Source: a virus. Taken from it: a stretch of 62,327 nucleotides of DNA. The translations under genes were made by a program, and so were the position numbers. Of this stretch, positions 1 through 62,327 are shown piece after piece. Each line of letters opens with the position of its first letter. The stretch's first letter is position 1. The notes below the pieces were generated by a model. The model was not told the DNA's origin, made no database searches, and saw only the letters and a list, made by a program, of their open reading frames with translations. The stretch is taken from IMG/VR virus record IMGVR_UViG_3300042542_002992, positions 1-62,327 of that record. The stretch is one strand, 5' to 3'.

Positions 1-1677
1 GATGTTGAGAGTATTGAATTGGGTATGATGACATCATTCGAACGTGATAAATACAAAGAAAAGTCCGAAGAACAAGACCTTGACGAGGATACTTGGGTAA
101 AGAATAAGAAATCGGGTTCAGTTTATCAAGTTAAACAACTAAACCCACAAACTCAAGACCCAGCCACAAAAGATGATGTAGAAAAGGCAAAACAAAAGGG
201 TAAAGAATCAGATAGTTCTGATGAAGTATCTGGAGAACCTGCATCTGAAGAACGTATTATAGCTGGTAAAGATAAAACGTTAATAAAAACAAATTCTTTA
301 GAATCTAAAGCATTTACTCAAGAAATGATTCCGGATGATGCTGAATTTGAAAAGAAAAACGCAAAGTTGGCAAACCCAACTCCACCCGATGCTTTTAAGA
401 TTCCAGACGATTTGGTTTCAAATCCGAAATTTCCAAAACGATATTTGAAAGCGTTAGAACGAATGATGAATACTCGACCTACCGGAGATGCTACAAAGTG
501 GTCTCACTTTAGTGATATTCCTGGTGGTGCTGGTCAAATATCTGCTCAAGCCGGTGAATTGATGACGATGATGGGAACATCCATGTCGAATGACGAATTT
601 ACAAAGTTAACTGACGCATTATCAGCACATGAAACTGCTCTGATTAAAAACAATCCCAGTTTAAAAACCGAGGGTAGCCGCATTGTAACAAAGAGTTGGA
701 TACAAGCTGCTAAAAACAATAGACAGGCAATATTAAATCGTATTAGTTCACAATATCCTGGTGCTGAAATTGTGGCTACATCTTGGGATACTAAAGATGA
801 AGTACAAGCTCTCGGTTTGAAGAATTACAATAAGAACAAAGGATTCTCAAGTGATATGTACGCCAAGATTAAACTTCAAGATGGTAGTGAGATTTTGGAT
901 GAGGTTTCTTTGAAAAAATCAACCATGGTTAACTTTTTGAATTCAGGTGCTGGTAAATTTTCCGAATGGGATACTGACTTACCAGATGAAATCAATCAAA
1001 AGGTATATTCATCAAATCAAAGAAAAGGTTTGAGTGATTTTGGCTCTAAATTCTCAAATGACATTAAAAAATTAATTGATTCAAATGACCCTGCTGCAAA
1101 ATCAGTAATAGATACTATGAAGTCTAAAAAAATATCATTTGATGATGCTTTGAATGATTTAGCAAAGGGTGGTGGTAGTCGTAGCAAAAACAAGGTAGTA
1201 TTGGAAGGTATCAAAGCTCTTGCTGATTCTGGAAATGAAGATGCAAAACAATACATGAAGAATGTTGATGAGACGCATCGTGAGTTTCAAGCCGAATCGG
1301 TTAAAGCTATTGTCACAAATCCAAAAATGAAAGCTGGTATGTTAGAGGAAATTAAGAAAGAGTTTCCTTTAAAATCAGTTTCAGATGGTGAAGAGACCAT
1401 GGCTATCGGTCCAAACTCTTTGGATAAGAAAGTTATGGAAAAAATATTTGGAACATCTGATTTTGAACAAATCAAAGAAAAATTAGTAGCTGAAGATGGC
1501 AATCCACCATACTTGGGATATAAAGCAGACCTTGATGGTAAAGTCATTCCGTTAGCTACAATTGTGGTTCGTGAAGATGGTGTTGGTTATGGTGGTCAGA
1601 TAAAATTTGAAATGCAGTTAGACAAAAGGTTTGCTAAAACCCTTGAAACTGCTAATAAAGACATATATTCAAAATAA
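1..1677 (+). CDS. Large unknown phage protein, 5' end cut by window (possible nuclease-like or virion-associated)
   Basis: The reading frame is open from base 1, so the gene begins upstream; a TTG at 19 exists but nothing marks it as the start. The visible 558 residues begin with a charged, disordered stretch rich in Lys, Glu and Asp, followed by a mixed alpha/beta region. Around nt 850-930 there is a pattern with an Asp in a beta strand, then EVSLKKS, then a Gly-rich segment. That spacing resembles the D...ExK core of PD-(D/E)XK nucleases, but this is weak inference. The C-terminal part is helical and Lys-rich. A short gap with a CGGAG ribosome site leads to the next gene. No family is recognised with confidence; a structural or packaging-associated role is equally possible. 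Confidence 0.55.
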   Translation, partial: DVESIELGMMTSFERDKYKEKSEEQDLDEDTWVKNKKSGSVYQVKQLNPQTQDPATKDDVEKAKQKGKESDSSDEVSGEPASEERIIAGKDKTLIKTNSLESKAFTQEMIPDDAEFEKKNAKLANPTPPDAFKIPDDLVSNPKFPKRYLKALERMMNTRPTGDATKWSHFSDIPGGAGQISAQAGELMTMMGTSMSNDEFTKLTDALSAHETALIKNNPSLKTEGSRIVTKSWIQAAKNNRQAILNRISSQYPGAEIVATSWDTKDEVQALGLKNYNKNKGFSSDMYAKIKLQDGSEILDEVSLKKSTMVNFLNSGAGKFSEWDTDLPDEINQKVYSSNQRKGLSDFGSKFSNDIKKLIDSNDPAAKSVIDTMKSKKISFDDALNDLAKGGGSRSKNKVVLEGIKALADSGNEDAKQYMKNVDETHREFQAESVKAIVTNPKMKAGMLEEIKKEFPLKSVSDGEETMAIGPNSLDKKVMEKIFGTSDFEQIKEKLVAEDGNPPYLGYKADLDGKVIPLATIVVREDGVGYGGQIKFEMQLDKRFAKTLETANKDIYSK

Positions 1678-1691
1678 TTACGGAGACATGA

Positions 1692-2081
1692 GTGAGAACG
1701 CAGTTATTGTGTACATTTACAAACGAAAACACATTTGAGGATGTGGTAAACGCTATTCATTCTAAATTTGAGTTGTTTAGTAAAAAAATATTCATATTGA
1801 AATTAGACCCATCTAAAGAGTTAGTTGTTAGTTACAATATTATGCCAACCACCATGAACAAGTTCTTACCAAACACAATCATGGTACATCGTAAAAAGGA
1901 AACCAATACGATGTATACTATAAATGCTCTAAACAAACTTATATTAGACTTAAACAATGGAGTAAGTGATAGCCATTATCAAGTGAATTGGGACGAATAT
2001 AGGAATGCTGTGATTCTGACCGATGGTGATGGGTATAAGATTTTAAAAACAACATTATTCAGAATTATTGACGTTAATTAA
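1692..2081 (+). CDS. Hypothetical protein, 129 aa, GTG start
   Basis: The protein is 129 residues of alternating beta and alpha character with no recognised family. The GTG start at 1692 is preceded by CGGAG at 1681-1685. The ATG at 1688 lies in another frame that closes after about 16 codons, so GTG is the better choice. It is the last gene before the regulatory gap ahead of the gp32-like gene, so it probably belongs to the upstream transcription unit. Confidence 0.6.
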   Translation: MRTQLLCTFTNENTFEDVVNAIHSKFELFSKKIFILKLDPSKELVVSYNIMPTTMNKFLPNTIMVHRKKETNTMYTINALNKLILDLNNGVSDSHYQVNWDEYRNAVILTDGDGYKILKTTLFRIIDVN

Positions 2082-2167
2082 CTCTACTCCGATATTTATA
2101 CCAGTGGGTATAATACCAACGGGTAAACCCCCCAAAACTGAAAAATAAAAAAATATTTTGAAATACA

Positions 2168-2199
2168 TTTGGAATTGTCACCCAAATGTTGTATATTAG
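2168..2199 (+). promoter_or_regulatory. Bacteroidota-type promoter ahead of the gp32-like gene
   Basis: TTTG at 2168-2171, a 20 nt spacer, then TATATTAG at 2192-2199. This fits the Bacteroidota TTTG / TAnnTTTG arrangement with one mismatch in the -7 box. It leaves a leader of about 35 nt before the ATG at 2239. A TATTTATA at 2093-2100 lies further upstream and may be a second start element. Confidence 0.7.
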
Positions 2200-2238
2200 T
2201 GACAAGTTTAACAATTAACAAATAAAAAAAGGTAAATT

Positions 2239-3012
2239 ATGGCTATTGACTTAAATGCAATCCGAAACCGTCTGAACAGTCTTCAGACGAAAGTAACAAA
2301 GACTGACAACTTGTGGAAACCACAACCTGGTAAACAACAAATTAGGATTCTTCCTTACGTCCACAACTCCGCTAACCCATTTATCGAACTTTACTTCCAC
2401 TTTGACTTTGGTGGTAAAAACGTATTGTCACCCATTTCACATGGTGGTGCTGACCCGTTGGTTGAGTTCGCTGAAAAGTTGAAGGCTACTGGAAATCGTG
2501 ATGATTGGAATCTTTCAAAAAAGTTGACTCCAAAGATGCGTACTTACGTTCCTGTATTGGTTCGTGGTGAAGAATCTGAAGGTGTTAAGTTTTGGGGATT
2601 TGGTAAACAAGTTTATCAAGAATTGTTGGCGTTCTTCGCTGACCCAGATTATGGTGATTTGACTGACCCTGTTAGTGGTCGTGATATCACTGTAGAATTC
2701 AAATCTGCTGCTGATGTGGGTAAATCTTATCCAGAAACCTACATTCGTGTAAAACCAAACACAACTCCAATTTCAGAGGATAAAAACATCCTTGAGTTGT
2801 GTAAAGACCAAATCGATTTGTCGACTATGTTCAAAAAAGTATCTTATGAGGATATGAACAAAATGCTCGAACAATGGTTAGAAACCGGCCAAGTAGCCGA
2901 CTCTGAAGCTGAACCAACCGCTGACGTTCCGGTTCAGTCTGAATCCGCACCAAAATCAGTAAGTGGTGCTGCTAGTGTAAAAGAAGCATTTGACGACCTT
3001 TTTAACGACTAA
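2239..3012 (+). CDS. 32: gp32-like single-stranded DNA-binding protein
   Basis: This 257-residue protein coats ssDNA at the phage replication fork and in recombination. The N-terminal half (about 1-160) has the aromatic/basic layout of T4-type gp32 OB-fold proteins, including the QIRILPY and ELYFHFDFGG segments and a conserved WGFGKQVY-like stretch. The tail (about 215-257) is acidic, rich in Pro/Ser/Glu and ends in an aromatic-acidic motif (FDDLFND), typical of ssDNA-binding protein tips that recruit partners. T4 gp32 carries a His/Cys zinc site in the core; here the core lacks cysteine, the only Cys being in ELCKDQ. It is followed 2 nt later by UvsX, the expected partner. Confidence 0.85.
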   Translation: MAIDLNAIRNRLNSLQTKVTKTDNLWKPQPGKQQIRILPYVHNSANPFIELYFHFDFGGKNVLSPISHGGADPLVEFAEKLKATGNRDDWNLSKKLTPKMRTYVPVLVRGEESEGVKFWGFGKQVYQELLAFFADPDYGDLTDPVSGRDITVEFKSAADVGKSYPETYIRVKPNTTPISEDKNILELCKDQIDLSTMFKKVSYEDMNKMLEQWLETGQVADSEAEPTADVPVQSESAPKSVSGAASVKEAFDDLFND

Positions 3013-3014
3013 TT

Positions 3015-4151
3015 ATGGCAGGAAAGAAAGATTCAGTTCGTGATGAACTATCGTCAATCCTTGCTAATAATCTAAACAAGAAATTCAAATCGGCTCACAA
3101 AGTCGCTTTTTTCTTGGATGGTTCGGAACAGACACCCACCGACTTGGATGAGTGGGTGTCTACCGGCTCTCCTATGTTAGATTTGGCAATCTCAAATAGA
3201 CCTCATGGTGGATTACCAGTTGGTCGTATTACGGAGATTACTGGATTAGAAGGTAGTGGTAAATCACTCCTTGCGGCTCATGCTATTGCTGATACGCAAC
3301 AAAAGGGTGGATTGGGTGTTTACATTGACACCGAAAACGCACTTAACCAAGAATTTCTTGAAGCCATTGGAGTTGACATCAAAAAGATGTTGTATGTTCC
3401 CTTGGAAACAGTCGAAGACATCTTTGAAGCCATTGATTCGATTATTGAGTCAGTTCGTGCTGCTGATGGTGACAAAAAGAAATTGGTTACTATTGTAGTA
3501 GACTCCGTTGCAGGTGCTTCTACAAAGGTTGAGATTTCAGCTGACTACGACCAAGCTGGCTACGCAACTCAAAAAGCAATCATCATTTCAAAGGCTATGA
3601 GAAAAGTTACGAACCTAATTGGACGTGAACGAATTTCTCTAATCTTTACAAACCAACTTCGTACTCGATTGGGAGTATCGTTTGGTGACCCTTGGACTAC
3701 AAGTGGTGGTAAGGCAATTGCTTTCCACTCATCATGTAGATTGAGATTGAAACAAATGGGTCAGTTGAAGGCAAAAGTTGGTGGTGTTGAACAAGTAGTT
3801 GGTATCAAAACCCGTGCTCAAGTTATCAAGAACCGAATGGGACCGCCGCTCCGTTCCGTTGACTACGATATCTACTTTGATAGTGGTATTGACAACTACG
3901 GGTCGTGGTTGGAGATGATGAAGACATACAAACTTGTTAACCAAAGTGGTGCTTGGTATACATATGTCAACAAAACTACAGGTGAGGAAATTAAATTCCA
4001 AGCCAAGAATTTTGAAGAAACTCTAAAATCTGACCCTGAACTTAAAGAGACTATTTACCAACAAATTTGTGAGACTTATATCATGTCTTACAAAGAGTCC
4101 AGTGCAGAGTCAAACATTGATAACATTGAAGTAACTGATTTTGATGATTAA
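3015..4151 (+). CDS. uvsX: UvsX/RecA-like recombinase
   Basis: An ATP-dependent strand-exchange protein of 378 residues for recombination-dependent replication and repair. Walker A GLEGSGKS is at residues 77-84 and the Walker B strand ending in VDS at about 157-164. The segment following FTNQLRTRLG aligns with RecA loop L2 including the TTSGGKA turn. Phage UvsX proteins vary widely; this one keeps more RecA-like loop residues than T4 UvsX. The C-terminal end is acidic (VTDFDD), as in RecA. The stop overlaps the start of the RNase H gene, and it lies directly downstream of the ssDNA-binding protein. Confidence 0.92.
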   Translation: MAGKKDSVRDELSSILANNLNKKFKSAHKVAFFLDGSEQTPTDLDEWVSTGSPMLDLAISNRPHGGLPVGRITEITGLEGSGKSLLAAHAIADTQQKGGLGVYIDTENALNQEFLEAIGVDIKKMLYVPLETVEDIFEAIDSIIESVRAADGDKKKLVTIVVDSVAGASTKVEISADYDQAGYATQKAIIISKAMRKVTNLIGRERISLIFTNQLRTRLGVSFGDPWTTSGGKAIAFHSSCRLRLKQMGQLKAKVGGVEQVVGIKTRAQVIKNRMGPPLRSVDYDIYFDSGIDNYGSWLEMMKTYKLVNQSGAWYTYVNKTTGEEIKFQAKNFEETLKSDPELKETIYQQICETYIMSYKESSAESNIDNIEVTDFDD

Positions 4152-5196
4152 TAGGTATAAAGAACTGCTTAAAGAAGTAGAAAAAGAACATAGTGAAGTA
4201 AAAAACGAAGAACTAAATGATAGAGTTCTGATTATAGATGGTCTCAATCAGTTTATTCGAGTCTTTGGTGCAGTTCCTGCCTTAAATGACGATGGTGAAC
4301 ATTGTGGTGGTGTGACAGGGTTTCTCCTGTCCACCGCTGCTACCATCCGAAGCCTTAAACCAACCCGAGTGGTTATTGTGTTTGATGGTAAAGGTGGTTC
4401 TAATCGTAGAAAATCAGTTTATAAAGAATACAAAGAGGGTAGGACTGGTTTGACCAAATTAAATCGTCTTGCCGGTTATGAGGACTTGGAAGACCAGTCA
4501 GCTTCTATGAGAAAACAATTCGCAAGACTAATTGAGTATCTACAAGTTCTTCCTATAACACTAACCTATATTGACCACGTTGAAGCCGATGATATTATAG
4601 CTTATCTTGCGGTACACTATTTTAAAAAGGATGTCACAATCGTTTCTTCAGACAAAGATTTTCTACAATTAGTAAACCCACGAATCAAAGTTTGGGCTTC
4701 TACTAAAAAGAAAATGTATGATGAGTCTTTGGTAAAAGAAGAGTATGGTGTAATTCCTCAAAATTTGGTGTTCTATCGAGTTATAACAGGAGACGCTTCA
4801 GATAACATTTCGGGCGTAAAGGGTATCGGTGAAAAGACAATTTCTCAAAAAATGTCATTTTTAAACAATGGCGAGTTAGACCTTGATGGGTTTTTAGAAA
4901 AATGTTCTACTGACTGTGATGAGAAATTATCAAAAAAACTATTAGAATCGACTGATACGATTACCATGAACTTTAATCTAATGCAATTACGAGACCCTGA
5001 AATTGCATCTTCAATAAAGTCAAACGTTAGGGCTATCATGGATGACCATCAACCAATGCTCGATTTGGTAGAGTTCAAAAAGATGTTCATGTATGATAAA
5101 TTGTACACAGCATTCGCTAATGTGGATTCTTGGTTGAGAAATTCATTCACATCCTTGGAAACAAATTTAAAAAATCACTTTGATAATAGAAAATAA
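4144..5196 (+). CDS. rnh: RNase H / FEN-type 5'-3' exonuclease
   Basis: A 350-residue flap/5'-nuclease that would remove RNA primers and 5' flaps. Metal-binding acidic residues typical of the family are visible: IIDGLN near residue 31, VIVFDGK near 80, EADDIIA near 140, and SSDKDF near 165. These are followed by a helix-hairpin-helix region (SGVKGIGEKTI). The ATG at 4144 overlaps the end of uvsX by 8 nt; a TTG three bases earlier is less likely. The gene lies between the recombinase and replicative helicase, consistent with lagging-strand processing. Confidence 0.9.
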   Translation: MINRYKELLKEVEKEHSEVKNEELNDRVLIIDGLNQFIRVFGAVPALNDDGEHCGGVTGFLLSTAATIRSLKPTRVVIVFDGKGGSNRRKSVYKEYKEGRTGLTKLNRLAGYEDLEDQSASMRKQFARLIEYLQVLPITLTYIDHVEADDIIAYLAVHYFKKDVTIVSSDKDFLQLVNPRIKVWASTKKKMYDESLVKEEYGVIPQNLVFYRVITGDASDNISGVKGIGEKTISQKMSFLNNGELDLDGFLEKCSTDCDEKLSKKLLESTDTITMNFNLMQLRDPEIASSIKSNVRAIMDDHQPMLDLVEFKKMFMYDKLYTAFANVDSWLRNSFTSLETNLKNHFDNRK

Positions 5197-5209
5197 ATTC
5201 GTATATTTG
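5179..5209 (+). promoter_or_regulatory. Bacteroidota-type promoter, near-leaderless, for the replicative helicase
   Basis: TTTG at 5179-5182, 19 nt spacer, TATATTTG at 5202-5209, a full match to TTTG / TAnnTTTG. The ATG at 5214 is only 4 nt beyond the box, so the transcript probably begins at or within a few bases of the start codon. Confidence 0.75.
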
Positions 5210-5213
5210 GTTT

Positions 5214-6572
5214 ATGGAAAAATTCGGAACGAAGTTCTCAAACACATTTCAGATAAAAGTTATATCATCCTTACTTGGTGATAGAGTTTTTACCAGACAG
5301 GTGTTTGATATCCTTAAACCACAATATTTCGATTCAGAGGCATCGGAGTGGTTGGTTAAGGAAATAATGTCCTATATGGACACATATGAGACGTTACCAA
5401 CCCTTGATGTACTAAAGGTAAAGATTAATTCGGTTGAGCGTGATGTTTTAAAGACTTCAATTGTTGATACTTTAAAATCCGCTTGGACTAATCTTGAAAG
5501 TGAGGATTTAGACTATGTAAAAGAACAATCGGTAGAGTTTTGTAGAAATCAATCAATCAAGAACGCTATTCTCGATTCAGTATCATTACTTGAACAAGGT
5601 AAATACGATACAATCAAGAAAAAGATTGATGATGCTATGAAGTCAGGTCAATCACAAGATATTGGTCATGATTACAAAACCATGATTGATGTTAGATACG
5701 AAGACACAATTAGAAACGTGGTATCTACTGGTTGGAAAGTGATTGATGATGTTACACAAGGTGGTTTTGGTAAGGGTGAACTTGTAATGTTTGCTGCTCC
5801 TCCGGGAATTGGTAAATCTTGGTCATTGATTAACATTGGTGTTAACGCAATGAAACAAGGTAAGACGGTAGCCCACTATACATTGGAATTAAATGAAGGT
5901 TACGTTGGTCAAAGATACGATGCTGTTTTAACGGGCATACCTGTCGCTAACCTTAAATTTAACCGAGAGGAAGTTGACAAAATGGTCAAATCCGTGAAGG
6001 GTGACCTAATTGTAAAGTATTACCCTACCAAAACTGCTAGTGTGACCTCGTTAAGAGCTCACTTGGATAGAATGATTCTACAAGGAAAACGTCCTGATGT
6101 TGTAATTGTCGACTATGCTGATTTGTTGAGAGGGCCCTCGAAAGAAAAACGACATGAAGAGTTGGAAGAAATTATCGAAGACTTGCGTGGTATGGCCGGT
6201 GAGTATGAAGTACCAATCTACACAGCATCTCAAATCAATCGTAGTGGGGCAGAAGATGACATTATTACAGGTACAAAAATTGCAGGTTCATTCTCTAAAA
6301 TGATGACTGCTGACTTTGTAATCTCATTGTCTCGTAAGATTGAAGACAAGTTAAGTGGTACTGGAAGATGGCACGTTATTAAGAATCGATTTGGGCCTGA
6401 TGGTATGACTTTCCCATCCAAGGCAAACTTCTCAAATGGTCAAATTCAGATATTTGATGACGCTTCCATTGATGGTAAACAAACACAAAAAGAGATGAAA
6501 GGTGGGGAGAGTTTGGTAAGAAAAGAATTGTTACAAAAATATAAAGAAATCAATGGTGGGATGGATTTCTAA
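5214..6572 (+). CDS. 41: DnaB-family replicative helicase (gp41-like)
   Basis: A hexameric 5'-3' helicase of 452 residues. An N-terminal alpha-helical domain (1-150) precedes a RecA-type motor with Walker A APPGIGKS at 195-202. A Walker B strand PDVVIVDYADLL lies near 295-306, and the SQINRSG and KNRFGPDG segments match DnaB motifs H3/H4. It has no ribosome site because a promoter box ends 4 nt before the ATG. A gp59-type loader or gp61 primase was not recognised in this window. It follows the RNase H gene and precedes the ribonucleotide reductase genes. Confidence 0.92.
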   Translation: MEKFGTKFSNTFQIKVISSLLGDRVFTRQVFDILKPQYFDSEASEWLVKEIMSYMDTYETLPTLDVLKVKINSVERDVLKTSIVDTLKSAWTNLESEDLDYVKEQSVEFCRNQSIKNAILDSVSLLEQGKYDTIKKKIDDAMKSGQSQDIGHDYKTMIDVRYEDTIRNVVSTGWKVIDDVTQGGFGKGELVMFAAPPGIGKSWSLINIGVNAMKQGKTVAHYTLELNEGYVGQRYDAVLTGIPVANLKFNREEVDKMVKSVKGDLIVKYYPTKTASVTSLRAHLDRMILQGKRPDVVIVDYADLLRGPSKEKRHEELEEIIEDLRGMAGEYEVPIYTASQINRSGAEDDIITGTKIAGSFSKMMTADFVISLSRKIEDKLSGTGRWHVIKNRFGPDGMTFPSKANFSNGQIQIFDDASIDGKQTQKEMKGGESLVRKELLQKYKEINGGMDF

Positions 6573-6630
6573 CCACTATATATAATCACCCAATTTATAA
6601 AAATGAAGAAAAAAATAAGGAGAGTTGTAT

Positions 6631-7641
6631 ATGGGACTATTTGATAATCGTATACCATTTAAACCCTTTGAGTATACGGAATACTATACTGAAGGATGGT
6701 TGAAACAAGCACAAGCATTTTGGTTGCATACGGAAATTCCAATGCAAGGAGATGTTAAAGATTGGAATGAAAATTTGTCAGTTTCAGAAAAGAATTTGGT
6801 TGGTAATATCCTTTTAGGATTTGCTCAAACTGAATGTGCTGTATCTGACTATTGGACTGGTATGGTTACCAAGTGGTTTCCTAAACACGAAATTAAACAA
6901 ATGGCTATGATGTTTGGTTCACAAGAAACCATTCATGCTACGGCTTATTCGTACTTAAATGAAACACTCGGACTCGAAGATTTTGAAGCGTTCTTACATG
7001 AGCCCGCTACTGCTGAAAAGTTTGAGGTTTTAATTAACACCAAAGCAGAATATACACCGGAAGATTTAAAGTGGAATTCTGATGCCCGTGAAGATGTGGC
7101 TCGTTCACTTGCTGTGTTCTCGGCATTCGCTGAAGGTGTTTCATTGTATTCATCATTTGCTGTTTTGTATTCGTTCCAAATGAGAAATCTTTTGAAAGGG
7201 ATTGGTCAACAAATGAAATGGTCAGTAAGGGACGAATCATTACACTCAAAAATGGGATGTCAATTATTCAGACATATGTGTGATGAATACCCTGGATTAT
7301 TAGAGAGTGTTAAACCAAAAGTTTACGAAGCTGCTCGACTAATTCAAAAGTTGGAACACAACTATATTGACAAAATGTTTGAAATGGGTGACCTTGAAAA
7401 TCTAAAAAAGGAAGACCTAAAAAACTTTATCAATCAGCGCTTAAATGAGAAATTGGCCGAGCTTGGTTATAATCCATTTGCTGGTGGTAATGATTATTTT
7501 GAATATGATAAAGAATCAGCCGAAAGATTAGAGTGGTTCTACCATTTGACTGGCGGTTTAACACATACTGACTTCTTTGCTCTTCGACCAACCGACTATT
7601 CGAAGGCTGGTGAAGGTGAAGATTGGTCTGATATATTTTAA
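6631..7641 (+). CDS. nrdB: Ribonucleoside-diphosphate reductase beta subunit
   Basis: The radical-generating small subunit of class I ribonucleotide reductase, 336 residues. Diiron ligands and the radical tyrosine are visible: E68 in TECA, the E99-x2-H102-x3-Y106 set, E168 in FAEG, and E202-x2-H205. The first ligand is Glu rather than the Asp of E. coli NrdB, and the tyrosine is retained. ATG at 6631 is chosen because AAGGAG at 6618-6623 is well spaced; the TTG two codons upstream is not. The next gene, the alpha subunit, starts 6 nt downstream. Together they supply dNTPs for phage DNA synthesis. Confidence 0.93.
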   Translation: MGLFDNRIPFKPFEYTEYYTEGWLKQAQAFWLHTEIPMQGDVKDWNENLSVSEKNLVGNILLGFAQTECAVSDYWTGMVTKWFPKHEIKQMAMMFGSQETIHATAYSYLNETLGLEDFEAFLHEPATAEKFEVLINTKAEYTPEDLKWNSDAREDVARSLAVFSAFAEGVSLYSSFAVLYSFQMRNLLKGIGQQMKWSVRDESLHSKMGCQLFRHMCDEYPGLLESVKPKVYEAARLIQKLEHNYIDKMFEMGDLENLKKEDLKNFINQRLNEKLAELGYNPFAGGNDYFEYDKESAERLEWFYHLTGGLTHTDFFALRPTDYSKAGEGEDWSDIF

Positions 7642-7647
7642 TTAGTT

Positions 7648-9432
7648 ATGAAAAATTATGGAGAAGAATTGGGTTGGGAGCTCGGAGTAGACTTTCCAAC
7701 CTGGGGTAATACCGAAATTTATGTTAAAACAATCTCAAAGGGATATCTCCTTGCCGGAGAAACCCCAAAAGACGCTTACTGGCGTGTATCTACCGCAGTT
7801 GCCCGTAGGTTGGGTAAACCTCAACTTGCTAGTAAGTTTTTTGATTATATTTGGCGTGGGTGGCTTAATCTTGCTACTCCTGTCCTTTCCAATACTGGTA
7901 CTGACAGGGGTCTACCGATTTCTTGTTTCGGTATTGATGTCGGTGACTCAATCCAAGAAATAGGTTCAAAGAATCTTGAAATGATGCTACTCGCCAAGCA
8001 TGGTGGTGGTGTTGGTATTGGTGTAAATATGATTAGGTCGGCTGGGTCAAGAATCACCGGAAATGGTACATCTGATGGTGTAGTTCCATTTTGTAAGATT
8101 TATGATTCAACCATTCTTGCTACAAACCAAGGTTCGGTTCGTAGGGGGGCTGCTTCAATCAACCTAAACATTGAACATGGTGACTTTGATGAGTGGATTG
8201 AAATTCGTGAACCAAAGGGTGATGTGAATCGACAATCGCTGAATCTACACCAATGTGTAGTGGTGGGTGATAAGTTTATGAGAAAACTTGAAGAGGGTGA
8301 TGCTGAAGCTCGTAGAAAGTGGGGTAAGGTACTTCAGAAAAGAAAAGCTACTGGCGAACCATATATCATGTTCAAGGGTAATGTAAACAAACAAAATCCA
8401 GAGGCATACAAACAAAATGGATTAAAAGTCTTTATGACTAACATTTGTAGTGAGATTACACTTCACACGGACGAATCACACTCATTTGTATGTTGTTTGT
8501 CATCAGTAAATTTGGCTAAATATGATGAATGGAAAGATACCGACCTTATCTATACAGCCGTTTGGTTCTTGGATGGTGTTCTTGAGGAATTTATCCAAAG
8601 AGCAAAGAATATGAGAGGATTTGAAAATTCAGTTCGTTCGGCTGAAAAGGGTCGTGCTCTTGGTCTTGGAGTTCTTGGATGGCACACATACTTACAACAA
8701 AAAGGTATGTCATTCGAGGGTCTTCCTGCTCAGTTTGAGACTCGTAAGATTTTCTCTCAAATGAAGATTGAGGCTGAACGTGCTTCTCGTGCTATGGCTG
8801 AAGAATATGGTGAACCTTTATGGTGTGTTGGTACTGGTATGAGAAATACTCACTTGATGGCTATTGCTCCAACTGTATCAAACTCAAAATTGAGTGGTAA
8901 TGTTTCTGCTGGAATTGAACCATGGGCTGCAAACGTGTTTACGGAACAAACTGCTAAAGGAACGTTCATCCGTAAGAATTCTGAATTGGAACGAGTTCTT
9001 CGTAAAATTGGAATCAACAATAAAGATACTTGGGATAAGATTCTACAAGATGGTGGTTCGGTACAAGATATCGCGGAGCTTGATAATTGGGGGTTTGTTA
9101 ATGGTAAGTTGACAAATCGTAATGATATGACCGAATCTAATTTTGAAAACAAAGAAATTGATTGGGTAAAAGATGTTTACAAAACATTTAAAGAAATCAA
9201 TCAGTTGGAGTTGGTAAAACAAGCCGGTATCAGACAACAATACGTTGACCAATCAGTATCGTTAAATTTGGCATTCCCAACTCAAGCTACTCCAAAATGG
9301 ATTAATCAAGTACACATGGAAGCATGGAAATCGGGTATCAAAACCCTTTATTATATGAGAACGGAGTCAGTTCTTCGTGGTGATATTGCTACAAAAGCTA
9401 CTGACCCTGATTGTTTAAGTTGTGATGGATAG
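7648..9432 (+). CDS. nrdA: Ribonucleoside-diphosphate reductase alpha subunit, short form
   Basis: The catalytic large subunit, 594 residues. Active-site cysteines are present: C93 in ISCFG, the N265-x-C267-x-E269 triad, and C282/C283. So are the radical-transfer tyrosine pair (LYYMRTES, near 570) and the C-terminal shuttle pair C589-x2-C592. It is far shorter than the E. coli enzyme (about 760). The N-terminus begins close to the barrel, so the regulatory ATP-cone is missing, implying no dATP feedback inhibition through that domain. The thioredoxin-like gene overlaps its last codons, a natural reductant for the C-terminal CxxC. Confidence 0.93.
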   Translation: MKNYGEELGWELGVDFPTWGNTEIYVKTISKGYLLAGETPKDAYWRVSTAVARRLGKPQLASKFFDYIWRGWLNLATPVLSNTGTDRGLPISCFGIDVGDSIQEIGSKNLEMMLLAKHGGGVGIGVNMIRSAGSRITGNGTSDGVVPFCKIYDSTILATNQGSVRRGAASINLNIEHGDFDEWIEIREPKGDVNRQSLNLHQCVVVGDKFMRKLEEGDAEARRKWGKVLQKRKATGEPYIMFKGNVNKQNPEAYKQNGLKVFMTNICSEITLHTDESHSFVCCLSSVNLAKYDEWKDTDLIYTAVWFLDGVLEEFIQRAKNMRGFENSVRSAEKGRALGLGVLGWHTYLQQKGMSFEGLPAQFETRKIFSQMKIEAERASRAMAEEYGEPLWCVGTGMRNTHLMAIAPTVSNSKLSGNVSAGIEPWAANVFTEQTAKGTFIRKNSELERVLRKIGINNKDTWDKILQDGGSVQDIAELDNWGFVNGKLTNRNDMTESNFENKEIDWVKDVYKTFKEINQLELVKQAGIRQQYVDQSVSLNLAFPTQATPKWINQVHMEAWKSGIKTLYYMRTESVLRGDIATKATDPDCLSCDG

Positions 9433-9673
9433 AAATATGAGAAACTACATTTATTTTAGTGCTCCGTGGTGTGGACCTTGCAAGATGCTAGGTCCAGTCA
9501 TGGATAGAGTTAATAACACCATTCCGGTTCAAAAAATTATAGTTGATGACTTTCCACAAATTGCTAAACAACATAATGTTAGAAACATACCAACAGTAAT
9601 TTTATTTGAAAATGGTGTAGAAGTAAAACGCTTTGTGGGAGTTAAACCCGAATCTGAATATTTAAATCCATAA
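9425..9673 (+). CDS. Thioredoxin-like protein
   Basis: A compact 82-residue thioredoxin-fold protein with the active-site motif WCGPC near residue 16 and the cis-proline segment RNIPTVILFENG. It is shorter than cellular thioredoxin (about 105). ATG 9425 overlaps the last 8 nt of nrdA; ATG 9437 is a possible later start. Coupling to nrdA suggests it reduces ribonucleotide reductase during infection. Confidence 0.85.
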   Translation: MDRNMRNYIYFSAPWCGPCKMLGPVMDRVNNTIPVQKIIVDDFPQIAKQHNVRNIPTVILFENGVEVKRFVGVKPESEYLNP

Positions 9674-9676
9674 GTT

Positions 9677-10816
9677 ATGACAAAACCAAGTATAGTTTTT
9701 GCCACAATGTGCAAAAACGAAGAACATTGTATTCTCCAAACATTGGAGTCTGTTGCTGATTATATTGATTATTGGGTAGTGTGTGATACTGGCTCTACTG
9801 ATAAGACAATTGAGTTAGTAAAAACATTCTTTGAGGAAAGAAATATCCCTGGAGAATTGCATCAAGACGATTGGGTCGGATTTGACCACAATAAAACCCT
9901 TATGATGGATAGAGCCAAAGGTAAAGCTGATTACATTATGCATTTAGATGCTGATGACCTATTGGTGGGTGACTTTTCGTTCGAAGTTTCAGAGCTTGAA
10001 GATGCTTATTTTATTCCTGTAAAACGTGGTACATCTGAATGGAAAGCTCTGATTATGTTTAATGGAAATCACAGTTGGAAGTTTTGTGGTGTAGCTCATA
10101 CTACTATCAAGAATTTGGATAAACCAAATTATACTACAGGTGATTTATCACATCTTGGATACTACATTTCAGGAGAAGGAATTGGGTCACGAGCATTCGA
10201 CCCCAAGAAGTATTTGTATGATGCTGAGCGATTACAAAAACAATTTTGGGATACGTTGATTAATGATCCTGACGAACTGAATAGTCGTTCGGTATTTTAT
10301 ACAGCCCAAAGTTATATGGACTATGGTATGTATCGTGAAGCTTTACAATGGAATCGTTTGTACCTAAAATTAAAAAATGTATGGATTGAAGAAGTTTTTG
10401 AGGCACATATGCGAAGTTCGGTATGTCTTATGAGACTTGATGCTGACTTGAACGAAATCCTTATGGAAATGAATTCTGCTATTAACTTATTTCCAGACCG
10501 AGCTGAACCATATCTAACTTTAGGTGCTTATTTAAATTCAATCAGTAAGTGGGAAATGGGATATGAGTATTTAAGTAAAGCTCGTACTTTAAGTTTAGAT
10601 TTGGCAAAATCAAAATACATTTTATTTATCAACGAAAAGGCATATGGTAAATATATAAATGATGAACTATCAGTTTCATGTTATTGGACAGGTCGATATG
10701 AAGAAGGTCTTGAATACTTGTCTGAAATTTTGAATGATTCTGATTTCGAATCATCCAAAGATAGATTGCTTGATAACTTAAACCATTTCAATAATAGGTT
10801 GGATGAAAAAAACTGA
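9677..10816 (+). CDS. Family 2 glycosyltransferase with helical-repeat C-terminus
   Basis: A 379-residue GT-A protein. The N-terminus has the GT2 nucleotide-binding start (MCKNEEHCILQTLESV), a DTGSTDKT segment, and the DxD-type metal motif HLDADD near residue 94. The second half is helical with TPR-like repeats (paired Tyr/Ala/Gly helices, for example PYLTLGAYLNSIS). It overlaps the next gene by 14 nt. It sits in nucleotide-metabolism context, away from the main glycan cluster, so its acceptor could be protein, DNA or surface glycan; this cannot be told from sequence. Confidence 0.8.
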   Translation: MTKPSIVFATMCKNEEHCILQTLESVADYIDYWVVCDTGSTDKTIELVKTFFEERNIPGELHQDDWVGFDHNKTLMMDRAKGKADYIMHLDADDLLVGDFSFEVSELEDAYFIPVKRGTSEWKALIMFNGNHSWKFCGVAHTTIKNLDKPNYTTGDLSHLGYYISGEGIGSRAFDPKKYLYDAERLQKQFWDTLINDPDELNSRSVFYTAQSYMDYGMYREALQWNRLYLKLKNVWIEEVFEAHMRSSVCLMRLDADLNEILMEMNSAINLFPDRAEPYLTLGAYLNSISKWEMGYEYLSKARTLSLDLAKSKYILFINEKAYGKYINDELSVSCYWTGRYEEGLEYLSEILNDSDFESSKDRLLDNLNHFNNRLDEKN

Positions 10817-12035
10817 TGTATTAATAATTGGTGGTGGTGTTACTGGCCTTTCGTTGGCTTCATATTTGTCTAAAAAAGATTATTTGATTTTAGAAAAAGA
10901 CTCTGAAGTTGGTGGGTATTGTAAAACGGAAATTCGAGGTGAATATACTTGGGATTATTCCGGACACTTTTTTCATTTCAAAAATGAAGAAATCAAAAAT
11001 TATATATTAGAAAACATTGAGTGTGAACTATTAGATGTCAAAAAAATAACGGATATTTCATACAAAGATAAAATTATAGATTTCCCATTTCAATATAATA
11101 TACATCAGTTGGATGAGGTTGAATACAATGAATGTCTTGAAGATTTAAAAAATTGTAAGGATGAAGATACGACTACATTTAAATCCTATGTAAAGTCAAC
11201 ATTAGGAGCCGGTATTTGTAACAAATTTGTAATACCATATAATGAAAAACTATACGCCTGTAATCTTGATACATTGGAGTTTGATTCCATGGGTAGGTTT
11301 TTTCCAAAAATGATTAAGCATGAAGATTTATTAAAATCCCAAAATTCTAAATCATATAACGATAATTTCATATATCCAATTGGTGGAAGCTACGAGTATA
11401 TAAAATCAATTCTAAAAAGAATAGATACCTCAAAAATCAGATTAAATGAGGCCGTATCATCGATTGATTTTGAAAATAAAATTGTCACAACAACGTTGGG
11501 GGATACAATTCAATTTGAAAATCTTGTAAGTACAATCCCATTTAATAAGCTTTTAAGTATAAGTGGTAACCCATGTGACTCACTATCTTCAAATAAAGTA
11601 GCCGTATTCAATTTGGGATTTGACAAAGGTACTGATATAAAAACACATTGGAGATATTTTCCAGGAGAAGAAGTATTTTATAGAGTGGGGTTTTATAACA
11701 ACATATTAAATCAAGAAAAAATGAGTTTATATGTTGAAGTGGGGTTGAGTGAACACCAACTTATAGATTCAGGTGTACTATTAAAATGTGTAATTTCAGA
11801 TTTAAAAAAGTGTGGTATTATAACTAACCATGAGTTAGTAGAGCATCAATTTATTCTTATGAATCCTGCGTATGTACACATTACACAAAAATCAAAGGAA
11901 ACCTATAACAAGTGGTGTTCAGAATACAATAAATTGGGCATTTACTCGATAGGAAGATATGGGTCTTGGACATATTGTTCGATTGAAGACAATATCATAG
12001 ATGCCAAAAATTTATCAGAATCTTTGGAAAATTGA
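10803..12035 (+). CDS. FAD-dependent oxidoreductase, UDP-galactopyranose mutase/amine-oxidase-like
   Basis: A 410-residue flavoprotein. The Rossmann dinucleotide motif IGGGVTGLSLA lies at about residues 9-19, followed by an acidic residue (LEKD) and a GG turn (VGGYC). A YSGHFFHF segment and the late motif GIYSIGRYGSW resemble UDP-galactopyranose mutase or protoporphyrinogen-oxidase-like enzymes of polysaccharide loci. It overlaps the preceding glycosyltransferase gene, so the two probably work on the same sugar. Base composition is more AT-rich than its neighbours, which may indicate recent acquisition. The exact substrate is unknown. Confidence 0.7.
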   Translation: MKKTDVLIIGGGVTGLSLASYLSKKDYLILEKDSEVGGYCKTEIRGEYTWDYSGHFFHFKNEEIKNYILENIECELLDVKKITDISYKDKIIDFPFQYNIHQLDEVEYNECLEDLKNCKDEDTTTFKSYVKSTLGAGICNKFVIPYNEKLYACNLDTLEFDSMGRFFPKMIKHEDLLKSQNSKSYNDNFIYPIGGSYEYIKSILKRIDTSKIRLNEAVSSIDFENKIVTTTLGDTIQFENLVSTIPFNKLLSISGNPCDSLSSNKVAVFNLGFDKGTDIKTHWRYFPGEEVFYRVGFYNNILNQEKMSLYVEVGLSEHQLIDSGVLLKCVISDLKKCGIITNHELVEHQFILMNPAYVHITQKSKETYNKWCSEYNKLGIYSIGRYGSWTYCSIEDNIIDAKNLSESLEN

Positions 12036-12054
12036 AAATAATTTCGTATATTAA
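12023..12054 (+). promoter_or_regulatory. Bacteroidota-type promoter, near-leaderless, for mazG-like gene
   Basis: TTTG at 12023-12026, 20 nt spacer, TATATTAA at 12047-12054. The box ends on the A of an ATG at 12054, so that codon cannot be the start; translation should begin at ATG 12060, 5 nt beyond the box. Confidence 0.65.
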
Positions 12055-12059
12055 TGGTT

Positions 12060-12470
12060 ATGAAAAAGCAATTAGAACAACTGAAAGAATTCCACACCAC
12101 GTTCAACCATCCGATTGAATTGACACCAACCGCTCAATCCGATGAATTGGCTCAATTGAGATACAAACTTGGTAAAGAGGAGTTGGATGAATATCTTGAA
12201 GCAAATCAAAATGATGACCCCGTTGGTATTGCTGATGCTCTGGCTGACCAACTTTACATTCTTTTAGGTACTATGTTAGTACATGGTATGCAAGATGTGA
12301 TTGAAGAGGTCTTTGATGAAGTTCAACGTTCAAATATGTCAAAGTTGGGTGAGGATGGTAAACCCATCTATCGTGAGGATGGTAAGATACTAAAGGGGCC
12401 GAATTATTCGAAACCAGATATTGGTAAGATTATACACAAAAAATGGGAACTCGATTCCCAAAACAAATAG
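12060..12470 (+). CDS. MazG/PRA-PH-like all-alpha NTP pyrophosphohydrolase
   Basis: A 136-residue helical protein with the signature of the all-alpha NTP-PPase superfamily: KEELDEYLEA (EExxE-type) near residue 38 and GIADALADQLYILLGT (DxxxD-type) near 55. The end carries the GKPIYREDGKILKGPNY segment seen in phage and bacterial MazG-like/HisE-like proteins. It would hydrolyse nucleoside triphosphates, possibly clearing non-canonical dNTPs. ATG 12060 is preferred to 12054 because of the overlapping promoter box. The next gene begins at the base after its stop. Confidence 0.8.
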   Translation: MKKQLEQLKEFHTTFNHPIELTPTAQSDELAQLRYKLGKEELDEYLEANQNDDPVGIADALADQLYILLGTMLVHGMQDVIEEVFDEVQRSNMSKLGEDGKPIYREDGKILKGPNYSKPDIGKIIHKKWELDSQNK

Positions 12471-12683
12471 ATGAAAAAATTTAGAATAATGTTAAGAGGA
12501 GAATCACACCCAGCCCATAAACTTACGGAAGACCAAGTGAAGGCTATCCGTAAACTTTGGGCTATTGGCCATAGAAACATTAGAGTTCTTGCCCGTAATA
12601 ACGGAGTTTCTCCTGCTAACATCAGAAAGATTGTTAAGGGGGAAACTTGGACTCATATTCTAAATTGGCCGTATGAAAATTGA
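12471..12683 (+). CDS. Small helix-turn-helix protein
   Basis: A 70-residue basic protein. Residues about 18-60 read as a helix-turn-helix (TEDQVKAIRKLWAIGHR, then VLARNNGVSPANIRKIVKG, ending in a Trp). This is the form seen in phage HTH domains attached to HNH endonucleases and resolvases, but no catalytic domain follows. It may be a transcription factor for the block it precedes. It overlaps the first Mom-like gene by 11 nt. Confidence 0.65.
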   Translation: MKKFRIMLRGESHPAHKLTEDQVKAIRKLWAIGHRNIRVLARNNGVSPANIRKIVKGETWTHILNWPYEN

Positions 12684-13434
12684 AGGTAAAACCTATTCTG
12701 ATATAAGTAAATTTTCGGTTAGACCGATTTCAAAATCCATTGCAAAGGATATTATTGTTAACAACCACTATAGTGGTATTTGGACAAAGGTATCATATGC
12801 TCTTGGATTGTTTTACAAATCAGAAAGTGACCATCAATTTTTTAGTGGTGTAAATGAAGAGTTGGTCGGAGTTGCTACTTATGGAGACCCCATTGGTAGA
12901 CATTCCGGCCAATCCATTTCGCCAATTCTTGATAGAACTGAAGTTTTAGAACTAACACGTTTATTTGTATTTGATGGTTATGGTTGTAACATTGAAAGTT
13001 GGTTTGTAAGTCAAACTTTCAAATGGTTACGAAATAACGCTCCCCACATAAGAGCCCTTGTATCATATTCAGACCCGAAGGTGGGTCATTTGGGGACTGT
13101 ATACCAATCTACAAATTGGATATATCAAGGTAATAGAATTCGACCAAATGATTCGTGGTCATTCAAGTGGAATGAGGACGAGGAGTGGCATCATAGTAGA
13201 ACCTCATTTGTCAGATACGGAACTAACAATCCAAAAAAAATTCAAGAAATGGTGGACAAACCATTTTGGATTAAGAAAGAACCGAGAAAACATAGATATG
13301 TTTATGTTTTGGATAAGTCACAAAAAAGTCGTATATTGAAGACTCTAAAATACCCATCCTTACCATATCCAAAAGTAAGTGAGGTATTCGAAGAAGAGAT
13401 ACATAAATTAGAACCAATTGAAAGAGGAAAATAA
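12673..13434 (+). CDS. Mom-like DNA-modification protein (GNAT fold), copy 1
   Basis: A 253-residue protein matching the Mom adenine-modification family layout. It has HYSG at 32-35, a GVATYGDPIGRH strand, VLELTRLFVFDGYGCN, a helix ending WLR, then VSYSDPKVGHLGTVYQ and a following tryptophan. In phage Mu, Mom modifies adenine to N6-(carbamoylmethyl)adenine and protects DNA from restriction. The family assignment is from recognised motifs; activity here is inference. It overlaps the next paralogue by 17 nt, and a third copy lies after the polymerase gene. Confidence 0.72.
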   Translation: MKIEGKTYSDISKFSVRPISKSIAKDIIVNNHYSGIWTKVSYALGLFYKSESDHQFFSGVNEELVGVATYGDPIGRHSGQSISPILDRTEVLELTRLFVFDGYGCNIESWFVSQTFKWLRNNAPHIRALVSYSDPKVGHLGTVYQSTNWIYQGNRIRPNDSWSFKWNEDEEWHHSRTSFVRYGTNNPKKIQEMVDKPFWIKKEPRKHRYVYVLDKSQKSRILKTLKYPSLPYPKVSEVFEEEIHKLEPIERGK

Positions 13435-14212
13435 ACATTATGTAGACACGTCACGAGTTTTTATTCGTGAGATTAACAAAGCAATTGCAAAAGATATGAT
13501 TGTTACATATCACTATTCGCACGCTTGGACTATGTGTAGATACGCATTGGGGGTGTTCTATAAAACTGATGAGAAAGATATTCTTGGGAATGATGAAAAA
13601 CTGATTGGTGTTGCTGTTTATGGATTTCCAGTTGGAAGGTCTGCTGTAACTTCTATTATTGATGGGTTGGGTAATGACCAATGTTTGGAATTAACACGAT
13701 TGTTTATTCACGATGGGTATGGTTCAAATATTGAGTCATACGCATTAGGACAAACATTCAAGTGGTTAAGAGAGAATGCTCCAAACATAAAAATGCTACT
13801 ATCATATTCAGACCCATTCCAAGGTCATTTAGGGGGTATCTATCGTGCTACGAATTGGTTATTTCAAGATACCAACAAAATACAGCTAATGCCGAATTAT
13901 GGAATTTGTTTGGAAAGTGAAGATGGTCAATATATCCATTCACGGACTGTATTCTCAAGATGGGGTAGTCACAACTTGGAACACCTCAAAACTGAAATTG
14001 GCAAGGATGGATACAAAGAGTTCTGGCGTAGAAAGGAGATGTCTAAACTACGATACATTCAGATTCTACCAACCAATAAGTCGGAGAAGAAGCGTTTGCT
14101 TAAAGCTCTGAAACATCCATGTGAAACACCACCATCTGATATCAAAGACATTTTACCGGCAGCCGAAAGGTATGAAACTTACGAGCCCGAAAATAAAGTG
14201 AATTTTTGGTAA
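13418..14212 (+). CDS. Mom-like DNA-modification protein (GNAT fold), copy 2
   Basis: A 264-residue paralogue of the preceding gene, colinear across its length: HYSH at 32-35, GVAVYGFPVGRS, CLELTRLFIHDGYGSN, WLRENAP, LSYSDPFQGHLGGIYR. Copies 1 and 2 are clearly closer to one another than to copy 3. The start is a TTG at 13418 overlapping copy 1 by 17 nt; the ATG at 13440 is out of frame and stops at once, and no other in-frame start precedes the conserved region. The tandem arrangement points to local duplication with divergence, perhaps giving different sequence or acyl-donor specificity. Confidence 0.7.
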   Translation: MKEENKHYVDTSRVFIREINKAIAKDMIVTYHYSHAWTMCRYALGVFYKTDEKDILGNDEKLIGVAVYGFPVGRSAVTSIIDGLGNDQCLELTRLFIHDGYGSNIESYALGQTFKWLRENAPNIKMLLSYSDPFQGHLGGIYRATNWLFQDTNKIQLMPNYGICLESEDGQYIHSRTVFSRWGSHNLEHLKTEIGKDGYKEFWRRKEMSKLRYIQILPTNKSEKKRLLKALKHPCETPPSDIKDILPAAERYETYEPENKVNFW

Positions 14213-14217
14213 AAGTG

Positions 14218-14249
14218 TTTGTATATATCAAATTAATTTTGTATCTTTG
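14218..14249 (+). promoter_or_regulatory. Bacteroidota-type promoter, near-leaderless, ahead of GT and DNA polymerase
   Basis: TTTG at 14218-14221, 20 nt spacer, TATCTTTG at 14242-14249, a full consensus match. ATG 14256 begins 6 nt past the box, so the leader is absent or a few bases long. It would drive the glycosyltransferase, DNA polymerase and third Mom-like gene. Confidence 0.75.
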
Positions 14250-14255
14250 TAAAAT

Positions 14256-15383
14256 ATGTTTTGGGATAGTATAGATTATAATAACGCACGTAAAGTGTTG
14301 GTGATACCAAATATTACCAACTCTTCTAATATTGATAAGGACTCGTTTGTAGATGTGATTCATAATCATATTAAAGCACTCGAATCACATGGAGAATACT
14401 TTTGGAATATATTGATGCCGGTTGGTAAGGTCAGTAAAAAGCTTAATTTACCAAATGTAAAACAACATCAAGTTGAGATTCCTGGTGATATGATGAATCA
14501 GAGGTCATTCCCATCACCAAAACTTATAAACCTACTCAAAGACATTGACTATGATGTAATCTACTCACACTTACCAGATTGGCCGCAAGTGGGTAGGTAC
14601 AAGAAATCAATGGACACTAAAATTGTTGGGTATTGTCATTGGTGGGAAATGAAATCTTGTAATGGGCCGGACAATAGAGCTGGAAAGGCAAAGTGGCTGT
14701 GGTTACCCATGGAGATTCTTGGAGTATCACAAATGGATGTGTGTTACCTTAACACCCAAGACCAAAAGAATAGGGTATTGGATGAAGCATTAGAAATATT
14801 TAATGAAGAATTTGTTCAGAAGTTAGATAGTATTTTAAAAGTTTGGAACTTGGGCGTACCTAAAGATAAGGTGGTAACTGACTTGAAGGATACAAAAGAT
14901 AATGTTATTGTATTCAACCACCGAGCAGCAGCATATAAGGGATATCCAAAGTTTATTGAGTTGATGGAAGAATATCGTACACAACGACAAGATTTTACGG
15001 TATGGATTCCACAATTAACAGGTGATTCGCCACATCCTTGGATTGATAATACAAAAGTACCAAAACACGACTACTATAAACGACTTCAGAATTGTAAGGT
15101 GGGTGTTCAGATGCGTCAAACCAACTATGGATGGTCAGTAAGTGGTACTGATTGTATGATGAACGGAACTCCAATGATTTGGCAAGAATCTGATTGTTAT
15201 CGCGAGATTGACCCTAAAGGAATGTTCTTCAAATATAAGAAGGAATTCTTTGAGTATTTGGATAAAATGTTGGATGATGATACTTTCAGAAAAGAACAAG
15301 ACACATTGTCAGTACAACGAGCTATGGAACTATCTTTGAACGAAGATAAAATGATTAAAGAACTACATAAACAATTAAATTAA
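14256..15383 (+). CDS. GT-B glycosyltransferase-like protein upstream of DNA polymerase
   Basis: A 375-residue protein with two Rossmann-like halves. The first reads KVLVIPNITN at the N-terminus and continues through DYDVIYSHLPDWP. The second begins near residue 215 (NVIVFNHRAAAYKGYPKFIELME) and ends with the GT-B donor-site pattern GWSVSGTDCMMNGTPMIW. It overlaps the polymerase start by one base (taATG) and follows two Mom-like genes. Its position inside the replisome block rather than the sugar cluster makes a DNA- or base-glycosylating role conceivable, as with T4 glucosyltransferases, but no sequence evidence fixes the acceptor. Confidence 0.65.
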   Translation: MFWDSIDYNNARKVLVIPNITNSSNIDKDSFVDVIHNHIKALESHGEYFWNILMPVGKVSKKLNLPNVKQHQVEIPGDMMNQRSFPSPKLINLLKDIDYDVIYSHLPDWPQVGRYKKSMDTKIVGYCHWWEMKSCNGPDNRAGKAKWLWLPMEILGVSQMDVCYLNTQDQKNRVLDEALEIFNEEFVQKLDSILKVWNLGVPKDKVVTDLKDTKDNVIVFNHRAAAYKGYPKFIELMEEYRTQRQDFTVWIPQLTGDSPHPWIDNTKVPKHDYYKRLQNCKVGVQMRQTNYGWSVSGTDCMMNGTPMIWQESDCYREIDPKGMFFKYKKEFFEYLDKMLDDDTFRKEQDTLSVQRAMELSLNEDKMIKELHKQLN

Positions 15384-17905
15384 TGTATCAAAATGTTTAC
15401 TACGATAAAGAACAAGGTATCATCCATTGTTGGGATGACCAAAAGGGTTATTTTACAAGCAAGTACCGTAGATATGCTTATGTTAGAGATGGTAATGGTA
15501 CTTTTACTTCTATTCACGGAGAGCGTCTTAAAAAGATAAACTTTTGGAAAAAAGAGGATAATCTCAAACTATACGAATCTGATGTAAACGAGGTAACTCG
15601 GTTTCTGATTGATGAATATGGTGATTCGGATGAGGTATCAAAAGGACATACTATTTTAACTTTCGATATTGAGGTCGAAATGAATAGTGGGTTGCCGGAT
15701 GTTAATAAAGCTGAAAACGAAATCACGTCAATAGCCGGACACGACTCCGTGACCAATGATTACTTTGTGTATGTAGTCAGTAAGGGTGGTAATATCAATA
15801 AAAGAATCAAAGGTGCTGAAGTTCGTTCGTTTGATACTGAAGCAGACCTTTTGGTTGCTTTCTTAAATAAATGGCAAGAAATCAATCCTACAATTGTTAC
15901 AGGTTGGAACATTGACTATTTTGATATTACATACTTGTATAATCGATTGAAAAATGTTGTCGGTGAACGTATGGCTAACAAACTTTCTCCGATTGGTAAG
16001 ATTGGGTATAACAAATATCGTAATCGTTACATTATCGCAGGTGTATCTTGTTTGGACTATCTTGCTCTTTACAAAAACTTTACCTACCAAGAATTTCCAA
16101 ACTATCGATTAGACACCATTGCTAATTTGGTATTGGGTCGTGGTAAGATTGAATACAAAGGTAACCTTGACCAATTATTCAGAGATGATATTGAAAAGTT
16201 TATTGAGTATAACTTGGTCGATGTTGAGTTGGTTGTTGAGATGGATAGAAAACTTCAGTTCATCGAACTTGCTCAAGCGATTTGTCATGCCGGTCACGTT
16301 TTCTATGAGGACTTTTTATTCTCATCAAAATGGTTGGAAGGTGCTATCTTGACGTTCTTGCGTAGAAGTGGTCGTGTTGCTCCTGATAAACCAGATAGGG
16401 CTGATAAAAACGAGGATGGAACTGATGGTGAAGAGAAATTTACCGGTGCTTATGTTAAAGAACCCAAACCGGGTCTTTATAAATGGGTTTATGACTTGGA
16501 TTTAACTTCTCTGTACCCATCAATCATTATGACACTCAATGTTAGTCCTGAAACCAAGATTGGTAAGTTGAAGTCATTTTCGTCAGAGGACTACATGAAA
16601 GATACTATTGATTCTTATGTGATAGTCGAAGAGAATGGTACTGAATATCCACCATTAAACAAGGCTCAGTTCCAAAAATTGATTGAAGATTCAAATTATT
16701 CAATTTCATCAAATGGTGTATTGTACACTCAAGATAAAGTTGGTGTTATTCCTGAAATCTTAAATGTGTGGTTTGACAAACGAGTTGAGTACAAAGACTT
16801 GATGAAGAAATATGGTAAAGAAGGTAACAACGAACTTTACAAATTCTATTCACAACGTCAGTTAGTACAAAAGATTATGTTGAACTCGTTGTATGGTGTA
16901 TTGGGATTACCCTCATTCAGATTCTATGATGTGGATAATGCTGAAGCAACTACAATCACGGGTCAGACTGTTATTAAAACTACCGAGAAGATAGCTAACC
17001 AATATTACACCAAAATTATTGGTAGAGATGGTGACTATAATGTGTACACCGATACGGACTCGGTATTCTATCAGGCGCTTCCTTTGGTTCAAGCCAGAAA
17101 CCCAAACATTGACCCCACGTCAGATGAACAAATGGTTCCCGCTATTTTGTCAGTAGCTAAAGAGGTTCAAGAACACATTAATAAGGTTTACGACACTATG
17201 TCGAAAAAACTATTCAATGTTAATTCTCACCGATTTGATATCAAACAAGAAACTATCGCAAAGGGTGGATTTTGGGTATCAAAGAAACGATACGCTCAAT
17301 GGATTATCAATGATAATACCGTACCATGTGATAAGATGGATGTAAAGGGGCTTGATGTTCGTAGGTCTTCTTTTCCAACTTACTTTAAGAAAGTCATGGA
17401 GACTGTACTTTTGGATATTCTAAAGGGTGTTGACAAATCTGAAATCGACACTAAACTGATTGACTTCAAAGACAAAATGTCAGACCAAAACTTCGTTGAT
17501 ATTGCAAAGAATTCCGCTGTAAAGGATATGTCAAAATACATCAAGAAACGTACTGTATATTCTTTGAACGAGTTTGAAAAGGGAACTCCAGCCCACGTTA
17601 AGGCAGCCATAACTTACAATCGATTGTTGAAGTTTTATGATGCACCTTACAAGTATGAACCAATGAAGGATGGTGACAAGATTAAGTGGGTATATCTAAA
17701 ACGAAATCCCATGGGGATTGAAGCCACAGCGTTCACCGGTCACAATGACCCATCTCAAATTGAAGATTTGATTAGACAACACATCGATGTTGACTTGATT
17801 TGGGAAAAGGAGTTAGAAAATAAGATTACCGACTTCTACAACGCAATGGGGTGGGATAAACCAAATCCGAATCTTGCGAAGGCATCACAATTCTTTGGAT
17901 TCTAA
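15383..17905 (+). CDS. 43: Family B DNA polymerase (gp43-like)
   Basis: The replicative polymerase, 840 residues. The 3'-5' exonuclease motif ILTFDIEVEM is near residue 92, with further exonuclease motifs at GWNIDYFD and the YNLVDVELV region. Polymerase motif A is DLTSLYPSI (near 374), motif B the KIMLNSLYGVLG region (near 497), and motif C YTDTDSVF (near 555). It ends in a typical C-terminal clamp-binding-type segment (ASQFFGF). Start and stop each overlap neighbours by one base, so it is translationally coupled to a GT-like gene before and a Mom-like gene after. The order polymerase, clamp, loader is the reverse of T4. Confidence 0.95.
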   Translation: MYQNVYYDKEQGIIHCWDDQKGYFTSKYRRYAYVRDGNGTFTSIHGERLKKINFWKKEDNLKLYESDVNEVTRFLIDEYGDSDEVSKGHTILTFDIEVEMNSGLPDVNKAENEITSIAGHDSVTNDYFVYVVSKGGNINKRIKGAEVRSFDTEADLLVAFLNKWQEINPTIVTGWNIDYFDITYLYNRLKNVVGERMANKLSPIGKIGYNKYRNRYIIAGVSCLDYLALYKNFTYQEFPNYRLDTIANLVLGRGKIEYKGNLDQLFRDDIEKFIEYNLVDVELVVEMDRKLQFIELAQAICHAGHVFYEDFLFSSKWLEGAILTFLRRSGRVAPDKPDRADKNEDGTDGEEKFTGAYVKEPKPGLYKWVYDLDLTSLYPSIIMTLNVSPETKIGKLKSFSSEDYMKDTIDSYVIVEENGTEYPPLNKAQFQKLIEDSNYSISSNGVLYTQDKVGVIPEILNVWFDKRVEYKDLMKKYGKEGNNELYKFYSQRQLVQKIMLNSLYGVLGLPSFRFYDVDNAEATTITGQTVIKTTEKIANQYYTKIIGRDGDYNVYTDTDSVFYQALPLVQARNPNIDPTSDEQMVPAILSVAKEVQEHINKVYDTMSKKLFNVNSHRFDIKQETIAKGGFWVSKKRYAQWIINDNTVPCDKMDVKGLDVRRSSFPTYFKKVMETVLLDILKGVDKSEIDTKLIDFKDKMSDQNFVDIAKNSAVKDMSKYIKKRTVYSLNEFEKGTPAHVKAAITYNRLLKFYDAPYKYEPMKDGDKIKWVYLKRNPMGIEATAFTGHNDPSQIEDLIRQHIDVDLIWEKELENKITDFYNAMGWDKPNPNLAKASQFFGF

Positions 17906-18516
17906 TGAGTGTTACCAATTACATAGTAGAACCATGTCCACGAAGTGAAATTGCTAATTTTGTGGAAACACATCACTATTCAAAAAATATGAATGGATTA
18001 CACATTTCATATTGTTTTAAGTTGATGGATGGTAATACTATGATTGGTGCTATGGTGTATGGTTCTTTGGGGATGGTTGGTGTTGCTGAAAAATATACAA
18101 CCAACCCATCAAAACTTTTAGAGTTGAAACGGCTCGTTTGTATTGATGAAACCCCAAAGAATACCGAATCGTATTTTATAGGTTGGACTCTTCGCTGGTT
18201 ACAACGAAATACCGATTTGGAAATGATAATCTCATATGCTGATAAAACATTTGGACACGAAGGTGTTGTGTATAAGGCAACAAACTTCGAGTACAAAGGA
18301 GAGACTTCAGCTGGAAGAGTAATAATGTGGAATGGTCGTAGGTATCATGACAAAACATTGAGAAACAAACACAATGGGAAATTAAAACCCATTGCTATTG
18401 AATTGAAAAACGCATTGGAGAGTGGAGAAGCGACATACGTTGATACCTTGACGAAAAACATCTACGTCTATCGTTTCAAAAAAAGAAAACAAAAAATTCA
18501 CCAATGGTTTGGATAA
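17905..18516 (+). CDS. Mom-like DNA-modification protein (GNAT fold), copy 3
   Basis: A 203-residue, more diverged Mom-family member: HHYS at 23-26, MIGAMVYGSLGM, LLELKRLVCIDETPKN with a following ESYFIG helix, and ISYADKTFGHEGVVYK. It is shorter than copies 1 and 2, lacking their C-terminal extension, and keeps the canonical YAD form of the motif. It starts on the last base of the polymerase stop codon (taATG), so it is tightly coupled to replication. The DNA-modification role is inferred from the family. Confidence 0.72.
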   Translation: MSVTNYIVEPCPRSEIANFVETHHYSKNMNGLHISYCFKLMDGNTMIGAMVYGSLGMVGVAEKYTTNPSKLLELKRLVCIDETPKNTESYFIGWTLRWLQRNTDLEMIISYADKTFGHEGVVYKATNFEYKGETSAGRVIMWNGRRYHDKTLRNKHNGKLKPIAIELKNALESGEATYVDTLTKNIYVYRFKKRKQKIHQWFG

Positions 18517-18539
18517 TTCAGGATTATTTCGTATATTCG
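18508..18539 (+). promoter_or_regulatory. Bacteroidota-type promoter for the sliding clamp
   Basis: TTTG at 18508-18511, 20 nt spacer, TATATTCG at 18532-18539 (one mismatch). The spacer shares GGATAATTCA with the groES promoter at 57997. The leader to ATG 18561 is about 16 nt and A-rich with no clear Shine-Dalgarno site. Confidence 0.7.
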
Positions 18540-18560
18540 TAACAAATAAAAAATAAAAAC

Positions 18561-19256
18561 ATGAAAAAAAGTTCATTTGAAGGGTTTGTAGCCCGTTACA
18601 ACTTGGGTGGTGAGGTTGAATCCGTAAAAATCAACTCAACCGATGAAGGAATGTCTGTTCGATTCATCTCCGATGACAAAACCCTATTGGGTAGTGTTGA
18701 GACTGAAGAAAAAGAGTTCCCAAATGGTGAGTTTGGTGTTTACACGACATCACAACTAAAAGGTCTGCTTGGCGTTTTGGATTCTAACGTTAAAGTAGAA
18801 CAAGGTGAGGCATCCTTGGTTTTTTCAGACAATGGTACGTCTGTAAACTATATGTTGGCTGACCTTTCGGTTATTCCTGTAGTTCCCGAATTAAAACAAC
18901 TTCCCGATTTTGGTTCATCAGTAACACTTGATGACGAGTTCGTGGCTAAGTTTATTAAATCTAAAGGTGCTTTGAGTGATTCAGACACATTTACATTTAA
19001 GTGTAAAGGAAACAAAGGTGAGGTGATTTTGGGTTACTCTAAAATTAACTCAAACCGAATCTCTATCAATGTCGAGTGCACGTGTGCTTCTGACGTTGAA
19101 CCAATTTCATTCTCCGCCAAATATCTTAAAGAAATCCTCAATGCTAACCGAGGTGCTAAAGCTTCTTCGTTGAAGATTTCGTCTCAAGGTCTGGCTCATG
19201 TTGCTTTTGAACATGATGGGTTTAAGTCAAACTATTATTTGGTAGAGATTAAGTAA
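18561..19256 (+). CDS. 45: Sliding clamp (gp45-like)
   Basis: A 231-residue DNA polymerase processivity factor that forms a ring around DNA. Its length matches T4 gp45 (228), and it shows the expected alternating beta-strand pattern in two halves separated near residue 110 (VIPVVPELKQLPDF). The C-terminus ends in beta strands HVAFEHDGFKSNYYLVEIK. The stop overlaps the next gene by one base. Assignment is supported by position between the polymerase and gp44 as well as by sequence pattern. Confidence 0.87.
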   Translation: MKKSSFEGFVARYNLGGEVESVKINSTDEGMSVRFISDDKTLLGSVETEEKEFPNGEFGVYTTSQLKGLLGVLDSNVKVEQGEASLVFSDNGTSVNYMLADLSVIPVVPELKQLPDFGSSVTLDDEFVAKFIKSKGALSDSDTFTFKCKGNKGEVILGYSKINSNRISINVECTCASDVEPISFSAKYLKEILNANRGAKASSLKISSQGLAHVAFEHDGFKSNYYLVEIK

Positions 19257-20443
19257 TGTTTTGGGATACTGAACCGGCGAAACCGGAATTCAACTACATG
19301 GATGAAAAGAAAAAGTTCATAGATAATATGGACTATCTTTCATCTATGTCAGTAGAAGAACAAACTCTTTACAAAAAATGGGAAGAGTGGAATTCCGACC
19401 TACCATCCTCTATGAAGAGGAAGGCTGCTATGGCTACTTATATTGATTCTTTGTGGATGCCAACTGACATCTACAATAAAGAACAAACCATAAAAGAAGT
19501 CATGGCACTCGAACCCTATGTAGAGATTGTTGATGATTCAAAAGAATCTACTCGTTGGACTGAAATCCGTAAACTCATTCACACCATGGCTTTTTCAGCC
19601 AATCCAGGTCGTAACGTTAAGATTTACGTTAAAGATAGGGTAAGTGGTAAAGTGTTGGGTATGATTTCGCTCGGTTCAGATGTCACCTCTTTGGGTGTTA
19701 GGGATTCCTATATTGGTTGGACTCAAGATAACAAGTATAAAGATGGAAAGTTAAACCACACTACGATTGCAACTACAATCGTATGTACACAACCATTGGG
19801 TTATAACTTTTTGGGTGGTAAACTTATTGCTTGTATGGCCACGTCTCCTATTGTACGACAATATTGGAAAGACAAATATGGTCAGACGTTGATTGCAGTT
19901 GGAACTACATCTTTATATGGAATCCATTCACAATATAATGGAATCCCTCACTTCAAAACACTTGGTGAATCCGCAGGTAAAGTTGCTATTAAACCAGATG
20001 ATTCTGTATATGAAGTATGGCATCATTGGTTAAAGGATAACAAGTCTGAAGAGTACATGAGACAAACTGCCGAAAAGGAGAATGTTGATGGACCTGCTAC
20101 CGGAGTAAAACAAAAAATTATCAATATGATATTCAAAGAACTTGGTATCAAGGCTTCTAAATATCAACATGGATTTAAGAGGGGTGTATACTTTGCTCAA
20201 ATGTATGAAAATGGTAATGAGTTTCTCCGAAACGAAATCACCGAGGACCAGTTGGTATTGAAAGATAAGTTCGCAAAAGGTGACCAATACACTATGGATT
20301 GGTGGAAGAAGAAGGCTGTTTCTCGTTATGAAAAACTACATGATGAGGGTCGTATTAAACCTGAACCATTGTTTTATCTTGATATTATTGGTATGTCTTG
20401 GGAGGCTGCAAAAGAAAAGTATTTAAACGAAGTAGGAAGATGA
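19256..20443 (+). CDS. DUF4338/DruA-like protein between clamp and clamp loader
   Basis: A 395-residue protein. Residues about 130-245 follow the DUF4338/DruA layout: LGMISLGSDV, then VRDSYIGWT, GYNFLGGKLIACMATSP, WKDKYGQTLIAVGTTS and a closing LGESAGK. DUF4338 occurs in the Druantia defence protein DruA and in phages; its fold is believed related to GNAT-type transferases, and its chemistry is not known to me. The N-terminal 120 and C-terminal 120 residues are additional. It overlaps both neighbours (taATG before, ATGA after), so it is co-translated with the clamp genes. T4 has no gene in this place. Confidence 0.55.
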   Translation: MFWDTEPAKPEFNYMDEKKKFIDNMDYLSSMSVEEQTLYKKWEEWNSDLPSSMKRKAAMATYIDSLWMPTDIYNKEQTIKEVMALEPYVEIVDDSKESTRWTEIRKLIHTMAFSANPGRNVKIYVKDRVSGKVLGMISLGSDVTSLGVRDSYIGWTQDNKYKDGKLNHTTIATTIVCTQPLGYNFLGGKLIACMATSPIVRQYWKDKYGQTLIAVGTTSLYGIHSQYNGIPHFKTLGESAGKVAIKPDDSVYEVWHHWLKDNKSEEYMRQTAEKENVDGPATGVKQKIINMIFKELGIKASKYQHGFKRGVYFAQMYENGNEFLRNEITEDQLVLKDKFAKGDQYTMDWWKKKAVSRYEKLHDEGRIKPEPLFYLDIIGMSWEAAKEKYLNEVGR

Positions 20444-21354
20444 GTAATACACTATGGGTTGAAAAATATAGACCCGATACGTTAGAAGGTTATGTTGGTA
20501 ACGAACATATCCTTGAAAAAGTAAAGATTTACATCCAAAATGAGGATGTACCACACTTGTTATTGTATGGTCAAGCCGGTACGGGTAAAACCACATTGGC
20601 TAAAATCATAACAAATCAGATTGATTGTGATGTTATGTACATCAATGCTTCTGATGAAAACAACGTTGACACTGTTCGTGATAAGATTCGAGGTTTCGCA
20701 TCATCCATGGGATTCCGTAAATGGAAAATCATCATCTTGGATGAGTCTGATTACTTGACACCAAACGCACAAGCAGCTCTTCGAAATCTGATGGAAACTT
20801 TTAGTAAGTCGACTCGATTTATTTTGACGTGTAATTATGTTGAAAAAATCATCGACCCAATCCAATCAAGATGTCAGACATTCGCTATCACCCCACCATC
20901 AAAGAAGGATGTTGCAAAACGACTCAATGAAATTCTAAATCAAGAAGGTGTTGAGTTTGAAATGTCAGATTTGGCTGTGATTGTTAATAGTGGATATCCC
21001 GACATTCGTAGGGTATTGAACGCTGCTCAACGACAAGTCATTAATGGTAAGTTGGTAATAGACAAACAATCTACGATTCAAGCAAACTACGCAGAAGAAG
21101 TTGTTAAGGTTCTTCAGAGTAGTAGTGATGCTAAATCTAAATTTGTGAGTATCCGACAAATTATCGCTGATTCCGGCGTCAAGGATTTCACTCCGTTGTA
21201 TCGTTTGTTGTACGACCGAGTTGATGATTATGCTAACAACAAAGTGGGTCAGACTATCTTAAACATCGCAGATGGTCAATACAAAGACACCATGGTAGTG
21301 GACAAAGAAATAAATGTAATGGCGATGATGTTGAATATTATAACAAGTATCTAA
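20440..21354 (+). CDS. 44: Clamp loader large subunit (gp44-like AAA+ ATPase)
   Basis: A 304-residue AAA+ protein that opens and loads the sliding clamp. It begins with the diagnostic LWVEKYRPDTLEGYVG. Walker A GQAGTGKTT is near residue 43, Walker B IIILDESD near 103, sensor 1 ILTCNY near 138, and the arginine-finger motif QSRCQTF near 150. ATG 20440 overlaps the preceding stop (ATGA) and follows AGGAAG; upstream in-frame codons belong to the previous gene. The gene is followed by a zinc-ribbon gene and gp62. Confidence 0.93.
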   Translation: MSNTLWVEKYRPDTLEGYVGNEHILEKVKIYIQNEDVPHLLLYGQAGTGKTTLAKIITNQIDCDVMYINASDENNVDTVRDKIRGFASSMGFRKWKIIILDESDYLTPNAQAALRNLMETFSKSTRFILTCNYVEKIIDPIQSRCQTFAITPPSKKDVAKRLNEILNQEGVEFEMSDLAVIVNSGYPDIRRVLNAAQRQVINGKLVIDKQSTIQANYAEEVVKVLQSSSDAKSKFVSIRQIIADSGVKDFTPLYRLLYDRVDDYANNKVGQTILNIADGQYKDTMVVDKEINVMAMMLNIITSI

Positions 21355-21356
21355 AA

Positions 21357-21629
21357 ATGGCAAAAGGTAAAGTAATCGAAATGGGTAAGAAATCTAATGA
21401 GGCTATGAAAATGCAATTAGACCCATTTAAACTAAAGACAGTAGAATGTCCTAATTGTGAAGGTATCTTCTTCACCGAGGTAAATATGTTTAAAGAAGTT
21501 CCTGCTTTACAATCACCAACCGGTCAAGCATCACTGCTACCAATTCCCGTTGTGATTTGTAACGAATGTGGAACTGTACATCCTAAATTTACACCGAAAG
21601 AACTATTTGAAAATGGCGAAGAAAAGTGA
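21357..21629 (+). CDS. Small zinc-ribbon protein
   Basis: A 90-residue protein with CPNC near residue 31 and CNEC near 70, a four-cysteine zinc ribbon. About 30 basic or neutral residues precede it. It is wedged between the two clamp-loader subunit genes and overlaps the second by 17 nt. It might be a small nucleic-acid-binding or transcription accessory factor; no named family is recognised. Confidence 0.7.
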   Translation: MAKGKVIEMGKKSNEAMKMQLDPFKLKTVECPNCEGIFFTEVNMFKEVPALQSPTGQASLLPIPVVICNECGTVHPKFTPKELFENGEEK

Positions 21630-22068
21630 TGAAAATGTCGTAAAGGCAAAATCACTTTTTGACCACCTTGGGGGGATTACCTACAAAAAAGATAAGTGGG
21701 AATCCCTCTCCGAGATGGACAAGAAATCCTTTGAGATGTATATGGTCAATCGATTTCTATCTATGAATCTTGACTACCTTGAATTAGTAAATGAGATTCA
21801 ACGCTATACTAATGGTCAGTTGAAACCTCGTGAACTATATAAAGTGTATTTAGATACATTGCCAAAAAAGAAATCGTTCGATAAATACGTCAAGGGTAAG
21901 TCTGAATCGAAGTGGGACAAAAATGTGATAAAGTACCTTTGTCAGTATTACCAAGTATCATCTCGTGAAGTAGAAGACTATCTTGAAATCTTATCAAAGG
22001 ATGAGGTGTTGACAATCATACAAAAATACGGAATCAAAAAAGAAGAAATACAAAAATGGCTGAAGTAA
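21613..22068 (+). CDS. 62: Clamp loader small subunit (gp62-like)
   Basis: A 151-residue helical protein. The pattern YLDTLPKKKSFDKYVKGK followed by VIKYLCQYYQVSSREVEDYLEIL corresponds to the T4 gp62 region around its VPRGKRYGKWAK and LAKRYQVN segments. T4 gp62 is 187 residues, so this is a short form. With gp44 it would form the clamp-loader pentamer. ATG 21613 lies inside the 3' end of the zinc-ribbon gene. Confidence 0.75.
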   Translation: MAKKSDENVVKAKSLFDHLGGITYKKDKWESLSEMDKKSFEMYMVNRFLSMNLDYLELVNEIQRYTNGQLKPRELYKVYLDTLPKKKSFDKYVKGKSESKWDKNVIKYLCQYYQVSSREVEDYLEILSKDEVLTIIQKYGIKKEEIQKWLK

Positions 22069-22463
22069 TTAAAGAAGCAAAGACAAAAGTAGAGTGGACT
22101 AAAGAAGAAGTCTTAAATACACCAGATATGAGCGCTCGCTCCTATTGTGAGCAATATTATCCTGAAACTACTGAAGAGTATAAGAGGATTATGTGGGAAC
22201 AATACGAAACCTTTTGTAAAAAACAACGTAACTATGGTCCGGGTAACATCTCGGTTGGTACTGCTCTTGCTACCAAAGATGATGTTAAACTATCTCATAC
22301 CGGATTGTGGTTTAGAATCAATGATAAAGTTCAGAGACTAAAACAAATGATTGTTTTGGGTCAGCCGGATGAGGTTGGAGAATCGGTTCAAGATACATTT
22401 GCTGACCTTTCAGTATATGGTATCATTGCTCAGATTGTTCAGAACGGAAAGTGGGGAAAATAA
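22056..22463 (+). CDS. DUF1599 (nucleotide-modification-associated) protein
   Basis: A 135-residue helical protein with the DUF1599 signature: KKQRNYGPGNIS near residue 49, GLWFRINDKVQRLKQM near 83, and ESVQDTFADLSVYGIIA near 109. This family has been linked by comparative genomics to nucleotide modification and appears to be MazG-like all-alpha, so a nucleotide pyrophosphatase or base-handling function is plausible. It overlaps gp62 by 13 nt and ends the replisome operon. A role with the Mom-like proteins is inference. Confidence 0.7.
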   Translation: MAEVIKEAKTKVEWTKEEVLNTPDMSARSYCEQYYPETTEEYKRIMWEQYETFCKKQRNYGPGNISVGTALATKDDVKLSHTGLWFRINDKVQRLKQMIVLGQPDEVGESVQDTFADLSVYGIIAQIVQNGKWGK

Positions 22464-22475
22464 TTTCTCCAAACG

Positions 22476-22507
22476 TTTGGCAGTTTCAAAAAAAATCATT
22501 ATATTTG
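22476..22507 (+). promoter_or_regulatory. Bacteroidota-type promoter, near-leaderless, for the Cas4-like nuclease
   Basis: TTTG at 22476-22479, 20 nt spacer, TATATTTG at 22500-22507, a full consensus match. ATG 22513 starts 5 nt beyond the box. Confidence 0.75.
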
Positions 22508-22512
22508 TGTAG

Positions 22513-23460
22513 ATGAAAAAATCACTTGTTTCCAACATATTCAGTTTTCCAACGTATGAAGAGAAGAAAGAACACTCCAAGGTGTCTTACTCTCAATACA
22601 CCATGTGGGCTAATTGCCCAAAACAATGGAAACTTACATATATGGATGGTCACAAGAAAGATGAGTCATCTATACATTTGATTTTTGGTACTGCTATGCA
22701 CGAGGTTGTTCAAGAATGGCTTAACGTCATTTACAACGATAGTGTTAAATCCGCTGAAGAGATGGACTTAAACACCATGTTACGAGATACCATGGCTTCC
22801 GAGTATAAGAAAGCCATGGCTATCTATGGTGTTAAGTTTACATCACGAGAACAAATGAATGAGTTTTATCAAGATGGTGTTGAGATTCTAAACTTTCTAC
22901 AAAAGAAACGAGGTGAATATTTCAGTACACGTCATTATAAACTTGTTGGTATTGAGTTACCCATCTACCACCCTACCGATACAAATGAAAATGTAATGAT
23001 GAAGGGATTCCTTGATTTGGTATTCGAAGACGTTACAATGAATCGTATTGTAATCTTTGATATCAAAACATCAACTAATGGGTGGAACAAGTACCAAAAG
23101 GCAGATAAAACCAAAACCGCTCAGTTGGTATTGTATAAGAAGTTTTTCTCTAAACAATACGGATATCCGGTGGATAATATCCAAGTTAAATATTTCATCC
23201 TTAAACGTAAGTTATATGAGGAAGTTATGTTTGCTCAAAGTAGAATTCAAGAATTTGAACCTGCTGCTGGGAGTGTGACTTTAAAACAAATATCTACTAA
23301 TTTCGAAACCTTTATCAAGTCAGCGTTTAACGATGATGGTTCTTATAGGACTGATGGTACGTTTCCAGCTATGGCAGGTGATAAAGGTAAGAATTGTAAA
23401 TATTGTCCATTCAAGGATAATCATGACCTTTGTGCAAAAGCAGAGAGGCATAAAGTGTAA
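22513..23460 (+). CDS. PD-(D/E)XK exonuclease, RecB/Cas4-like with Fe-S cysteines
   Basis: A 315-residue nuclease. The motif pair GFLDLVF and VIFDIKTS (about residues 164-186) gives the Asp and D-x-K of the PD-(D/E)XK core, with a later Gln/Tyr helix (TAQLVLYKKFF). One cysteine near the N-terminus (ANCPKQW) and three near the C-terminus (NCKYCPFKDNHDLC) match the 4Fe-4S clasp of Cas4/AddB-type nucleases. It would resect DNA ends in recombination or host DNA breakdown. It has its own near-leaderless promoter and follows the replisome operon. Confidence 0.85.
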   Translation: MKKSLVSNIFSFPTYEEKKEHSKVSYSQYTMWANCPKQWKLTYMDGHKKDESSIHLIFGTAMHEVVQEWLNVIYNDSVKSAEEMDLNTMLRDTMASEYKKAMAIYGVKFTSREQMNEFYQDGVEILNFLQKKRGEYFSTRHYKLVGIELPIYHPTDTNENVMMKGFLDLVFEDVTMNRIVIFDIKTSTNGWNKYQKADKTKTAQLVLYKKFFSKQYGYPVDNIQVKYFILKRKLYEEVMFAQSRIQEFEPAAGSVTLKQISTNFETFIKSAFNDDGSYRTDGTFPAMAGDKGKNCKYCPFKDNHDLCAKAERHKV

Positions 23461-23476
23461 TCAATAAAACAAACAT

Positions 23477-24043
23477 ATGATTTACAGTTACGACAAAAAA
23501 CGACTACAATTTAAAAAAATCAAACTTGTAAAACCATCGTTGGTTCTATTCGCAGCAATGGTATCCTTAACGATAACTTCATATCTCGTTGGTAGATATC
23601 AGAATATCAAAAGTCTTTCACAATTTGAAAAAAATGTAGTTTTGGTTAACATGAATTCAGAACCATTCAATGAAGAAGAGTTGGTGGTGTTGATGAAAGA
23701 ATTGAAAATAAAGTTTCCACATATTGTTATGGCGCAATCTATCTTGGAAACTGGTGATTTTAAATCTCATATTTTTAAAGAAAATCATAACTTATTTGGT
23801 ATGAAACAGGCGATGTCTCGTGTAAATACCGCAAAAGGTACTAAAAACAACCACGCTTATTATGATACATGGGAAGAGTCGGTTTACGATTACGCATTTT
23901 ACCAATGTAGATTTTTAGGTGGTATTGGTAGTGAAGAGGATTATTTTAAATATTTAGGAAATAGTTACGCTGAAGCTGGAAACTACGTTGTTATGTTGAA
24001 GAAAGTTATTGAGGACCGTAAATTAAAAGAAAAGTTTCAATGA
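23477..24043 (+). CDS. Glucosaminidase-type peptidoglycan hydrolase with N-terminal membrane anchor
   Basis: A 188-residue protein. A hydrophobic segment at about 19-38 would act as signal-anchor. The rest matches GH73-type N-acetylglucosaminidases: HIVMAQSILETGDF (catalytic Glu in the SILET-type motif near 93), then NHNLFGMK and AYYDTWEESVYDYA. It would cut the glycan strands of peptidoglycan. It lies away from the lysis cassette at 39-41.6 kb, so a timed or localised role is possible. It overlaps the following gene by 4 nt. Confidence 0.8.
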   Translation: MIYSYDKKRLQFKKIKLVKPSLVLFAAMVSLTITSYLVGRYQNIKSLSQFEKNVVLVNMNSEPFNEEELVVLMKELKIKFPHIVMAQSILETGDFKSHIFKENHNLFGMKQAMSRVNTAKGTKNNHAYYDTWEESVYDYAFYQCRFLGGIGSEEDYFKYLGNSYAEAGNYVVMLKKVIEDRKLKEKFQ

Positions 24044-24501
24044 TAAGAAAACCAAAAAGTTCAGTAAGAGTGAAGATTAACTATAGGTTTAAAAAGGACA
24101 AGGGCATGAAAGTAGCATTAATTGGGAGCGAGAGATATGAGACTCGTGGTGAATTAAAAGAAATGCTATTCAAATTAAAACAAAAATACGCAGATGATTT
24201 AATCATTATTAGTAGAGGAAACCAAGATGGTATAGAAAAGTGGGTTCGTAAGTTTAGTTTAGAAATGGGTATCAAATATATTGAATACAACCCAGCACAT
24301 ACGCCAATGAATTTATATAGTGGGATGACTGAAGAATACTACGAAAAACCATTTCACCCTACACAAAAACTACATCAGTATGACACTATAGTTTGGAATG
24401 CTGATAAGATAATTTACTTTGGAGAAATACCTCGAAGTGAATTCAATCACTTTAAACGTGTATTGGAAAGAAACAACAAAAAAGCAACATTTATACAATA
24501 A
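24040..24501 (+). CDS. SLOG/DUF2493-like (YspA-type) nucleotide-binding protein
   Basis: A 153-residue Rossmann-like protein. After a basic leader, MKVALIGSERYETRGELKEML is followed by DLIIISRGNQDGIEKWVRKF and IKYIEYNPAH, the layout of SLOG-superfamily YspA/DUF2493 proteins. Such proteins bind nucleotides or nucleotide-derived ligands. A late DKIIYFGE strand completes the sheet. ATG 24040 overlaps the preceding stop; an internal ATG at 24106 would start directly at the core. Function unknown. Confidence 0.6.
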   Translation: MIRKPKSSVRVKINYRFKKDKGMKVALIGSERYETRGELKEMLFKLKQKYADDLIIISRGNQDGIEKWVRKFSLEMGIKYIEYNPAHTPMNLYSGMTEEYYEKPFHPTQKLHQYDTIVWNADKIIYFGEIPRSEFNHFKRVLERNNKKATFIQ

Positions 24502-24509
24502 TACTTCTA

Positions 24510-24523
24510 TATTTATTAGAAAT
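24510..24523 (+). promoter_or_regulatory. Putative phage late-type promoter element, copy 1
   Basis: TATTTATTAGAAAT at 24510-24523. The same 14-mer with one change (TATTTATTATAAAT) occurs ahead of the GH19 gene (40320) and the HNH gene (59071). With the HNH copy, similarity extends through GAGTTACGATA, i.e. promoter plus ribosome site. It stands at the head of the glycan cluster. Confidence 0.55.
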
Positions 24524-24534
24524 AGAGTTACGAT

Positions 24535-25953
24535 ATGCAAGAATTAAAATTACCTAAACTTAAAAAGGTAGACCCAAATCGTCCAAAAAAGAAGAAGATT
24601 CTTTTATTGTCAGATGACTTGAGACTACATAGCGGAATCGCTACACAATCCAAAGAGATTGTTATTTCAACATTACATAAATACGATTGGGTACAATTAG
24701 GCGCTGCCTTAAAACATCCTGACCATGGTAAAGTTTTTGATGTATCTGAAGATGCTTCAAAAGAAGCTGGTATTGAAGATGGTAGTGTTAAGATTTATGC
24801 ACATACGGGATATGGTAATCCCGAAGTTTTACGAGAATTGATAAACGTTGAAAAGCCAGATGCTATCATGCACTTCACCGACCCTCGTTTTTGGGGATGG
24901 TTATATGACATGGAGCTTGAGGTTCGTCAATTCTTACCTATTATTTACTACAATATTTGGGACGATTTACCAGACCCAATGTGGAATGCTCCGTTCTATG
25001 CAAGTTGTGACCAATTGATTTCGATTTCAAAACAAACATATGGTATCAACAAAAGAGTTTTGGAAAAGTATGGTATGCCAAAAGAAGATTGGTGTTACAA
25101 GTATATTCCACATGGTGTATCAAAGATGTTCTATCCATTACCATCAGATGATTCAAATCTTGTTAACTTTAAGAAACAATATGGTCTTGACAAGTATGAC
25201 TTTGTAGTTTTATGGAATAATAGAAACATTCGTAGAAAATCTCCAGGTGACGTAGTTCTTGCATTCAATGAGTTTGCCAAACGTAACCAAGATAAGAAAG
25301 TTTGTTTATTCATGCACACCGAACGTGTTTCAGAACATGGTACTGATATACCTGAAGTAATCAAAATGAATGGTGAGTTTGGTGATTACAAGTTTACAAA
25401 CGGCCCCATGTCAACTCAAGACCTAAATCTATATTATAATTCGGGTGACATCATTCTAAATGTTGGTTCTAACGAGGGATTTGGTTTGGCTTCGTGTGAA
25501 GCTCTACGAGCCGGAACTCCTATTATCGTTAACATTACTGGTGGATTACAAGACCAGTGTGGTTTCGAATTATTTGGATTACCATTGGGTGCCGAAAATT
25601 ATGTAGAGATTGGGTCATTACACAATGATAGAGAATGGAAGGGTTCAAGTGACTTATCTTCAGGTGTATGGTCGTTTCCAGTATGGCCGAGTAATAGGTC
25701 ATTACAAGGGTCTCCGATGACTCCTTATATTTTTGATGACCGATGTGATTATTACGATGTTGCTCTTGAACTTCAAAATGCATTTGAGATGGGTAGAGAG
25801 AAATTAGAAATCTATGGCCAAAAAGGACATGAGTGGGTTATTGGTGATGGTGATATGGCATCTGAAACCATGGGTCTGAAGTTTATTGACGCATTTGAGG
25901 ATTGTTTTAAAAATTGGACACCTCGTAAACGATTTGATATTTATAAAGCATGA
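24535..25953 (+). CDS. GT4-like glycosyltransferase opening the glycan cluster
   Basis: A 472-residue GT-B enzyme. The N-terminal fold begins KILLLSDDLRLHSGIATQS near residue 22, typical of GT4 transferases that take sugar from a nucleotide donor. The donor-site signature NVGSNEGFGLASCEALRAGTPIIV is near residue 310 (EGFGL with the second Glu). The extreme N-terminus carries LKLPKLKK, repeated at the C-terminus of the next gene product. It starts behind a TATTTATTA element and a GAGTTACGAT ribosome site and overlaps the next gene by 4 nt. Confidence 0.85.
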   Translation: MQELKLPKLKKVDPNRPKKKKILLLSDDLRLHSGIATQSKEIVISTLHKYDWVQLGAALKHPDHGKVFDVSEDASKEAGIEDGSVKIYAHTGYGNPEVLRELINVEKPDAIMHFTDPRFWGWLYDMELEVRQFLPIIYYNIWDDLPDPMWNAPFYASCDQLISISKQTYGINKRVLEKYGMPKEDWCYKYIPHGVSKMFYPLPSDDSNLVNFKKQYGLDKYDFVVLWNNRNIRRKSPGDVVLAFNEFAKRNQDKKVCLFMHTERVSEHGTDIPEVIKMNGEFGDYKFTNGPMSTQDLNLYYNSGDIILNVGSNEGFGLASCEALRAGTPIIVNITGGLQDQCGFELFGLPLGAENYVEIGSLHNDREWKGSSDLSSGVWSFPVWPSNRSLQGSPMTPYIFDDRCDYYDVALELQNAFEMGREKLEIYGQKGHEWVIGDGDMASETMGLKFIDAFEDCFKNWTPRKRFDIYKA

Positions 25954-27227
25954 AAAAGTTATGTATAGTTAGTTGCCCGATTGCAACTCGAAGTGGTTAT
26001 GGTTCTCGAGCGCGAGATTTTGTACGTTCACTAATCCAAGTAAAGGGAGAGGAGTGGGACATCAAAATCCTACCTCAACGATGGGGTAATACACCACAAA
26101 CTGCGTTGACTGATGGTATTGATAATGACTTGATTTCACGATTGACAACATCGGTTACACAAAAGCCGGATGTTTGGATTCAGATTACAATCCCCAATGA
26201 GTTTCAACCGGTTGGTAATTTTAATATTGGAATTAGTGCGGTAATCGAAACTGATGCGGCAAGTCCTGCGTTCATCGAAGGTTGTAATAGAATGGACTTA
26301 ACAATTGTATCATCAAATCACTCCAAGAAAACTCTCGAAGTAAGTTATGATAAGTTGGATGAAAATACAAAACAAAAAATTGGTGAGTTAAAATTACAAA
26401 AGCCGGTCGAAGTTTTATTTGAGGGATTTGATGAGAATGTATATGATAATACCAAACCAATTCACAAGTCGGTTAATGATACACTGTCTTCAGTAAAAGA
26501 AGATTTTGCATTCTTATTTGTAGGTCATTGGTTACCAGGTGAGTTGATGCAAGATAGAAAGAACGTGAGTGGTTTGATTAAAACATTCCTTGAAAGTTTC
26601 AAGAATAAAACTAAAAAGCCCGCTCTGATTCTAAAGACATCAATTGTATCACCATCAATCACAAATGTACATGAAATCAAAAAACGTATAGATTTGATTA
26701 AATCTACGGTTGATTCAAAAAATCTACCTAACATTTATATTTTGGATGGTGACCTTTCAGATGATGAAATGAATTCACTATATAACCATTCGAAGGTTAA
26801 GGCTCATGTTTCATTGACGAGAGGTGAGGGTTTTGGTAGACCTCTATTAGAAGCTTGTATTAGTGGTAAACCCATTTTGGCATCAAATTGGAGTGGTCAT
26901 TTAGATTTCCTACATAAAGACTATAATTTCCTTGTTGGTGGTAATCTTGAACAAGTACACCCATCTGCTGCAAATGATTGGATTTTGAAAGAATCTAATT
27001 GGTTTACAATCAATTATAATGAGGTTTCGAACACAATGAAATATATTTATGAAAATCATAACAAGTGTTTGGAAATGTCAAGAAAAAATCGTAAATTTGT
27101 TAAAGACAATTTTACATTTAATAAGATGACCGAACGGCTTGGTGAGATATTAAATAATACAAATGCAGGTAAGGGGCCTCAACAAATGACCCTACAATTG
27201 CCTAAATTAAAGAAAATGAATGGCTGA
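25950..27227 (+). CDS. GT4-like glycosyltransferase
   Basis: A 425-residue GT-B enzyme. It opens with KKLCIVSCPIATRSGYGSRARDF and has the donor-site motif RGEGFGRPLLEACISGKPIL near residue 290, then the NWSGHLDFL loop. The C-terminus ends in LQLPKLKKMNG, echoing the N-terminus of the preceding enzyme but with different codons. The pair is translationally coupled and probably acts in sequence on one glycan. Sugar and acceptor are unknown. Confidence 0.85.
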   Translation: MKKLCIVSCPIATRSGYGSRARDFVRSLIQVKGEEWDIKILPQRWGNTPQTALTDGIDNDLISRLTTSVTQKPDVWIQITIPNEFQPVGNFNIGISAVIETDAASPAFIEGCNRMDLTIVSSNHSKKTLEVSYDKLDENTKQKIGELKLQKPVEVLFEGFDENVYDNTKPIHKSVNDTLSSVKEDFAFLFVGHWLPGELMQDRKNVSGLIKTFLESFKNKTKKPALILKTSIVSPSITNVHEIKKRIDLIKSTVDSKNLPNIYILDGDLSDDEMNSLYNHSKVKAHVSLTRGEGFGRPLLEACISGKPILASNWSGHLDFLHKDYNFLVGGNLEQVHPSAANDWILKESNWFTINYNEVSNTMKYIYENHNKCLEMSRKNRKFVKDNFTFNKMTERLGEILNNTNAGKGPQQMTLQLPKLKKMNG

Positions 27228-27675
27228 TTTTAAAAGTCAACATAGGGTAAGAATGACCGACCCCACTCCGATTTCTAAAAGTAAATTGGAGAGGGGTATG
27301 GTTGCTAAAGTCAGATACAAAAAAGTATCAGGTGACATAGAAGAATATTTTGTATTTGTTCTACAACCAAAGTATATGGATTATTTCCATTGTATCGACT
27401 TGAAATACATCAAACCTAATGTATTTGAAAAGTTAGCGGAAGAATATCCCGAGATAAAAAGTACAAGTTCGAAGGTAAAGAAATTAGATTTAACAAAACT
27501 TCAGATAAACGAGAGTTCAAAACAATTCTACATGGCCGAAATCAAACGTAAAAAGTTGAGTGAAGGTTATAGAACTTTTGTAGAACGTAACATCACATCT
27601 ATAATTGTATTCAATTACAAATATGGTAAGTTTGATAGAATCGCACCCGAACAAGAACGAGAACAAATAGATTAA
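27220..27675 (+). CDS. Hypothetical protein, 151 aa
   Basis: A 151-residue basic protein with beta-rich N-terminal half (GMVAKVRYKK, EEYFVFVLQPKYMDYFHCIDL) and a C-terminal segment YRTFVERNITSIIVFNYKYGKFD. It looks like a conserved phage protein, perhaps virion-associated, rather than a sugar enzyme. It overlaps the preceding glycosyltransferase by 8 nt. No function is assigned. Confidence 0.6.
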   Translation: MADFKSQHRVRMTDPTPISKSKLERGMVAKVRYKKVSGDIEEYFVFVLQPKYMDYFHCIDLKYIKPNVFEKLAEEYPEIKSTSSKVKKLDLTKLQINESSKQFYMAEIKRKKLSEGYRTFVERNITSIIVFNYKYGKFDRIAPEQEREQID

Positions 27676-27679
27676 GATT

Positions 27680-28306
27680 ATGAAAATTAGTTACGCAGTT
27701 ACGGTTTGCAATGAATTGGTGGAGATTCAAACTTTACTACCATTTTTGATAGCATCTAAACAACAACAAGACGAGATTGTTGTATTATTTGATAGTAAGA
27801 ACGGAACTCAAGAAGTAAAAGAATATCTTGAGTCCATGTCGACTCCATCATCGAAATTAAAATGGTTTTCTTATGACTTCGATGGTCATTTTGCAAACAT
27901 GAAAAATCGATTGACACAAGAATGTAGTGGTGATTACATTTTTCAGATTGACGCAGATGAAATCCCACAAGTAGATTTGATGGACAATCTTCATGAAATC
28001 CTAAACATAAATGATATTGATGTAATTCTTGTACCAAGGGTGAACACGGTAGAAGGGTTGACTCAAGAACATATTCAGAAATGGAGATGGAACGTCAATG
28101 AACAAGGGTGGGTCAATTGGCCGGATTACCAATGGAGAATCTATAAGAATTCAGATTCCATTCGTTGGGAAAACAAGGTACACGAAAAACTCGTTGGATT
28201 CGATACAATTTCAAATTTACCAATGGTAGAACAATTATCACTACAACACTCAAAAACTATTGATAGACAAGAACGACAAAATTCGTATTACGAAACCCTA
28301 TCGTGA
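27680..28306 (+). CDS. Family 2 glycosyltransferase, short
   Basis: A 208-residue GT-A domain protein: ISYAVTVCNELVEIQTLL at the start, IVVLFDSKNGT near residue 35, and the metal-binding motif IFQIDADEIPQ near 93. A WPDYQWRIYKN segment, typical of GT2 enzymes with acceptor loop HEKL, follows. It is short for the family but appears complete. A 52-nt gap to the next gene holds only a weak inverted repeat. Confidence 0.82.
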   Translation: MKISYAVTVCNELVEIQTLLPFLIASKQQQDEIVVLFDSKNGTQEVKEYLESMSTPSSKLKWFSYDFDGHFANMKNRLTQECSGDYIFQIDADEIPQVDLMDNLHEILNINDIDVILVPRVNTVEGLTQEHIQKWRWNVNEQGWVNWPDYQWRIYKNSDSIRWENKVHEKLVGFDTISNLPMVEQLSLQHSKTIDRQERQNSYYETLS

Positions 28307-28358
28307 ACGAACGTTTTGGAGACGAAACGTGTGTCATAAAGAAAATTTTTAATTTCCT

Positions 28359-30050
28359 ATGTTATTAGATTGTACATTAAGAGATGGTGGTTACTACACC
28401 AATTGGAACTTTGACATTCAAATGGTCAAAGACATGATTCAAGCCCTTGACGCTGCTAGCGTTGATGTGATTGAATTGGGATACAAATCACCCGTAAAAG
28501 GTGGTAAGTTCCGAAAGTGTAACGATAGGTTTATTTGGGAACTCTTGGAATATAGAAAGCCCACAACTTCTCAATTGGCGTTCATGATTGATGCCAAAGA
28601 TTTTATCAAAGGTGGTGATGTTGATTATTCTCTTATTGATGATGTGATTCACCCAAAACGTGAATCTCCATTTTCAATTTGTAGATTGGCTATCAAACAT
28701 TCCGAAATTGACTTATCTTTAAAAATTGGAGAATACGTCAAATCAAAAGGATATGACCTTGCGGTAAACCTAATGGGTATTTCACTTTTAAGTGATGAAC
28801 AAATTAACGAGTTTGGGGTGTTCTCAAAATTAAACCCTATCGCACTTTACTTTGCGGATTCTTATGGAAATCTTGAACCAACACGAACCTGTGAGTTGGT
28901 ATCTTTATTTAAAACTTTTGGGTGTTCGGTTGGGGTTCATACACACGACAACCTTGGACTTGCGTTTGCGAATTGTTTGTCTGCTATGGAAGAAGGAGCC
29001 GAGTGGATTGATGGAACTCTTCTTGGTATGGGTCGTGGTGTTGGTAATGTAAAAACCGAACAATTGATTACCTACCTATATTGGAGACGTGGGTTGTACC
29101 CAAACTCAAAACAAGTTCAGAGAATCGTAACACATTGGATGGCTCCTCTTCAACAAATTCACCAATGGGGATTCACACACAACTACATGGTGAGTGGTTT
29201 AAATCACATTCACCCACTTTATCCACAAGAATTACAATCTTCTATTATAAGTCCAAACCGAATCGAAGATATTCTTTGTTCTATTGAAGACTCGGTTTCG
29301 TATGATTTTTCAAAGATTGAATCACATCTGATTCCAAAGGTGGCTGTTGTGATTCCTGCACGATACAAATCATCAAGATTTCCTGGTAAACCACTTGCCA
29401 AAATCAAGGGTAAGGAAATGATTATTTGGGTTGCTGAAATTGCTGAAAAAGCGGTTGGTCGTGACAATGTTTATATTGCTACTGAAAATGAAGAGATTGT
29501 TGATGTGGTTAAGGGGAACGGGTACAAGGTGGTACTGACTTCAGATTCATGTCCTACCGGAACTGACCGAGTGGCTGAAGCGGCTTTGGAAATTGATGCT
29601 GATATTATTATTAACATTCAAGGTGATGAACCTATGTTGAATCCAAGTGATATCACAAAAGTTATTCAAGAAAAAATTAAACACCCAAATCACGTTATAA
29701 ATTGTATGGCTTATTTGAGTGCCGGTGAAAACGTTGAAGATAAAAAGATTCCAAAAGTTATCACTTCGTTGACCGATGAGTTGATTTATATATCACGAAA
29801 TCCAATTCCTGGAACAAAAACTGGAAATGGAGCAGCTCCTAAAAAGCAAGTTTGTATTTACGGGTTTAATAGAAACGAATTAAAAAAGTTTTCTGATATG
29901 GGTGAAAAAACACCACTCGAATTCGAAGAGGATATTGAAATTATCAGATTTATAGAAATGGGTGTAAAAGTAAAAATGGTTATGTTGAATAGTCAGTCAT
30001 ATGCTGTAGATTACCCAGAGGATATTAATATAGTAGAACGAAATTTATGA
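28359..30050 (+). CDS. Fusion: HMGL-like aldolase domain plus CMP-KDO synthetase (KdsB-like)
   Basis: A single 563-residue frame with two enzymes. Residues 1-320 are a DRE-TIM/HMGL-like aldolase: LLDCTLRDGGYYTNW at the start, then VIELGYKSP, GVHTHDNLGLAFAN and GTLLGMGRGVGN. Residues 327-563 are a KdsB-like cytidylyltransferase: VVIPARYKSSRFPGKPLAKI, TENEEIVD, CPTGTDRVAEA and NIQGDEPML. KdsB makes CMP-KDO from CTP and KDO. The pairing suggests synthesis and CMP activation of an ulosonic-acid-type sugar. Separate genes of these kinds occur together in bacterial polysaccharide loci; fusion is unusual. No stop or frame change interrupts the junction. Confidence 0.85.
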   Translation: MLLDCTLRDGGYYTNWNFDIQMVKDMIQALDAASVDVIELGYKSPVKGGKFRKCNDRFIWELLEYRKPTTSQLAFMIDAKDFIKGGDVDYSLIDDVIHPKRESPFSICRLAIKHSEIDLSLKIGEYVKSKGYDLAVNLMGISLLSDEQINEFGVFSKLNPIALYFADSYGNLEPTRTCELVSLFKTFGCSVGVHTHDNLGLAFANCLSAMEEGAEWIDGTLLGMGRGVGNVKTEQLITYLYWRRGLYPNSKQVQRIVTHWMAPLQQIHQWGFTHNYMVSGLNHIHPLYPQELQSSIISPNRIEDILCSIEDSVSYDFSKIESHLIPKVAVVIPARYKSSRFPGKPLAKIKGKEMIIWVAEIAEKAVGRDNVYIATENEEIVDVVKGNGYKVVLTSDSCPTGTDRVAEAALEIDADIIINIQGDEPMLNPSDITKVIQEKIKHPNHVINCMAYLSAGENVEDKKIPKVITSLTDELIYISRNPIPGTKTGNGAAPKKQVCIYGFNRNELKKFSDMGEKTPLEFEEDIEIIRFIEMGVKVKMVMLNSQSYAVDYPEDINIVERNL

Positions 30051-30643
30051 AGGTTTATTTTGACGTAGGAGCTCATGATGGTAGAGATGGGTTCGGTTCT
30101 TTAATTGGTGCTAAATATCAAAAGTGTTATGCTTTTGAAATTGATAAAAGAATGATTGATAAAATCAAAGGTAGTTCAAAAGTATGGGGGGGCCAATATG
30201 TACTTATTGAAAAAGCGGTTGGTTCTAAAAACGAAACCATGCGTTATACGTCATTCAAAAAATCAAATGTTGGTTCACTTTATGATGTGAATTCCGAATC
30301 TATAAAAGGTAGAGACCCACGGGATTTTGAAATAGTAGATGAATATGATGTTGAAGTTATAACTTTAGCTGATTTCTGTAAAGAAAATAATATAGAGTGT
30401 ATTGACCATTTACACATAGATACCCAAGGAAATGATTATGAGGTAATACTTGGACTTGGGGATTATATTAATATTGTACAATCGGGTGAACTTGAGTGTT
30501 ATGATACTACACAAAACAATTTGTATAGAAACACAACAAACACATTAGAAAATTGTAAAACATATTTAGAAGCTGCTGGATTTGAATGTAGTTTTGAAAG
30601 ACAATCGAACCATGATGGTAATTTAAAATTTAAAAGATTATGA
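30047..30643 (+). CDS. FkbM-family methyltransferase
   Basis: A 198-residue SAM-dependent methyltransferase. The SAM loop is YFDVGAHDGRDG at the very N-terminus, and the acidic strand end is YAFEID near residue 29. FkbM features follow: VGSKNETMRY, the LADFCKEN segment, and the HIDTQGNDYEVI motif near 120. It probably O-methylates a sugar of the glycan made by its neighbours, with which it overlaps by 4 nt on both sides. Confidence 0.85.
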   Translation: MKVYFDVGAHDGRDGFGSLIGAKYQKCYAFEIDKRMIDKIKGSSKVWGGQYVLIEKAVGSKNETMRYTSFKKSNVGSLYDVNSESIKGRDPRDFEIVDEYDVEVITLADFCKENNIECIDHLHIDTQGNDYEVILGLGDYINIVQSGELECYDTTQNNLYRNTTNTLENCKTYLEAAGFECSFERQSNHDGNLKFKRL

Positions 30644-31434
30644 AACAAAAAACAATAGAGTTACAAAACCAAATCCAACAATTTGAATATGTCCATGAGA
30701 GACTTGAATTGTTAAAAAATCAATATGAAGGTGAGACTGCTTATATCATTGCAGCTGGACCATCTTTAAACAATTATTCGATTAATCAATTGAAAAAAAC
30801 ATTGGGTGATAAGTTGGTGTTATGTATCAAACAACCCTACCACAATCTAAAAGATATCACCGACTTTTTGTTTTTGAATTTTACAAACCTATCACCATAT
30901 CAGTTTCAACAAGATACCATCGTATCGTGGGCCTTTTGGTTTAAAAATCATCCCGAAGCAATAGCTCAACAGGGGTGGAAAGCTGATTTGTTATTTCCTA
31001 TTTTTAGGAATGAAAACATTGATAATAAAATCTCACAATCAATAGCATATCAAGGTGATTTTGATAATATTACTTTTGAAAAAAGTTTACCGAGACCATG
31101 GGGACCTGGACTCATGTATGAACTTGCAATCCCAATGGCTTTACATTTGGGGTGTAAAGAAATTGTCACTATTGGTTGGGATATTGGTGATATAAATTTA
31201 TGGAAAAATCCAAATGATGAAGAAGAACGTCATTTTGTAGAACATTTCTATTCACCGGAAACTCCAATGTATGATAAGTTTAAAATGGATGCTGAAGAAG
31301 TAAAGTTGATTACAAAGTCAGTTTCAGACATGAACGCTTATTTAAATTCACAAGGAGTATCGTTCAAGATTGTATCGGATAGAAATCCAGCCGATTTGTC
31401 AGTCCCACGAATTAACTTGGAAGATATAAAATGA
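30640..31434 (+). CDS. DUF115/MptE-like glycan protein
   Basis: A 264-residue protein beginning with a coiled helix, then AYIIAAGPSLNNYSINQLKK near residue 32, the GxGPSL motif of the DUF115/MptE-like family. That family includes the Maf flagellin glycosyltransferases, which use CMP-activated nonulosonic acids. A later CKEIVTIGWDIGD segment completes the Rossmann sheet. In this operon it may be a transferase for the CMP-sugar made by the upstream fusion enzyme; this is inference. Confidence 0.7.
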   Translation: MKQKTIELQNQIQQFEYVHERLELLKNQYEGETAYIIAAGPSLNNYSINQLKKTLGDKLVLCIKQPYHNLKDITDFLFLNFTNLSPYQFQQDTIVSWAFWFKNHPEAIAQQGWKADLLFPIFRNENIDNKISQSIAYQGDFDNITFEKSLPRPWGPGLMYELAIPMALHLGCKEIVTIGWDIGDINLWKNPNDEEERHFVEHFYSPETPMYDKFKMDAEEVKLITKSVSDMNAYLNSQGVSFKIVSDRNPADLSVPRINLEDIK

Positions 31435-31823
31435 AAATAGAAGACTACAACAATCTACAAGGATTTGAAAATGAGACCCAAATTGCTGTAGACTTCGATG
31501 GTGTTATTCATAGAAATTCCAAAGGATTTCATGATGGCACAATATACGATACTCCAATTGATGGTTCTTTGGATGCTATAAAAGAATTACATGACATGGG
31601 TTATACTATCGTAATATTCACGGCAAAGGCAAAAAAAGACAGACCACTCGTAAATGGTAAGACTGGAGAAGAGTTGATTTGGGAGTGGTTGGTAAAACAT
31701 GGTATTTCACAATACGTTAAAGAAGTAACTTCAGAAAAACCAAGGGCAAAGTATTATATAGATGATAATGGTATCAGATTTACAAGTTGGACTGACACTT
31801 TAAATTTGGTTTTATCAAAATAA
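31431..31823 (+). CDS. Small HAD-family phosphatase-like protein
   Basis: A 130-residue HAD protein. Motif I is AVDFDGVIHR near residue 21, motif II VIFTAK near 60, and motif IV YYIDDNG near 107 with a lysine upstream (EKPRAKYY). The first-Asp motif DFDG supports phosphatase activity. It may dephosphorylate a sugar phosphate in the pathway; it is smaller than KdsC. It overlaps the preceding gene by 4 nt. Confidence 0.75.
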   Translation: MKIEDYNNLQGFENETQIAVDFDGVIHRNSKGFHDGTIYDTPIDGSLDAIKELHDMGYTIVIFTAKAKKDRPLVNGKTGEELIWEWLVKHGISQYVKEVTSEKPRAKYYIDDNGIRFTSWTDTLNLVLSK

Positions 31824-31836
31824 TTTTGTATATTAG
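31805..31836 (+). promoter_or_regulatory. Bacteroidota-type promoter inside the glycan cluster
   Basis: TTTG at 31805-31808, within the end of the HAD gene, 20 nt spacer, TATATTAG at 31829-31836. ATG 31852 follows 15 nt later. It splits the glycan genes into two transcription units. Confidence 0.65.
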
Positions 31837-31851
31837 TAAAAATAAATCGTT

Positions 31852-33036
31852 ATGAGAGAACAAATTCCTTTATTTAAAGTGTTTATGAGTCCTACCGCAA
31901 AAGACGAGGTGGGTAAAGTGTTGGATAGTGGTTTCATTGGGCAAGGTGCTGTAGTGGAAAGGTTTGAAAAAGATTTGAGTGAATTTCTTGAAAATGACCG
32001 AGTTTTAACTTTAAACTCCGGAACATCAGGTCTTCATTTGGCGTTACATCTATTAAAAGCTCCAAAGAAATCAACGCAAGTATACCATGGTGTAGCTTCA
32101 GTTGATTCCTATTGGCCTGGATTAGAAGATGGTGATGAGGTATTAGCTACCTCTTTGACCTGTACCGCTTCCAACTTTCCAATTTTGGCTAATAATCTGA
32201 AAATCAAATGGGTTGATATTGACCCAACTACTTTGAATATTGATTTGGATGATTTGGAAAGAAAGTTGAGTCCAAAGACCAAAGTTATTATGTTAGTACA
32301 TTGGGGTGGATATCCAAACGACTTGAATCGTATAAAACAAATTCAAGAAAAATGCCAACGTATGTATGGGTTTAAACCTGCTGTGATTGAGGATGGGGCA
32401 CATTCATTTGGTTCAAAATACATGAATAAACCATTGGGTAATCATGGTAATATCGTAATGCACTCATTACAAGCAATTAAACATATTACTTCAGTCGATG
32501 GTGGTGTTTTGATTTTACCACATCAAGAATTATACAATAGAGGTAAGTTGCTTCGTTGGTATGGTATTGACCGAGATTCGAATAGAAAAGATTTTAGATG
32601 TGAGGCTGATATTACGGAATGGGGTTTCAAGTTTCATATGAATGATGTGAACGCTGCTGTTGGTATTGAAAATTTAAAACACGCAAAAAATATTATTTCG
32701 TCACATAAATCAAACGCAAAGTTTTATGATGACTCTCTGAATGATGTTGCCGGATTGACCACACTAACCCGACACACAGGCCATGATTCAGCATTTTGGA
32801 TTTACTCAATGTTAGTTGATGACCGAGATAGATTTATGAAGTGGATGAAAGAGTGTAATATTATTGTATCACAAGTACACGAACGAAATGACAAACACAC
32901 TTGTGTCCGTGAACATATGTCAGCATTACCACAACTTGATAGAACTATTGGTAAAGTTGTATCCATTCCTGTTGGTTGGTGGGTTAATGACGAACAAAGA
33001 GAATATATTGTTGATTGTATCAAAAAAGGTTGGTAA
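31852..33036 (+). CDS. DegT/DnrJ/EryC1-family sugar aminotransferase
   Basis: A 394-residue PLP enzyme. Features in order: IPLFKVFMSP, LNSGTSGLHLAL near residue 57, EVLATSLTCTASNFPIL, VDIDPTTLNIDL, the EDGAHSFGS motif near 180, and the PLP lysine in SLQAIKHITSVDGGVL near 207. It would transfer an amino group to a keto-sugar nucleotide. This is the enzyme type that prepares amino sugars for nonulosonic acids and other glycans. It has its own promoter. Confidence 0.9.
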   Translation: MREQIPLFKVFMSPTAKDEVGKVLDSGFIGQGAVVERFEKDLSEFLENDRVLTLNSGTSGLHLALHLLKAPKKSTQVYHGVASVDSYWPGLEDGDEVLATSLTCTASNFPILANNLKIKWVDIDPTTLNIDLDDLERKLSPKTKVIMLVHWGGYPNDLNRIKQIQEKCQRMYGFKPAVIEDGAHSFGSKYMNKPLGNHGNIVMHSLQAIKHITSVDGGVLILPHQELYNRGKLLRWYGIDRDSNRKDFRCEADITEWGFKFHMNDVNAAVGIENLKHAKNIISSHKSNAKFYDDSLNDVAGLTTLTRHTGHDSAFWIYSMLVDDRDRFMKWMKECNIIVSQVHERNDKHTCVREHMSALPQLDRTIGKVVSIPVGWWVNDEQREYIVDCIKKGW

Positions 33037-33626
33037 TGTATATAGAACCAAAAATAGAATCTTCTTACTATTGTAGTAACAAGGGAGCTCATCCAAGTAG
33101 AAACTTATTACCATACTTTTATCCAAAAATTGGTAAAGCTATTTATGATGTGATTATGGATAAAAAACCAAAAATTGTTGTAGAGTTTGGTGTATTGAAC
33201 GGATTCTCAACAGTGTGTATTGCACAAGCTCTTCGTGACCTTGGTGGTGGTAAACTTTATTCATATGACCTTTGGGAGAACTACCCATACAAACGTGGTA
33301 ACAAACAAATCGTTTCTGAAAATTTGGAAAAATATGGATTAACCGAATTTGTAGAATTATGTGATGGTGACTTTAACGATTGGTGTTCCGAAAAACATGA
33401 ATGTGACTTACTTCACCTTGACATCAATAATGATGGTAATATTATATCGATGGTCAGTTCTAATATCGATTGGTGTGATGTTCTATTTGAAGGTGGTACT
33501 TATGAACGTGATACTTGTTGGTGGATGGAAGAGTTTAATCGTAGACCAATTACCGATGTCAAAGAAGCAGTTGGTTATAAAGTATTAGTAGAAGAATTTC
33601 CGGGATTGTCAATTATAGAAAGATAA
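33036..33626 (+). CDS. Class I SAM methyltransferase-like protein
   Basis: A 196-residue protein with a SAM-binding strand IVVEFGVLNGFSTVCIAQAL near residue 50 and YSYDLWE near 80. An HLDINNDG acidic loop follows. ATG 33036 overlaps the preceding stop (taATG) and is preferred to an upstream frame extension within the aminotransferase. It likely methylates a sugar of the glycan. Confidence 0.75.
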   Translation: MYIEPKIESSYYCSNKGAHPSRNLLPYFYPKIGKAIYDVIMDKKPKIVVEFGVLNGFSTVCIAQALRDLGGGKLYSYDLWENYPYKRGNKQIVSENLEKYGLTEFVELCDGDFNDWCSEKHECDLLHLDINNDGNIISMVSSNIDWCDVLFEGGTYERDTCWWMEEFNRRPITDVKEAVGYKVLVEEFPGLSIIER

Positions 33627-33627
33627 T

Positions 33628-34530
33628 ATGCCACGTTTTTTTAGAATGTATGGTGAGTCAATCTTTGACCTTGGTGATGTAGAAAGACTTGGGTTTCCAA
33701 TAACTGATGGTTATCAAATTCCAGATGAATATATTGAGTCTGGTAATTTTTTGATAATGAGATTATGTAATGGTTTTGGTGATTGGGGTATAATTTCAGC
33801 ATTACCTCGAAAACTAAAAGAAAAATATCCAAATTGTAAGGTATATGTACCCAGCGTCACTTTGATTAAAAAGATATTTGGGGATTCACATCAATGGAAA
33901 CATTGGCCGAATCCGGAGTTGAATTGTGAACGTGTTTTTGTAAATAATCCATACGTTGATGGCTTTGTTGATACTATTGATGAGGTTGATGTTTTTCATG
34001 ACCACTATAGGGTGTATGACCCTAATAATGAAAACGTATCATTGGTAAAACAAATGATGCTATTTTGGGGATTTTCTGATTCGGAGTGTGTTGACTATTT
34101 GCCGGAATTGTATTTTGACAAAGATGAAATTGAACATGGTGATTCTTTGATTAAAGAATACTTTGGTGATTCCGAATTCGGTGGGTTTATAGCTACAAGT
34201 AGTCAGTTATCAAATGGTAAGTTTTTTGACGACTATAGAAATAAATTAATCATTGATGAGCTAAAAAAACATAATTTAAAGTATGTTTACTATGGTGGGG
34301 TTGATATAAAAGATACACCATTTGCAGACTATGTACAAGTTGGTTTAGATTTTGCAAAAGTCACAACACCACTACGAGTTCAACTTTACATACGTTCAAA
34401 GGCTAAAACAAATATTGGATATCAGAGTTCCATACATGAATTAATTTGTAGATATTCACCAATCGTTTGTACTGAAATGGATGGTGGTCCTCGTGAAAAC
34501 TATTTTGATAATATAACTTATTTGAAATGA
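33628..34530 (+). CDS. GT9-like GT-B glycosyltransferase
   Basis: A 300-residue protein. MRLCNGFGDWGIISALPRKLK near residue 44 matches the nucleotide-sugar/acceptor loop of heptosyltransferase-like (GT9) enzymes. LKYVYYGG and the final GYQSSIHELICRYSPIVC region fit the C-terminal donor domain. It probably adds a sugar to the phage-directed glycan. It overlaps the next gene by 4 nt. Confidence 0.6.
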   Translation: MPRFFRMYGESIFDLGDVERLGFPITDGYQIPDEYIESGNFLIMRLCNGFGDWGIISALPRKLKEKYPNCKVYVPSVTLIKKIFGDSHQWKHWPNPELNCERVFVNNPYVDGFVDTIDEVDVFHDHYRVYDPNNENVSLVKQMMLFWGFSDSECVDYLPELYFDKDEIEHGDSLIKEYFGDSEFGGFIATSSQLSNGKFFDDYRNKLIIDELKKHNLKYVYYGGVDIKDTPFADYVQVGLDFAKVTTPLRVQLYIRSKAKTNIGYQSSIHELICRYSPIVCTEMDGGPRENYFDNITYLK

Positions 34531-35579
34531 AAATAAATAACAAATATATCATAGGAACACATACGATGTTCTATGAAATTGAGATTTTACCGGAGTTTAT
34601 TGACTCTTTAATACAATGCTCAAATGAAGTTGAGAATCCTGAAAACATAACATATGACTTCATATTCAACATTAGCGAATACCTTGAAGGGGTCGATACT
34701 ACACAAACAACAAAGGATAAATTAGTATCAAGATTTGAGTCGGAAATGGTAAGACTATCCAATACAGGTGTTAATGTTAGATACAATGTGTATTCCGATG
34801 ATTCTAAATTATATAGTATAGCAGATTATCGTAGGGATTTCAACTACCACAATTGTTCAGACCATGATTATTTGATTTGGGGTGAAACTGATTCGTTGTT
34901 TCCAAAACAATTGTTTGACTCATTGGAAAGTATTAAAAACTACGCAAATAGTCAGAACATTCACAGATACACTGTTTGGTTTGCTGAACGTAAAATGTGG
35001 GATGCTTCGTGGGCTCCGTTGGAACACATCGACTTTGAAAAGGAAAAATACATCTCGATTAAAGATTTTGCAAACGAAGATGACTACAAAAAGAAAATTG
35101 CAGAGTCTCCACATAGTATTCGATATGTGATGAATCTTGATGAAATGAACGAAATAAATGACCGATATGATGACCTTAACGTTCAGATTTTACAATACCC
35201 AAAATTCAATGGATGTGGTCTTGTAATGAGTTCTGATTTTGTTAAAGCCGGTGTTAATATCCCTCGTGGTATTTTTGGAGTAGTTGCCGAGGATACTGCT
35301 ATGATGATATCCGCTCAGCAGGTCATGGGTAAGGCGTATATTCAGTTCGTAGTCAAAAACATATTGTTGGTTCATAATAGAGAACACACTCGTAAACGTA
35401 TGTATTGTGTTGACAAAGAAACTCATTCGGAAAGTGGGATGGGTGACTCATACCAACATGGAAAAGGAAAGTGGTTTGATAGAATTCTTGATATGTGTAA
35501 ACAAAACGTAAATTTGTTAGGATATAGACAAGACCGATTCTTTACTATTAAGGATTTTGAAAATGAAAATAGAGCTTGA
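34527..35579 (+). CDS. GT-A-like glycosyltransferase, family not recognised
   Basis: A 350-residue protein. A DYLIWGETDSLFP stretch near residue 112 has the acidic metal-site pattern (ETD) of GT-A transferases, and YPKFNGCGLVMSSDF near 220 resembles their acceptor region. The N-terminus KYIIGTHTMFYEIEILPEFIDS lacks a standard GT2 start. Function as a transferase is likely from context but the family is not certain. Confidence 0.6.
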   Translation: MKINNKYIIGTHTMFYEIEILPEFIDSLIQCSNEVENPENITYDFIFNISEYLEGVDTTQTTKDKLVSRFESEMVRLSNTGVNVRYNVYSDDSKLYSIADYRRDFNYHNCSDHDYLIWGETDSLFPKQLFDSLESIKNYANSQNIHRYTVWFAERKMWDASWAPLEHIDFEKEKYISIKDFANEDDYKKKIAESPHSIRYVMNLDEMNEINDRYDDLNVQILQYPKFNGCGLVMSSDFVKAGVNIPRGIFGVVAEDTAMMISAQQVMGKAYIQFVVKNILLVHNREHTRKRMYCVDKETHSESGMGDSYQHGKGKWFDRILDMCKQNVNLLGYRQDRFFTIKDFENENRA

Positions 35580-36333
35580 TTATATAGTTCCCGAACCAAG
35601 TAGAACAGCACCAAACCTAATAGCGGATTTGGATGTATCCGCTAACTATATTGTAGATTTATATAATCAATCAAACATCAATAGACAATACAACGATTTT
35701 CTGAAGGGTAAGTCGGTTGTTATTGTAGGACCTGCTTCTTATTTGGAAGGTAGGGGTTTGGGTGAATTTTTTGATAGCTTTGATGTTGTTGTAAGATTGA
35801 ATCGTTCATTTCCGGTTACCAACACCAATGATTATGGAACAAGATGTGACATCAGATACCATAACATGAGTCAGAATAATGCTCAGGGCGGCCCGTTGGA
35901 TATTGATTTGATGCTCTCATTGGGTGTAAAATATGTTAGTTCACCATTTCCAAAACACATGGATTATTTTCACAATGACATAGTTGAATGTGAACGCCAG
36001 TTAAGTGGTAGTGGTATTGAATTTCACCATTGGTCTGATTTAGAACAATTTTTGACATTTCATATGTTGTTGAATACTCGACCAAACATTGGAACGTGTG
36101 CTATACTTGATTTGTTAAATTATGATATTAAATCATTACACGTTTCTGGAATTACATTTTTTAAAGATGGGTATAATTCACAATATAGTGATAGAGATGA
36201 TGACCTCGTTCCAGCATATCATGCAAATGGAGTTGCTAATCATGCTCAAAAACCACAAAAACAATTAATAAAACTCATTGGAGAATTTGATTCAAGAATC
36301 ACATTTGATGATGAAGTGAAAGATTCTTTATGA
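35563..36333 (+). CDS. GT29 sialyltransferase-like protein
   Basis: A 256-residue protein with sialyltransferase-like motifs. An L-like motif, VVIVGPASYLEGRGLGEFFD continuing to VVVRLNR, spans about residues 49-79. An S-like motif RPNIGTCAILDLLNYD followed by HVSGITFF lies near 175-205, and HANGVANHA near 222 may be the VS-like histidine. GT29 enzymes use CMP-sialic acid; bacterial and phage relatives may use other CMP-sugars. With the upstream KdsB-like CMP-sugar synthetase, a CMP-ulosonate transferase is a consistent reading. ATG 35563 is chosen over TTG 35557. Confidence 0.68.
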   Translation: MKIELDYIVPEPSRTAPNLIADLDVSANYIVDLYNQSNINRQYNDFLKGKSVVIVGPASYLEGRGLGEFFDSFDVVVRLNRSFPVTNTNDYGTRCDIRYHNMSQNNAQGGPLDIDLMLSLGVKYVSSPFPKHMDYFHNDIVECERQLSGSGIEFHHWSDLEQFLTFHMLLNTRPNIGTCAILDLLNYDIKSLHVSGITFFKDGYNSQYSDRDDDLVPAYHANGVANHAQKPQKQLIKLIGEFDSRITFDDEVKDSL

Positions 36334-37286
36334 AAATAGCATTTTTTAGTGAGATGGGGTTTGATGGTAAGATTCCAAGAACTCATACAAACATGAGAGT
36401 TGAGTTTGCTCAAATGTGTGCACTTGGAGCTGACCACTATCCTATGTTAAAAATCCAACAAGTGCAACAAGAATATGATGTTGCTGTACTTTTAGTTGGT
36501 AAGTCCACGAATTTCAGAAATCAAATAGCAAATATTGATGTTGTAAATGAAGCACGCAGATTTGCTAAGAAAGTCCTTTGGATGCAGGAAGGTCCTCATT
36601 GGGTTTTCCAAGATATGCCATTGGAACACCAGTTCTGGCACTACAATGTTCTTGCATCTGCTGATGGATTATTGACTGAAAATAAAACCGACATACCTTA
36701 CTTTAAAGGAATTATGGGTGATGATAAGTGGGTTGTGGATATTCCAAGTTTGATGATTACCGACCTTGTTAATGATGTAGAGTATGCTAATAAAGAAGAA
36801 AAAATAATTATCGGTGGTAATTTTTGCCGATGGTATGGTGGGTTTGATTCATATATTTGTGCCAGAGATTTGGAGATTCCAATTTGGGCGCCATCTATGG
36901 GTAGAAAGATTGAAAACGAAGACCACATTGAGGATATGAACTACTTTCCTTACATGGAGTGGGTCGATTGGATTAAAACTCTATCGTCTTTTAAATACGC
37001 AATCCATTTAATGCCGACCACAGGCGCTGGAACATTTCCAATGAATTGTGCATACTTGGGAATCCCGTGTGTTGCATACAATGATTTGGATACTCAAATT
37101 AATTTACATCCAGACTTATCAGTAAATCCAGGTGATGTTCAGAGTGCTAGAAAACTTTTGAACAAATTAAAGAATGACCCTATCTTTTATAAAGATATGA
37201 GTGATAAAAGTAGATATTTATATAAACAATACCATTCAGAAGAATCGTTTCTATCTGATATTAAAAAGAAGTTACAAACATTATGA
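36330..37286 (+). CDS. GT-B glycosyltransferase-like protein
   Basis: A 318-residue protein. It begins MKIAFFSEMGFDGKIPRTHTNMR, has a strand VAVLLVGKS near residue 52 and VLWMQEGPHW near 88. The donor-side region is YAIHLMPTTGAGTFPMNCAYLGIPCVA near 235. These features fit GT-B transferases acting on surface glycans. It overlaps both neighbours by 4 nt within the cluster. Confidence 0.65.
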   Translation: MKIAFFSEMGFDGKIPRTHTNMRVEFAQMCALGADHYPMLKIQQVQQEYDVAVLLVGKSTNFRNQIANIDVVNEARRFAKKVLWMQEGPHWVFQDMPLEHQFWHYNVLASADGLLTENKTDIPYFKGIMGDDKWVVDIPSLMITDLVNDVEYANKEEKIIIGGNFCRWYGGFDSYICARDLEIPIWAPSMGRKIENEDHIEDMNYFPYMEWVDWIKTLSSFKYAIHLMPTTGAGTFPMNCAYLGIPCVAYNDLDTQINLHPDLSVNPGDVQSARKLLNKLKNDPIFYKDMSDKSRYLYKQYHSEESFLSDIKKKLQTL

Positions 37287-38470
37287 TTACAAAAAGCGAT
37301 ATTAGTTTTATCCAACCATCAAGAAACAATTTAAAATACTTAAAATGGTCTTACGATGCTATTCGTAAAAATGCCGGAAGTGAACCTCACATTTGTGTAG
37401 CGGATGATTTTAGTAATGATGGTACTTGGGAGTGGTGTCAAGAAATGATGTCAACCGACCCAAACTTTCACGCAATCCGTAACGAAGGACCTACTCGATT
37501 GGGGCATACTATTTTATATGACCGATTAATCAATGAGGTTGCACCTACAAAGATTGTTGGTATTTATCACGCTGATATGTGGTTGTGTCCTGGTGCTCTT
37601 GAGTCGGTGTTAGAACACATCAAACCTATGACTGTGGTATCATTAACTCGTATTGAACCTGACTTACACCCACCGGGACCGGAGAAGGTATTGATTAACA
37701 ATGCCCCAACCGAGCCGGAGAATTTTGATGAAGATTGGTTCATGGAATTCTTTAACAATTACTTACCAACGGTTAAGAACAAAATAACTGATGGTATATT
37801 TGCTCCTTGGTTTTTATTCAAAGAAGATTTTCAATCTATCGGCGGCCATGACCCATTGTATGCTCCGCAATCAAAAGAGGATTCAGATATCTTTAATCGA
37901 TTTTTACTAAATGGATATCAGTTTGTTCAAACTTGGGAAGGGTGTGTGTTTCATTTGACTTGTAGGGGTTCACGATTTAATCCAACATTGACTACTCCAG
38001 GTACCAACTCCAATGAGTGGGAAGCTCAGAATATTCGTTCAAGTCGTAACTTTATTCGTAAGTGGGGGCATTTTGTAAAACACGATGTTCAATTAAAACC
38101 AATCATTCCTCACAAATATGATATCGAATTTGAAGTAGCAAATTGTAATCTCAAGATGATTGAAGCATTAGAACCTTGGTGTGATAGAATGACACTTGAT
38201 TGTTCTCAAGAAGTTATTAATAGTTACATTCAAAGTGAACAACCAAACACTAAATTTGATTTATCAAAGAAGTTCAATACGAATGATAAATCAGACATTA
38301 TAGTACAATTTGACGCACAACGAATGACAAATCAGTCATTTCAGTTTATCCAAAATATGTCAGAAATATTTGATTTCAATCAATTTGAGATTGGTCAGTA
38401 CGAATTCGACATATTTAATATTAAGGTAAATCGTATAAAACACTACGAAGACGCCCTTATAAAATTATGA
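37283..38470 (+). CDS. Family 2 glycosyltransferase with C-terminal extension
   Basis: A 395-residue GT-A enzyme: SFIQPSRNNLKYLKWSY at the start, CVADDFSNDGTWEW near residue 39, GIYHADMWLCPG (HAD/DxD-like metal site) near 93. The GGHDPLYAPQSKEDSDIFNRF motif near 190 is typical of family 2 enzymes with a GHDE-type acceptor loop. About 120 residues at the C-terminus are of unknown function. It is the last glycan gene of the run. Confidence 0.83.
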   Translation: MITKSDISFIQPSRNNLKYLKWSYDAIRKNAGSEPHICVADDFSNDGTWEWCQEMMSTDPNFHAIRNEGPTRLGHTILYDRLINEVAPTKIVGIYHADMWLCPGALESVLEHIKPMTVVSLTRIEPDLHPPGPEKVLINNAPTEPENFDEDWFMEFFNNYLPTVKNKITDGIFAPWFLFKEDFQSIGGHDPLYAPQSKEDSDIFNRFLLNGYQFVQTWEGCVFHLTCRGSRFNPTLTTPGTNSNEWEAQNIRSSRNFIRKWGHFVKHDVQLKPIIPHKYDIEFEVANCNLKMIEALEPWCDRMTLDCSQEVINSYIQSEQPNTKFDLSKKFNTNDKSDIIVQFDAQRMTNQSFQFIQNMSEIFDFNQFEIGQYEFDIFNIKVNRIKHYEDALIKL

Positions 38471-38712
38471 GATACTTTATATTACTACCAGATGATACCG
38501 AGAAAGATGTTGATTATTCAACCAACATATTAGGAGAGGTATCGTTTAAGAATTTCTGGGCTGACCATGGTTTTGAAATACTTATCCGATTGGTAGAAAA
38601 GTATCCTGATACGCTGGAAACAGTGATTATCAAAGATGAAAAAAACAAATCTTATTCCGTAGAAGAATTCTTGGACGTTATTAAAAAGCTGAAAGTAATC
38701 CGACATGGCTAA
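38467..38712 (+). CDS. Conserved small phage protein, 81 aa
   Basis: An 81-residue protein starting MRYFILLPDD and containing a TNILGEVSFKNFWADHGFEIL segment. It looks like a compact alpha/beta phage protein of unknown function. It overlaps the last glycan gene by 4 nt and the next small gene by 8 nt. Confidence 0.65.
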   Translation: MRYFILLPDDTEKDVDYSTNILGEVSFKNFWADHGFEILIRLVEKYPDTLETVIIKDEKNKSYSVEEFLDVIKKLKVIRHG

Positions 38713-38884
38713 ACTTAATGTTAATCAATTCGATTTTAGTGAAATTCAACACGCTGGTTATGAAAAATTTAAACCCAAAAAGAAAAATAAAGTTAAAGAA
38801 GACATTCTCGAATCATCGGGGAAGTCTGATAGAGGGGGAAAAAGTGACTCTCATATCAGTAAACGAACTAAAGCAAGAAGGTAA
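38705..38884 (+). CDS. Small basic protein, 59 aa
   Basis: A 59-residue frame from ATG 38705: MAKLNVNQFDFSEIQHAGYE followed by a lysine-rich, disordered half ending SKRTKARR. It overlaps the preceding gene by 8 nt and the next proposed gene in a different frame. The N-terminal half looks protein-like rather than random, so it is probably real. Function unknown. Confidence 0.55.
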   Translation: MAKLNVNQFDFSEIQHAGYEKFKPKKKNKVKEDILESSGKSDRGGKSDSHISKRTKARR

Positions 38885-38948
38885 GGTAGAAGACCCATTC
38901 GGAGTAGAGTGGGTCTTACCTTTGGACTTTTTGGATACATCCTTATAG
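38844..38948 (+). CDS. Very small SH3-like beta protein, start uncertain
   Basis: From GTG 38844 the product is 34 residues: TLISVNELKQEGKVEDPFG followed by a VEWVLPLDFL strand, a KOW/SH3-like look. A strong AGAGGGGGA at 38831-38839 precedes this GTG. The frame is open further upstream with ATG codons at 38718 and 38760, which would overlap the previous gene deeply; the G-rich ribosome site favours the short form. Function unknown. Confidence 0.45.
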   Translation: MTLISVNELKQEGKVEDPFGVEWVLPLDFLDTSL

Positions 38949-38949
38949 T

Positions 38950-38958
38950 TATTTATAT
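38950..38958 (+). promoter_or_regulatory. Putative phage late-type promoter element ahead of the lysis-type genes
   Basis: TATTTATAT at 38950-38958, 57 nt before ATG 39015, with a good AGAGGAG ribosome site at 39004-39010. It belongs to the recurring TATTTAT series seen ahead of the 40357, 41706, 49696 and 59098 genes. Confidence 0.45.
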
Positions 38959-39014
38959 AGATAGTAGATGGAAGTGGTGACATATTGTGACCACATATAT
39001 TTTAGAGGAGTACG

Positions 39015-39203
39015 ATGGATACAACTTCAGTACAACCAACCGCCCCTGATTTTGGGGTATTCAATCAGTTAGGTGATTATGGTCCGTTAGGATTGGCAGC
39101 ACTTGCTCTTGGATATGTGGCTTGGATGTTTTTAAAGCGCCAGTGGGCTGAAAAAGACAGATTAAAAGAAGAATTAAATAACACAAAAAAAAATAAGAAG
39201 TAA
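39015..39203 (+). CDS. Small single-span membrane protein, holin-like candidate
   Basis: A 62-residue protein: a short polar N-terminus, DYGPLGLAALALGYVAWMFL as one membrane span (residues 21-40), and a highly charged C-terminus. The arrangement is compatible with a pinholin or other lysis regulator. The following gene encodes a paralogue of the membrane region, one base overlapping. Confidence 0.6.
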   Translation: MDTTSVQPTAPDFGVFNQLGDYGPLGLAALALGYVAWMFLKRQWAEKDRLKEELNNTKKNKK

Positions 39204-39448
39204 TGTCATTTGGTCCCTTTGAAGTATTAACTCAATATGGTGTATTGGGTTTTGCTGTTTTAGGATTGGGTTACTTGTGTTGGGTATTTCTAAACAAACT
39301 CATGCAAAGTGAAGAAGACTATCGAAAACGATTAGAGCAATTAGAAGGTGAGTATCGTGACGAGTTAGAATCTAAACTGACAGAGAGTACCGAAAGTTCT
39401 AAAAGCTTAAAAGAAATTGTTCTTATGTTTTTGAGTGGTAAAAAATGA
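39203..39448 (+). CDS. Small membrane protein, paralogue of preceding gene
   Basis: An 81-residue protein. QYGVLGFAVLGLGYLCWVFL (residues 11-30) aligns directly with the span of the previous protein (YG-x-LG-x-A-x-L-x-LGY-x2-W-x-FL). A charged coiled-coil tail of about 45 residues follows. The pair suggests tandem duplication, possibly giving a holin and its regulator. It overlaps the next gene by 4 nt. Confidence 0.65.
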   Translation: MSFGPFEVLTQYGVLGFAVLGLGYLCWVFLNKLMQSEEDYRKRLEQLEGEYRDELESKLTESTESSKSLKEIVLMFLSGKK

Positions 39449-39822
39449 AAAAAAAGATACTCATAGTAATAATTTCATTTGTAGCATTGGTTTGTTTACA
39501 AATATTTTCAAGTGGGCATGGTCACGTTGTCGTGGTGGAAGAAAATGTACAACTGACAGATGAAAATAAACAATTAACAACTGCCAATAAATCATTGCGT
39601 AGTACTGTTTCTAAATTAGAAACTAAAAACGAAGAACTTGTTGAAGAGAAACAAAATCTCGAAACGATGGTTTCCGAGGTGATTGGTGATTTAGATAGTA
39701 CAAGAGCTGTTGTTAAAAATATCAAGAAAGAGTTGAAAGATGAGAGGACTGTTAATAGCATTAATAATGGTCGGGAATTTGAGTTTCAGCCAATCAAGTT
39801 ACCCGATTCAGAAGGTAATTGA
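39445..39822 (+). CDS. Membrane-anchored coiled-coil protein, i-spanin-like
   Basis: A 125-residue protein. Residues 4-23 are an uncleaved signal-anchor (ILIVIISFVALVCLQIF). From about residue 31 to 95 it is a long periplasmic coiled coil rich in Leu, Glu, Asn and Lys heptads. This is the topology of an Rz-type inner-membrane spanin. Its 3' end is overlapped by the next gene in another frame, as with Rz/Rz1 pairs. Confidence 0.6.
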   Translation: MKKKILIVIISFVALVCLQIFSSGHGHVVVVEENVQLTDENKQLTTANKSLRSTVSKLETKNEELVEEKQNLETMVSEVIGDLDSTRAVVKNIKKELKDERTVNSINNGREFEFQPIKLPDSEGN

Positions 39823-40309
39823 TGGCGATACTTTTGTTATTCTGACAAAGGGGCAAGCTGATACAATTAATAGTATTTTTGAAAGTCAGAAAGCCAAAAT
39901 TGCAAAATACAAAGAGGAAACTAAAATCAAAGATTCTATAATCTCAATACGAGATACGTTATTGGTGTATTATACAAATAGAATCATAGAATATCATACA
40001 ATCATAGATAAAGAGATTGAACGTGTTGATAGACTTGATACTTTATCAGATTGGTTATACAAACGTGCGGTAGAAGGCGCTTGGTTATATTATTCGTATA
40101 AGAACCAATCTGTTGTTGCTGTGGATTTATCAAAATATGTAGTTCGTAAAGACGACTATACCGGTGACTTACTGTTTTATAGAATGACCGAGGATTGTAA
40201 TCCAAATGATAAACATGATAAAGAACCACCTTTGTATTGGCAAAATGATATAGCATTACCATCTCGACCTAAATTGAATATATTGAAATTAAAAGAAACC
40301 GAAAGGTAA
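39740..40309 (+). CDS. Exported protein overlapping the spanin-like gene
   Basis: A 189-residue protein with a cleavable-type signal peptide (MRGLLIALIMVGNLSFSQ), then YPIQKVIDGDTFVILTKGQ and a helical stretch (residues 45-95). A C-terminal region with YYSYKNQSVVAVDLSKYVV follows. It overlaps the previous gene by 83 nt in a different frame, like an Rz1 partner. There is no lipobox cysteine, so it is not a standard o-spanin lipoprotein. Role in lysis is inference. Confidence 0.65.
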   Translation: MRGLLIALIMVGNLSFSQSSYPIQKVIDGDTFVILTKGQADTINSIFESQKAKIAKYKEETKIKDSIISIRDTLLVYYTNRIIEYHTIIDKEIERVDRLDTLSDWLYKRAVEGAWLYYSYKNQSVVAVDLSKYVVRKDDYTGDLLFYRMTEDCNPNDKHDKEPPLYWQNDIALPSRPKLNILKLKETER

Positions 40310-40319
40310 GAATTCAACA

Positions 40320-40333
40320 TATTTATTATAAAT
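40320..40333 (+). promoter_or_regulatory. Putative phage late-type promoter element, copy 2
   Basis: TATTTATTATAAAT at 40320-40333, identical over 14 bases to the element at 59071-59084. It precedes the GH19 gene (ATG 40357) with GGGAG at 40346-40350 as ribosome site. Confidence 0.55.
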
Positions 40334-40356
40334 TATTTATAAAATGGGAGTTGTCG

Positions 40357-40968
40357 ATGAGTTTAAAATCGTTACAAACTAAAATTGGTGTAGCAGCAGA
40401 TGGTGCTTTTGGACCTGGAACTTTAAAAGCTGCTATGGCTTATTACAAATTTACACCAGAAAGAGCCGCTCACTTCTTTGCTCAAACATCACACGAAACT
40501 GGTGGATTCAAAGCATTTTCTGAAAACCTAAATTATTCAGCACAAGGATTGCAAGGAATCTTTGGAAAGTATTTTCCTGGAAACTTGGAAGAATCTTATG
40601 CTCGTCAACCTGAAAAAATTGCCAATAGAGTTTATGCTGATAGGATGGGTAATGGAAATGAAGCATCTGGTGATGGTTGGAAATATAGAGGTCGGGGTGC
40701 TCTACAATTAACAGGTAAGGCTAACTATGAAGCATTTTCAAAACACTTGGCTAAGCCCGAAATAATTACAAATCCGGATTTAGTAGCAAATGAACTTGCT
40801 TTTGAATCAGCAATGTTTTTCTTTGATAGAAATAAATTGTGGGATATTTGTGATAAAGGTGTCAACAAAGATACCATTCTTGCATTAACAAAAAGAATCA
40901 ATGGTGGAACTCATGGGTTAGCCGACCGTGAGGAAAAAACACTTAAATATTATGGTTGGTTAAAATAA
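40357..40968 (+). CDS. GH19 endolysin with N-terminal peptidoglycan-binding-like segment
   Basis: A 203-residue lysozyme/chitinase-fold enzyme. Residues 3-25 (LQTKIGVAADGAFGPGTLKA) resemble a peptidoglycan-binding-1 repeat. Catalytic region: HFFAQTSHETGGFKAFSENL near residue 40 with the first catalytic Glu in HETGGF. Then GNGNEASGDGWKYRGRGALQ and QLTGKANYEAF, typical of GH19. It should cut the cell-wall glycan at lysis. ATG 40357 is preferred to TTG 40351 because of the GGGAG spacing. Confidence 0.9.
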   Translation: MSLKSLQTKIGVAADGAFGPGTLKAAMAYYKFTPERAAHFFAQTSHETGGFKAFSENLNYSAQGLQGIFGKYFPGNLEESYARQPEKIANRVYADRMGNGNEASGDGWKYRGRGALQLTGKANYEAFSKHLAKPEIITNPDLVANELAFESAMFFFDRNKLWDICDKGVNKDTILALTKRINGGTHGLADREEKTLKYYGWLK

Positions 40969-40981
40969 GGAGATTACTAAC

Positions 40982-41581
40982 ATGGCAAAGTACACAAAAG
41001 AACAAGTTGAAAAAGCTGTAAAAGCTAAAGGTTATGTATGGTTTGAAGACGCTGCTAACAAAGGTTTTGATTTAAATATCGTTGGTATCAGAAACTCTGC
41101 TACCGGAACTAAAGTTACCAATGTATTTGATGATGCTATTTCAGTATCATACAAAGAAAATGGTGTTTGGATTTACAAGGAGTGGGTAAACACTACTGAT
41201 CCTGGAACTAAAGGTGTTAAAGAATATCACAACGCTGCAGGAGTTGCTCGTTTGGTTCCCGGTCAATATCGTGGGTCTCATACGTTAGGTCTTCACCAAG
41301 GTAAGTACGAAGCTTTGAAACAACAAAAGCCGGTAAAAGTATATCGTGATGCTAATCGTGATATGAACTATGATGAAACTAAAATCCAAGAAGGTGTATT
41401 TGGTATTAACATTCACAAGGCTGGTGCTGATTCTACTTATGTAGAGAACTGGTCTGAAGGATGTCAAGTATTCAAAAAAGCAGCTGACTTTGAAGAGTTC
41501 ATGGCTATCTGTAGAAAAGCTGGTGCTATTCATGGTAAGTCATTTACTTATACATTGATTGAATCAAAAGATATCGTTTAA
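40982..41581 (+). CDS. YkuD-like (L,D-transpeptidase-like) cell-wall protein
   Basis: A 199-residue protein. The C-terminal half has GVFGINIHKAG near residue 140 and WSEGCQVF near 158, i.e. the His and SxGC-type cysteine pair of YkuD/L,D-transpeptidase-like domains. A terminal YTLIESKDIV strand follows. There is no obvious signal peptide, as with many phage endolysins relying on a holin. It may cleave or exchange peptidoglycan peptides, complementing the upstream GH19 enzyme. AAGGAG at 40967-40972 serves as ribosome site. A terminator follows. Confidence 0.65.
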   Translation: MAKYTKEQVEKAVKAKGYVWFEDAANKGFDLNIVGIRNSATGTKVTNVFDDAISVSYKENGVWIYKEWVNTTDPGTKGVKEYHNAAGVARLVPGQYRGSHTLGLHQGKYEALKQQKPVKVYRDANRDMNYDETKIQEGVFGINIHKAGADSTYVENWSEGCQVFKKAADFEEFMAICRKAGAIHGKSFTYTLIESKDIV

Positions 41582-41604
41582 TATTTGATAAGATACCTAT
41601 AAAC

Positions 41605-41638
41605 AAACCCTCCGAAAATCACGGAGGGTTTCTTTTTA
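41605..41638 (+). terminator. Rho-independent terminator after the lysis cassette
   Basis: Perfect 10-bp stem AAACCCTCCG (41605-41614) / CGGAGGGTTT (41622-41631), a 7-nt loop, then CTTTTTAT. It lies 23 nt after the stop of the YkuD-like gene and separates the lysis cassette from the exported-protein cassette. Confidence 0.9.
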
Positions 41639-41644
41639 TATGGG

Positions 41645-41656
41645 TATATTTATATT
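41645..41656 (+). promoter_or_regulatory. Putative phage late-type promoter element ahead of the exported cassette
   Basis: TATATTTATATT at 41645-41656, directly after the terminator and about 50 nt before ATG 41706, which has AAAGGAG at 41691-41697. It would restart transcription for the exported-protein genes. Confidence 0.5.
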
Positions 41657-41705
41657 GGAATTAGTTTTGAATTTGTTATGAGCCGTTAATAAAGGAGAAA
41701 CAACT

Positions 41706-41954
41706 ATGGCATTTTGGGACATTTTCAAAGACAAAAATGATTTTAACGAGAAAACTATCGTAGGTTTTCTATCATTCACAGTAATGGCTATTTTCGCCGG
41801 AGCTGACATCGTAACTGGTATTATGGGTAATCAACTCATCATTAGCGACACGATTTTTAATTCGTTCGTAATGATTACCTTGGGTGCTTTTGGTATCGCT
41901 GAAGCTGGTAAGATTTTCGGTGGTAAAAAGAACAACGAAGAATCAGAGGGATAA
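41706..41954 (+). CDS. Two-span small membrane protein, holin-like
   Basis: An 82-residue protein with two hydrophobic segments (about 17-39 and 45-68) and a charged C-terminus, a class II holin topology. It could also be a membrane partner of the exported proteins downstream. Strong ribosome site; the next gene starts 5 nt after its stop. Confidence 0.6.
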   Translation: MAFWDIFKDKNDFNEKTIVGFLSFTVMAIFAGADIVTGIMGNQLIISDTIFNSFVMITLGAFGIAEAGKIFGGKKNNEESEG

Positions 41955-41958
41955 TTTC

Positions 41959-43860
41959 ATGAAAAAATTACTCGTATTGTTAACTACAATATGGGTGAGT
42001 GTGTCAGCGTTTGGGCAGAATGGTAAGAACGAAGTTCTCCCTGCCCCCGCTTCGAGCTCTCCATATTTCTTGATTGATACAACGTTTGTTCAAGGTTCAA
42101 AACTTGAAGATACAACTGTTGTTTATGTTCACTTTAACAATCCAACATCAAATAAAATCACCGGTATTCAGGTTAGATTCTTTTATGATAATGTTAACTT
42201 CAAAACTCCGATTGTAAAGTGGGGTCCGGTTGCTACAGCAGTATCGTCAAAGTATGGTGCTTACTATTCATCTTCAGATTGGGTGAACGTGAACTTAATT
42301 TATACCGGAAACTCATCTACATTCGGATGGTCTAATGGTGCTATATTCATGGTAAAGTTACCACATAAATCAACCTTTGACCCTGCTACTGTAGATTCTT
42401 TGATGGTGACCGGTACTACTACATACAATAACCTTGCTACCACAAGTGCCGGTATTGACGTTAGTTTAGGTATGTTTTCATATGGTGGTGCTTTCTTACA
42501 ACCTACTTTGAAATTCCCATTCATTGTTAAAAACGTTCAGAACGGAGCTACAAAAGGAATTACCGCTAAATACCACTACAAAAAGAAGGCAGCTTCAACT
42601 TGGTCTGCTGGAACTTCATTTAGGACCGATTCTACCGGTAAAGCTATTATTGAAATCCCATACGACACATCATACTACAATGTTAAGTTGACTATTGCTA
42701 CTGATTCATTAAAAGATGGTAGTGCTATTTCTATTGTAGACGCATATAGATTGGCTGATATTGCAGTACAATCCGATACCGCAACTTCATACGAATATCA
42801 AGAAGGTGATATCAACCGCAGTGGTACGTTAACAACATCTGACGCATTCTTGGTATTTAATCGTTTAGCAAAAATGGATACTACTTGGAATGTTCTTGTA
42901 TCGGGTGAACACAACGTTAAATTATTAAGAAAAACTGAATATGATTCTATCGTTGCTACTCCATCTACATTCTTAACATCAAAAGTTGGTGTATACACAA
43001 TCGACAAATCTATCAATGGTTTGGATTCATTAAAATATCATTCTTACGTTTTGGGTGATGTAACTTCTACTGGTTATAATACCACATCATTCTTGGTAGC
43101 TAAAATTGCTCAAGGTGGAAGTGGTACACAATATGTTCTTGACCAACAAAGAATGATTCAACACATCGATGATTCAGTTCAGTTTGTGATTCCTAAACTA
43201 AACGTATCAGGTGATAACACCGCTACCATTCCTGTAACCTTGGTTACTCATGGTAACTCTATTGGTGCTGCACAAATTGGTCTTGAGTTTGATACAAATA
43301 TCTTTGAATTCGAATCATTGGATATGGGTGAGACTATGAGTCGTTGGACATCATTCCTTGCTAATCAAGATGGTAAGATTTTGTGGGGTGGTCATGAATC
43401 TCAAATGGACCCTGCTCTTGTAACTGGCACAACTAACGTATTTACTTTCAAGTTTAGAATCAAATCTACAAACTGGGAAGAAAGTCCTATTAGAGTATTC
43501 TCAAAGGCTGCTGGTGATGAGACTGCAAGTGATTTAAATATTATTAGAACTCCTGTAGATGCTACTGTTGTCTATAGAAGAGGTAAGAGTGAATTGTTGG
43601 ACGAGTTAGTAGATGGATTTAGAACATTCCCTAACCCAGCCACCGATTATATCTTGGTTGATTACTACATGGCTGAACAACACAAATTGTCAAGTGGATT
43701 ATTCACACTTGATGGTCAGTTGTTACAACATAACGAGGTTATCAATCAGGGTGGTGTTACAAGCACCAAATATGATTTGACAAAATTACCTACCGGTGTG
43801 TATGTGTTAATGATGTCAACTGATACAAAAACCAAATTTTACAAAATCGTTAAATATTAA
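41959..43860 (+). CDS. Secreted cohesin/dockerin-like protein with T9SS C-terminal sorting domain
   Basis: A 633-residue exported protein. The signal peptide is residues 1-20 (LLVLLTTIWVSVSAFG). Beta-sandwich regions resembling cohesin modules cover about 35-190 and 410-530. Between them is a dockerin-type calcium loop, GDINRSGTLTTSDAF near 283. Residues about 557-633 form a type A T9SS sorting domain: FRTFPNPATDYILVDYY, LFTLDGQLL, LTKLPTGVYVLMM, TKFYKIVKY. In Bacteroidota that domain directs cargo through the type IX secretion system to the cell surface. ATG 41959 is chosen because it starts the signal peptide. A phage gene with this signal is unexpected. Confidence 0.85.
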   Translation: MKKLLVLLTTIWVSVSAFGQNGKNEVLPAPASSSPYFLIDTTFVQGSKLEDTTVVYVHFNNPTSNKITGIQVRFFYDNVNFKTPIVKWGPVATAVSSKYGAYYSSSDWVNVNLIYTGNSSTFGWSNGAIFMVKLPHKSTFDPATVDSLMVTGTTTYNNLATTSAGIDVSLGMFSYGGAFLQPTLKFPFIVKNVQNGATKGITAKYHYKKKAASTWSAGTSFRTDSTGKAIIEIPYDTSYYNVKLTIATDSLKDGSAISIVDAYRLADIAVQSDTATSYEYQEGDINRSGTLTTSDAFLVFNRLAKMDTTWNVLVSGEHNVKLLRKTEYDSIVATPSTFLTSKVGVYTIDKSINGLDSLKYHSYVLGDVTSTGYNTTSFLVAKIAQGGSGTQYVLDQQRMIQHIDDSVQFVIPKLNVSGDNTATIPVTLVTHGNSIGAAQIGLEFDTNIFEFESLDMGETMSRWTSFLANQDGKILWGGHESQMDPALVTGTTNVFTFKFRIKSTNWEESPIRVFSKAAGDETASDLNIIRTPVDATVVYRRGKSELLDELVDGFRTFPNPATDYILVDYYMAEQHKLSSGLFTLDGQLLQHNEVINQGGVTSTKYDLTKLPTGVYVLMMSTDTKTKFYKIVKY

Positions 43861-43873
43861 AAAAGGATTCGAA

Positions 43874-44278
43874 ATGAGTGAAGAAGTAAAAGAAGGAATG
43901 TCTAGCATCACCAAAACAGTGATTGGTGCTGTTACTACAATTGTAACTGTAGTTTCCGGTTATGTTGTTACAAATGTTGAGAAAATATTTGGTACTGATG
44001 AAAAAGAAGAGAAAACCGAACAAGTATCACAACAGGGTGGTGCTCAAGGTCAATCTGCTACTCCAGCGCCAGTTGTAATCAACATGACAAACAATAATAC
44101 ACAACAACAAACAAATTCCAATGGTGGTGGTAGAACTATCATTAAGGAAACTGTTCGTGAAGTTCCCGCTAACCAACCTGCAGCTGCTACTCCAGCACCA
44201 GAACCTAAAAAGGAAACTGTTGCTGAAAGAATGGCAAGATTGAAAGCCGAAAAAGCTGCGGCCGGAGAAGGAAAATAA
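43874..44278 (+). CDS. Membrane-associated Pro/Gln/Ala-rich protein
   Basis: A 134-residue protein. A hydrophobic segment at about 14-36 (VIGAVTTIVTVVSGYVVTNV) is followed by a low-complexity region rich in Gln, Asn, Ala and Pro, and a charged helical end. It may bridge the envelope or act as a scaffold between its exported neighbours. GGATTCGAA precedes the ATG. Function unknown. Confidence 0.6.
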   Translation: MSEEVKEGMSSITKTVIGAVTTIVTVVSGYVVTNVEKIFGTDEKEEKTEQVSQQGGAQGQSATPAPVVINMTNNNTQQQTNSNGGGRTIIKETVREVPANQPAAATPAPEPKKETVAERMARLKAEKAAAGEGK

Positions 44279-44281
44279 CCT

Positions 44282-45022
44282 ATGGAAAATCGTAAAGATA
44301 ATTTCATATCAACATTGTTTAGTGTTGTTGGTATTATAGTAATGATTGTCGGATTCGCTCTAATTTCGTCTGCTATAACTGGATGTAAATCTACAATATC
44401 TACTCAACAATATCAAGCTGAATTTGAAAAGGCTGCTCCTTTGGAAACATTACCACCATACACTGGTGAAAAACAAGTGGTTCAACTTGCTACTTTGAAT
44501 GTAAATAAAGAATTGTGGGAATCTTTTCCTGAACTTCGTGAGAAGAGACTTGGAATGGGTGTTTCGAATAGAATTATTGAAAACTTCGAAACCACAAATA
44601 GATTTATTTACGCTGAAGAAAAAGAAGCTATTGTAAATCAAATGTTGGATGCTTGGGAGAAAGATGCACAAGGTCTTGGTGATGGTAAAACTAAAATCAA
44701 GATGGAAGGTATCGCTCTACCAAAATTCATAGTGTATGCTGAAATATATGACTTTTCAGTTTCTTATGCTGAAAAATATGACAAGGGTAAATTACAAAAG
44801 ACAAACACAACAATTATCGGTATTCAAATCAGAATGGTGAATGTTGACAATTCACAATACATCGTAGCCTCTGGTCAGGGTACATCCACTCAAATTGGTG
44901 AAGGTTACTTCAAAAACCCAAGTATGTCTTTTGACCAATCTACAGTCGGAATTGCTACTCAAAGAGCTTTAGAGGTTGCTACAATGAACCTTATGAAGCG
45001 AATGAGTACAAATGGCTGGTAA
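44282..45022 (+). CDS. CsgG-like lipoprotein
   Basis: A 246-residue protein. The hydrophobic N-terminus ends at a lipobox-like SAITGCKS (Cys at about 35), so it is probably an outer-membrane lipoprotein. The mature part has the alpha/beta layout of CsgG/curli-secretion proteins: ATLNVN, RLGMGVSNRIIENFETTNRF, then KFIVYAEIYDFSVSY and TIIGIQIRMVNVDN strands, with a final helix. CsgG forms a secretion pore for curli. Similarity is at fold-pattern level. It overlaps the next exported protein by 11 nt. Confidence 0.6.
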   Translation: MENRKDNFISTLFSVVGIIVMIVGFALISSAITGCKSTISTQQYQAEFEKAAPLETLPPYTGEKQVVQLATLNVNKELWESFPELREKRLGMGVSNRIIENFETTNRFIYAEEKEAIVNQMLDAWEKDAQGLGDGKTKIKMEGIALPKFIVYAEIYDFSVSYAEKYDKGKLQKTNTTIIGIQIRMVNVDNSQYIVASGQGTSTQIGEGYFKNPSMSFDQSTVGIATQRALEVATMNLMKRMSTNGW

Positions 45023-46469
45023 ACAATTCATATTACTAACTTTATTTTTAAGTGGACTGTCCCTATATGGGCAGTCCACTTATCGTTATATAGACCCGTG
45101 TACGGGTCAACAAAAGACGATAAATTTACCACCAAATGGTACTGGCACACTTATGAACTATGCGGGTCAAACTCGTATATTTAGTTGGGCTGAACTACAA
45201 ACCGGTGCTTATGAAGCATGGGTAGCATCTATTAATGCTCAATTCCCACCGGGAGTTGACCCATGTGCCGGTCAAGGTGAAACAGTAACAAATAACTTTA
45301 ATACACAACTTGGTTCACAATCAGCAAACAATGTGGCTTCTATAACCGGCATTGTGAGTATGGCAGCGTCCATGGGTAGTTCAATGTCAGGTGCAGCTTC
45401 TACCGCAGGTGGTGTTGGTAGTTCAATGTCAGGTGGTTCTTCAAGTGGGGGCTCTAACTCCAACGATAATGGTGAGGGTGGTGAATCTGGCGAAGGTGGG
45501 TCTAACAATTCCAATAATAATAGTGGGTCTAAACCACCAAGTGGTGGTAGTAGTGGTAGTGGTGGTAGTGGTGGTTCGGGAGGCTCGGGTGGCAGCGGAG
45601 GCTCCGGTGGTGGTTCTACTGGTGGCTCTGGTGGAAGTGGTGGTGGTTCTACCGGCAGTTCTGAAGGTCAACCACAAGGACAACCTCAAGGTGAAAACAC
45701 ATCGGAGACTACTACAAGTGAGGGTGGTGGCACGAGTCAAACAAATGCGTCTGCTACGGGAGGTGAATCTGAATCCGATAATGGTGGGGGTGGTTCTTCC
45801 GGTGGTAACAAATCTAAATCAAAACAAGAAAAGGTTGGACGTGGTGCATTAATTGGTGCTGGTGATATTGTTATTATTAGAAATTCGGAAGACATAAAAG
45901 AAACCGGTTCTGATAACTTTAAGATAAACGTATCAATGACTCATTTGAATACTAAACAAACTTTTATTAAGGGTATAAACGTAAACTATCAGACTGGTGA
46001 AAATGTTACAAACGTAACACTATATGGTTCTTTAAAAAAGAATGGGTACATGGGTATATTCTCAAACTCATTTATGACAAACTTTAAAACCGATTGGTTC
46101 AATACATCATCACTATTGAATGCTCAAAAGACCGGACCTGTAACTTGGATGTTGGGGGGTAATTTCACCTATGGTTATCTTGGTAAGGGTCAATTTAAAA
46201 ACTTTTCGTTAGTTGGTGGTGGATTTACTAATTTTAAAGGTGGAAAATCTATCGGAGCTAACGTATTATTGTTGTCAGTATATTCCCCATACATATTTTA
46301 TTATGAGGGTCAATGGTATAAGAGTGGGTTCTTGATGGTGCCTATGATTAATACCGACTTTAAAGTTACGGATAAGTTCAAATGGAGCATAAGTTTTGCA
46401 GGAGTGTATCAACTAAATCAGTCAGTTCTAAACTGGCAATTAATGACAGGTACAAAAATATTATTATGA
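45012..46469 (+). CDS. Exported Gly/Ser-rich protein with beta-barrel-like C-terminus
   Basis: A 485-residue protein. It has a signal peptide (FILLTLFLSGLSLYG), then a two-cysteine region (YIDPCTG and VDPCAG), and a long Gly/Ser/Asn low-complexity linker (about 115-275). From about 280 to 485 amphipathic beta strands alternate and end in WQLMTGTKILL, as in outer-membrane barrels. A perfect 10-bp hairpin overlies the signal-peptide codons. The C-terminal barrel and nearby CsgG-like lipoprotein suggest an outer-membrane assembly. No named family is recognised. Confidence 0.65.
   Translation: MAGKQFILLTLFLSGLSLYGQSTYRYIDPCTGQQKTINLPPNGTGTLMNYAGQTRIFSWAELQTGAYEAWVASINAQFPPGVDPCAGQGETVTNNFNTQLGSQSANNVASITGIVSMAASMGSSMSGAASTAGGVGSSMSGGSSSGGSNSNDNGEGGESGEGGSNNSNNNSGSKPPSGGSSGSGGSGGSGGSGGSGGSGGGSTGGSGGSGGGSTGSSEGQPQGQPQGENTSETTTSEGGGTSQTNASATGGESESDNGGGGSSGGNKSKSKQEKVGRGALIGAGDIVIIRNSEDIKETGSDNFKINVSMTHLNTKQTFIKGINVNYQTGENVTNVTLYGSLKKNGYMGIFSNSFMTNFKTDWFNTSSLLNAQKTGPVTWMLGGNFTYGYLGKGQFKNFSLVGGGFTNFKGGKSIGANVLLLSVYSPYIFYYEGQWYKSGFLMVPMINTDFKVTDKFKWSISFAGVYQLNQSVLNWQLMTGTKILL
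45050..45081 (+). repeat. Perfect inverted repeat (hairpin) over signal-peptide codons
   Basis: AAGTGGACTG (45050-45059) and CAGTCCACTT (45072-45081) are perfectly complementary. An inner CCC/GGG pair closes a TATAT loop with one bulged T. No U-tract follows, so it is not a terminator. It could modulate translation or mRNA stability. Confidence 0.8.
45375..45435 (+). repeat. 19-nt direct repeat in the Gly/Ser region
   Basis: GGTAGTTCAATGTCAGGTG occurs at 45375-45393 and again at 45417-45435, encoding GSSMSG twice. Confidence 0.85.
45535..45660 (+). repeat. Gly/Ser codon repeat tract
   Basis: Degenerate tandem GGTGGTAGT/GGTTCT units encode an uninterrupted Gly/Ser linker with a few Thr. Mixed synonymous codons (GGC, GGA, GGG, TCG, AGC) argue for protein-level selection rather than simple slippage. 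Confidence 0.75.
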
Positions 46470-48151
46470 AACAGTTTATTTTAACTCCAATTTTTGTACT
46501 ATTAGTACAAGTTTACGGATATTCTCAAACCTTTACTCATTCTGGCAAAGTGATGACGGATTCAAGTATTGGTATTTCAGGAGTAACTGTTAAGTTATAT
46601 GAGAGAACAACACCAACCTTAACCGGATTCACATCACAAACAAATTATAATGGTCACTCATATTATCGTTCCACATCCAGCGCAACTTGGACTGATGCAA
46701 AAGCTGCTTGTGAAAATATGGGTGGACACTTGGTAACAATCTCCAACTCGTCCGAAAACTCATTTGTATACAATACATGGCCCAGTGGTTGGATTGGGTA
46801 TTATCAAGATAAGAATGGGGCATTTTATTCAGAACCAAACGCGGGGTGGAGATGGACACAACCATACACCACATCTGGTCAAATTGCAGATTATGAAGTT
46901 CAAAATTATACAACCGGAAGTACACTTACTGATATCAAATCGAGTATAAATGCTACATTATTTAATACGCCTACGTTAACGAGTACAGGTGGAAAATACT
47001 TGACTTTTAATGGGTCAACTCAATACGCAATGACCGGTGATTTATCGGGCAAGTTTTCGGGTGGGTCTGAAGTTACAACTTTAATACTTTGGGTATATCC
47101 AACAGATGCTGGTGTGTTGGTATCTGAAAAGGGAAGTGCTTCGTTATCATCAACATGGCACGAATCAAACATAGAGATAACAAATGTTTCGGGAAGTAGT
47201 GGTACATTGAGATTGGGGTTGTGGAATACGAGTAGTGCTATATCACAAATTAGTACAACTATTGCAATCAATAGGTGGAATATGATTGCTCTCACTTACG
47301 ATGGTAGTACCATGAAAGGATATCTGAATGGGGTGTACTTTAATTCGATTACGTTCAATCGTGATGCTCCATATAATAATAGTAATGGATTGTATTATGC
47401 TTTATTCTCATCAGAGAGTACAAACATGGGTGATGGTACATATGCTGCTGGTAGGTTGGGTGATTTCCAAGTATACAACACAGCACTAACCGCTGATGAG
47501 ATTGATAGAAATTATATGTCAACCGCTTGGAGATTTGGCGTCTATCCATATTCAAACTGGAATGGGGGAGAGCCCAACAATGCAGGTAGTGAGGATTACA
47601 TACAATTTGTGTCCGGTGGTAGGTGGAACGATTTACCAAATAATTCCTTACCTTACGTTTTAGAATTTGATTATATTGTTACTACAAGTTCGTGGTCATT
47701 ACTGACATCCACAACCACAAATTCAAGTGGTGCTTATTCGTTTAGTGTGTCTACGAATCCATCCAAAGAATATTATATAGAAGTAGTAACCCCAACGGTT
47801 TCAACAAACATATCAACAACCGACTTGATTGGTATTGGCGATGTTTCTCTTCAAAAACTACCTACGAAATCATACCACTATCATAAGTTTGACATAAATC
47901 TTGATTCTAAAATAACAATATCAGATATGCAGTATATAATGGATATTATAAATGGTACTCGGTCATTTACCAAAACCACACTATTGTTTACCTCAAGTCA
48001 ATGGTCAAGTTTATCAAGTGGTACTTCTAATTTAAAATCTACGATTCCAGGAATCACTACAAATTATACATTTACACCTACATCGGGTGGAACTACAAAC
48101 TTCTATTTATTATCACCCGGTTACACAAACCAATCCAAACTAACATATTAA
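46466..48151 (+). CDS. Secreted C-type lectin-like protein with nested LamG domain
   Basis: A 561-residue exported protein. Signal peptide about 1-20. A CNA-B/carboxypeptidase-regulatory-like strand (HSGKVMTDSSIGISGVTVKL) begins near 25. C-type lectin first half: YRSTSSATWTDAKAACENMG and a WIGYYQD strand, about 65-131. A LamG/concanavalin-like domain follows, about 178-350. Lectin second half: YSNWNGGEPNNAGSEDYIQF and GRWND, about 361-390. Then NSSGAYSFSV, seemingly finishing the first domain, and a dockerin-like loop FDINLDSKITISD near 474. Such modules bind glycans. ATG 46466 overlaps the previous stop (ATGA). Confidence 0.8.
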   Translation: MKQFILTPIFVLLVQVYGYSQTFTHSGKVMTDSSIGISGVTVKLYERTTPTLTGFTSQTNYNGHSYYRSTSSATWTDAKAACENMGGHLVTISNSSENSFVYNTWPSGWIGYYQDKNGAFYSEPNAGWRWTQPYTTSGQIADYEVQNYTTGSTLTDIKSSINATLFNTPTLTSTGGKYLTFNGSTQYAMTGDLSGKFSGGSEVTTLILWVYPTDAGVLVSEKGSASLSSTWHESNIEITNVSGSSGTLRLGLWNTSSAISQISTTIAINRWNMIALTYDGSTMKGYLNGVYFNSITFNRDAPYNNSNGLYYALFSSESTNMGDGTYAAGRLGDFQVYNTALTADEIDRNYMSTAWRFGVYPYSNWNGGEPNNAGSEDYIQFVSGGRWNDLPNNSLPYVLEFDYIVTTSSWSLLTSTTTNSSGAYSFSVSTNPSKEYYIEVVTPTVSTNISTTDLIGIGDVSLQKLPTKSYHYHKFDINLDSKITISDMQYIMDIINGTRSFTKTTLLFTSSQWSSLSSGTSNLKSTIPGITTNYTFTPTSGGTTNFYLLSPGYTNQSKLTY

Positions 48152-48160
48152 GGAAAGATT

Positions 48161-48559
48161 ATGAACACACTCATTTGTTACTTCGTTGCAGCAGTTACAT
48201 CATTAGCCAGTATGAATGGAGTTGATGAAAAGAAATTAACGTATGGTATCAGACAAATTACTGAAGACATGATACAGGAAAAATATCAATTATGTCCTGA
48301 TGGTAAACCAATCGAAGTAGTTATTTTATCAATCGAAGCACCAACTCAAGGATTAAGAATCGGTCCTTTTGAATTTAAATCAAAAAAAACAATAGTTAAG
48401 AGTAAGGTGACTATTGATGGTAAAGAGTATTTTGGAACTGGAACCGCTAAAACAACTGTAGGTGCTACATTATTACAATTACAAGATGATAATTTACCAT
48501 TTGAAAGAACTGAATTCAGCATTGCAGTGAAAAAATCATTGGAAGATGCTTTAAACTAA
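48161..48559 (+). CDS. Small secreted protein, family unknown
   Basis: A 132-residue protein with a hydrophobic N-terminus (NTLICYFVAAVTSLASM) that may be a signal peptide, then alpha/beta sequence ending in FERTEFSIAVKKSLEDALN. The GTGTAKTTVGATLLQLQDD strand-helix resembles the C-terminal part of curli-type proteins, but weakly. AAGGAAAG at 48151-48158 precedes the ATG. It closes the exported cassette. Confidence 0.6.
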   Translation: MNTLICYFVAAVTSLASMNGVDEKKLTYGIRQITEDMIQEKYQLCPDGKPIEVVILSIEAPTQGLRIGPFEFKSKKTIVKSKVTIDGKEYFGTGTAKTTVGATLLQLQDDNLPFERTEFSIAVKKSLEDALN

Positions 48560-48570
48560 TACTTATTATT

Positions 48571-49398
48571 ATGAAGAAAGATATCCAAATCAATGAGTGT
48601 ATTGTCGTTGGTAAACGAGTAGGAGATACACTTGTCATGGCTAAAAACCGAGACAGAGCTTACAATCCAGAATTAGAGATTGTTCACGAGCTAGTTGATG
48701 GTGTTGAAGTAGCATATCTTCGTGATATGGTTACCGATTGGTCAGAGGGTATAAACGAATACGGAATTGGTATTCTTAATACAGCCCTAATGGTTGGGTA
48801 TGATGAAAACGAAAAGAAGATTGTAAAGAAGGGTGGTAAACCCTCAAAAGATGGTGCTAGGATTAGAAAAGCATTAACAAAGACTACAATCGCTGATGCT
48901 GTTACAAGTGTGGTAAAAGTAGATGGTGGTGTAAAAGGACATACCTTGGTATCGAATCCACAAACTGCTGTTTCGATTGAGATGACATCAAAACACAATC
49001 CAAAAATAGAAATCAGAGATATTAACAATTCCAATTTTGTCAGAACAAATCATGGATATGATTATCCTGATGCTGGTTATACGAAGGGACCTGACTACCT
49101 TTCTTCAAAGATGAGAAAGATGTCTGCTGAAAAAGTCATAGAGCCGGTTAAGGATGACCCGATTGGTATATTAAAGAATTTAAGAAAACAGTTATATAAG
49201 CAAGACAGTCCATTGAATATGAGACGTGATACTCCTAAAATGAGTACATCATCACAACTCATGTTGAATTTGACTGATAGAGTTTTGACATTACATTATT
49301 TTAAATCAAAAGTGGAAAAGTTCAATGGGGTGGTAAATAGACTGCCCGAAAACTATGTTCCGAAAATTAAAATTGAGGTTGAAGAGATTGACCTCTAA
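48571..49398 (+). CDS. Ntn-hydrolase, C45/choloylglycine-hydrolase-like
   Basis: A 275-residue protein. Near the N-terminus, ECIVVGKRVGDTLVMAKNRDRAY (first 20 shown around Cys9) matches the catalytic-Cys strand plus the NRD motif of Ntn amidohydrolases such as acyl transferase C45 and bile-salt hydrolases. Further features: WSEGINEYGIGILNTAL, HTLVSNPQTAVSIEM and FVRTNHGYDYPDAGY. In this group Cys becomes N-terminal after self-cleavage. Substrate unknown; an amide-bond hydrolase or protein-maturation role is possible. Confidence 0.65.
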   Translation: MKKDIQINECIVVGKRVGDTLVMAKNRDRAYNPELEIVHELVDGVEVAYLRDMVTDWSEGINEYGIGILNTALMVGYDENEKKIVKKGGKPSKDGARIRKALTKTTIADAVTSVVKVDGGVKGHTLVSNPQTAVSIEMTSKHNPKIEIRDINNSNFVRTNHGYDYPDAGYTKGPDYLSSKMRKMSAEKVIEPVKDDPIGILKNLRKQLYKQDSPLNMRRDTPKMSTSSQLMLNLTDRVLTLHYFKSKVEKFNGVVNRLPENYVPKIKIEVEEIDL

Positions 49399-49413
49399 TT
49401 AGGAGATTCGAAA

Positions 49414-49554
49414 ATGGCAAAACCAAAAGCTTCGACAATTAACGTTATCGAAAAAAAAGAAATTAGTAGACCTGGTATTCACGCTAAAACCAAAACGTCT
49501 AAAAACAAAAATTCAAAGAATTACAAAAAACCATATCGTGGTCAGGGTAGATAA
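49414..49554 (+). CDS. Small Lys-rich protein, 46 aa
   Basis: A 46-residue frame with AGGAG at 49401-49405 as ribosome site. It is very basic; the core is SRPGIHAKTKTSKNKNSKNY and the end KKPYRGQGR. Such short basic proteins recur in phages and may bind nucleic acid. The next small gene starts one base after its stop. Confidence 0.7.
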   Translation: MAKPKASTINVIEKKEISRPGIHAKTKTSKNKNSKNYKKPYRGQGR

Positions 49555-49555
49555 G

Positions 49556-49678
49556 ATGGCAACTTCTCAAAAGAAAAGAATATCCGGTGTTAAAGGTAAG
49601 AGTAGAAAGTCCCAACTAAAATTCCAGAAACGAATGGAAGAGAATAATCGTATATTGAAATCACTTCAAGAAAAATAA
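49556..49678 (+). CDS. Small basic protein, 40 aa
   Basis: A 40-residue frame, ATSQKKRISGVKGKSRKSQL followed by a short helix ending LKSLQEK. It lies between the Lys-rich gene and the 49696 gene and shares their direction. Function unknown; support comes from position and tight spacing. Confidence 0.5.
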   Translation: MATSQKKRISGVKGKSRKSQLKFQKRMEENNRILKSLQEK

Positions 49679-49683
49679 TTTTA

Positions 49684-49692
49684 TATTTATAT
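49684..49692 (+). promoter_or_regulatory. Putative phage late-type promoter element, near-leaderless
   Basis: TATTTATAT at 49684-49692, three bases ahead of ATG 49696. No TTTG box lies about 20 nt upstream, so it fits the TATTTAT series rather than the host-type promoters. Confidence 0.4.
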
Positions 49693-49695
49693 CAT

Positions 49696-51024
49696 ATGGC
49701 ACTAAAAGTTACTAAACGGCAAATACAAAGACAGGCGATTGATGCTATCAACAATCCGCCTAAAGCTACTGATAAGGTCCGTGTTAGTAAAGATAACCAA
49801 GTTGAAAAACAAAAAATGGTTCATGACTTGATTCCATTTTTAATGATGTTATATAAAAAACACATGGATGCCGAAATCACCGAATCTCAATTAAATGAAG
49901 GTCCAAAGGCCGGAATCTACAAGGGGTTTGTGAAAATATCAAATCAAAAAGTTCCTGTAGAAGTAGAATTGTATGGTGTTGATAATAAGAAGCGTATGTA
50001 TCTCACTCGTATATTACACGCACCAAAACAACATGGTTCTATTTTAAGAGTTGGTAATATTCTACCAATCCCAGCAAGATTGTTTACAGGACCAGGTGGT
50101 GGTTGGGTTAGAGTAAATACCAAAGGTCAATTTGAAAATACAAATGAAGACCTGCGTAATTGGTTTGGTAAAGGTAAAACTGGCTCAAACGATGGTGGTG
50201 GTTGGGATAGATATGGAACTGATGGTCAGAAATTGGGTAAGTGTGGTGATGGTGATGATGGCGATGCATATGCGGCTTGTTTATCCAAAGAAAAGGCTGC
50301 TAAACTTGGACCTGAAGGTAGAGCCGCTTTTGTAAGAAGAAAACGAGCTGACCAAAAGAAGGCAGGTGATGCCAAAAAGGGTGGTGAACAAAAGAAGGGT
50401 CAAAAACCTACGTTCTCAAAAACAGGTGCTAGTGAAAGTATCAAAGAAACCATTAAAAAAATTGATGGTAAATATGTAGTATATCCAAAATCGGGTGGTG
50501 ATAGATTGGGAACTCATGATACATATGAGGATGCTCTAAATCAATTACAGGCAATTGAAGCTAGTAAAGCTCGTAACGAGGATTGGAGTCAGAAATATAA
50601 ACGCTCTATAGATTGTAACAATCCAAAAGGATTCTCTCAAAAAGCACATTGTCAAGGTAGAAAGAAAAACGAATCTACAATCAATGAAATCCCAATGGAT
50701 GATTTGAAAGATGTGGATAGGGTTGCTGATAAGTTTTTAAATCCGGTTGATGTTGTAATCACCGACAAACATTTCTTTGATAGATTGAATGACCCTCGGA
50801 ATGGTAAAGAGATTTCACAAGCCGAATTGATTGGGTTTTTTAAAAGATTATCAAAGTACAAGAAACAATTCATGGAATTCCTTGAGAAGTACGAACAAAT
50901 GGTAGCTTTTGATAATAGAACAAACATCAATATTCCATTCATGAAGCAAGCTAACAAAGCTATTGCTAAAACCATCATGAGAAAAAAAGATTTTAAATCA
51001 TCGACTCCAAAGTTGGAAATATAA
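49696..51024 (+). CDS. Multi-motif phage protein with cysteine-pair motifs
   Basis: A 442-residue protein. Residues about 70-135 form a beta-rich region (GIYKGFVKISNQKVPVEVEL). Around 180-215 lies KCGDGDDGDAYAACLSKEKA with a following RRKRADQKK. Around 300-320 is SIDCNNPKGFSQKAHCQGRK. Such cysteine-pair motifs recur in phage virion-associated proteins. The C-terminus has HFFDRLNDPRNGKEISQAEL and a helix. It could be a capsid-associated or DNA-handling protein; function unknown. Confidence 0.6.
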   Translation: MALKVTKRQIQRQAIDAINNPPKATDKVRVSKDNQVEKQKMVHDLIPFLMMLYKKHMDAEITESQLNEGPKAGIYKGFVKISNQKVPVEVELYGVDNKKRMYLTRILHAPKQHGSILRVGNILPIPARLFTGPGGGWVRVNTKGQFENTNEDLRNWFGKGKTGSNDGGGWDRYGTDGQKLGKCGDGDDGDAYAACLSKEKAAKLGPEGRAAFVRRKRADQKKAGDAKKGGEQKKGQKPTFSKTGASESIKETIKKIDGKYVVYPKSGGDRLGTHDTYEDALNQLQAIEASKARNEDWSQKYKRSIDCNNPKGFSQKAHCQGRKKNESTINEIPMDDLKDVDRVADKFLNPVDVVITDKHFFDRLNDPRNGKEISQAELIGFFKRLSKYKKQFMEFLEKYEQMVAFDNRTNINIPFMKQANKAIAKTIMRKKDFKSSTPKLEI

Positions 51025-51043
51025 ACTAAATTTCGTATATTTG
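51013..51043 (+). promoter_or_regulatory. Bacteroidota-type promoter with ATG almost on the -7 box
   Basis: TTG at 51013-51015 (a GTTG variant), 20 nt spacer, TATATTTG at 51036-51043. ATG 51046 is only 2 nt past the box, so transcription should begin at the start codon itself. Confidence 0.65.
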
Positions 51044-51045
51044 TA

Positions 51046-51804
51046 ATGAATCTAAAAAAGCTCATATTAGAAGGAATGTACGATAAACTCACAGGTGAGA
51101 TTAACAAGGCTGTCTTTATTACTATGAAGAACGCCATGAAGGGGTCGGGTACTCAAGAATCACCCAAGAAGTATAAGGGTTATGAAGTTCGTAAAGACCC
51201 AATGCCACTTACCGATATGCAAACGTTATTCAATAATGAAGATAGAACTTTGTATGTAGGTGAGTTTTCAGATTCAGTATCGGGCGTTGATGTTGAAGTA
51301 CATTTAAAGTTTGCTGTTACTGAAGATGGTGTTGAAGTTGGTAAATTTTTTATAGATGGTCACGCTGAAGCTGACTCTGATTATCCATCAATCGAAGTAA
51401 ACGTTGCTGTACATCCAAATGATGGTGAGAAAGTATTTTCTAAAATACAACCGGTACTTCGTGATTTAGTACGCCATGAAATAGAACACCTAACACATGG
51501 TAGAGATTCAGCTGCTGCTAAATTCTCAAAAATATTAAGAGGCGATGAGGCTATGAGAGCCAAGATTCGTCAGAACCCCGAATTGTTCTACAAATATTTC
51601 TTGCTACCAAAAGAAGTAGATGCTAATATCCATGGTCTATATTCAAAGGCAAAGACAATGAAAAAGCCATATCAAAATGTGGTTGATGATTATTTGGATT
51701 CATTGGTGGATGATGGTGTAATAACTCCACAAACTCGTAAGAAGATATACAACACATGGAAAGCCCGAATACCAAAAATTGGTGGTATTCCCAATCTCAA
51801 ATAA
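51046..51804 (+). CDS. HExxH metalloprotease-like phage protein
   Basis: A 252-residue protein. Residues 1-110 are mainly alpha then beta. LVRHEIEHLTHGRD near residue 142 has the HExxH zinc motif followed by a second His three residues later. A helical segment with KEVDANIHGLYSKAK near 190 may supply the third ligand. It could be a virion protease or a non-catalytic zinc protein. Its transcript is probably leaderless. Confidence 0.65.
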   Translation: MNLKKLILEGMYDKLTGEINKAVFITMKNAMKGSGTQESPKKYKGYEVRKDPMPLTDMQTLFNNEDRTLYVGEFSDSVSGVDVEVHLKFAVTEDGVEVGKFFIDGHAEADSDYPSIEVNVAVHPNDGEKVFSKIQPVLRDLVRHEIEHLTHGRDSAAAKFSKILRGDEAMRAKIRQNPELFYKYFLLPKEVDANIHGLYSKAKTMKKPYQNVVDDYLDSLVDDGVITPQTRKKIYNTWKARIPKIGGIPNLK

Positions 51805-51850
51805 TGTTAATAACTTGTTGATAAATTTAACAATTATTTAACATAAAAGG

Positions 51851-51882
51851 CTTGTTTATTCCAAAACGTATGCGTACCTTTA
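51851..51882 (+). promoter_or_regulatory. Candidate host-type promoter for a 41-aa gene
   Basis: CTTG at 51851-51854, 20 nt spacer, TACCTTTA at 51875-51882 (last base off consensus). ATG 51890 follows 7 nt later. Confidence 0.45.
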
Positions 51883-51889
51883 CTCTGTA

Positions 51890-52015
51890 ATGAGAGAGAT
51901 AAAGATAGTTTTGATTTTGATTCTGATTTTCACTGGTAATGAGTGTAGGATGCGAGCTAACTCCATCGAATTGGAAAATCTCCCTAAAGTAGAAATGTTA
52001 AATAAACCTTTATAA
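51890..52015 (+). CDS. Small hydrophobic-start peptide, 41 aa
   Basis: A 41-residue frame: MREIKIVLILILIFTGNECR, then a polar end. The hydrophobic run of about 10 residues looks like a short signal or membrane segment, with a cysteine after it. A candidate host-type promoter lies directly upstream, and the next gene starts 3 nt after the stop. Plausible but unproven. Confidence 0.4.
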   Translation: MREIKIVLILILIFTGNECRMRANSIELENLPKVEMLNKPL

Positions 52016-52017
52016 TA

Positions 52018-52260
52018 ATGAAAAATATTCGTCCTTACAAAATCGAGTTGGCTGGTCGCCAGATTAATGGTCAAGAAGTTTACAATGTTATTCTTCGTAA
52101 TAAATTGTTAAAAACATTCCTTGGGTATGAAAATGCTGAAAAGTTTGTAAATTCACATCGAATTGAGAAGTTGGAAGAGAAGTTACTCAATCCTAAAAAG
52201 GTAGCAAAGGACTTGGCTGACCTACACTTGTCGTTTTCAAATTCAGAAATATACATCTAA
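52018..52260 (+). CDS. Hypothetical protein, 80 aa
   Basis: An 80-residue protein with an N-terminal beta pattern (PYKIELAGRQINGQEVYNVI) and helical C-terminus (KFVNSHRIEKLEEKLLNPKKV). No family is recognised. It follows the 41-residue gene by 3 nt. Confidence 0.55.
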   Translation: MKNIRPYKIELAGRQINGQEVYNVILRNKLLKTFLGYENAEKFVNSHRIEKLEEKLLNPKKVAKDLADLHLSFSNSEIYI

Positions 52261-52286
52261 ATCGTGTTTTAGATATGAAATAGTAA

Positions 52287-52296
52287 TATTTATTTA
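52287..52296 (+). promoter_or_regulatory. Putative phage late-type promoter element
   Basis: TATTTATTTA at 52287-52296, one base ahead of ATG 52298. The match is to the TATTTAT core only. Confidence 0.35.
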
Positions 52297-52297
52297 C

Positions 52298-52867
52298 ATG
52301 GGTAAAACATTAAGAGTTTTCGATTTCGATGACACGCTAGCAAAAAGTGTGTCATATATTTATATAAGACATGCGGATGGTAGTCAAAGTACCCTTGACC
52401 CCGCAGAATACGCAGTTTATGAACCAAAACCTGGTGATAGTTTTGACTTTCGTGATTTTAATAGAATGTTAAACAATCCAAAGGTTATAAAAAAGAATGT
52501 GGATTTGTTACGAAGAATGATTTCAAGTCCCGAAAAAAAGGTTACAATTCTTACCGCCCGTAAATTAGGATTCCCCGTAAAGTATTGGTTTAAGAAAAAC
52601 TTGGGAATTGATGTATATGTTGTAGCATTGGGTGACGCAAACCCACAAGCCAAAGCTGATTGGATTGAACAACATATTAAAAAGGGTTATACCGACATTG
52701 CATTCATGGATGACTCCATAAAAAATGTAAAAGCCGTTGGTTCATTACAAAAAAAATATCCTGATATTCGAGTTAAATCAGTTCTGGCTGTAGAACATTT
52801 AACAACTAATGAAAGAAAAGAATTGCTTGAGCAATACTATTCTGATAAATTCAAAGAACTTTTGTAA
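52298..52867 (+). CDS. HAD-family phosphatase-like protein
   Basis: A 189-residue HAD protein: motif I LRVFDFDDTLAKS near residue 6, motif II VTILTARK near 84, and motif IV IAFMDDSIKNVKAV near 135. The DFDDT form supports a phosphatase. It is one of three HAD proteins in the window. Substrate unknown; it may act on nucleotides or polynucleotide ends. Confidence 0.75.
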   Translation: MGKTLRVFDFDDTLAKSVSYIYIRHADGSQSTLDPAEYAVYEPKPGDSFDFRDFNRMLNNPKVIKKNVDLLRRMISSPEKKVTILTARKLGFPVKYWFKKNLGIDVYVVALGDANPQAKADWIEQHIKKGYTDIAFMDDSIKNVKAVGSLQKKYPDIRVKSVLAVEHLTTNERKELLEQYYSDKFKELL

Positions 52868-52885
52868 ACCAAGTATAGGAAACCT

Positions 52886-53269
52886 ATGGCTACTACGAAA
52901 ACGCAGGCTCAAATATTAGAGAGTATCTTAAAAGAAATCTCCGAAATGAAAACAAAACTCCCAAATGGTGAGTTAAAACGCATGGAAGAATCCATCAAGG
53001 AGATGAGAGAAAATTATGTAGATATCAAGGAAGATATCTCTGACATTAAATTCACATTACTAAACCCCGAAAATGGTGTTATAGTTCGTGTAAATAAAAA
53101 TACGGAATTTCGAATGGAAAAAGAACGTAAAGAAGAATACTACGAAAGCCGTATAAAAGAATTAGAAAAGATATTGGATTGGAAAGATGGTGTTAATAAG
53201 GCACTTTGGATTCTATTTACATCAGTAATAGGATTAATTTTCTTATCAGTTCAAACCATTTTGTTTTAA
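52886..53269 (+). CDS. Coiled-coil protein with C-terminal membrane span
   Basis: A 127-residue protein: a charged coiled-coil body (residues 8-100) and a hydrophobic tail at about 107-127 (ALWILFTSVIGLIFLSVQTI). It is likely a tail-anchored protein facing the cytoplasm, and could be part of lysis control or membrane-bound replication. AGGAAACC precedes the ATG. Confidence 0.6.
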   Translation: MATTKTQAQILESILKEISEMKTKLPNGELKRMEESIKEMRENYVDIKEDISDIKFTLLNPENGVIVRVNKNTEFRMEKERKEEYYESRIKELEKILDWKDGVNKALWILFTSVIGLIFLSVQTILF

Positions 53270-53289
53270 TAAGTTTAATTTTCATACTT

Positions 53290-53508
53290 ATGGGTATAGA
53301 TTTCAAACATAAAGCAATGGATGAGGTGTACTATATTTTATTACACAACCCAAGCAATGTGGATGATATCGTTAAGAAAAACCTAATTAGTAACTTGACT
53401 GAATATTACACATCAGAAGAGGAGTATGAAAAATGTGTTCATCTTCAAGAATTGCTAAAGGTTATGGAGAAGAACAATGAAAATAATAATCAAACGAGTT
53501 GGTGGTGA
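53290..53508 (+). CDS. Hypothetical protein, 72 aa
   Basis: A 72-residue mainly helical protein: GIDFKHKAMDEVYYILLHNP, then NLTEYYTSEEEYEKCVHLQE. ATG 53290 is chosen because upstream codons in this frame lie inside the preceding membrane protein. It overlaps the next gene by 32 nt. Function unknown. Confidence 0.55.
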   Translation: MGIDFKHKAMDEVYYILLHNPSNVDDIVKKNLISNLTEYYTSEEEYEKCVHLQELLKVMEKNNENNNQTSWW

Positions 53509-53665
53509 AGTTGAATCCATTAATAAACCATTTATCATCTATGTTATGAATGATGATGGTAGACCTGTTGTAGCTGAAATTGCAAATGAAGTTGAACTTC
53601 CAATCTACATCAGTAAATTTAAATCGGAATACAATACAACTGAAACCATAATATATGACATTTAA
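53477..53665 (+). CDS. Hypothetical protein, 62 aa
   Basis: A 62-residue beta-rich protein (KIIIKRVGGEVESI, PFIIYVMNDDGRPVVAEI). AGAAGAA precedes the ATG within the previous gene. Its stop overlaps the start of the ClpS-like gene by one base, suggesting coupled translation. Confidence 0.55.
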   Translation: MKIIIKRVGGEVESINKPFIIYVMNDDGRPVVAEIANEVELPIYISKFKSEYNTTETIIYDI

Positions 53666-53907
53666 TGAAATCTAAACTATATTTATTAAATGATGACGTA
53701 CACTCATTCCAAGATGTCATATTCACATTGAAACGTTATTTGGGTTATACCTTGATACACGGATGTTCAATTGCTGATATTACTCATAGAGTGGGTAGAT
53801 GTGAAATAAAAAGTGGTGATATTTCGGAGATTGAAGACCTCTATGAAATTCTCACCAAAGATGGATTTAAATTAGAGATAAAAGAAAATGGAAACGAATC
53901 AATCTAA
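53665..53907 (+). CDS. ClpS-like adaptor protein
   Basis: An 80-residue protein with the ClpS layout. LYLLNDDVHSFQDVIFTL near residue 5 supplies the N-D pair that binds N-degron amino groups. ITHRVGRCEIKSGD near 40 contains a His-x-x-Gly like the ClpS VHxxG segment, and a final GFKLEIKE strand closes the fold. ClpS delivers N-degron substrates to ClpAP. A phage copy could redirect or block host proteolysis. It is shorter than bacterial ClpS, lacking the flexible N-terminal extension required for delivery, so an inhibitor role is possible. Confidence 0.65.
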   Translation: MKSKLYLLNDDVHSFQDVIFTLKRYLGYTLIHGCSIADITHRVGRCEIKSGDISEIEDLYEILTKDGFKLEIKENGNESI

Positions 53908-54067
53908 AGGACTTGGTGATACCATAGCAAAAATAACATCAGCTACAAAGTTAGACGCTTTGGCTGAAAGTATTGCAAAAGCAGTTGGAGCTCAAGATTG
54001 TGGTTGTGCTGCTAGACAACAAACCCTCAATAAAATATTTCCATATAAAACCAAGGAAACGAAATGA
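53888..54067 (+). CDS. Small conserved protein with CGC motif, 59 aa
   Basis: A 59-residue protein: SKGLGDTIAKITSATKLDAL, then a helix with AVGAQDCGCAARQQTLNKIF. The DCGC pair and helical context look conserved rather than random. It overlaps the ClpS-like gene by 20 nt and the next gene by 4 nt (ATGA). It may be a small virion or metal-binding protein. Confidence 0.65.
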   Translation: METNQSKGLGDTIAKITSATKLDALAESIAKAVGAQDCGCAARQQTLNKIFPYKTKETK

Positions 54068-54984
54068 AATTCCCAAACTTACGAAAATTTATATTTGAGG
54101 TAATCAAAGAAGAACAACTTGATGAAAAATTAATCACATATGGTAATAGAAAACCATATGGTCAAGTTGTGTTCCTTGCTGGTGGTGCTGGTAGTGGTAA
54201 GGGTTGGGCTATCGATAATTTTATTGATTCCGCTGGATTTAAGGTTCGTGATGTTGATGCTATGAAGAGTAGTATTCAGAAATTAAATCGTCTTAAAAAA
54301 GTATCATTAAATGATATCCTAAAAAAATATGGAAAAAACATTTCTCCATCCGATATGGAGAAAATACAATTAGTAAAAGATAAAGGTGTTCCGTTCTACA
54401 AATGGGATATGAGAAAGCCGGAGAATGTGTACGCACTACATACGATTGTAGATGCAATGGGCTTGAAGGATAAGACATTAACTGCTCTATTGGCTGGTAA
54501 AGATAATCCCGAAGTATTACCGAACATCTTATTTGATATTACAGCAAAAAAGGTTAGTTCAATCACCGAGTATATGGTTGAGTTGGAATCTGCTGGTTAT
54601 AAGCCGGAGAACATTCACTTGACATGGGTATTGACAAACTACAATATTGCTCTTAAAAATAACAAAGGTCGTTCACGAGTTGTGCCTGAAGATATTCTTT
54701 TGGGAACTCATGAAGGTGCTGCCAACACAGTATGGGGACTTGTTACCAAAGCAATGCCAAAAGGTATGAATGGTAGAGTTGACGTGATTCTGAACAACCC
54801 ACAACATACTGTATATTATTATGATTCTCAAGGTAACCAATTAAGTGGTGCTACCAAAGGGTTCTTATCTCTACCATTGAAAAAAGCAGGTGGTTCTATT
54901 CTGCCAGAAAAACTTTGGAAAGATACCCTTTTCAATTGGATTAAAGACAACGCTCCTGATACAATCACAGCAAACATGAAATAA
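54064..54984 (+). CDS. P-loop kinase-like protein (zeta-toxin/PNK-like)
   Basis: A 306-residue protein with Walker A VVFLAGGAGSGKGWAIDNF near residue 39, followed by FKVRDVDAMKSSI, an acidic strand seen in zeta-toxin and polynucleotide-kinase-like P-loop enzymes. LTWVLTNYNIALKNNKGRSR near 195 may be the lid region. It could phosphorylate nucleic-acid ends or nucleotides. Function unknown. Confidence 0.7.
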   Translation: MKFPNLRKFIFEVIKEEQLDEKLITYGNRKPYGQVVFLAGGAGSGKGWAIDNFIDSAGFKVRDVDAMKSSIQKLNRLKKVSLNDILKKYGKNISPSDMEKIQLVKDKGVPFYKWDMRKPENVYALHTIVDAMGLKDKTLTALLAGKDNPEVLPNILFDITAKKVSSITEYMVELESAGYKPENIHLTWVLTNYNIALKNNKGRSRVVPEDILLGTHEGAANTVWGLVTKAMPKGMNGRVDVILNNPQHTVYYYDSQGNQLSGATKGFLSLPLKKAGGSILPEKLWKDTLFNWIKDNAPDTITANMK

Positions 54985-55001
54985 ACAAACCAAAATTAGT
55001 T

Positions 55002-55586
55002 ATGCAAATATCAGCTTATATTATCGATGATTTTTATTCAGATGTAGATGTAGTTAGAGAGTTCGCTCTCCAACAAGACTTTTCCGTTCGTGGAAATTAT
55101 CCAGGACCAAGAACTCAAACATTCCTAAACGATTCTATGAAAACTACAATAGAGTCAATAGTAAAACCCATGTATGGTAGTGTGGCATATTGGTCTGAAG
55201 AACAATATACCGGTGCTTATCAATATACAACCTCACGAGATAGGAGTTGGATTCATGCTGACCAAACTACAAAATGGGCGGCTGTTTGTTATTTAACACC
55301 AAATGCACCTTTGAGTGCTGGAACTGGTTTATTTAAACACAAACCAACCGGATGTACCATGGCTCCAAAAAATGAAGATGGTACTTATAACGAAGAATTA
55401 CTAAAAGAAATTTACAAAGATTCACAAGACATGACAAAGTGGGAATTGGTAGATAGATTAGCCAACGTGTATAATCGATTGGTTATGTATCGTGGTGACC
55501 ACTTTCATATGTCATTGGATTATTTTGGACAAGATTTATACGATGGTAGATTGTTTCAGACATTCTTCTTCGATACCGAGCTTTAA
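55002..55586 (+). CDS. 2OG-Fe(II) oxygenase-like protein (DUF6445-type)
   Basis: A 194-residue protein. YIIDDFYSDVDVVREFALQQ opens the fold and NYPGPRTQTF follows. WIHADQTTKWAAVCYLTP near residue 84 gives the HxD metal pair. Near the end, YRGDHFHMSLDYFG with DGRLFQTFFF supplies the distal His and Arg of a double-stranded beta-helix dioxygenase. It would hydroxylate a protein or small molecule using 2-oxoglutarate. It overlaps the sulfotransferase gene by one base. Confidence 0.68.
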   Translation: MQISAYIIDDFYSDVDVVREFALQQDFSVRGNYPGPRTQTFLNDSMKTTIESIVKPMYGSVAYWSEEQYTGAYQYTTSRDRSWIHADQTTKWAAVCYLTPNAPLSAGTGLFKHKPTGCTMAPKNEDGTYNEELLKEIYKDSQDMTKWELVDRLANVYNRLVMYRGDHFHMSLDYFGQDLYDGRLFQTFFFDTEL

Positions 55587-56239
55587 TGAATTATTCACAT
55601 AAATACAAATTTGTCTGGCACTGTCCGCCAAAGGTTGCCAGTAGAAGTACAGCTGACGTATTTAGAACTCATTGTGATTTAAATCCACACATAAAATCAC
55701 CAATCCCACCAAGCAATTGGCCTGTATTTTCTCATGAAAATATGTGGCCCGAGGTGTGTCCTAAAGATTACTTACATATTGTTTCGGTAAGACATCCTTA
55801 CTATAGATGGATTTCTTATTGGAAACATGACCAGTGGGATGGTACTGAATTACCAAAGGGAACTACAGACCCGCTGGATGGTCTCAAGAAGTTTCCAATC
55901 GAAAGGTGTGATGCTTTGTCACAGTGGAGAGTGATTACTCAATTTGAATCACGAATTGATTACATAATCCATGCTGAAAATTGGTTAAGTGATATTAAAA
56001 ACTTACCATTTATTTCGGACGATATGGAAATTAAAAATCCAAATAGGGGTAGGTTGTTAATTCCAAATGGTGTTACTTGGGATGAAGATGAACTCCGCGA
56101 GTTGGTATATCAGAGATTCAGACAAGACTATGATAATTTGGGTTATGGTAAGTGGGATAATTTTGACCATCTTTGGGATTCCAAACCAAACACAACACCC
56201 AATACTTTTTCAAATATTTTTCCAAAAAAATCAAAATAA
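55586..56239 (+). CDS. Sulfotransferase-family protein
   Basis: A 217-residue protein. The 5'-phosphosulfate loop is WHCPPKVASRSTADVF near residue 11, and the 3'-phosphate motif IVSVRHPYYRWISYW near 64. These are hallmarks of PAPS-dependent sulfotransferases of the membrane/carbohydrate type. It might sulfate a glycan or protein. A one-base overlap couples it to the oxygenase-like gene, so both may modify the same target. Confidence 0.8.
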   Translation: MNYSHKYKFVWHCPPKVASRSTADVFRTHCDLNPHIKSPIPPSNWPVFSHENMWPEVCPKDYLHIVSVRHPYYRWISYWKHDQWDGTELPKGTTDPLDGLKKFPIERCDALSQWRVITQFESRIDYIIHAENWLSDIKNLPFISDDMEIKNPNRGRLLIPNGVTWDEDELRELVYQRFRQDYDNLGYGKWDNFDHLWDSKPNTTPNTFSNIFPKKSK

Positions 56240-56240
56240 A

Positions 56241-56272
56241 TTTGGCATTCTCAAAATAGTTTCGTATCTTTA
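56241..56272 (+). promoter_or_regulatory. Bacteroidota-type promoter for SWIM-finger gene
   Basis: TTTG at 56241-56244, 20 nt spacer, TATCTTTA at 56265-56272. ATG 56291 follows 18 nt later. Confidence 0.65.
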
Positions 56273-56290
56273 CATAGTAAGATTGAGACT

Positions 56291-56473
56291 ATGAGTTGGA
56301 TTCAGAAATACCGAGAAATGGGTTCCCGTGACAAAAAGACCGGAAAACTCAAATACTACATCGTGACTTCATATGAACACAAATCGTTCAGCTGTGAATG
56401 TCCCGCTGGTCAATTCCGTAGATATTCGGAATGTAAACACATCAAACGACTTCGTGAAAAATTGTGTATTTAA
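56291..56473 (+). CDS. Small SWIM-type zinc-finger protein
   Basis: A 60-residue protein whose second half, FSCECPAGQFRRYSECKHIK, has the CxC...CxH ligand set of SWIM zinc fingers. SWIM fingers bind DNA or protein. The gene is flanked by promoters on both sides, suggesting a small independent regulator. Confidence 0.8.
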   Translation: MSWIQKYREMGSRDKKTGKLKYYIVTSYEHKSFSCECPAGQFRRYSECKHIKRLREKLCI

Positions 56474-56494
56474 CATAAACTTAACATTGAAATG

Positions 56495-56526
56495 CTTGTT
56501 TGTTTGAAAAATAATTTGTATATTTG
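56495..56526 (+). promoter_or_regulatory. Bacteroidota-type promoter, near-leaderless, for HAD gene
   Basis: CTTG at 56495-56498, 20 nt spacer, TATATTTG at 56519-56526. ATG 56533 is 6 nt past the box, while TTG 56524 falls inside it and cannot be the start. Confidence 0.65.
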
Positions 56527-56532
56527 TTAGTA

Positions 56533-56901
56533 ATGATTGAGAGAAATATGAAACCCAAAACCATTTTTAGTGACATTGACGGTACTTTGGTTCACCAAGT
56601 ACGATTTGAAGAAATTGACCCTTATAGTAGTGTGGCTTTGCCCGGTGCTGTTGAGAAAATGAACCAATGGTACAACGAAGGTCATCATATTGTGTTAACC
56701 ACCGCTCGACCAGAATATCTACGAAATACCACTGTTCTTGAGATGGCGTTGTTAGGTATCCCATTCCACCAATTGGTCATGGGTATCGGACGAGCTGAAC
56801 GAATCCTAATCAACAATGCTAGTGAGGAACGACCTGAAGAGAAAAGGGCTATCGCTTTTCAAGTAGAAAAAAATGGTGGTCTCGAAAACGTAAATATCTA
56901 A
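56533..56901 (+). CDS. Small HAD-family phosphatase-like protein
   Basis: A 122-residue HAD protein: KTIFSDIDGTLVHQ near residue 8 (motif I), HIVLTTARPEYLR near 50 (motif II), then MGIGRAERILINNA as the C-terminal region. No cap domain is visible. ATG 56533 is chosen from promoter position; ATG 56548 is an alternative. It may dephosphorylate nucleotides or sugars. Confidence 0.72.
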   Translation: MIERNMKPKTIFSDIDGTLVHQVRFEEIDPYSSVALPGAVEKMNQWYNEGHHIVLTTARPEYLRNTTVLEMALLGIPFHQLVMGIGRAERILINNASEERPEEKRAIAFQVEKNGGLENVNI

Positions 56902-56902
56902 T

Positions 56903-57283
56903 ATGTTTAGAATGAAACGATTCATCAAACGTGTACGAAATTTAATTAGATGGGCTCCTATCATTTGGAGAGACCAAGATTGGGATTATTACTATGTTTA
57001 TGAGATTATTGAAACAAAAATCAAACATCAAATTGAACATTTAAAGTATGGTGAAAAGTTTTCGGAGATTGATGATATTAGATATCAAAGAGCTCAAACC
57101 ATATTAAAATTAATCGATAGGGTTCAAAACGAATACTACATAGAATTGCTATTTGAAACAACGTCAACGGGTGACCTTGTTGAAGACCGAAATACAATTG
57201 AATATTACTACAACCAACACGCTAAAGCTAAAAGAGTATTATTCAAAATGTTAGAACATAATATTGAATATTGGTGGTCATGA
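56903..57283 (+). CDS. Conserved phage protein rich in Trp/Tyr, 126 aa
   Basis: A 126-residue helical protein starting with a basic stretch, then WAPIIWRDQDWDYYYVYEII. It ends in MLEHNIEYWWS. Such proteins recur in T4-like phages without known function. It overlaps the next gene by 4 nt. Confidence 0.65.
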   Translation: MFRMKRFIKRVRNLIRWAPIIWRDQDWDYYYVYEIIETKIKHQIEHLKYGEKFSEIDDIRYQRAQTILKLIDRVQNEYYIELLFETTSTGDLVEDRNTIEYYYNQHAKAKRVLFKMLEHNIEYWWS

Positions 57284-57723
57284 GTAAAGATTCAACCCTA
57301 CCCAAAGTCAGAAACGTAAATAAAGATAAACGTAGACGTAAGAAACATCAGTACAAACCATATGAACCAATTGCTATAAAATGGTTTGGTGTAAAAGAGT
57401 TAGCTTATGTTGAAAAGTTAGAATTCTCTAAAGATGGATATGCTACATATAGAGTTAGGTCTGTTACTACAATTGGATGTATATATTATGACATTGAGTT
57501 AGATGACCCACGAGACCCGTATTGTTATGTATCGTCAACGCTTACAAAAAGTTTAACTGAAGCTGAACGAACTCGTATCCTCAATGAGATTCAGAGGTCT
57601 AAACCAAAGACTCAATATTACGAGAATAAACCTAAAAAACAAACTTTATCTGAATTGGAAAAGGTGTCGTTAAAAAAACAAACAAAACGTCAAAAAGACT
57701 TTGTAAACGGAAATTTTTGGTAA
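57280..57723 (+). CDS. Hypothetical basic protein, 147 aa
   Basis: A 147-residue protein. A lysine/arginine-rich start (NKDKRRRKKHQYKPY) precedes a beta-rich central part (ATYRVRSVTTIGCIYYDIEL), and a second basic tail ends it. ATG 57280 overlaps the preceding stop (ATGA). A nucleic-acid-binding role is possible. Confidence 0.6.
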   Translation: MSKDSTLPKVRNVNKDKRRRKKHQYKPYEPIAIKWFGVKELAYVEKLEFSKDGYATYRVRSVTTIGCIYYDIELDDPRDPYCYVSSTLTKSLTEAERTRILNEIQRSKPKTQYYENKPKKQTLSELEKVSLKKQTKRQKDFVNGNFW

Positions 57724-57744
57724 ACTAAATTAATTATATTTAAC

Positions 57745-57996
57745 ATGAGCATTTCAATTGATATTGACATTGATGACATACTTTGGAATATGTCAGACCG
57801 AGAAAAGCAAGAACTCGTAGATGATTTGTATGAAGATGGGTATCGACCAAAACAAGTCGGTGGGTCATCAGACTCTAATAACATATTAGATGAAGCTTGG
57901 GAAGTAACTTTGTCTAAACTTTCAAAGGGTAGACTTATGCTGACCACGGATGAGGAAGAATTAATTCACAAAATTGCAAATCGATTACCATATTGA
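57745..57996 (+). CDS. Hypothetical acidic protein, 83 aa
   Basis: An 83-residue acidic protein (SISIDIDIDDILWNMSDREK, then LVDDLYEDGYRP). TATATTTA at 57735-57742 lies 2 nt ahead of the ATG, but no TTTG is at the right distance, so its promoter status is unclear. Function unknown. Confidence 0.6.
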   Translation: MSISIDIDIDDILWNMSDREKQELVDDLYEDGYRPKQVGGSSDSNNILDEAWEVTLSKLSKGRLMLTTDEEELIHKIANRLPY

Positions 57997-58028
57997 TTTG
58001 GATAATTCAAAAATTTGTTGTATATTTG
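57997..58028 (+). promoter_or_regulatory. Bacteroidota-type promoter for groES
   Basis: TTTG at 57997-58000, 20 nt spacer, TATATTTG at 58021-58028, a full consensus match. Leader about 15 nt with AAAGGAAAG as ribosome site before ATG 58048. It shares GGATAATTCA with the clamp promoter at 18508. Confidence 0.75.
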
Positions 58029-58047
58029 TTAAAAATAAAGGAAAGTT

Positions 58048-58332
58048 ATGAACTATAAACCATTAAACGATTACGTTTTAGTAAAAGTCATCAAAGAAGA
58101 TGAGAAAACAAAGGGTGGATTGTATAGACCCGAATCCGTTAAGGAACAAATGAGAGGTGAAGTTATTTCAGTTGGACCTGGAATTTACACCCAAAATGGA
58201 ACTCTTATTCAAATGACATTGAAGGTTGGGGATGTGATTATTGTACCTAACACCGGAATTCAATTGAAGATTGATGGTGAAAAATACAATCTATATCGTG
58301 AAGGTGAAATCTTAATGGTAGAAGTAAAATGA
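58048..58332 (+). CDS. groES: GroES-like co-chaperonin
   Basis: A 94-residue protein of the GroES family. It has the start YKPLNDYVLVKVIKEDEK, the mobile loop TKGGLYRPES near residue 22, the GEVISVGPG strand near 39, and a final EGEILMVEVK. Length matches cellular GroES (about 95). It would cap the phage GroEL encoded 1.4 kb downstream. The stop overlaps the next small gene by 4 nt. Confidence 0.92.
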   Translation: MNYKPLNDYVLVKVIKEDEKTKGGLYRPESVKEQMRGEVISVGPGIYTQNGTLIQMTLKVGDVIIVPNTGIQLKIDGEKYNLYREGEILMVEVK

Positions 58333-58478
58333 GTATAACAAAACGTTGGTTTGAAGAATTACGTCAAGCGGACATCACGGATGAGTCTGAAGATTATATC
58401 GATGACGCATATCATTATGAATCGTGGTTAAAAGAAAAACAAACCACGGAATTTGAATACGAAAACTACGAAGATTGA
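58329..58478 (+). CDS. Small acidic protein, 49 aa
   Basis: A 49-residue acidic protein (SITKRWFEELRQADITDESE, then a DDAYHYESWLKEKQ helix). It overlaps groES by 4 nt and the next gene by 4 nt, which supports it as a real coupled gene. Function unknown. Confidence 0.6.
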   Translation: MSITKRWFEELRQADITDESEDYIDDAYHYESWLKEKQTTEFEYENYED

Positions 58479-58819
58479 GAAACCTCATTATAGGAATGAT
58501 ATTAATGCTAATGGGTCAAACATTAGTATGGGTTCAGACAAATGGACAATTTGTTTGGGAATGGTTTAGACGAAATCCCATCACGTTGTCCATTGTGTTT
58601 GGAAGTATACTATCATATCTATTCATCACATCCAGCCGTTACATGGTTCTATATTTTGATGGAGAATTGTGGCCGGTGAGATTTATTGGATTTGGTTTGG
58701 GTATTTTATCATTTACTATAATGACTTACATTTTTATGAATGAAGGAATAACCATGAAAACCATGGTATCTTTGGGGCTTTCCCTTATTATTTTATTAAT
58801 TCAAATCTTATGGAAGTAA
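58475..58819 (+). CDS. Small multi-span membrane protein
   Basis: A 114-residue protein with four hydrophobic segments (about 2-20, 37-53, 69-88 and 93-112). It begins with MRNLIIGMILMLMGQ from a TTG at 58475 that overlaps the previous stop; ATG 58496 is a possible later start. Function unknown. Confidence 0.6.
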   Translation: MRNLIIGMILMLMGQTLVWVQTNGQFVWEWFRRNPITLSIVFGSILSYLFITSSRYMVLYFDGELWPVRFIGFGLGILSFTIMTYIFMNEGITMKTMVSLGLSLIILLIQILWK

Positions 58820-59064
58820 CAGCAGAACGATACACATCTAACAAAATACTAAACAATCTATTAGTAAATGAATTAAGTAGACACATTCGAATTTTTGAGA
58901 GTGTTAAGTTTTACGCATACATGAATGATAGGATTTTATATGGAATTCCAGCATACTATGACCGAAAAGGATTGTATGACTTGGATAAAAAGCTTAATAA
59001 AAATGGTCTATTGTTGGATAATATAGATTTCGAATTTTTACAAACTATAATCCGAAAATATTAA
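58810..59064 (+). CDS. Hypothetical protein, 84 aa
   Basis: An 84-residue protein of mixed structure (LVNELSRHIRIFESVKFYAY, IPAYYDRKGLYDLDKKL). It overlaps the membrane protein by 10 nt. No family recognised. Confidence 0.55.
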   Translation: MEVTAERYTSNKILNNLLVNELSRHIRIFESVKFYAYMNDRILYGIPAYYDRKGLYDLDKKLNKNGLLLDNIDFEFLQTIIRKY

Positions 59065-59070
59065 ATCTTG

Positions 59071-59084
59071 TATTTATTATAAAT
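59071..59084 (+). promoter_or_regulatory. Putative phage late-type promoter element, copy 3
   Basis: TATTTATTATAAAT at 59071-59084 with GGAGTTACGATA directly after, 14 nt from ATG 59098. The whole block closely matches that at 24510-24534 and the promoter part is identical to 40320-40333. Confidence 0.55.
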
Positions 59085-59097
59085 GGAGTTACGATAA

Positions 59098-59709
59098 ATG
59101 AAAAAAGGTCACAAATTACCTAATGGTTATGTTCTTGGAATGGGCAGAACCCCACTAAACTTTACGGAGGCTCAGATTCGTTATGCGATGAAGAACTCTA
59201 AAAGTAATAGTGGTGCTGCTAGATTCTTGAACATATCATTAACGACCTATGAAAAATATTCAAAATCGTACATAGACGAATCCACCGGTAAAAATCTTTG
59301 GGATTTACATAAAAATCAAAAAGGTGAGGGTGTAAAAAAACCATATAACATAGACAAAGGTAGATACGCACTCCAAGATATTTTGGATGGTAAATACCCC
59401 GACTATTCAGTACATCTCTTAAAAAAGAGACTAATCAACAACGCTGATAAATTGGAAGACTTTCCACATGGGTGTCACAATTGTGGATACAATGAAAAAA
59501 GATTGTCTGACAATACAATTCCATTGGTGTTGGACCACATGGATGATGACTGGCACAATCATACACGAGAGAATTTAAGATTCTTGTGTTACAATTGCTT
59601 CCATAATCTCCGTGGAAATCTCCGTGGTAAACAGCCCGAGTGGAGAGCCGAACAAATAACAATCGCAAAAGAACAAAGTAAGTATAACAAAAACAAAAAG
59701 GAAGAATAA
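59098..59709 (+). CDS. HNH-type zinc endonuclease-like protein
   Basis: A 203-residue protein. An N-terminal helix-turn-helix-like part (EAQIRYAMKNSKSNSGAARF) precedes an HNH-type fold: CHNCGYNEKR near residue 125, VLDHMDDDWHNH near 142, ENLRFLCYNCFHNL near 158. The cysteine pairs bind zinc and DHxxxxxxH supplies catalytic ligands. It could be a homing-type or packaging-associated nuclease. It starts behind the copy 3 promoter element. Confidence 0.78.
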   Translation: MKKGHKLPNGYVLGMGRTPLNFTEAQIRYAMKNSKSNSGAARFLNISLTTYEKYSKSYIDESTGKNLWDLHKNQKGEGVKKPYNIDKGRYALQDILDGKYPDYSVHLLKKRLINNADKLEDFPHGCHNCGYNEKRLSDNTIPLVLDHMDDDWHNHTRENLRFLCYNCFHNLRGNLRGKQPEWRAEQITIAKEQSKYNKNKKEE

Positions 59710-61980
<2,271 letters not shown>

Positions 61981-61984
<4 letters not shown>

Positions 61985-62327
61985 ACAGATTAGACCACCA
62001 ATATCAAATGATGCTTTGGTCTCTTTTACAAAGCAAAACCGAGAAATCCGATAGGACTGGAACTGGAACTTTATCTAAATTTGGTATGCAAATTCGGCAT
62101 AATATGAAAGATGGGTTTCCGTTGTTAACAACCAAGAAAATGGCATTCAAAACCATGGTAACCGAGTTGTTATGGTTTCTTCGTGGTGATACAAACATCA
62201 AGTTCCTTGTTGAAAATGGATGTCATATTTGGGATGGAGATTGTTATAAAGCGTATATTAAAAGATATAATAAAGGTGAATATGTTGGTAAAACCAAATT
62301 ATTAGAAAATTCTAAGAAAAATAGAAC
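61981..62327 (+). CDS. thyA: Thymidylate synthase, 3' end cut by window
   Basis: The frame runs from ATG 61981 (overlapping the J-domain stop by 4 nt) to the end of the window, 115 codons. It starts [14 protein letters not shown] and continues with [21 protein letters not shown] and [15 protein letters not shown], then IWDGD. These are the folate/dUMP-binding N-terminal motifs of ThyA (RTGTG, LLTTK and WFL). The catalytic cysteine lies beyond the window. It would make dTMP together with the phage ribonucleotide reductase. Confidence 0.93.

Follow-up and report, generated by a model that had tools for sequence, protein, structure and literature searches.

Diverged Mom-family genes and a DruA relative share the replisome operon of a T4-like phage and its uncultured relatives

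The window analyzed here, a 62,327-nt stretch of viral DNA, derives from a T4-like phage, probably of a Bacteroidota host, and carries three Mom-family genes and one DruA-type gene among its replisome genes (Table 1). Mom of phage Mu puts N6-methylcarbamoyl on adenine. It is the classic example of how an unusual modification of adenine can defeat restriction, yet most work on it concerns a single gene in a single phage. The multicopy Mom set in a replisome operon and a bridge between Mom and DruA are new here; Mom itself is already widespread (about 300 phage records, normally with one copy). In entire clades of large uncultured phages, two to four relatives of Mom and DruA are retained in the replication operon, which suggests that new DNA is chemically marked in several ways during copying. 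The reading that we favor, at a probability of roughly 0.6, is a set of paralogous genes for Mom-type DNA modification that is coupled to replication and shields the phage genome.

Table 1. Features of the Mom/DruA part of the replisome operon (positions in the window).
Feature	Position	Strand	Remarks
HTH protein, 70 aa	12471..12683	+	weak HTH matches in PHROGs/Pfam; 5' of Mom1, 11-nt overlap
Mom1, Mom-family GNAT transferase, 253 aa, "long" type	12673..13434	+	PF25680 E 5.4e-46
Mom2, Mom-family GNAT transferase, 264 aa	13418..14212	+	PF25680 E 3.3e-47
Candidate promoter, Bacteroidota-type, TTG-N20-TATCTTTG	14219..14248	+	just 5' of GT-B gene
Family B DNA polymerase (PolB, gp43-like)	15383..17905	+	PF00136 E 2.8e-40; PHROG 262 E 3e-192
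Mom3, Mom-family GNAT transferase, 203 aa, "short" type	17905..18516	+	PF25680 E 1.7e-35
Sliding clamp (gp45-like)	18561..19256	+	PHROG 223 E 1.1e-11
DruA (ex-DUF4338) family protein, 395 aa, GNAT-like core	19256..20443	+	PF14236 E 4.9e-25
Clamp-loader ATPase (gp44-like)	20440..21354	+	overlaps DruA stop

The replisome cluster runs in the order gp32, UvsX, RNaseH, gp41, NrdB/A, MazG, HTH, Mom1, Mom2, GT-B, PolB, Mom3, gp45, DruA, gp44, gp62. The placement of all four genes inside this operon, as claimed by the original prediction, is borne out by the gene order here and by an embedding that is conserved across clades. Mom2 has a TTG start and overlaps Mom1 by 17 nt. Mom3 and the DruA gene start in TAATG overlaps with the stops of PolB and gp45, respectively, and the DruA gene shares an ATGA overlap with the gp44 start. 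The promoter-like pattern TTG-N18-21-TAnnTTTG occurs 12 times on the coding strand, versus 3.6 ± 2.0 times in shuffles.

All three predicted Mom-like reading frames are present on the plus strand, and their matches to the whole PF25680 Mom domain profile (157, 161, and 123 bits for Mom1, Mom2, and Mom3) lie far above the cutoff of 27.1 bits. PHROG 1384 ("Mom-like DNA modification protein") was matched with E-values of 4e-52, 1e-42, and 3e-54, respectively. The motifs said to be shared (HYS, ELxRL, SY(S/A)D, and GHxGx(V/I)Y) were found in all three and could be aligned with phage Mu Mom. S124 of Mu Mom, considered essential from the title of a PDB entry in which S124A is the solved "inactive mutant," corresponds to S109 in Mom1, S107 in Mom2, and S89 in Mom3. 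This position is Ser in 67/67 Mom1, 74/74 Mom2, and 13/13 Mom3 distinct sequences, in which the signature H, R, Y, and N are likewise invariant, as is D134 except in 3 of 74 Mom2 sequences. R96, Y144, and N148 (Mom1 numbering) are invariant or nearly so across all Mom groups. Compared with 8bv8, the crystal structure of Mu Mom, the AF2 model of Mom1 (pLDDT 88) gave an E-value of 3.5e-14 and a TM of 0.73 (normalized to target length). This is the best structural match, leading in E-value by about nine orders of magnitude, and the other matches include protein and polyamine acetyltransferases. For Mom1, the structural check that had been proposed thereby returned the Mom GNAT fold; Mom2 is matched to 8bv8 by phmmer (E 3.4e-8), and the active-site residues are intact in all three copies. 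Judged by these profile, residue, and fold comparisons, Mom1, Mom2, and Mom3 belong to the Mom family.

Mom1 and Mom2 are 46% identical, and within the alignable region Mom3 shares about 27 to 36% identity with them. Mom1 and Mom2 each make up an old clade of their own and both are kept across most loci, whereas Mom3 groups apart from them with the Moms of Darwin, phiSHEF2, RaK2, and S-SSM7. As read from the sequences, Mom1 and Mom2 are old tandem paralogs and Mom3 is a separate Mom lineage. At 13 positions, Mom1 has become fixed (≥90%) for one residue and Mom2 for another, and we therefore consider the pair to be stably diverged. In comparisons with relatives, dN/dS was 0.04 to 0.10 for Mom1 and Mom2, 0.06 to 0.08 for Mom3, and 0.04 to 0.12 for DruA, close to the values for PolB, gp45, and gp44 (0.03 to 0.13). 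The several diverged Mom copies of the original prediction are therefore retained by purifying selection, which for Mom1 and Mom2 is of about polymerase strength.

We then compared related uncultured T4-like loci, referred to as relatives. Mom genes, usually as a tandem pair, were found in 22 of 23 larger relatives, and DruA also in 22, in a sample that had been selected through Mom1 or DruA. Overlapping loci from one contig and the choice of loci inflate the linkage counts; with this caveat, an HTH gene lies ≤400 nt before Mom1 in 105 locus entries (one contig's loci can repeat), Mom1 is followed by Mom2 or another long-type Mom in 105/105 usable entries, the gp45-x-gp44 slot holds DruA in 63 entries, Mom in 19, and nothing in 13, and the PolB-x-gp45 slot holds Mom3 in 19 and a short DruA in 4. 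The slot after the HTH gene, whose product is 63 to 90% identical across clades, is occupied by Mom1, DruS, Mom2, or DruA. Genes for Mom or DruA also occupy the HTH-x-Mom2 slot, and further Mom slots across clades are gp62-Mom and RNaseH-Mom-gp41. One locus (L050) has DruA alone and others have Mom2 without an adjacent Mom1; the complete set is therefore not a requirement. Microcystis phage Mel-JY01, the closest cultured polymerase relative (PolB 48.5%), has neither Mom nor DruA. Overall, the comparison shows a stable Mom/DruA system in the replisome operon across clades.

The protein at 19256 had been described as having a DUF4338 layout. Its membership in the DruA family was upheld (PF14236, 88.7 bits at a cutoff of 27; PADLOC DruA, E 1.5e-24), but it is more than a mere look-alike, as the family is distantly homologous to Mom. 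The AF2 model (pLDDT 81, pTM 0.79) was matched by Foldseek mostly to GNAT acetyltransferases in the PDB (best E 8e-3). The full-length protein gave no PF25680 match, and it carries NGIPHFKTLG in place of GxVYxATN, thus without the Tyr/Asn pair of Mom. Direct comparison of Mom and DruA without a short form was rejected as a link, with hhalign probabilities of only 0.6 to 1.5%. A short DruA from relatives, however, matched both Mom (95.4%, E 1.9e-8) and DruA (97.4%, E 1.4e-11), and unrelated controls reached at most 8.1%; Pfam Mom matches on this bridge were below cutoff (E 0.0012 and 0.0045). Because the short DruA bridges both families and the controls are low, profile comparison places Mom and DruA in one GNAT superfamily with DruA as a distant member. 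DruA may nevertheless do something else, since the Tyr/Asn pair is missing and the direct comparison is not significant. When genome contigs were scanned for cellular counterparts to the phage DruA, a single match was obtained (L160, MAG contig TMED198).

Given the Mom homology, the intact active site, the presence of DruA, the conserved operon embedding, and the purifying selection, replication-linked DNA modification appears to be a reasonable reading. The set would have four members (Mom1, Mom2, Mom3, and the DruA type), all of them GNAT-fold genes for modifying nucleic acids, which are encoded and apparently translated alongside the polymerase, the sliding clamp, and its loader. Each Mom would most likely transfer a Mom-type group to freshly synthesized phage DNA. 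The paralogs would share out this task according to the sequence context, the state of the substrate, or the product, a division of labor by which more host restriction enzymes would be blocked than by one Mom. The chemistry, the targets, and the number of products are what we infer here, as are catalytic activity, the DNA substrate, the division of labor, any physical coupling to the replisome, and what DruA does.

It is unlikely that all Mom copies make the same modification, with the extra ones serving dosage or drifting in and out as duplicates without any division of labor. An active-site signature identical in all copies would fit, as would a Mom copy number ranging from none to three or more and a Mom3 that is confined to a subset of the relatives and seems to have been gained by horizontal transfer; yet the separate old clades of Mom1 and Mom2, their subgroup-specific fixed positions, and the retention of both at most loci argue against it, and Mom3 comes from another Mom lineage and is no duplicate of either. 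Quite improbable is a single heterodimer of Mom1 and Mom2 halves that reads a non-palindromic site. The tandem overlapping genes, their constant succession, and the two chains in the Mu Mom crystal entry are in line with such a complex, but at five loci (L055, L064, L067, L076, and L168) Mom2 has no Mom1 next to it and instead sits directly behind the HTH gene or follows Mom3 or a short DruA. This contradicts an obligate heterodimer, since the pairing is not required at every locus. We regard as very unlikely that the Mom-like proteins act on tRNA, a small molecule, or a protein instead of DNA: the GNAT fold does serve many substrates, but the match to Mu Mom is near whole-length, retains the essential Ser and the family-invariant residues, and far exceeds all other structural matches.

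For the DruA-like protein, a function as a replisome factor (for instance, acting on clamp or clamp loader) or as a defense factor (blocking superinfection as in Druantia), rather than as a DNA modifier, is possible, though we lean away from it. Cyanophages S-SSM7 and S-SCSM2R have DruA between gp44 and gp62, with Mom elsewhere or absent, and DUF4338, termed a GNAT domain, has in its DndF-fused form been proposed as a possible protein-directed effector (PMC10853773). On the other side, Mom fills exactly the DruA slot (gp45-Mom-gp44) in a third clade, and the short DruA is homologous to Mom. A Druantia system was itself discarded as a candidate: the DruE-type helicase (PF09369) was found in 0 of 14 large relatives, and eight control genomes do match.

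The helpers proposed for the modification found no support. For the GT-B gene (14256), many relatives have a 28 to 30%-identical gene instead, or none. The MazG gene (12060) is missing from the operons of a more distant clade (about 53% PolB identity), in which the DUF1599 gene (22056; Pfam match below cutoff) lies near gp32. Both evolve faster than the Mom and DruA genes (dN/dS 0.09 to 0.17, with the Mom/DruA values mostly below). PF00303 is present in 8 of the 14 relatives; regarding an hmC/hmU pathway, the two TS homologs that were read (from L248 and L249) look ordinary, with the motif GLPFNIASYG.

Compared with known systems, Mom is, contrary to what had been stated, not confined to one late Mu gene: three tblastn searches of 50,697 phage records matched 287 to 303 records for each copy, and the phiSHEF2 Mom adjoins the DNA polymerase. 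Those records differ from our phage in having one tblastn place each (297/297, 303/303, and 287/287), and among 12 phage records searched with the Pfam Mom model only RaK2 had a weak second match, in a 584-aa frame. The PHROG 1384 Moms (Enterococcus phiSHEF2, Corynebacterium Darwin, Klebsiella RaK2, Synechococcus S-SSM7, and Polaribacter P12002L) resemble those described here. Mom3 is about 50 to 55% identical to several, the P12002L Mom is closest to Mom1 and Mom2 (44 to 48%), and some also adjoin replication genes. Mu Mom (PDB 8bv8) is of the same family over the whole domain, with the same fold and with S124 among the invariant residues that they share. In both phages a small gene lies immediately 5' of Mom and overlaps it (Com in Mu, HTH here), but Com is a zinc finger and the 70-aa HTH protein is without Cys and not Com-type. 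Further, Mu has a single Mom among its late genes, in contrast to three diverged copies in a replication operon. Mom-family GNAT domains are also known from very large phages, as fusions to restriction endonucleases in jumbo phages (PMC7824862), whereas the Moms here are stand-alone, multiple, and without a fused nuclease. Such multi-Mom clades make the question of whether several Moms mean several marks directly testable.

DruA of Druantia type I, listed as a component of unknown function (PMC7251935), is in the same family (PF14236, PADLOC) as the window protein, and DruA-like folds have already been reported for six Synechococcus phages (PMC12774648). The relatives studied here differ from Druantia in that DruE is absent, the gene lies in the replisome operon, and a short form joins the family to Mom. 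More speculatively, and with considerable doubt, Mom and DruA could be two branches of one nucleic-acid group-transferase superfamily, with one to four members per T4-like phage in fixed replisome-operon slots, each placing a different mark or reading a different context, such that nascent DNA would be marked combinatorially at the fork. If so, DruA of Druantia would, by homology, be a DNA-modifying or modified-base-handling enzyme. The short DruA bridges Mom to Druantia's DruA, and therefore provides a concrete biochemical hypothesis for the latter.

The window, a virus record 62,327 bases long, carries T4-like core genes (a gp32-like SSB, UvsX/RecA, RNaseH, gp41 helicase, NrdA/B, a family B polymerase, clamp and clamp loader). 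Three Mom-family ORFs and one DruA-family ORF lie among them, as the original prediction had held, with Pfam scores far above chance level. There is a 17-nt overlap between Mom1 and Mom2; Mom3 and DruA each begin on the final base of the preceding gene's stop codon (PolB and gp45, respectively), and the DruA stop is overlapped by the gp44 ATG. These overlaps suggest translational coupling within one replication operon. Across clades, the HTH protein upstream of Mom1 shows stronger conservation than the polymerase, and it is retained at its slot even where a short DruA (DruS), Mom2 or DruA replaces Mom1; it is possibly a regulator or DNA-recognition partner.

Features of the window
Feature	Position	Location or content	Basis
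HTH protein	12471-12683	upstream of Mom1; 70 aa	
Mom1	12673-13434	among replication core genes	Pfam
Mom2	13418-14212	among replication core genes	Pfam
Mom3	17905-18516	among replication core genes	Pfam
DruA	19256-20443	among replication core genes	Pfam
Large phage glycan cluster	24535-38470	many glycosyltransferases, DegT aminotransferase, FkbM-type methyltransferase, GT29 sialyltransferase-like protein	
Fusion protein in glycan cluster	28359	563 aa, HMGL-like aldolase + cytidylyltransferase	
Promoter-like sites	5180, 14219, 22477, 51013, 56496, 57998	near gene starts	TTG-N18-21-TAnnTTTG

The motifs predicted to be shared by the three Mom copies were confirmed. In an alignment with Mu Mom (L159), the copies have H-Y-S, EL-x-R, D..N-x-ES, S-x-x-D and G-x-x-Y-x-x-x-N in common with it. 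Mu S124, which is replaced by alanine in PDB entry 8bv8 ("inactive mutant S124A"), corresponds to S109, S107 and S89 of Mom1, Mom2 and Mom3, and serine occupies this position in all distinct sequences collected (67 Mom1, 74 Mom2, 13 Mom3, 24 + 51 other Mom-type). The AF2 model of Mom1 (pLDDT 88) matched 8bv8 in the PDB at E 3.5e-14, with generic GNATs trailing by about nine orders of magnitude.

Direct profile comparison of full-length DruA with Mom gave no significant match. Relatives encode DruS (about 200-245 aa; L018, L064, L129, L131, L136, L138-L141, L153, L216, L220), which combines motifs of both families: HHSYV, RFCM..IKNAGT and GAVYKADNW..IGET, with the Mom counterparts HHYS, RLVCI.ETPKNTES and GVVYKATNF.YKGET. 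DruS matched Mom profiles at 95.4% (E 1.9e-8) and DruA profiles at 97.4% (E 1.4e-11), against at most 8.1% for DruS, Mom and DruA profiles versus unrelated families from the same loci; Pfam assigned DruS to DruA, with a Mom match below cutoff. Judged by these profiles, Mom and DruA are related families. A literature search, with most subscription papers outside its reach, found no earlier statement of this link. DUF4338, the former name of DruA, has been stated to be a GNAT (PMC10853773), and DruA-like folds were reported in cyanophages (PMC12774648); PDB matches of our DruA model (pLDDT 81) were mostly GNATs (best E 8e-3), which is only suggestive of a GNAT-like fold. Giant-virus proteins of 469-1260 aa (Faunusvirus, Yasminevirus, Dasosvirus; A0A3G4ZXG3, A0A5K0UAJ3, A0A3G4ZRA1) match the phage DruA fold in BFVD (E 9e-18 to 6e-9). 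A DruA relative (61% identical) lies at 2470-3636 of NHIV01000037.1 (L160), a 7.5-kb contig binned as bacterium TMED198 that may be a mis-binned phage contig.

Identical operon positions are occupied by either Mom or DruA genes across loci. The gene following gp45 was DruA in 63 locus entries, a Mom-type gene in 19 and gp44 itself in 13. PolB was followed by Mom3 in 19 entries and by short DruA in 4, and HTH by Mom1 in 105, short DruA in 4, Mom2 in 3 and DruA in 1. These counts include overlapping loci from the same contig and so describe a pattern, not independent events. One record (L050) has HTH-DruA-PolB and no Mom anywhere. In cyanophages too, DruA belongs to the clamp-loader cluster, with gp44 on one side and gp62 on the other; that of S-SCSM2R was annotated "methylcarbamoylase mom" by its depositors. 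In a further group (L186, L195, L199-L202, L207, L212, L213), a short-type Mom lies between RNaseH and gp41 helicase.

For each of DruA, Mom1 and Mom3, scans of viral contigs yielded 80 loci, and gene maps reveal at least three clades. Clade A, to which the window belongs and whose PolB shares roughly 70-95% identity with that of the window, has HTH-Mom1-Mom2-(GT)-PolB-(Mom3)-gp45-DruA-gp44; clade B (PolB ~53%) mostly HTH-Mom1-Mom2-DruA-(GT)-PolB-gp45-gp44; and clade C (e.g. L227) PolB-gp45-Mom-gp44-Zn protein-gp62-Mom-DUF1599. In clade B, Mom1 (61-79%) and DruA (56-67%) exceed PolB (~53%) and gp45 (~48%) in identity. Among 23 larger records, picked by Mom1 or DruA, 22 have Mom genes and 22 DruA; one exception is a fragment of 100 kb, and the other has its Mom pair at the contig end. 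The dN/dS of all four genes is 0.04-0.12. In the tree, Mom1 and Mom2 group with Polaribacter phage P12002L, and Mom3 falls in a separate clade with Darwin, phiSHEF2, RaK2 and S-SSM7; its patchy presence fits horizontal gain.

The analysis demonstrated homology, an intact active site, fold, operon placement, conservation, selection and interchange. Mu Mom modifies adenines of phage DNA, and the Moms of the window would do likewise, unless they act on a substrate other than DNA. The paralogs may divide contexts or products: Mom1 and Mom2 are fixed to different residues at 13 positions, as would be expected of paralogs with distinct jobs. Dosage is the alternative to such a division, and a heterodimer is another for Mom1 and Mom2. 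DruA could add a related mark to the DNA or, alternatively, be directed at protein; the window's DruA lacks Mom's Tyr/Asn pair, and therefore its chemistry may differ. Location in the replisome operon would time or tether the Moms to replication. The helper genes first proposed gained no support: GT-B and MazG track the Mom/DruA genes in neither sequence constraint nor presence, nor does DUF1599 in constraint. Since many glycosyltransferases occur further down in the window and its relatives, one near Mom needs no connection to it.

Bacteroidota-type promoters (12 in the window vs 3.6 +/- 2.0 in shuffled sequence) and scarce SD sequences (8 of 49 genes) suggest a Bacteroidota host, with which the nearest cultured Mom1/Mom2 relative, a Polaribacter phage, is consistent. 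The Mom family is known and common: contrary to the view of Mom as a Mu gene only, each copy has matches in 287-303 phage records, with a single matching place in every record. In a Pfam search of 12 phage records, a second Mom-like match occurred only in RaK2, weak and within a 584-aa frame, in agreement with the nuclease-fused Moms of jumbo phages (PMC7824862). None of the set's genes was found in Microcystis phage Mel-JY01, the closest cultured polymerase relative. Given this absence and the single Mom place per known phage record, the multi-copy, slot-exchanging, replisome-embedded Mom/DruA set appears to characterise uncultured clades.

Follow-up and report, generated by a model that had tools for sequence, protein, structure and literature searches.

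A phage-borne fusion of an aldolase and a CMP-ulosonate synthetase, and a possible third class of ulosonic acid synthase

Among the sugars of bacterial surfaces, ulosonic acids (Kdo, sialic, legionaminic and pseudaminic acids) hold a central place, and a common way of screening genomes for them is through NeuB and KdsA. A 62,327-nucleotide viral stretch, IMG/VR record IMGVR_UViG_3300042542_002992 (here called the window), raises the question of whether a phage can make, activate and transfer such a sugar with enzymes of its own. The original prediction, made from the sequence alone, had proposed a phage-borne CMP-sugar pathway from a KdsB-like synthetase within a fusion, a GT29 sialyltransferase-like protein, a DUF115 protein of the Maf type, a DegT aminotransferase, a HAD phosphatase-like protein and two methyltransferases. 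Open reading frame (ORF) and domain scans locate all of these genes where they had been placed, in one tightly packed run on the plus strand; from 28359 to 31823, neighbouring ORFs share 4-base overlaps, as in a translationally coupled operon.

The ORF at 28359-30050 (plus strand) is confirmed, at the level of sequence comparison, as a fusion of a metal-dependent DRE-TIM aldolase domain (HMGL-like, PF00682) with a KdsB-type CMP-ulosonate synthetase domain (CTP_transf_3, PF02348). An assembly artefact can be dismissed, since 28 further IMG/VR loci carry the fusion, 27 of them at full length; identities range from 46 to 83%, and across this range the family catalytic motifs are kept in both halves. 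Phage fusions form one clade in the trees of both halves, and those sampled have a single origin. A search of INPHARED returned zero full-length fusions. The phage carrying the fusion in the window is T4-like.

The N-terminal half (residues 1-285; 28359..29213, plus strand) matches PF00682 at 6.6e-29 over residues 2-244 of the fusion in the Pfam scan, and its closest solved structure is PDB 3dxi (5.7e-42), a single-domain protein, unlike the phage fusion, which its depositors named only 'putative aldolase'. The nearest characterised relatives are the 4-hydroxy-2-oxovalerate aldolases DmpG and BphI: DmpG (1nvm) matches at 8.3e-20, and its R-D and HxH residues fall in the same columns as those of the phage domain. 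R8, D9, H194, H196 and N198 are invariant in the phage copies and in the alignment with the cellular cassette enzymes discussed below, and the half carries the features of DRE-TIM metallolyases and class II pyruvate aldolases, namely R-D after strand 1 and the HxH metal ligands. What it has in common with DmpG and BphI is thus the fold family and this metal motif. In contrast to them, it has no visible acylating dehydrogenase partner, is fused to a CMP-sugar synthetase (or linked to one), and scores far below the cut-off of the NCBIfam model for DmpG proper (TIGR03217; 91.7 bits against 286). In addition, Tyr12 occupies the place of the DmpG catalytic histidine, which we take to be H21, and the proton-transfer mechanism may therefore differ. 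DmpG-like aldolases yield 4-hydroxy-2-oxo acids, and every 3-deoxy-2-ulosonic acid is such a compound by definition. The aldolase half is most likely responsible for the 'make' step of the sugar, as a proposed 3-deoxy-2-ulosonate synthase.

The C-terminal half (residues 327-563; 29337..30050, plus strand) bears out the predicted KdsB-like synthetase, with a CTP_transf_3 match of 5.8e-39 over residues 329-535 of the fusion in the Pfam scan. Its best PDB matches, down to 4e-38, are CMP-Kdo synthetase structures, and in NCBIfam it passes two KdsB subfamily cut-offs (NF009905, 272.6 bits against 255; NF003952, 235 against 193) but misses those of the Kdo equivalogs (TIGR00466, 127.8 against 155.2; NF003948, 151 against 281). 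The motifs in the alignment are similarly divided. The motifs IPARYxSSRFPGKPL, GTDR, QGDEP and VDYPED are present, so that the CTP and metal motifs on which the predicted activity depends are retained, whereas in all phage copies the canonical KHxGIY has become KQVCIY or KQICIY and ESLEQLR has become EDIEI. Canonical KdsB proteins aligned with them retain [KR]HxGxY, and the KQVCIY and EDIEI of the window fusion recur in the nearer aldolase-linked cellular KdsB proteins. In the tree, the phage half nests with aldolase-linked KdsB sequences from Alteromonas, Idiomarina and Pelagibacteraceae (99/96), and the canonical KdsB copies from those genomes fall elsewhere; Alteromonas and Idiomarina possess a separate, additional canonical KdsB. 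On the strength of this KdsB tree, we reject the notion that PF02348 linkage reflects canonical Kdo synthesis only.

Two further genes complete the core. The 264-aa protein at 30640..31434 (plus strand) matches PF01973 (DUF115/MptE-like) in Pfam at 1.1e-9, with 38.8 bits against a cut-off of 34.6. Its AlphaFold2 (AF2) model (pLDDT 82, pTM 0.87) has a Maf/Cst-II sialyltransferase-like predicted fold: the best Foldseek match is Maf (5mu5; E 4.1e-4), and Z scores are 12.3 for Maf, 10.1 for Cst-I and 9.8 for Cst-II. The Maf alignment spans 199 residues and covers residues 258-510 of 5mu5. The phage protein thus has the Cst-II-like central domain (PF01973) of a Maf and consists of this central part only, the flanking N-terminal Rossmann-like and C-terminal helical domains of the 632-residue 5mu5 being absent. 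Both the profile match and the predicted structure uphold the Maf analogy originally drawn, and the protein is a putative CMP-ulosonate transferase; one Maf is able to take both CMP-Neu5Ac and CMP-Kdo as donors (PMC11339370). The model also resembles HPPK (Z 10.3), which counts against a transferase reading. With the protein alone as query, phmmer found no match in the PDB, and INPHARED held no relative of it. The adjoining ORF at 31431..31823 (plus strand) encodes a small HAD protein, a putative ulosonate-phosphate phosphatase, recognised by phrog_1238 (6.5e-19), with Pfam matches below cut-off only. Its HAD motifs (DxDGV, T, K and DD) are intact, in agreement with the phosphatase-like assignment made before, and DFDGV, FTAK, EKPRA and YIDD or close variants are conserved across the phage copies.

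These two genes are the conserved partners of the fusion. Among 11 groups of viral contigs with the fusion, read within the stored flanks around it, HAD is found in nine and DUF115/MptE in nine; each is undetectable in two groups. One virus (L022) has a separate pair of NeuB and NeuA-like genes beside its fusion and DUF115. Most of the remaining genes of the run are variable accessories. The FkbM-type methyltransferase (30047..30643, plus strand; PF05050 2.4e-10; TIGR01444 61.5 bits) varies between phages, with no conserved adjacency to the fusion; together with the class-24 methyltransferase domain protein (33036..33626, plus strand; PF13578 7.6e-13), it accounts for the two methyltransferases predicted. 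The DegT/DnrJ/EryC1 aminotransferase (31852..33036, plus strand; PF01041 1.6e-67) is present as foreseen, but it is closest to sugar aminotransferases of the AtmS13/CalS13 type (PDB 4zwv 7.9e-114; CalS13, 4zas, 6.3e-102) rather than to a curated ulosonate-pathway enzyme, and it falls short of the PseC (198.6 against 423.5) and LegC-type (149 against 420) equivalogs of nonulosonic acid pathways. Its distribution is patchy, with high-identity copies in two of the 11 groups. Two proteins in the same run have no Pfam, PHROG or NCBIfam match: that at 33628..34530 (plus strand) is retained in contig L002, which keeps most of the gene order of the window, and has a 31% match in L009/L010, while that at 34527..35579 (plus strand) has 31-35% relatives after DUF115 in several phages.

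The GT29 sialyltransferase-like protein (35563..36333, plus strand) is likewise a phage-specific accessory, and its family assignment is tentative. PF00777 matches above its cut-off (8.5e-6; 25.8 bits against 23), as the prediction had it, but over residues 49-129 and the first sialylmotif (L) only; a profile match to ST6Gal1 (E 0.0057) covers the same motif (residues 54-133). By eye, outside profile coverage, PNIGTCAIL, H220 and H227 resemble GT29 motifs S, III and VS, both histidines being shared by L182. An AF2 model built from two distinct relatives only has a pLDDT of 32, too low to be used. Neither phmmer against the PDB, with the protein alone, nor INPHARED yielded a relative; in the viral scans, close relatives occur only in L002, L182 and near-identical contigs, that is, in one of the 11 groups, and in 296 Bacteroidota genomes GT29 gave two matches, both below cut-off.

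Bacteria have the same functions unfused, in a cassette of separate genes: the aldolase carries an MptE-like domain at its C terminus and is accompanied by a HAD and by a CMP-sugar synthetase of KdsB or NeuA type. In Gammaproteobacteria genomes sampled by aldolase homology, a CTP_transf_3 gene lies within one or two genes of all seven long aldolases and a HAD near six of them, the contig of the seventh ending early; of 13 short aldolases, one has CTP_transf_3 within the stretch fetched as its neighbourhood (Fisher p = 1e-4). In Bacteroidota, all nine long aldolases have CTP_transf_3 within about three genes and a HAD close by. Because the linked synthetase can be of either type, what the aldolase follows is the CMP-ulosonate step, whichever synthetase subfamily carries it out. 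When the C-terminal domain of the cellular aldolase is compared by profile with phage DUF115, the match has 87% probability and is confined to 62 columns around the GPSL motif; the two are likely homologous on this basis. The cellular HAD belongs to the HAD_2 Pfam type and the phage HAD is small and HAD-III-like, and therefore perhaps only the function is common and not the gene.

Several cassette genomes have no NeuB match (Idiomarina, G002; G257, G371, G061, G574, G488 and G430), and a number of them are near-complete, as judged from the lengths of their contigs alone. In the Gram-positive Rossellomorea (G004), one of the genomes G001-G008 searched for KdsA, both KdsA and NeuB families match only one 365-aa DAHP-synthase-like frame, and no KdsA-sized synthase was found. 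In these genomes the aldolase is then the only candidate found for the ulosonate synthase of the cassette. Counting against this argument, NeuB is also present in cassette genomes G001, G200, G068, G381, G578 and G579.

We consider it probable that the core of the locus is a four-function module (fused aldolase and CMP-synthetase, HAD and DUF115) that makes, activates and transfers an ulosonate. In this scheme the sugar (which need not be Kdo), its acceptor, the substrates of the aldol reaction and the sequence of steps are inferred. The aldolase half would join the enolate of pyruvate to an aldose, phosphorylated or not, and so produce a 3-deoxy-2-ulosonic acid or the corresponding phosphate; HAD would strip the phosphate, if one is present; the fused KdsB-type domain would convert the ulosonate to a CMP-sugar; and the DUF115 protein, by its predicted fold, would pass the sugar unit on, with a virion protein or a surface glycan as the acceptor. 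The GT29-like protein, aminotransferase and methyltransferases would be phage-specific extras, perhaps for a second transfer step or glycan decoration.

Other readings of the locus share parts of this evidence. The KdsB half might instead make CMP-Kdo from host Kdo and so boost host-type LPS or capsule, with the aldolase half serving an unrelated small molecule or, aldolases being reversible, acting as an ulosonate-recycling lyase. The two KdsB subfamily cut-offs and the CMP-Kdo synthetase structures agree with this, yet the missed Kdo equivalogs, the substituted KHxGIY and ESLEQLR signatures (as in the nearer aldolase-linked cellular copies) and the canonical KdsB already held by Alteromonas and Idiomarina do not, and it gives no account of the permanent linkage or fusion to an aldolase; we judge it unlikely. 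Somewhat less likely again is the full scheme of the original prediction, in which DegT, HAD, the methyltransferases, KdsB and GT29 constitute one dedicated pathway for a modified ulosonic sugar, which GT29 would transfer. The packed same-strand run and the gene order of L002 speak for it, and GT29 enzymes with Kdo-like donors have a precedent, since plant RCKT1 has been suggested to transfer Kdo from CMP-Kdo (PMC11288761). However, GT29 occurs in one viral group on a motif-sized match, the methyltransferases vary, and DegT resembles CalS13-type enzymes and recurs at high identity in two groups. What stands of that scheme is the CMP-ulosonic route itself, well supported with its KdsB motifs kept; its parts list had left the aldolase half unnamed and included what are, for DegT mostly, variable accessories.

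Phosphonate pathways also employ HMGL-like synthases and cytidylyltransferases, and on this general ground the HMGL-like enzyme could condense phosphonopyruvate and the cytidylyltransferase activate a phosphonate. We regard this as very improbable: the cytidylyltransferase is of the KdsB or NeuA type, no PEP mutase matched among the window proteins scanned or in four cassette genomes (G371, G200, G061 and G381), and in other cassette genomes all PEP mutase matches lie outside the cassette.

The proposed four-function module follows the same order of functions as the KdsA-KdsC-KdsB-WaaA route to Kdo: a C-C bond is made that yields a 3-deoxy-ulosonate or its phosphate, and a HAD phosphatase, a homologous KdsB cytidylyltransferase and a transferase come after. 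It differs in having a DRE-TIM aldolase fused to KdsB in place of PEP-dependent KdsA, a transferase of Maf-like fold in place of WaaA, and altered substrate-side KdsB signatures. With NeuB-NeuA nonulosonic acid pathways and Maf, it shares the hand-over of a CMP-ulosonate to a PF01973/Cst-II-like transferase, and many cellular aldolase cassettes also have a NeuA-type synthetase; in contrast to those pathways, NeuB is absent from the window cluster and several cassette genomes, and the synthase role falls, on our proposal, to the pyruvate aldolase. In the literature covered, which lacks most subscription papers and every bioRxiv preprint, we came across no account of an HMGL-like aldolase working with a CMP-sugar synthetase.

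Together, the phage fusion and its unfused bacterial parts point to an undescribed way of making sialic-acid-like surface sugars. An evenly balanced case can be made for the broader proposal that ulosonic acid synthases include, besides NeuB/KdsA and class I aldolases, a third class independent of PEP, formed by the DRE-TIM pyruvate aldolases of a widespread bacterial cassette; a T4-like phage lineage would have captured this cassette and fused synthase and activator into one enzyme for glycan remodelling. If so, screens based on NeuB and KdsA would overlook producers, some Gram-positives among them, and NeuA-type genes in NeuB-less genomes would be explained. A single-chain enzyme that both makes and activates the sugar would be a useful biocatalyst, and phages would bring acidic-sugar chemistry of their own.

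The window is an IMG/VR virus record of 62,327 bases, and its fusion protein (28359-30050, + strand) joins two enzyme domains. The domain calls of the original prediction are borne out by Pfam, PHROG and NCBIfam matches, including the KdsB-like part of this protein; its second partner, left unnamed there, is an HMGL-like DRE-TIM domain (residues 2-244, 6.6e-29). Among solved structures, this aldolase half is closest to 3DXI, a putative aldolase (5.7e-42), and to DmpG, a pyruvate aldolase (8.3e-20). All aligned viral copies conserve its arginine-aspartate pair and HxH metal ligands, as well as the CTP and metal motifs of the KdsB half. All genes of the finding lie in a close-packed + strand run, with 4-base overlaps between the open reading frames from 28359 to 31823. 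Glycosyltransferase-like genes also flank the module on the + strand (24535-28306 and 36330-38470), and the order of the upstream ones is retained in many related viruses.

A scan of viral contigs revealed both halves together in 28 loci, one of them clipped by a contig end, which fall into 11 groups by similarity and gene order; the window was placed with the viral locus L002. In searches with HMMs made from window relatives, the small HAD (31431-31823, +) and the DUF115 protein (30640-31434, +) were each present in 9 of the 11 groups, often adjoining the fusion or one another, whereas the GT29-like gene (35563-36333, +) is confined to the window/L002 group and close relatives of the DegT gene (31852-33036, +) occur in two. 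Therefore, of the parts originally listed, the fusion, HAD and DUF115 form the core, and the GT29-like and DegT genes do not belong to it. One caution is that such small HADs could be widespread among phages at large. In the divergent virus L022, the stretch between fusion and DUF115 (9713-13333) encodes NeuB, a NeuA-like cytidylyltransferase, a histidine phosphatase and an RraA-like protein, and this second, NeuB/NeuA-type gene set is an independent sign of CMP-ulosonate handling in the neighbourhood.

Support for the GT29-like protein reaches motif L only (a Pfam match and an ST6Gal1 profile match). The DUF115 protein was modelled from 13 sequences (pLDDT 82, pTM 0.87), and Foldseek placed Maf at the top (4.1e-4). 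VIA-align gave Z scores of 12.3 for Maf, 10.3 for archaeal HPPK, 10.1 for Cst-I, 9.8 for Cst-II, about 8 to 9 for GT29 enzymes and 7.5 for thiamine pyrophosphokinase (TPK), followed by a drop to about 4. Maf itself has a PF01973 central domain that is Cst-II-like, and Neu5Ac and Kdo are both accepted by a Maf (PMC11339370); the phage protein resembles this domain in predicted fold, which supports a putative role as CMP-ulosonate transferase. Alternatively, it could be a relative of HPPK and TPK, but the gene neighbourhood favours the transferase.

Bacterial genomes encode the two halves as separate genes, and no fused protein was found in any of the 369 Gammaproteobacteria and 296 Bacteroidota sampled. 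The cellular aldolase is mostly about 480-545 aa long, and its C-terminal domain has weak MptE-like matches and GPG/GFDG motifs that recall DUF115. A CMP-sugar synthetase, of KdsB type in some genomes and NeuA type in others, lies nearby, in most cases with a HAD_2 phosphatase. The Gammaproteobacteria were searched with an aldolase alignment and the surroundings then fetched, so that linkage itself did not select loci. A CTP_transf_3 gene lies one or two genes from the long aldolase in 7/7 cases and within the fetched stretch of short aldolases in 1/13 (Fisher p 1e-4); a HAD accompanies six of the seven long aldolases, and the contig of the seventh ends. All nine long aldolases examined in Bacteroidota have both partners, although three of these genomes were ranked also via a KdsB-half match and are less independent. 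The Alteromonas hispanica cassette has an extra, separate DUF115 gene, whose product matches the phage HMM at 5e-87 but was itself one of the sequences used to build it; direct BLAST gives 34% (2e-24). In the Gammaproteobacterial cassette L141, the gene at 725-1486, between long aldolase and NeuA-type synthetase, encodes another pyruvate-type aldolase that is unrelated to the first (HpcH/HpaI, 6.7e-34), and cassette L163 has a 254-aa gene in the equivalent position. No description of the cassette was found in the literature accessible to search.

In the KdsB-half tree, the phage fusions group together as a single clade (95/92), whose sister group is the cassette copies from Alteromonas, Idiomarina and Pelagibacteraceae (99/96), and a branch (92/87) parts aldolase-linked copies from the canonical KdsB that these Alteromonas and Idiomarina genomes also carry. 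The aldolase-half tree again has one phage clade (99/98). This history is most simply explained by a phage ancestor that captured a cassette and in which the two genes then fused. Phages and the nearer cassette copies share the same alterations of the canonical KHxGIY and ESLEQLR segments. Since both segments fall in the C-terminal part, which in KdsB is responsible for Kdo binding and dimer formation (PMC3149649), the sugar is probably other than Kdo itself, albeit weakly so because some Clostridial cassette copies retain RHVGIY.

Two ulosonate synthases are known, NeuB and KdsA. NeuB was not found in cassette-bearing Idiomarina (G002) or in genomes G257, G371, G061, G574, G488 and G430; in the first five of the latter, the cassette lies on a single contig of roughly genome length. 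The KdsA search covered eight genomes (G001-G008), and the NeuB search extended beyond these. In Gram-positive Rossellomorea (G004), a lone 365-aa open frame with a DAHP synthase match is the sole hit for both families. By absence and linkage, the cassette aldolase is the only candidate synthase found in these genomes.

Elsewhere, the window encodes a T4 gp43-type DNA polymerase (nearest named phage, 48.5% identity) and, all on the + strand, a phage-borne GroEL-type chaperonin (59713-61320; phrog_5725, 1.3e-162), a Mom-family DNA-modification protein (12673-13434; PF25680, 5.4e-46) and, amid replication genes, a DruA (Druantia) domain match (19256-20443; PF14236, 4.9e-25). A 658-aa protein (41884-43860, +) combines a cohesin domain (2.3e-8) with a Por_Secre_tail type IX sorting domain at its C-terminus (5.5e-8), which suggests a Bacteroidota host.

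The main idea of the original prediction, a phage-encoded CMP-ulosonate pathway, is thus probably right; its substrates, product, acceptor and biological role are what we infer from these genes. More interesting than the pathway itself is its synthase, which is most probably a DRE-TIM aldolase, fused to the activating enzyme and derived from a bacterial cassette.
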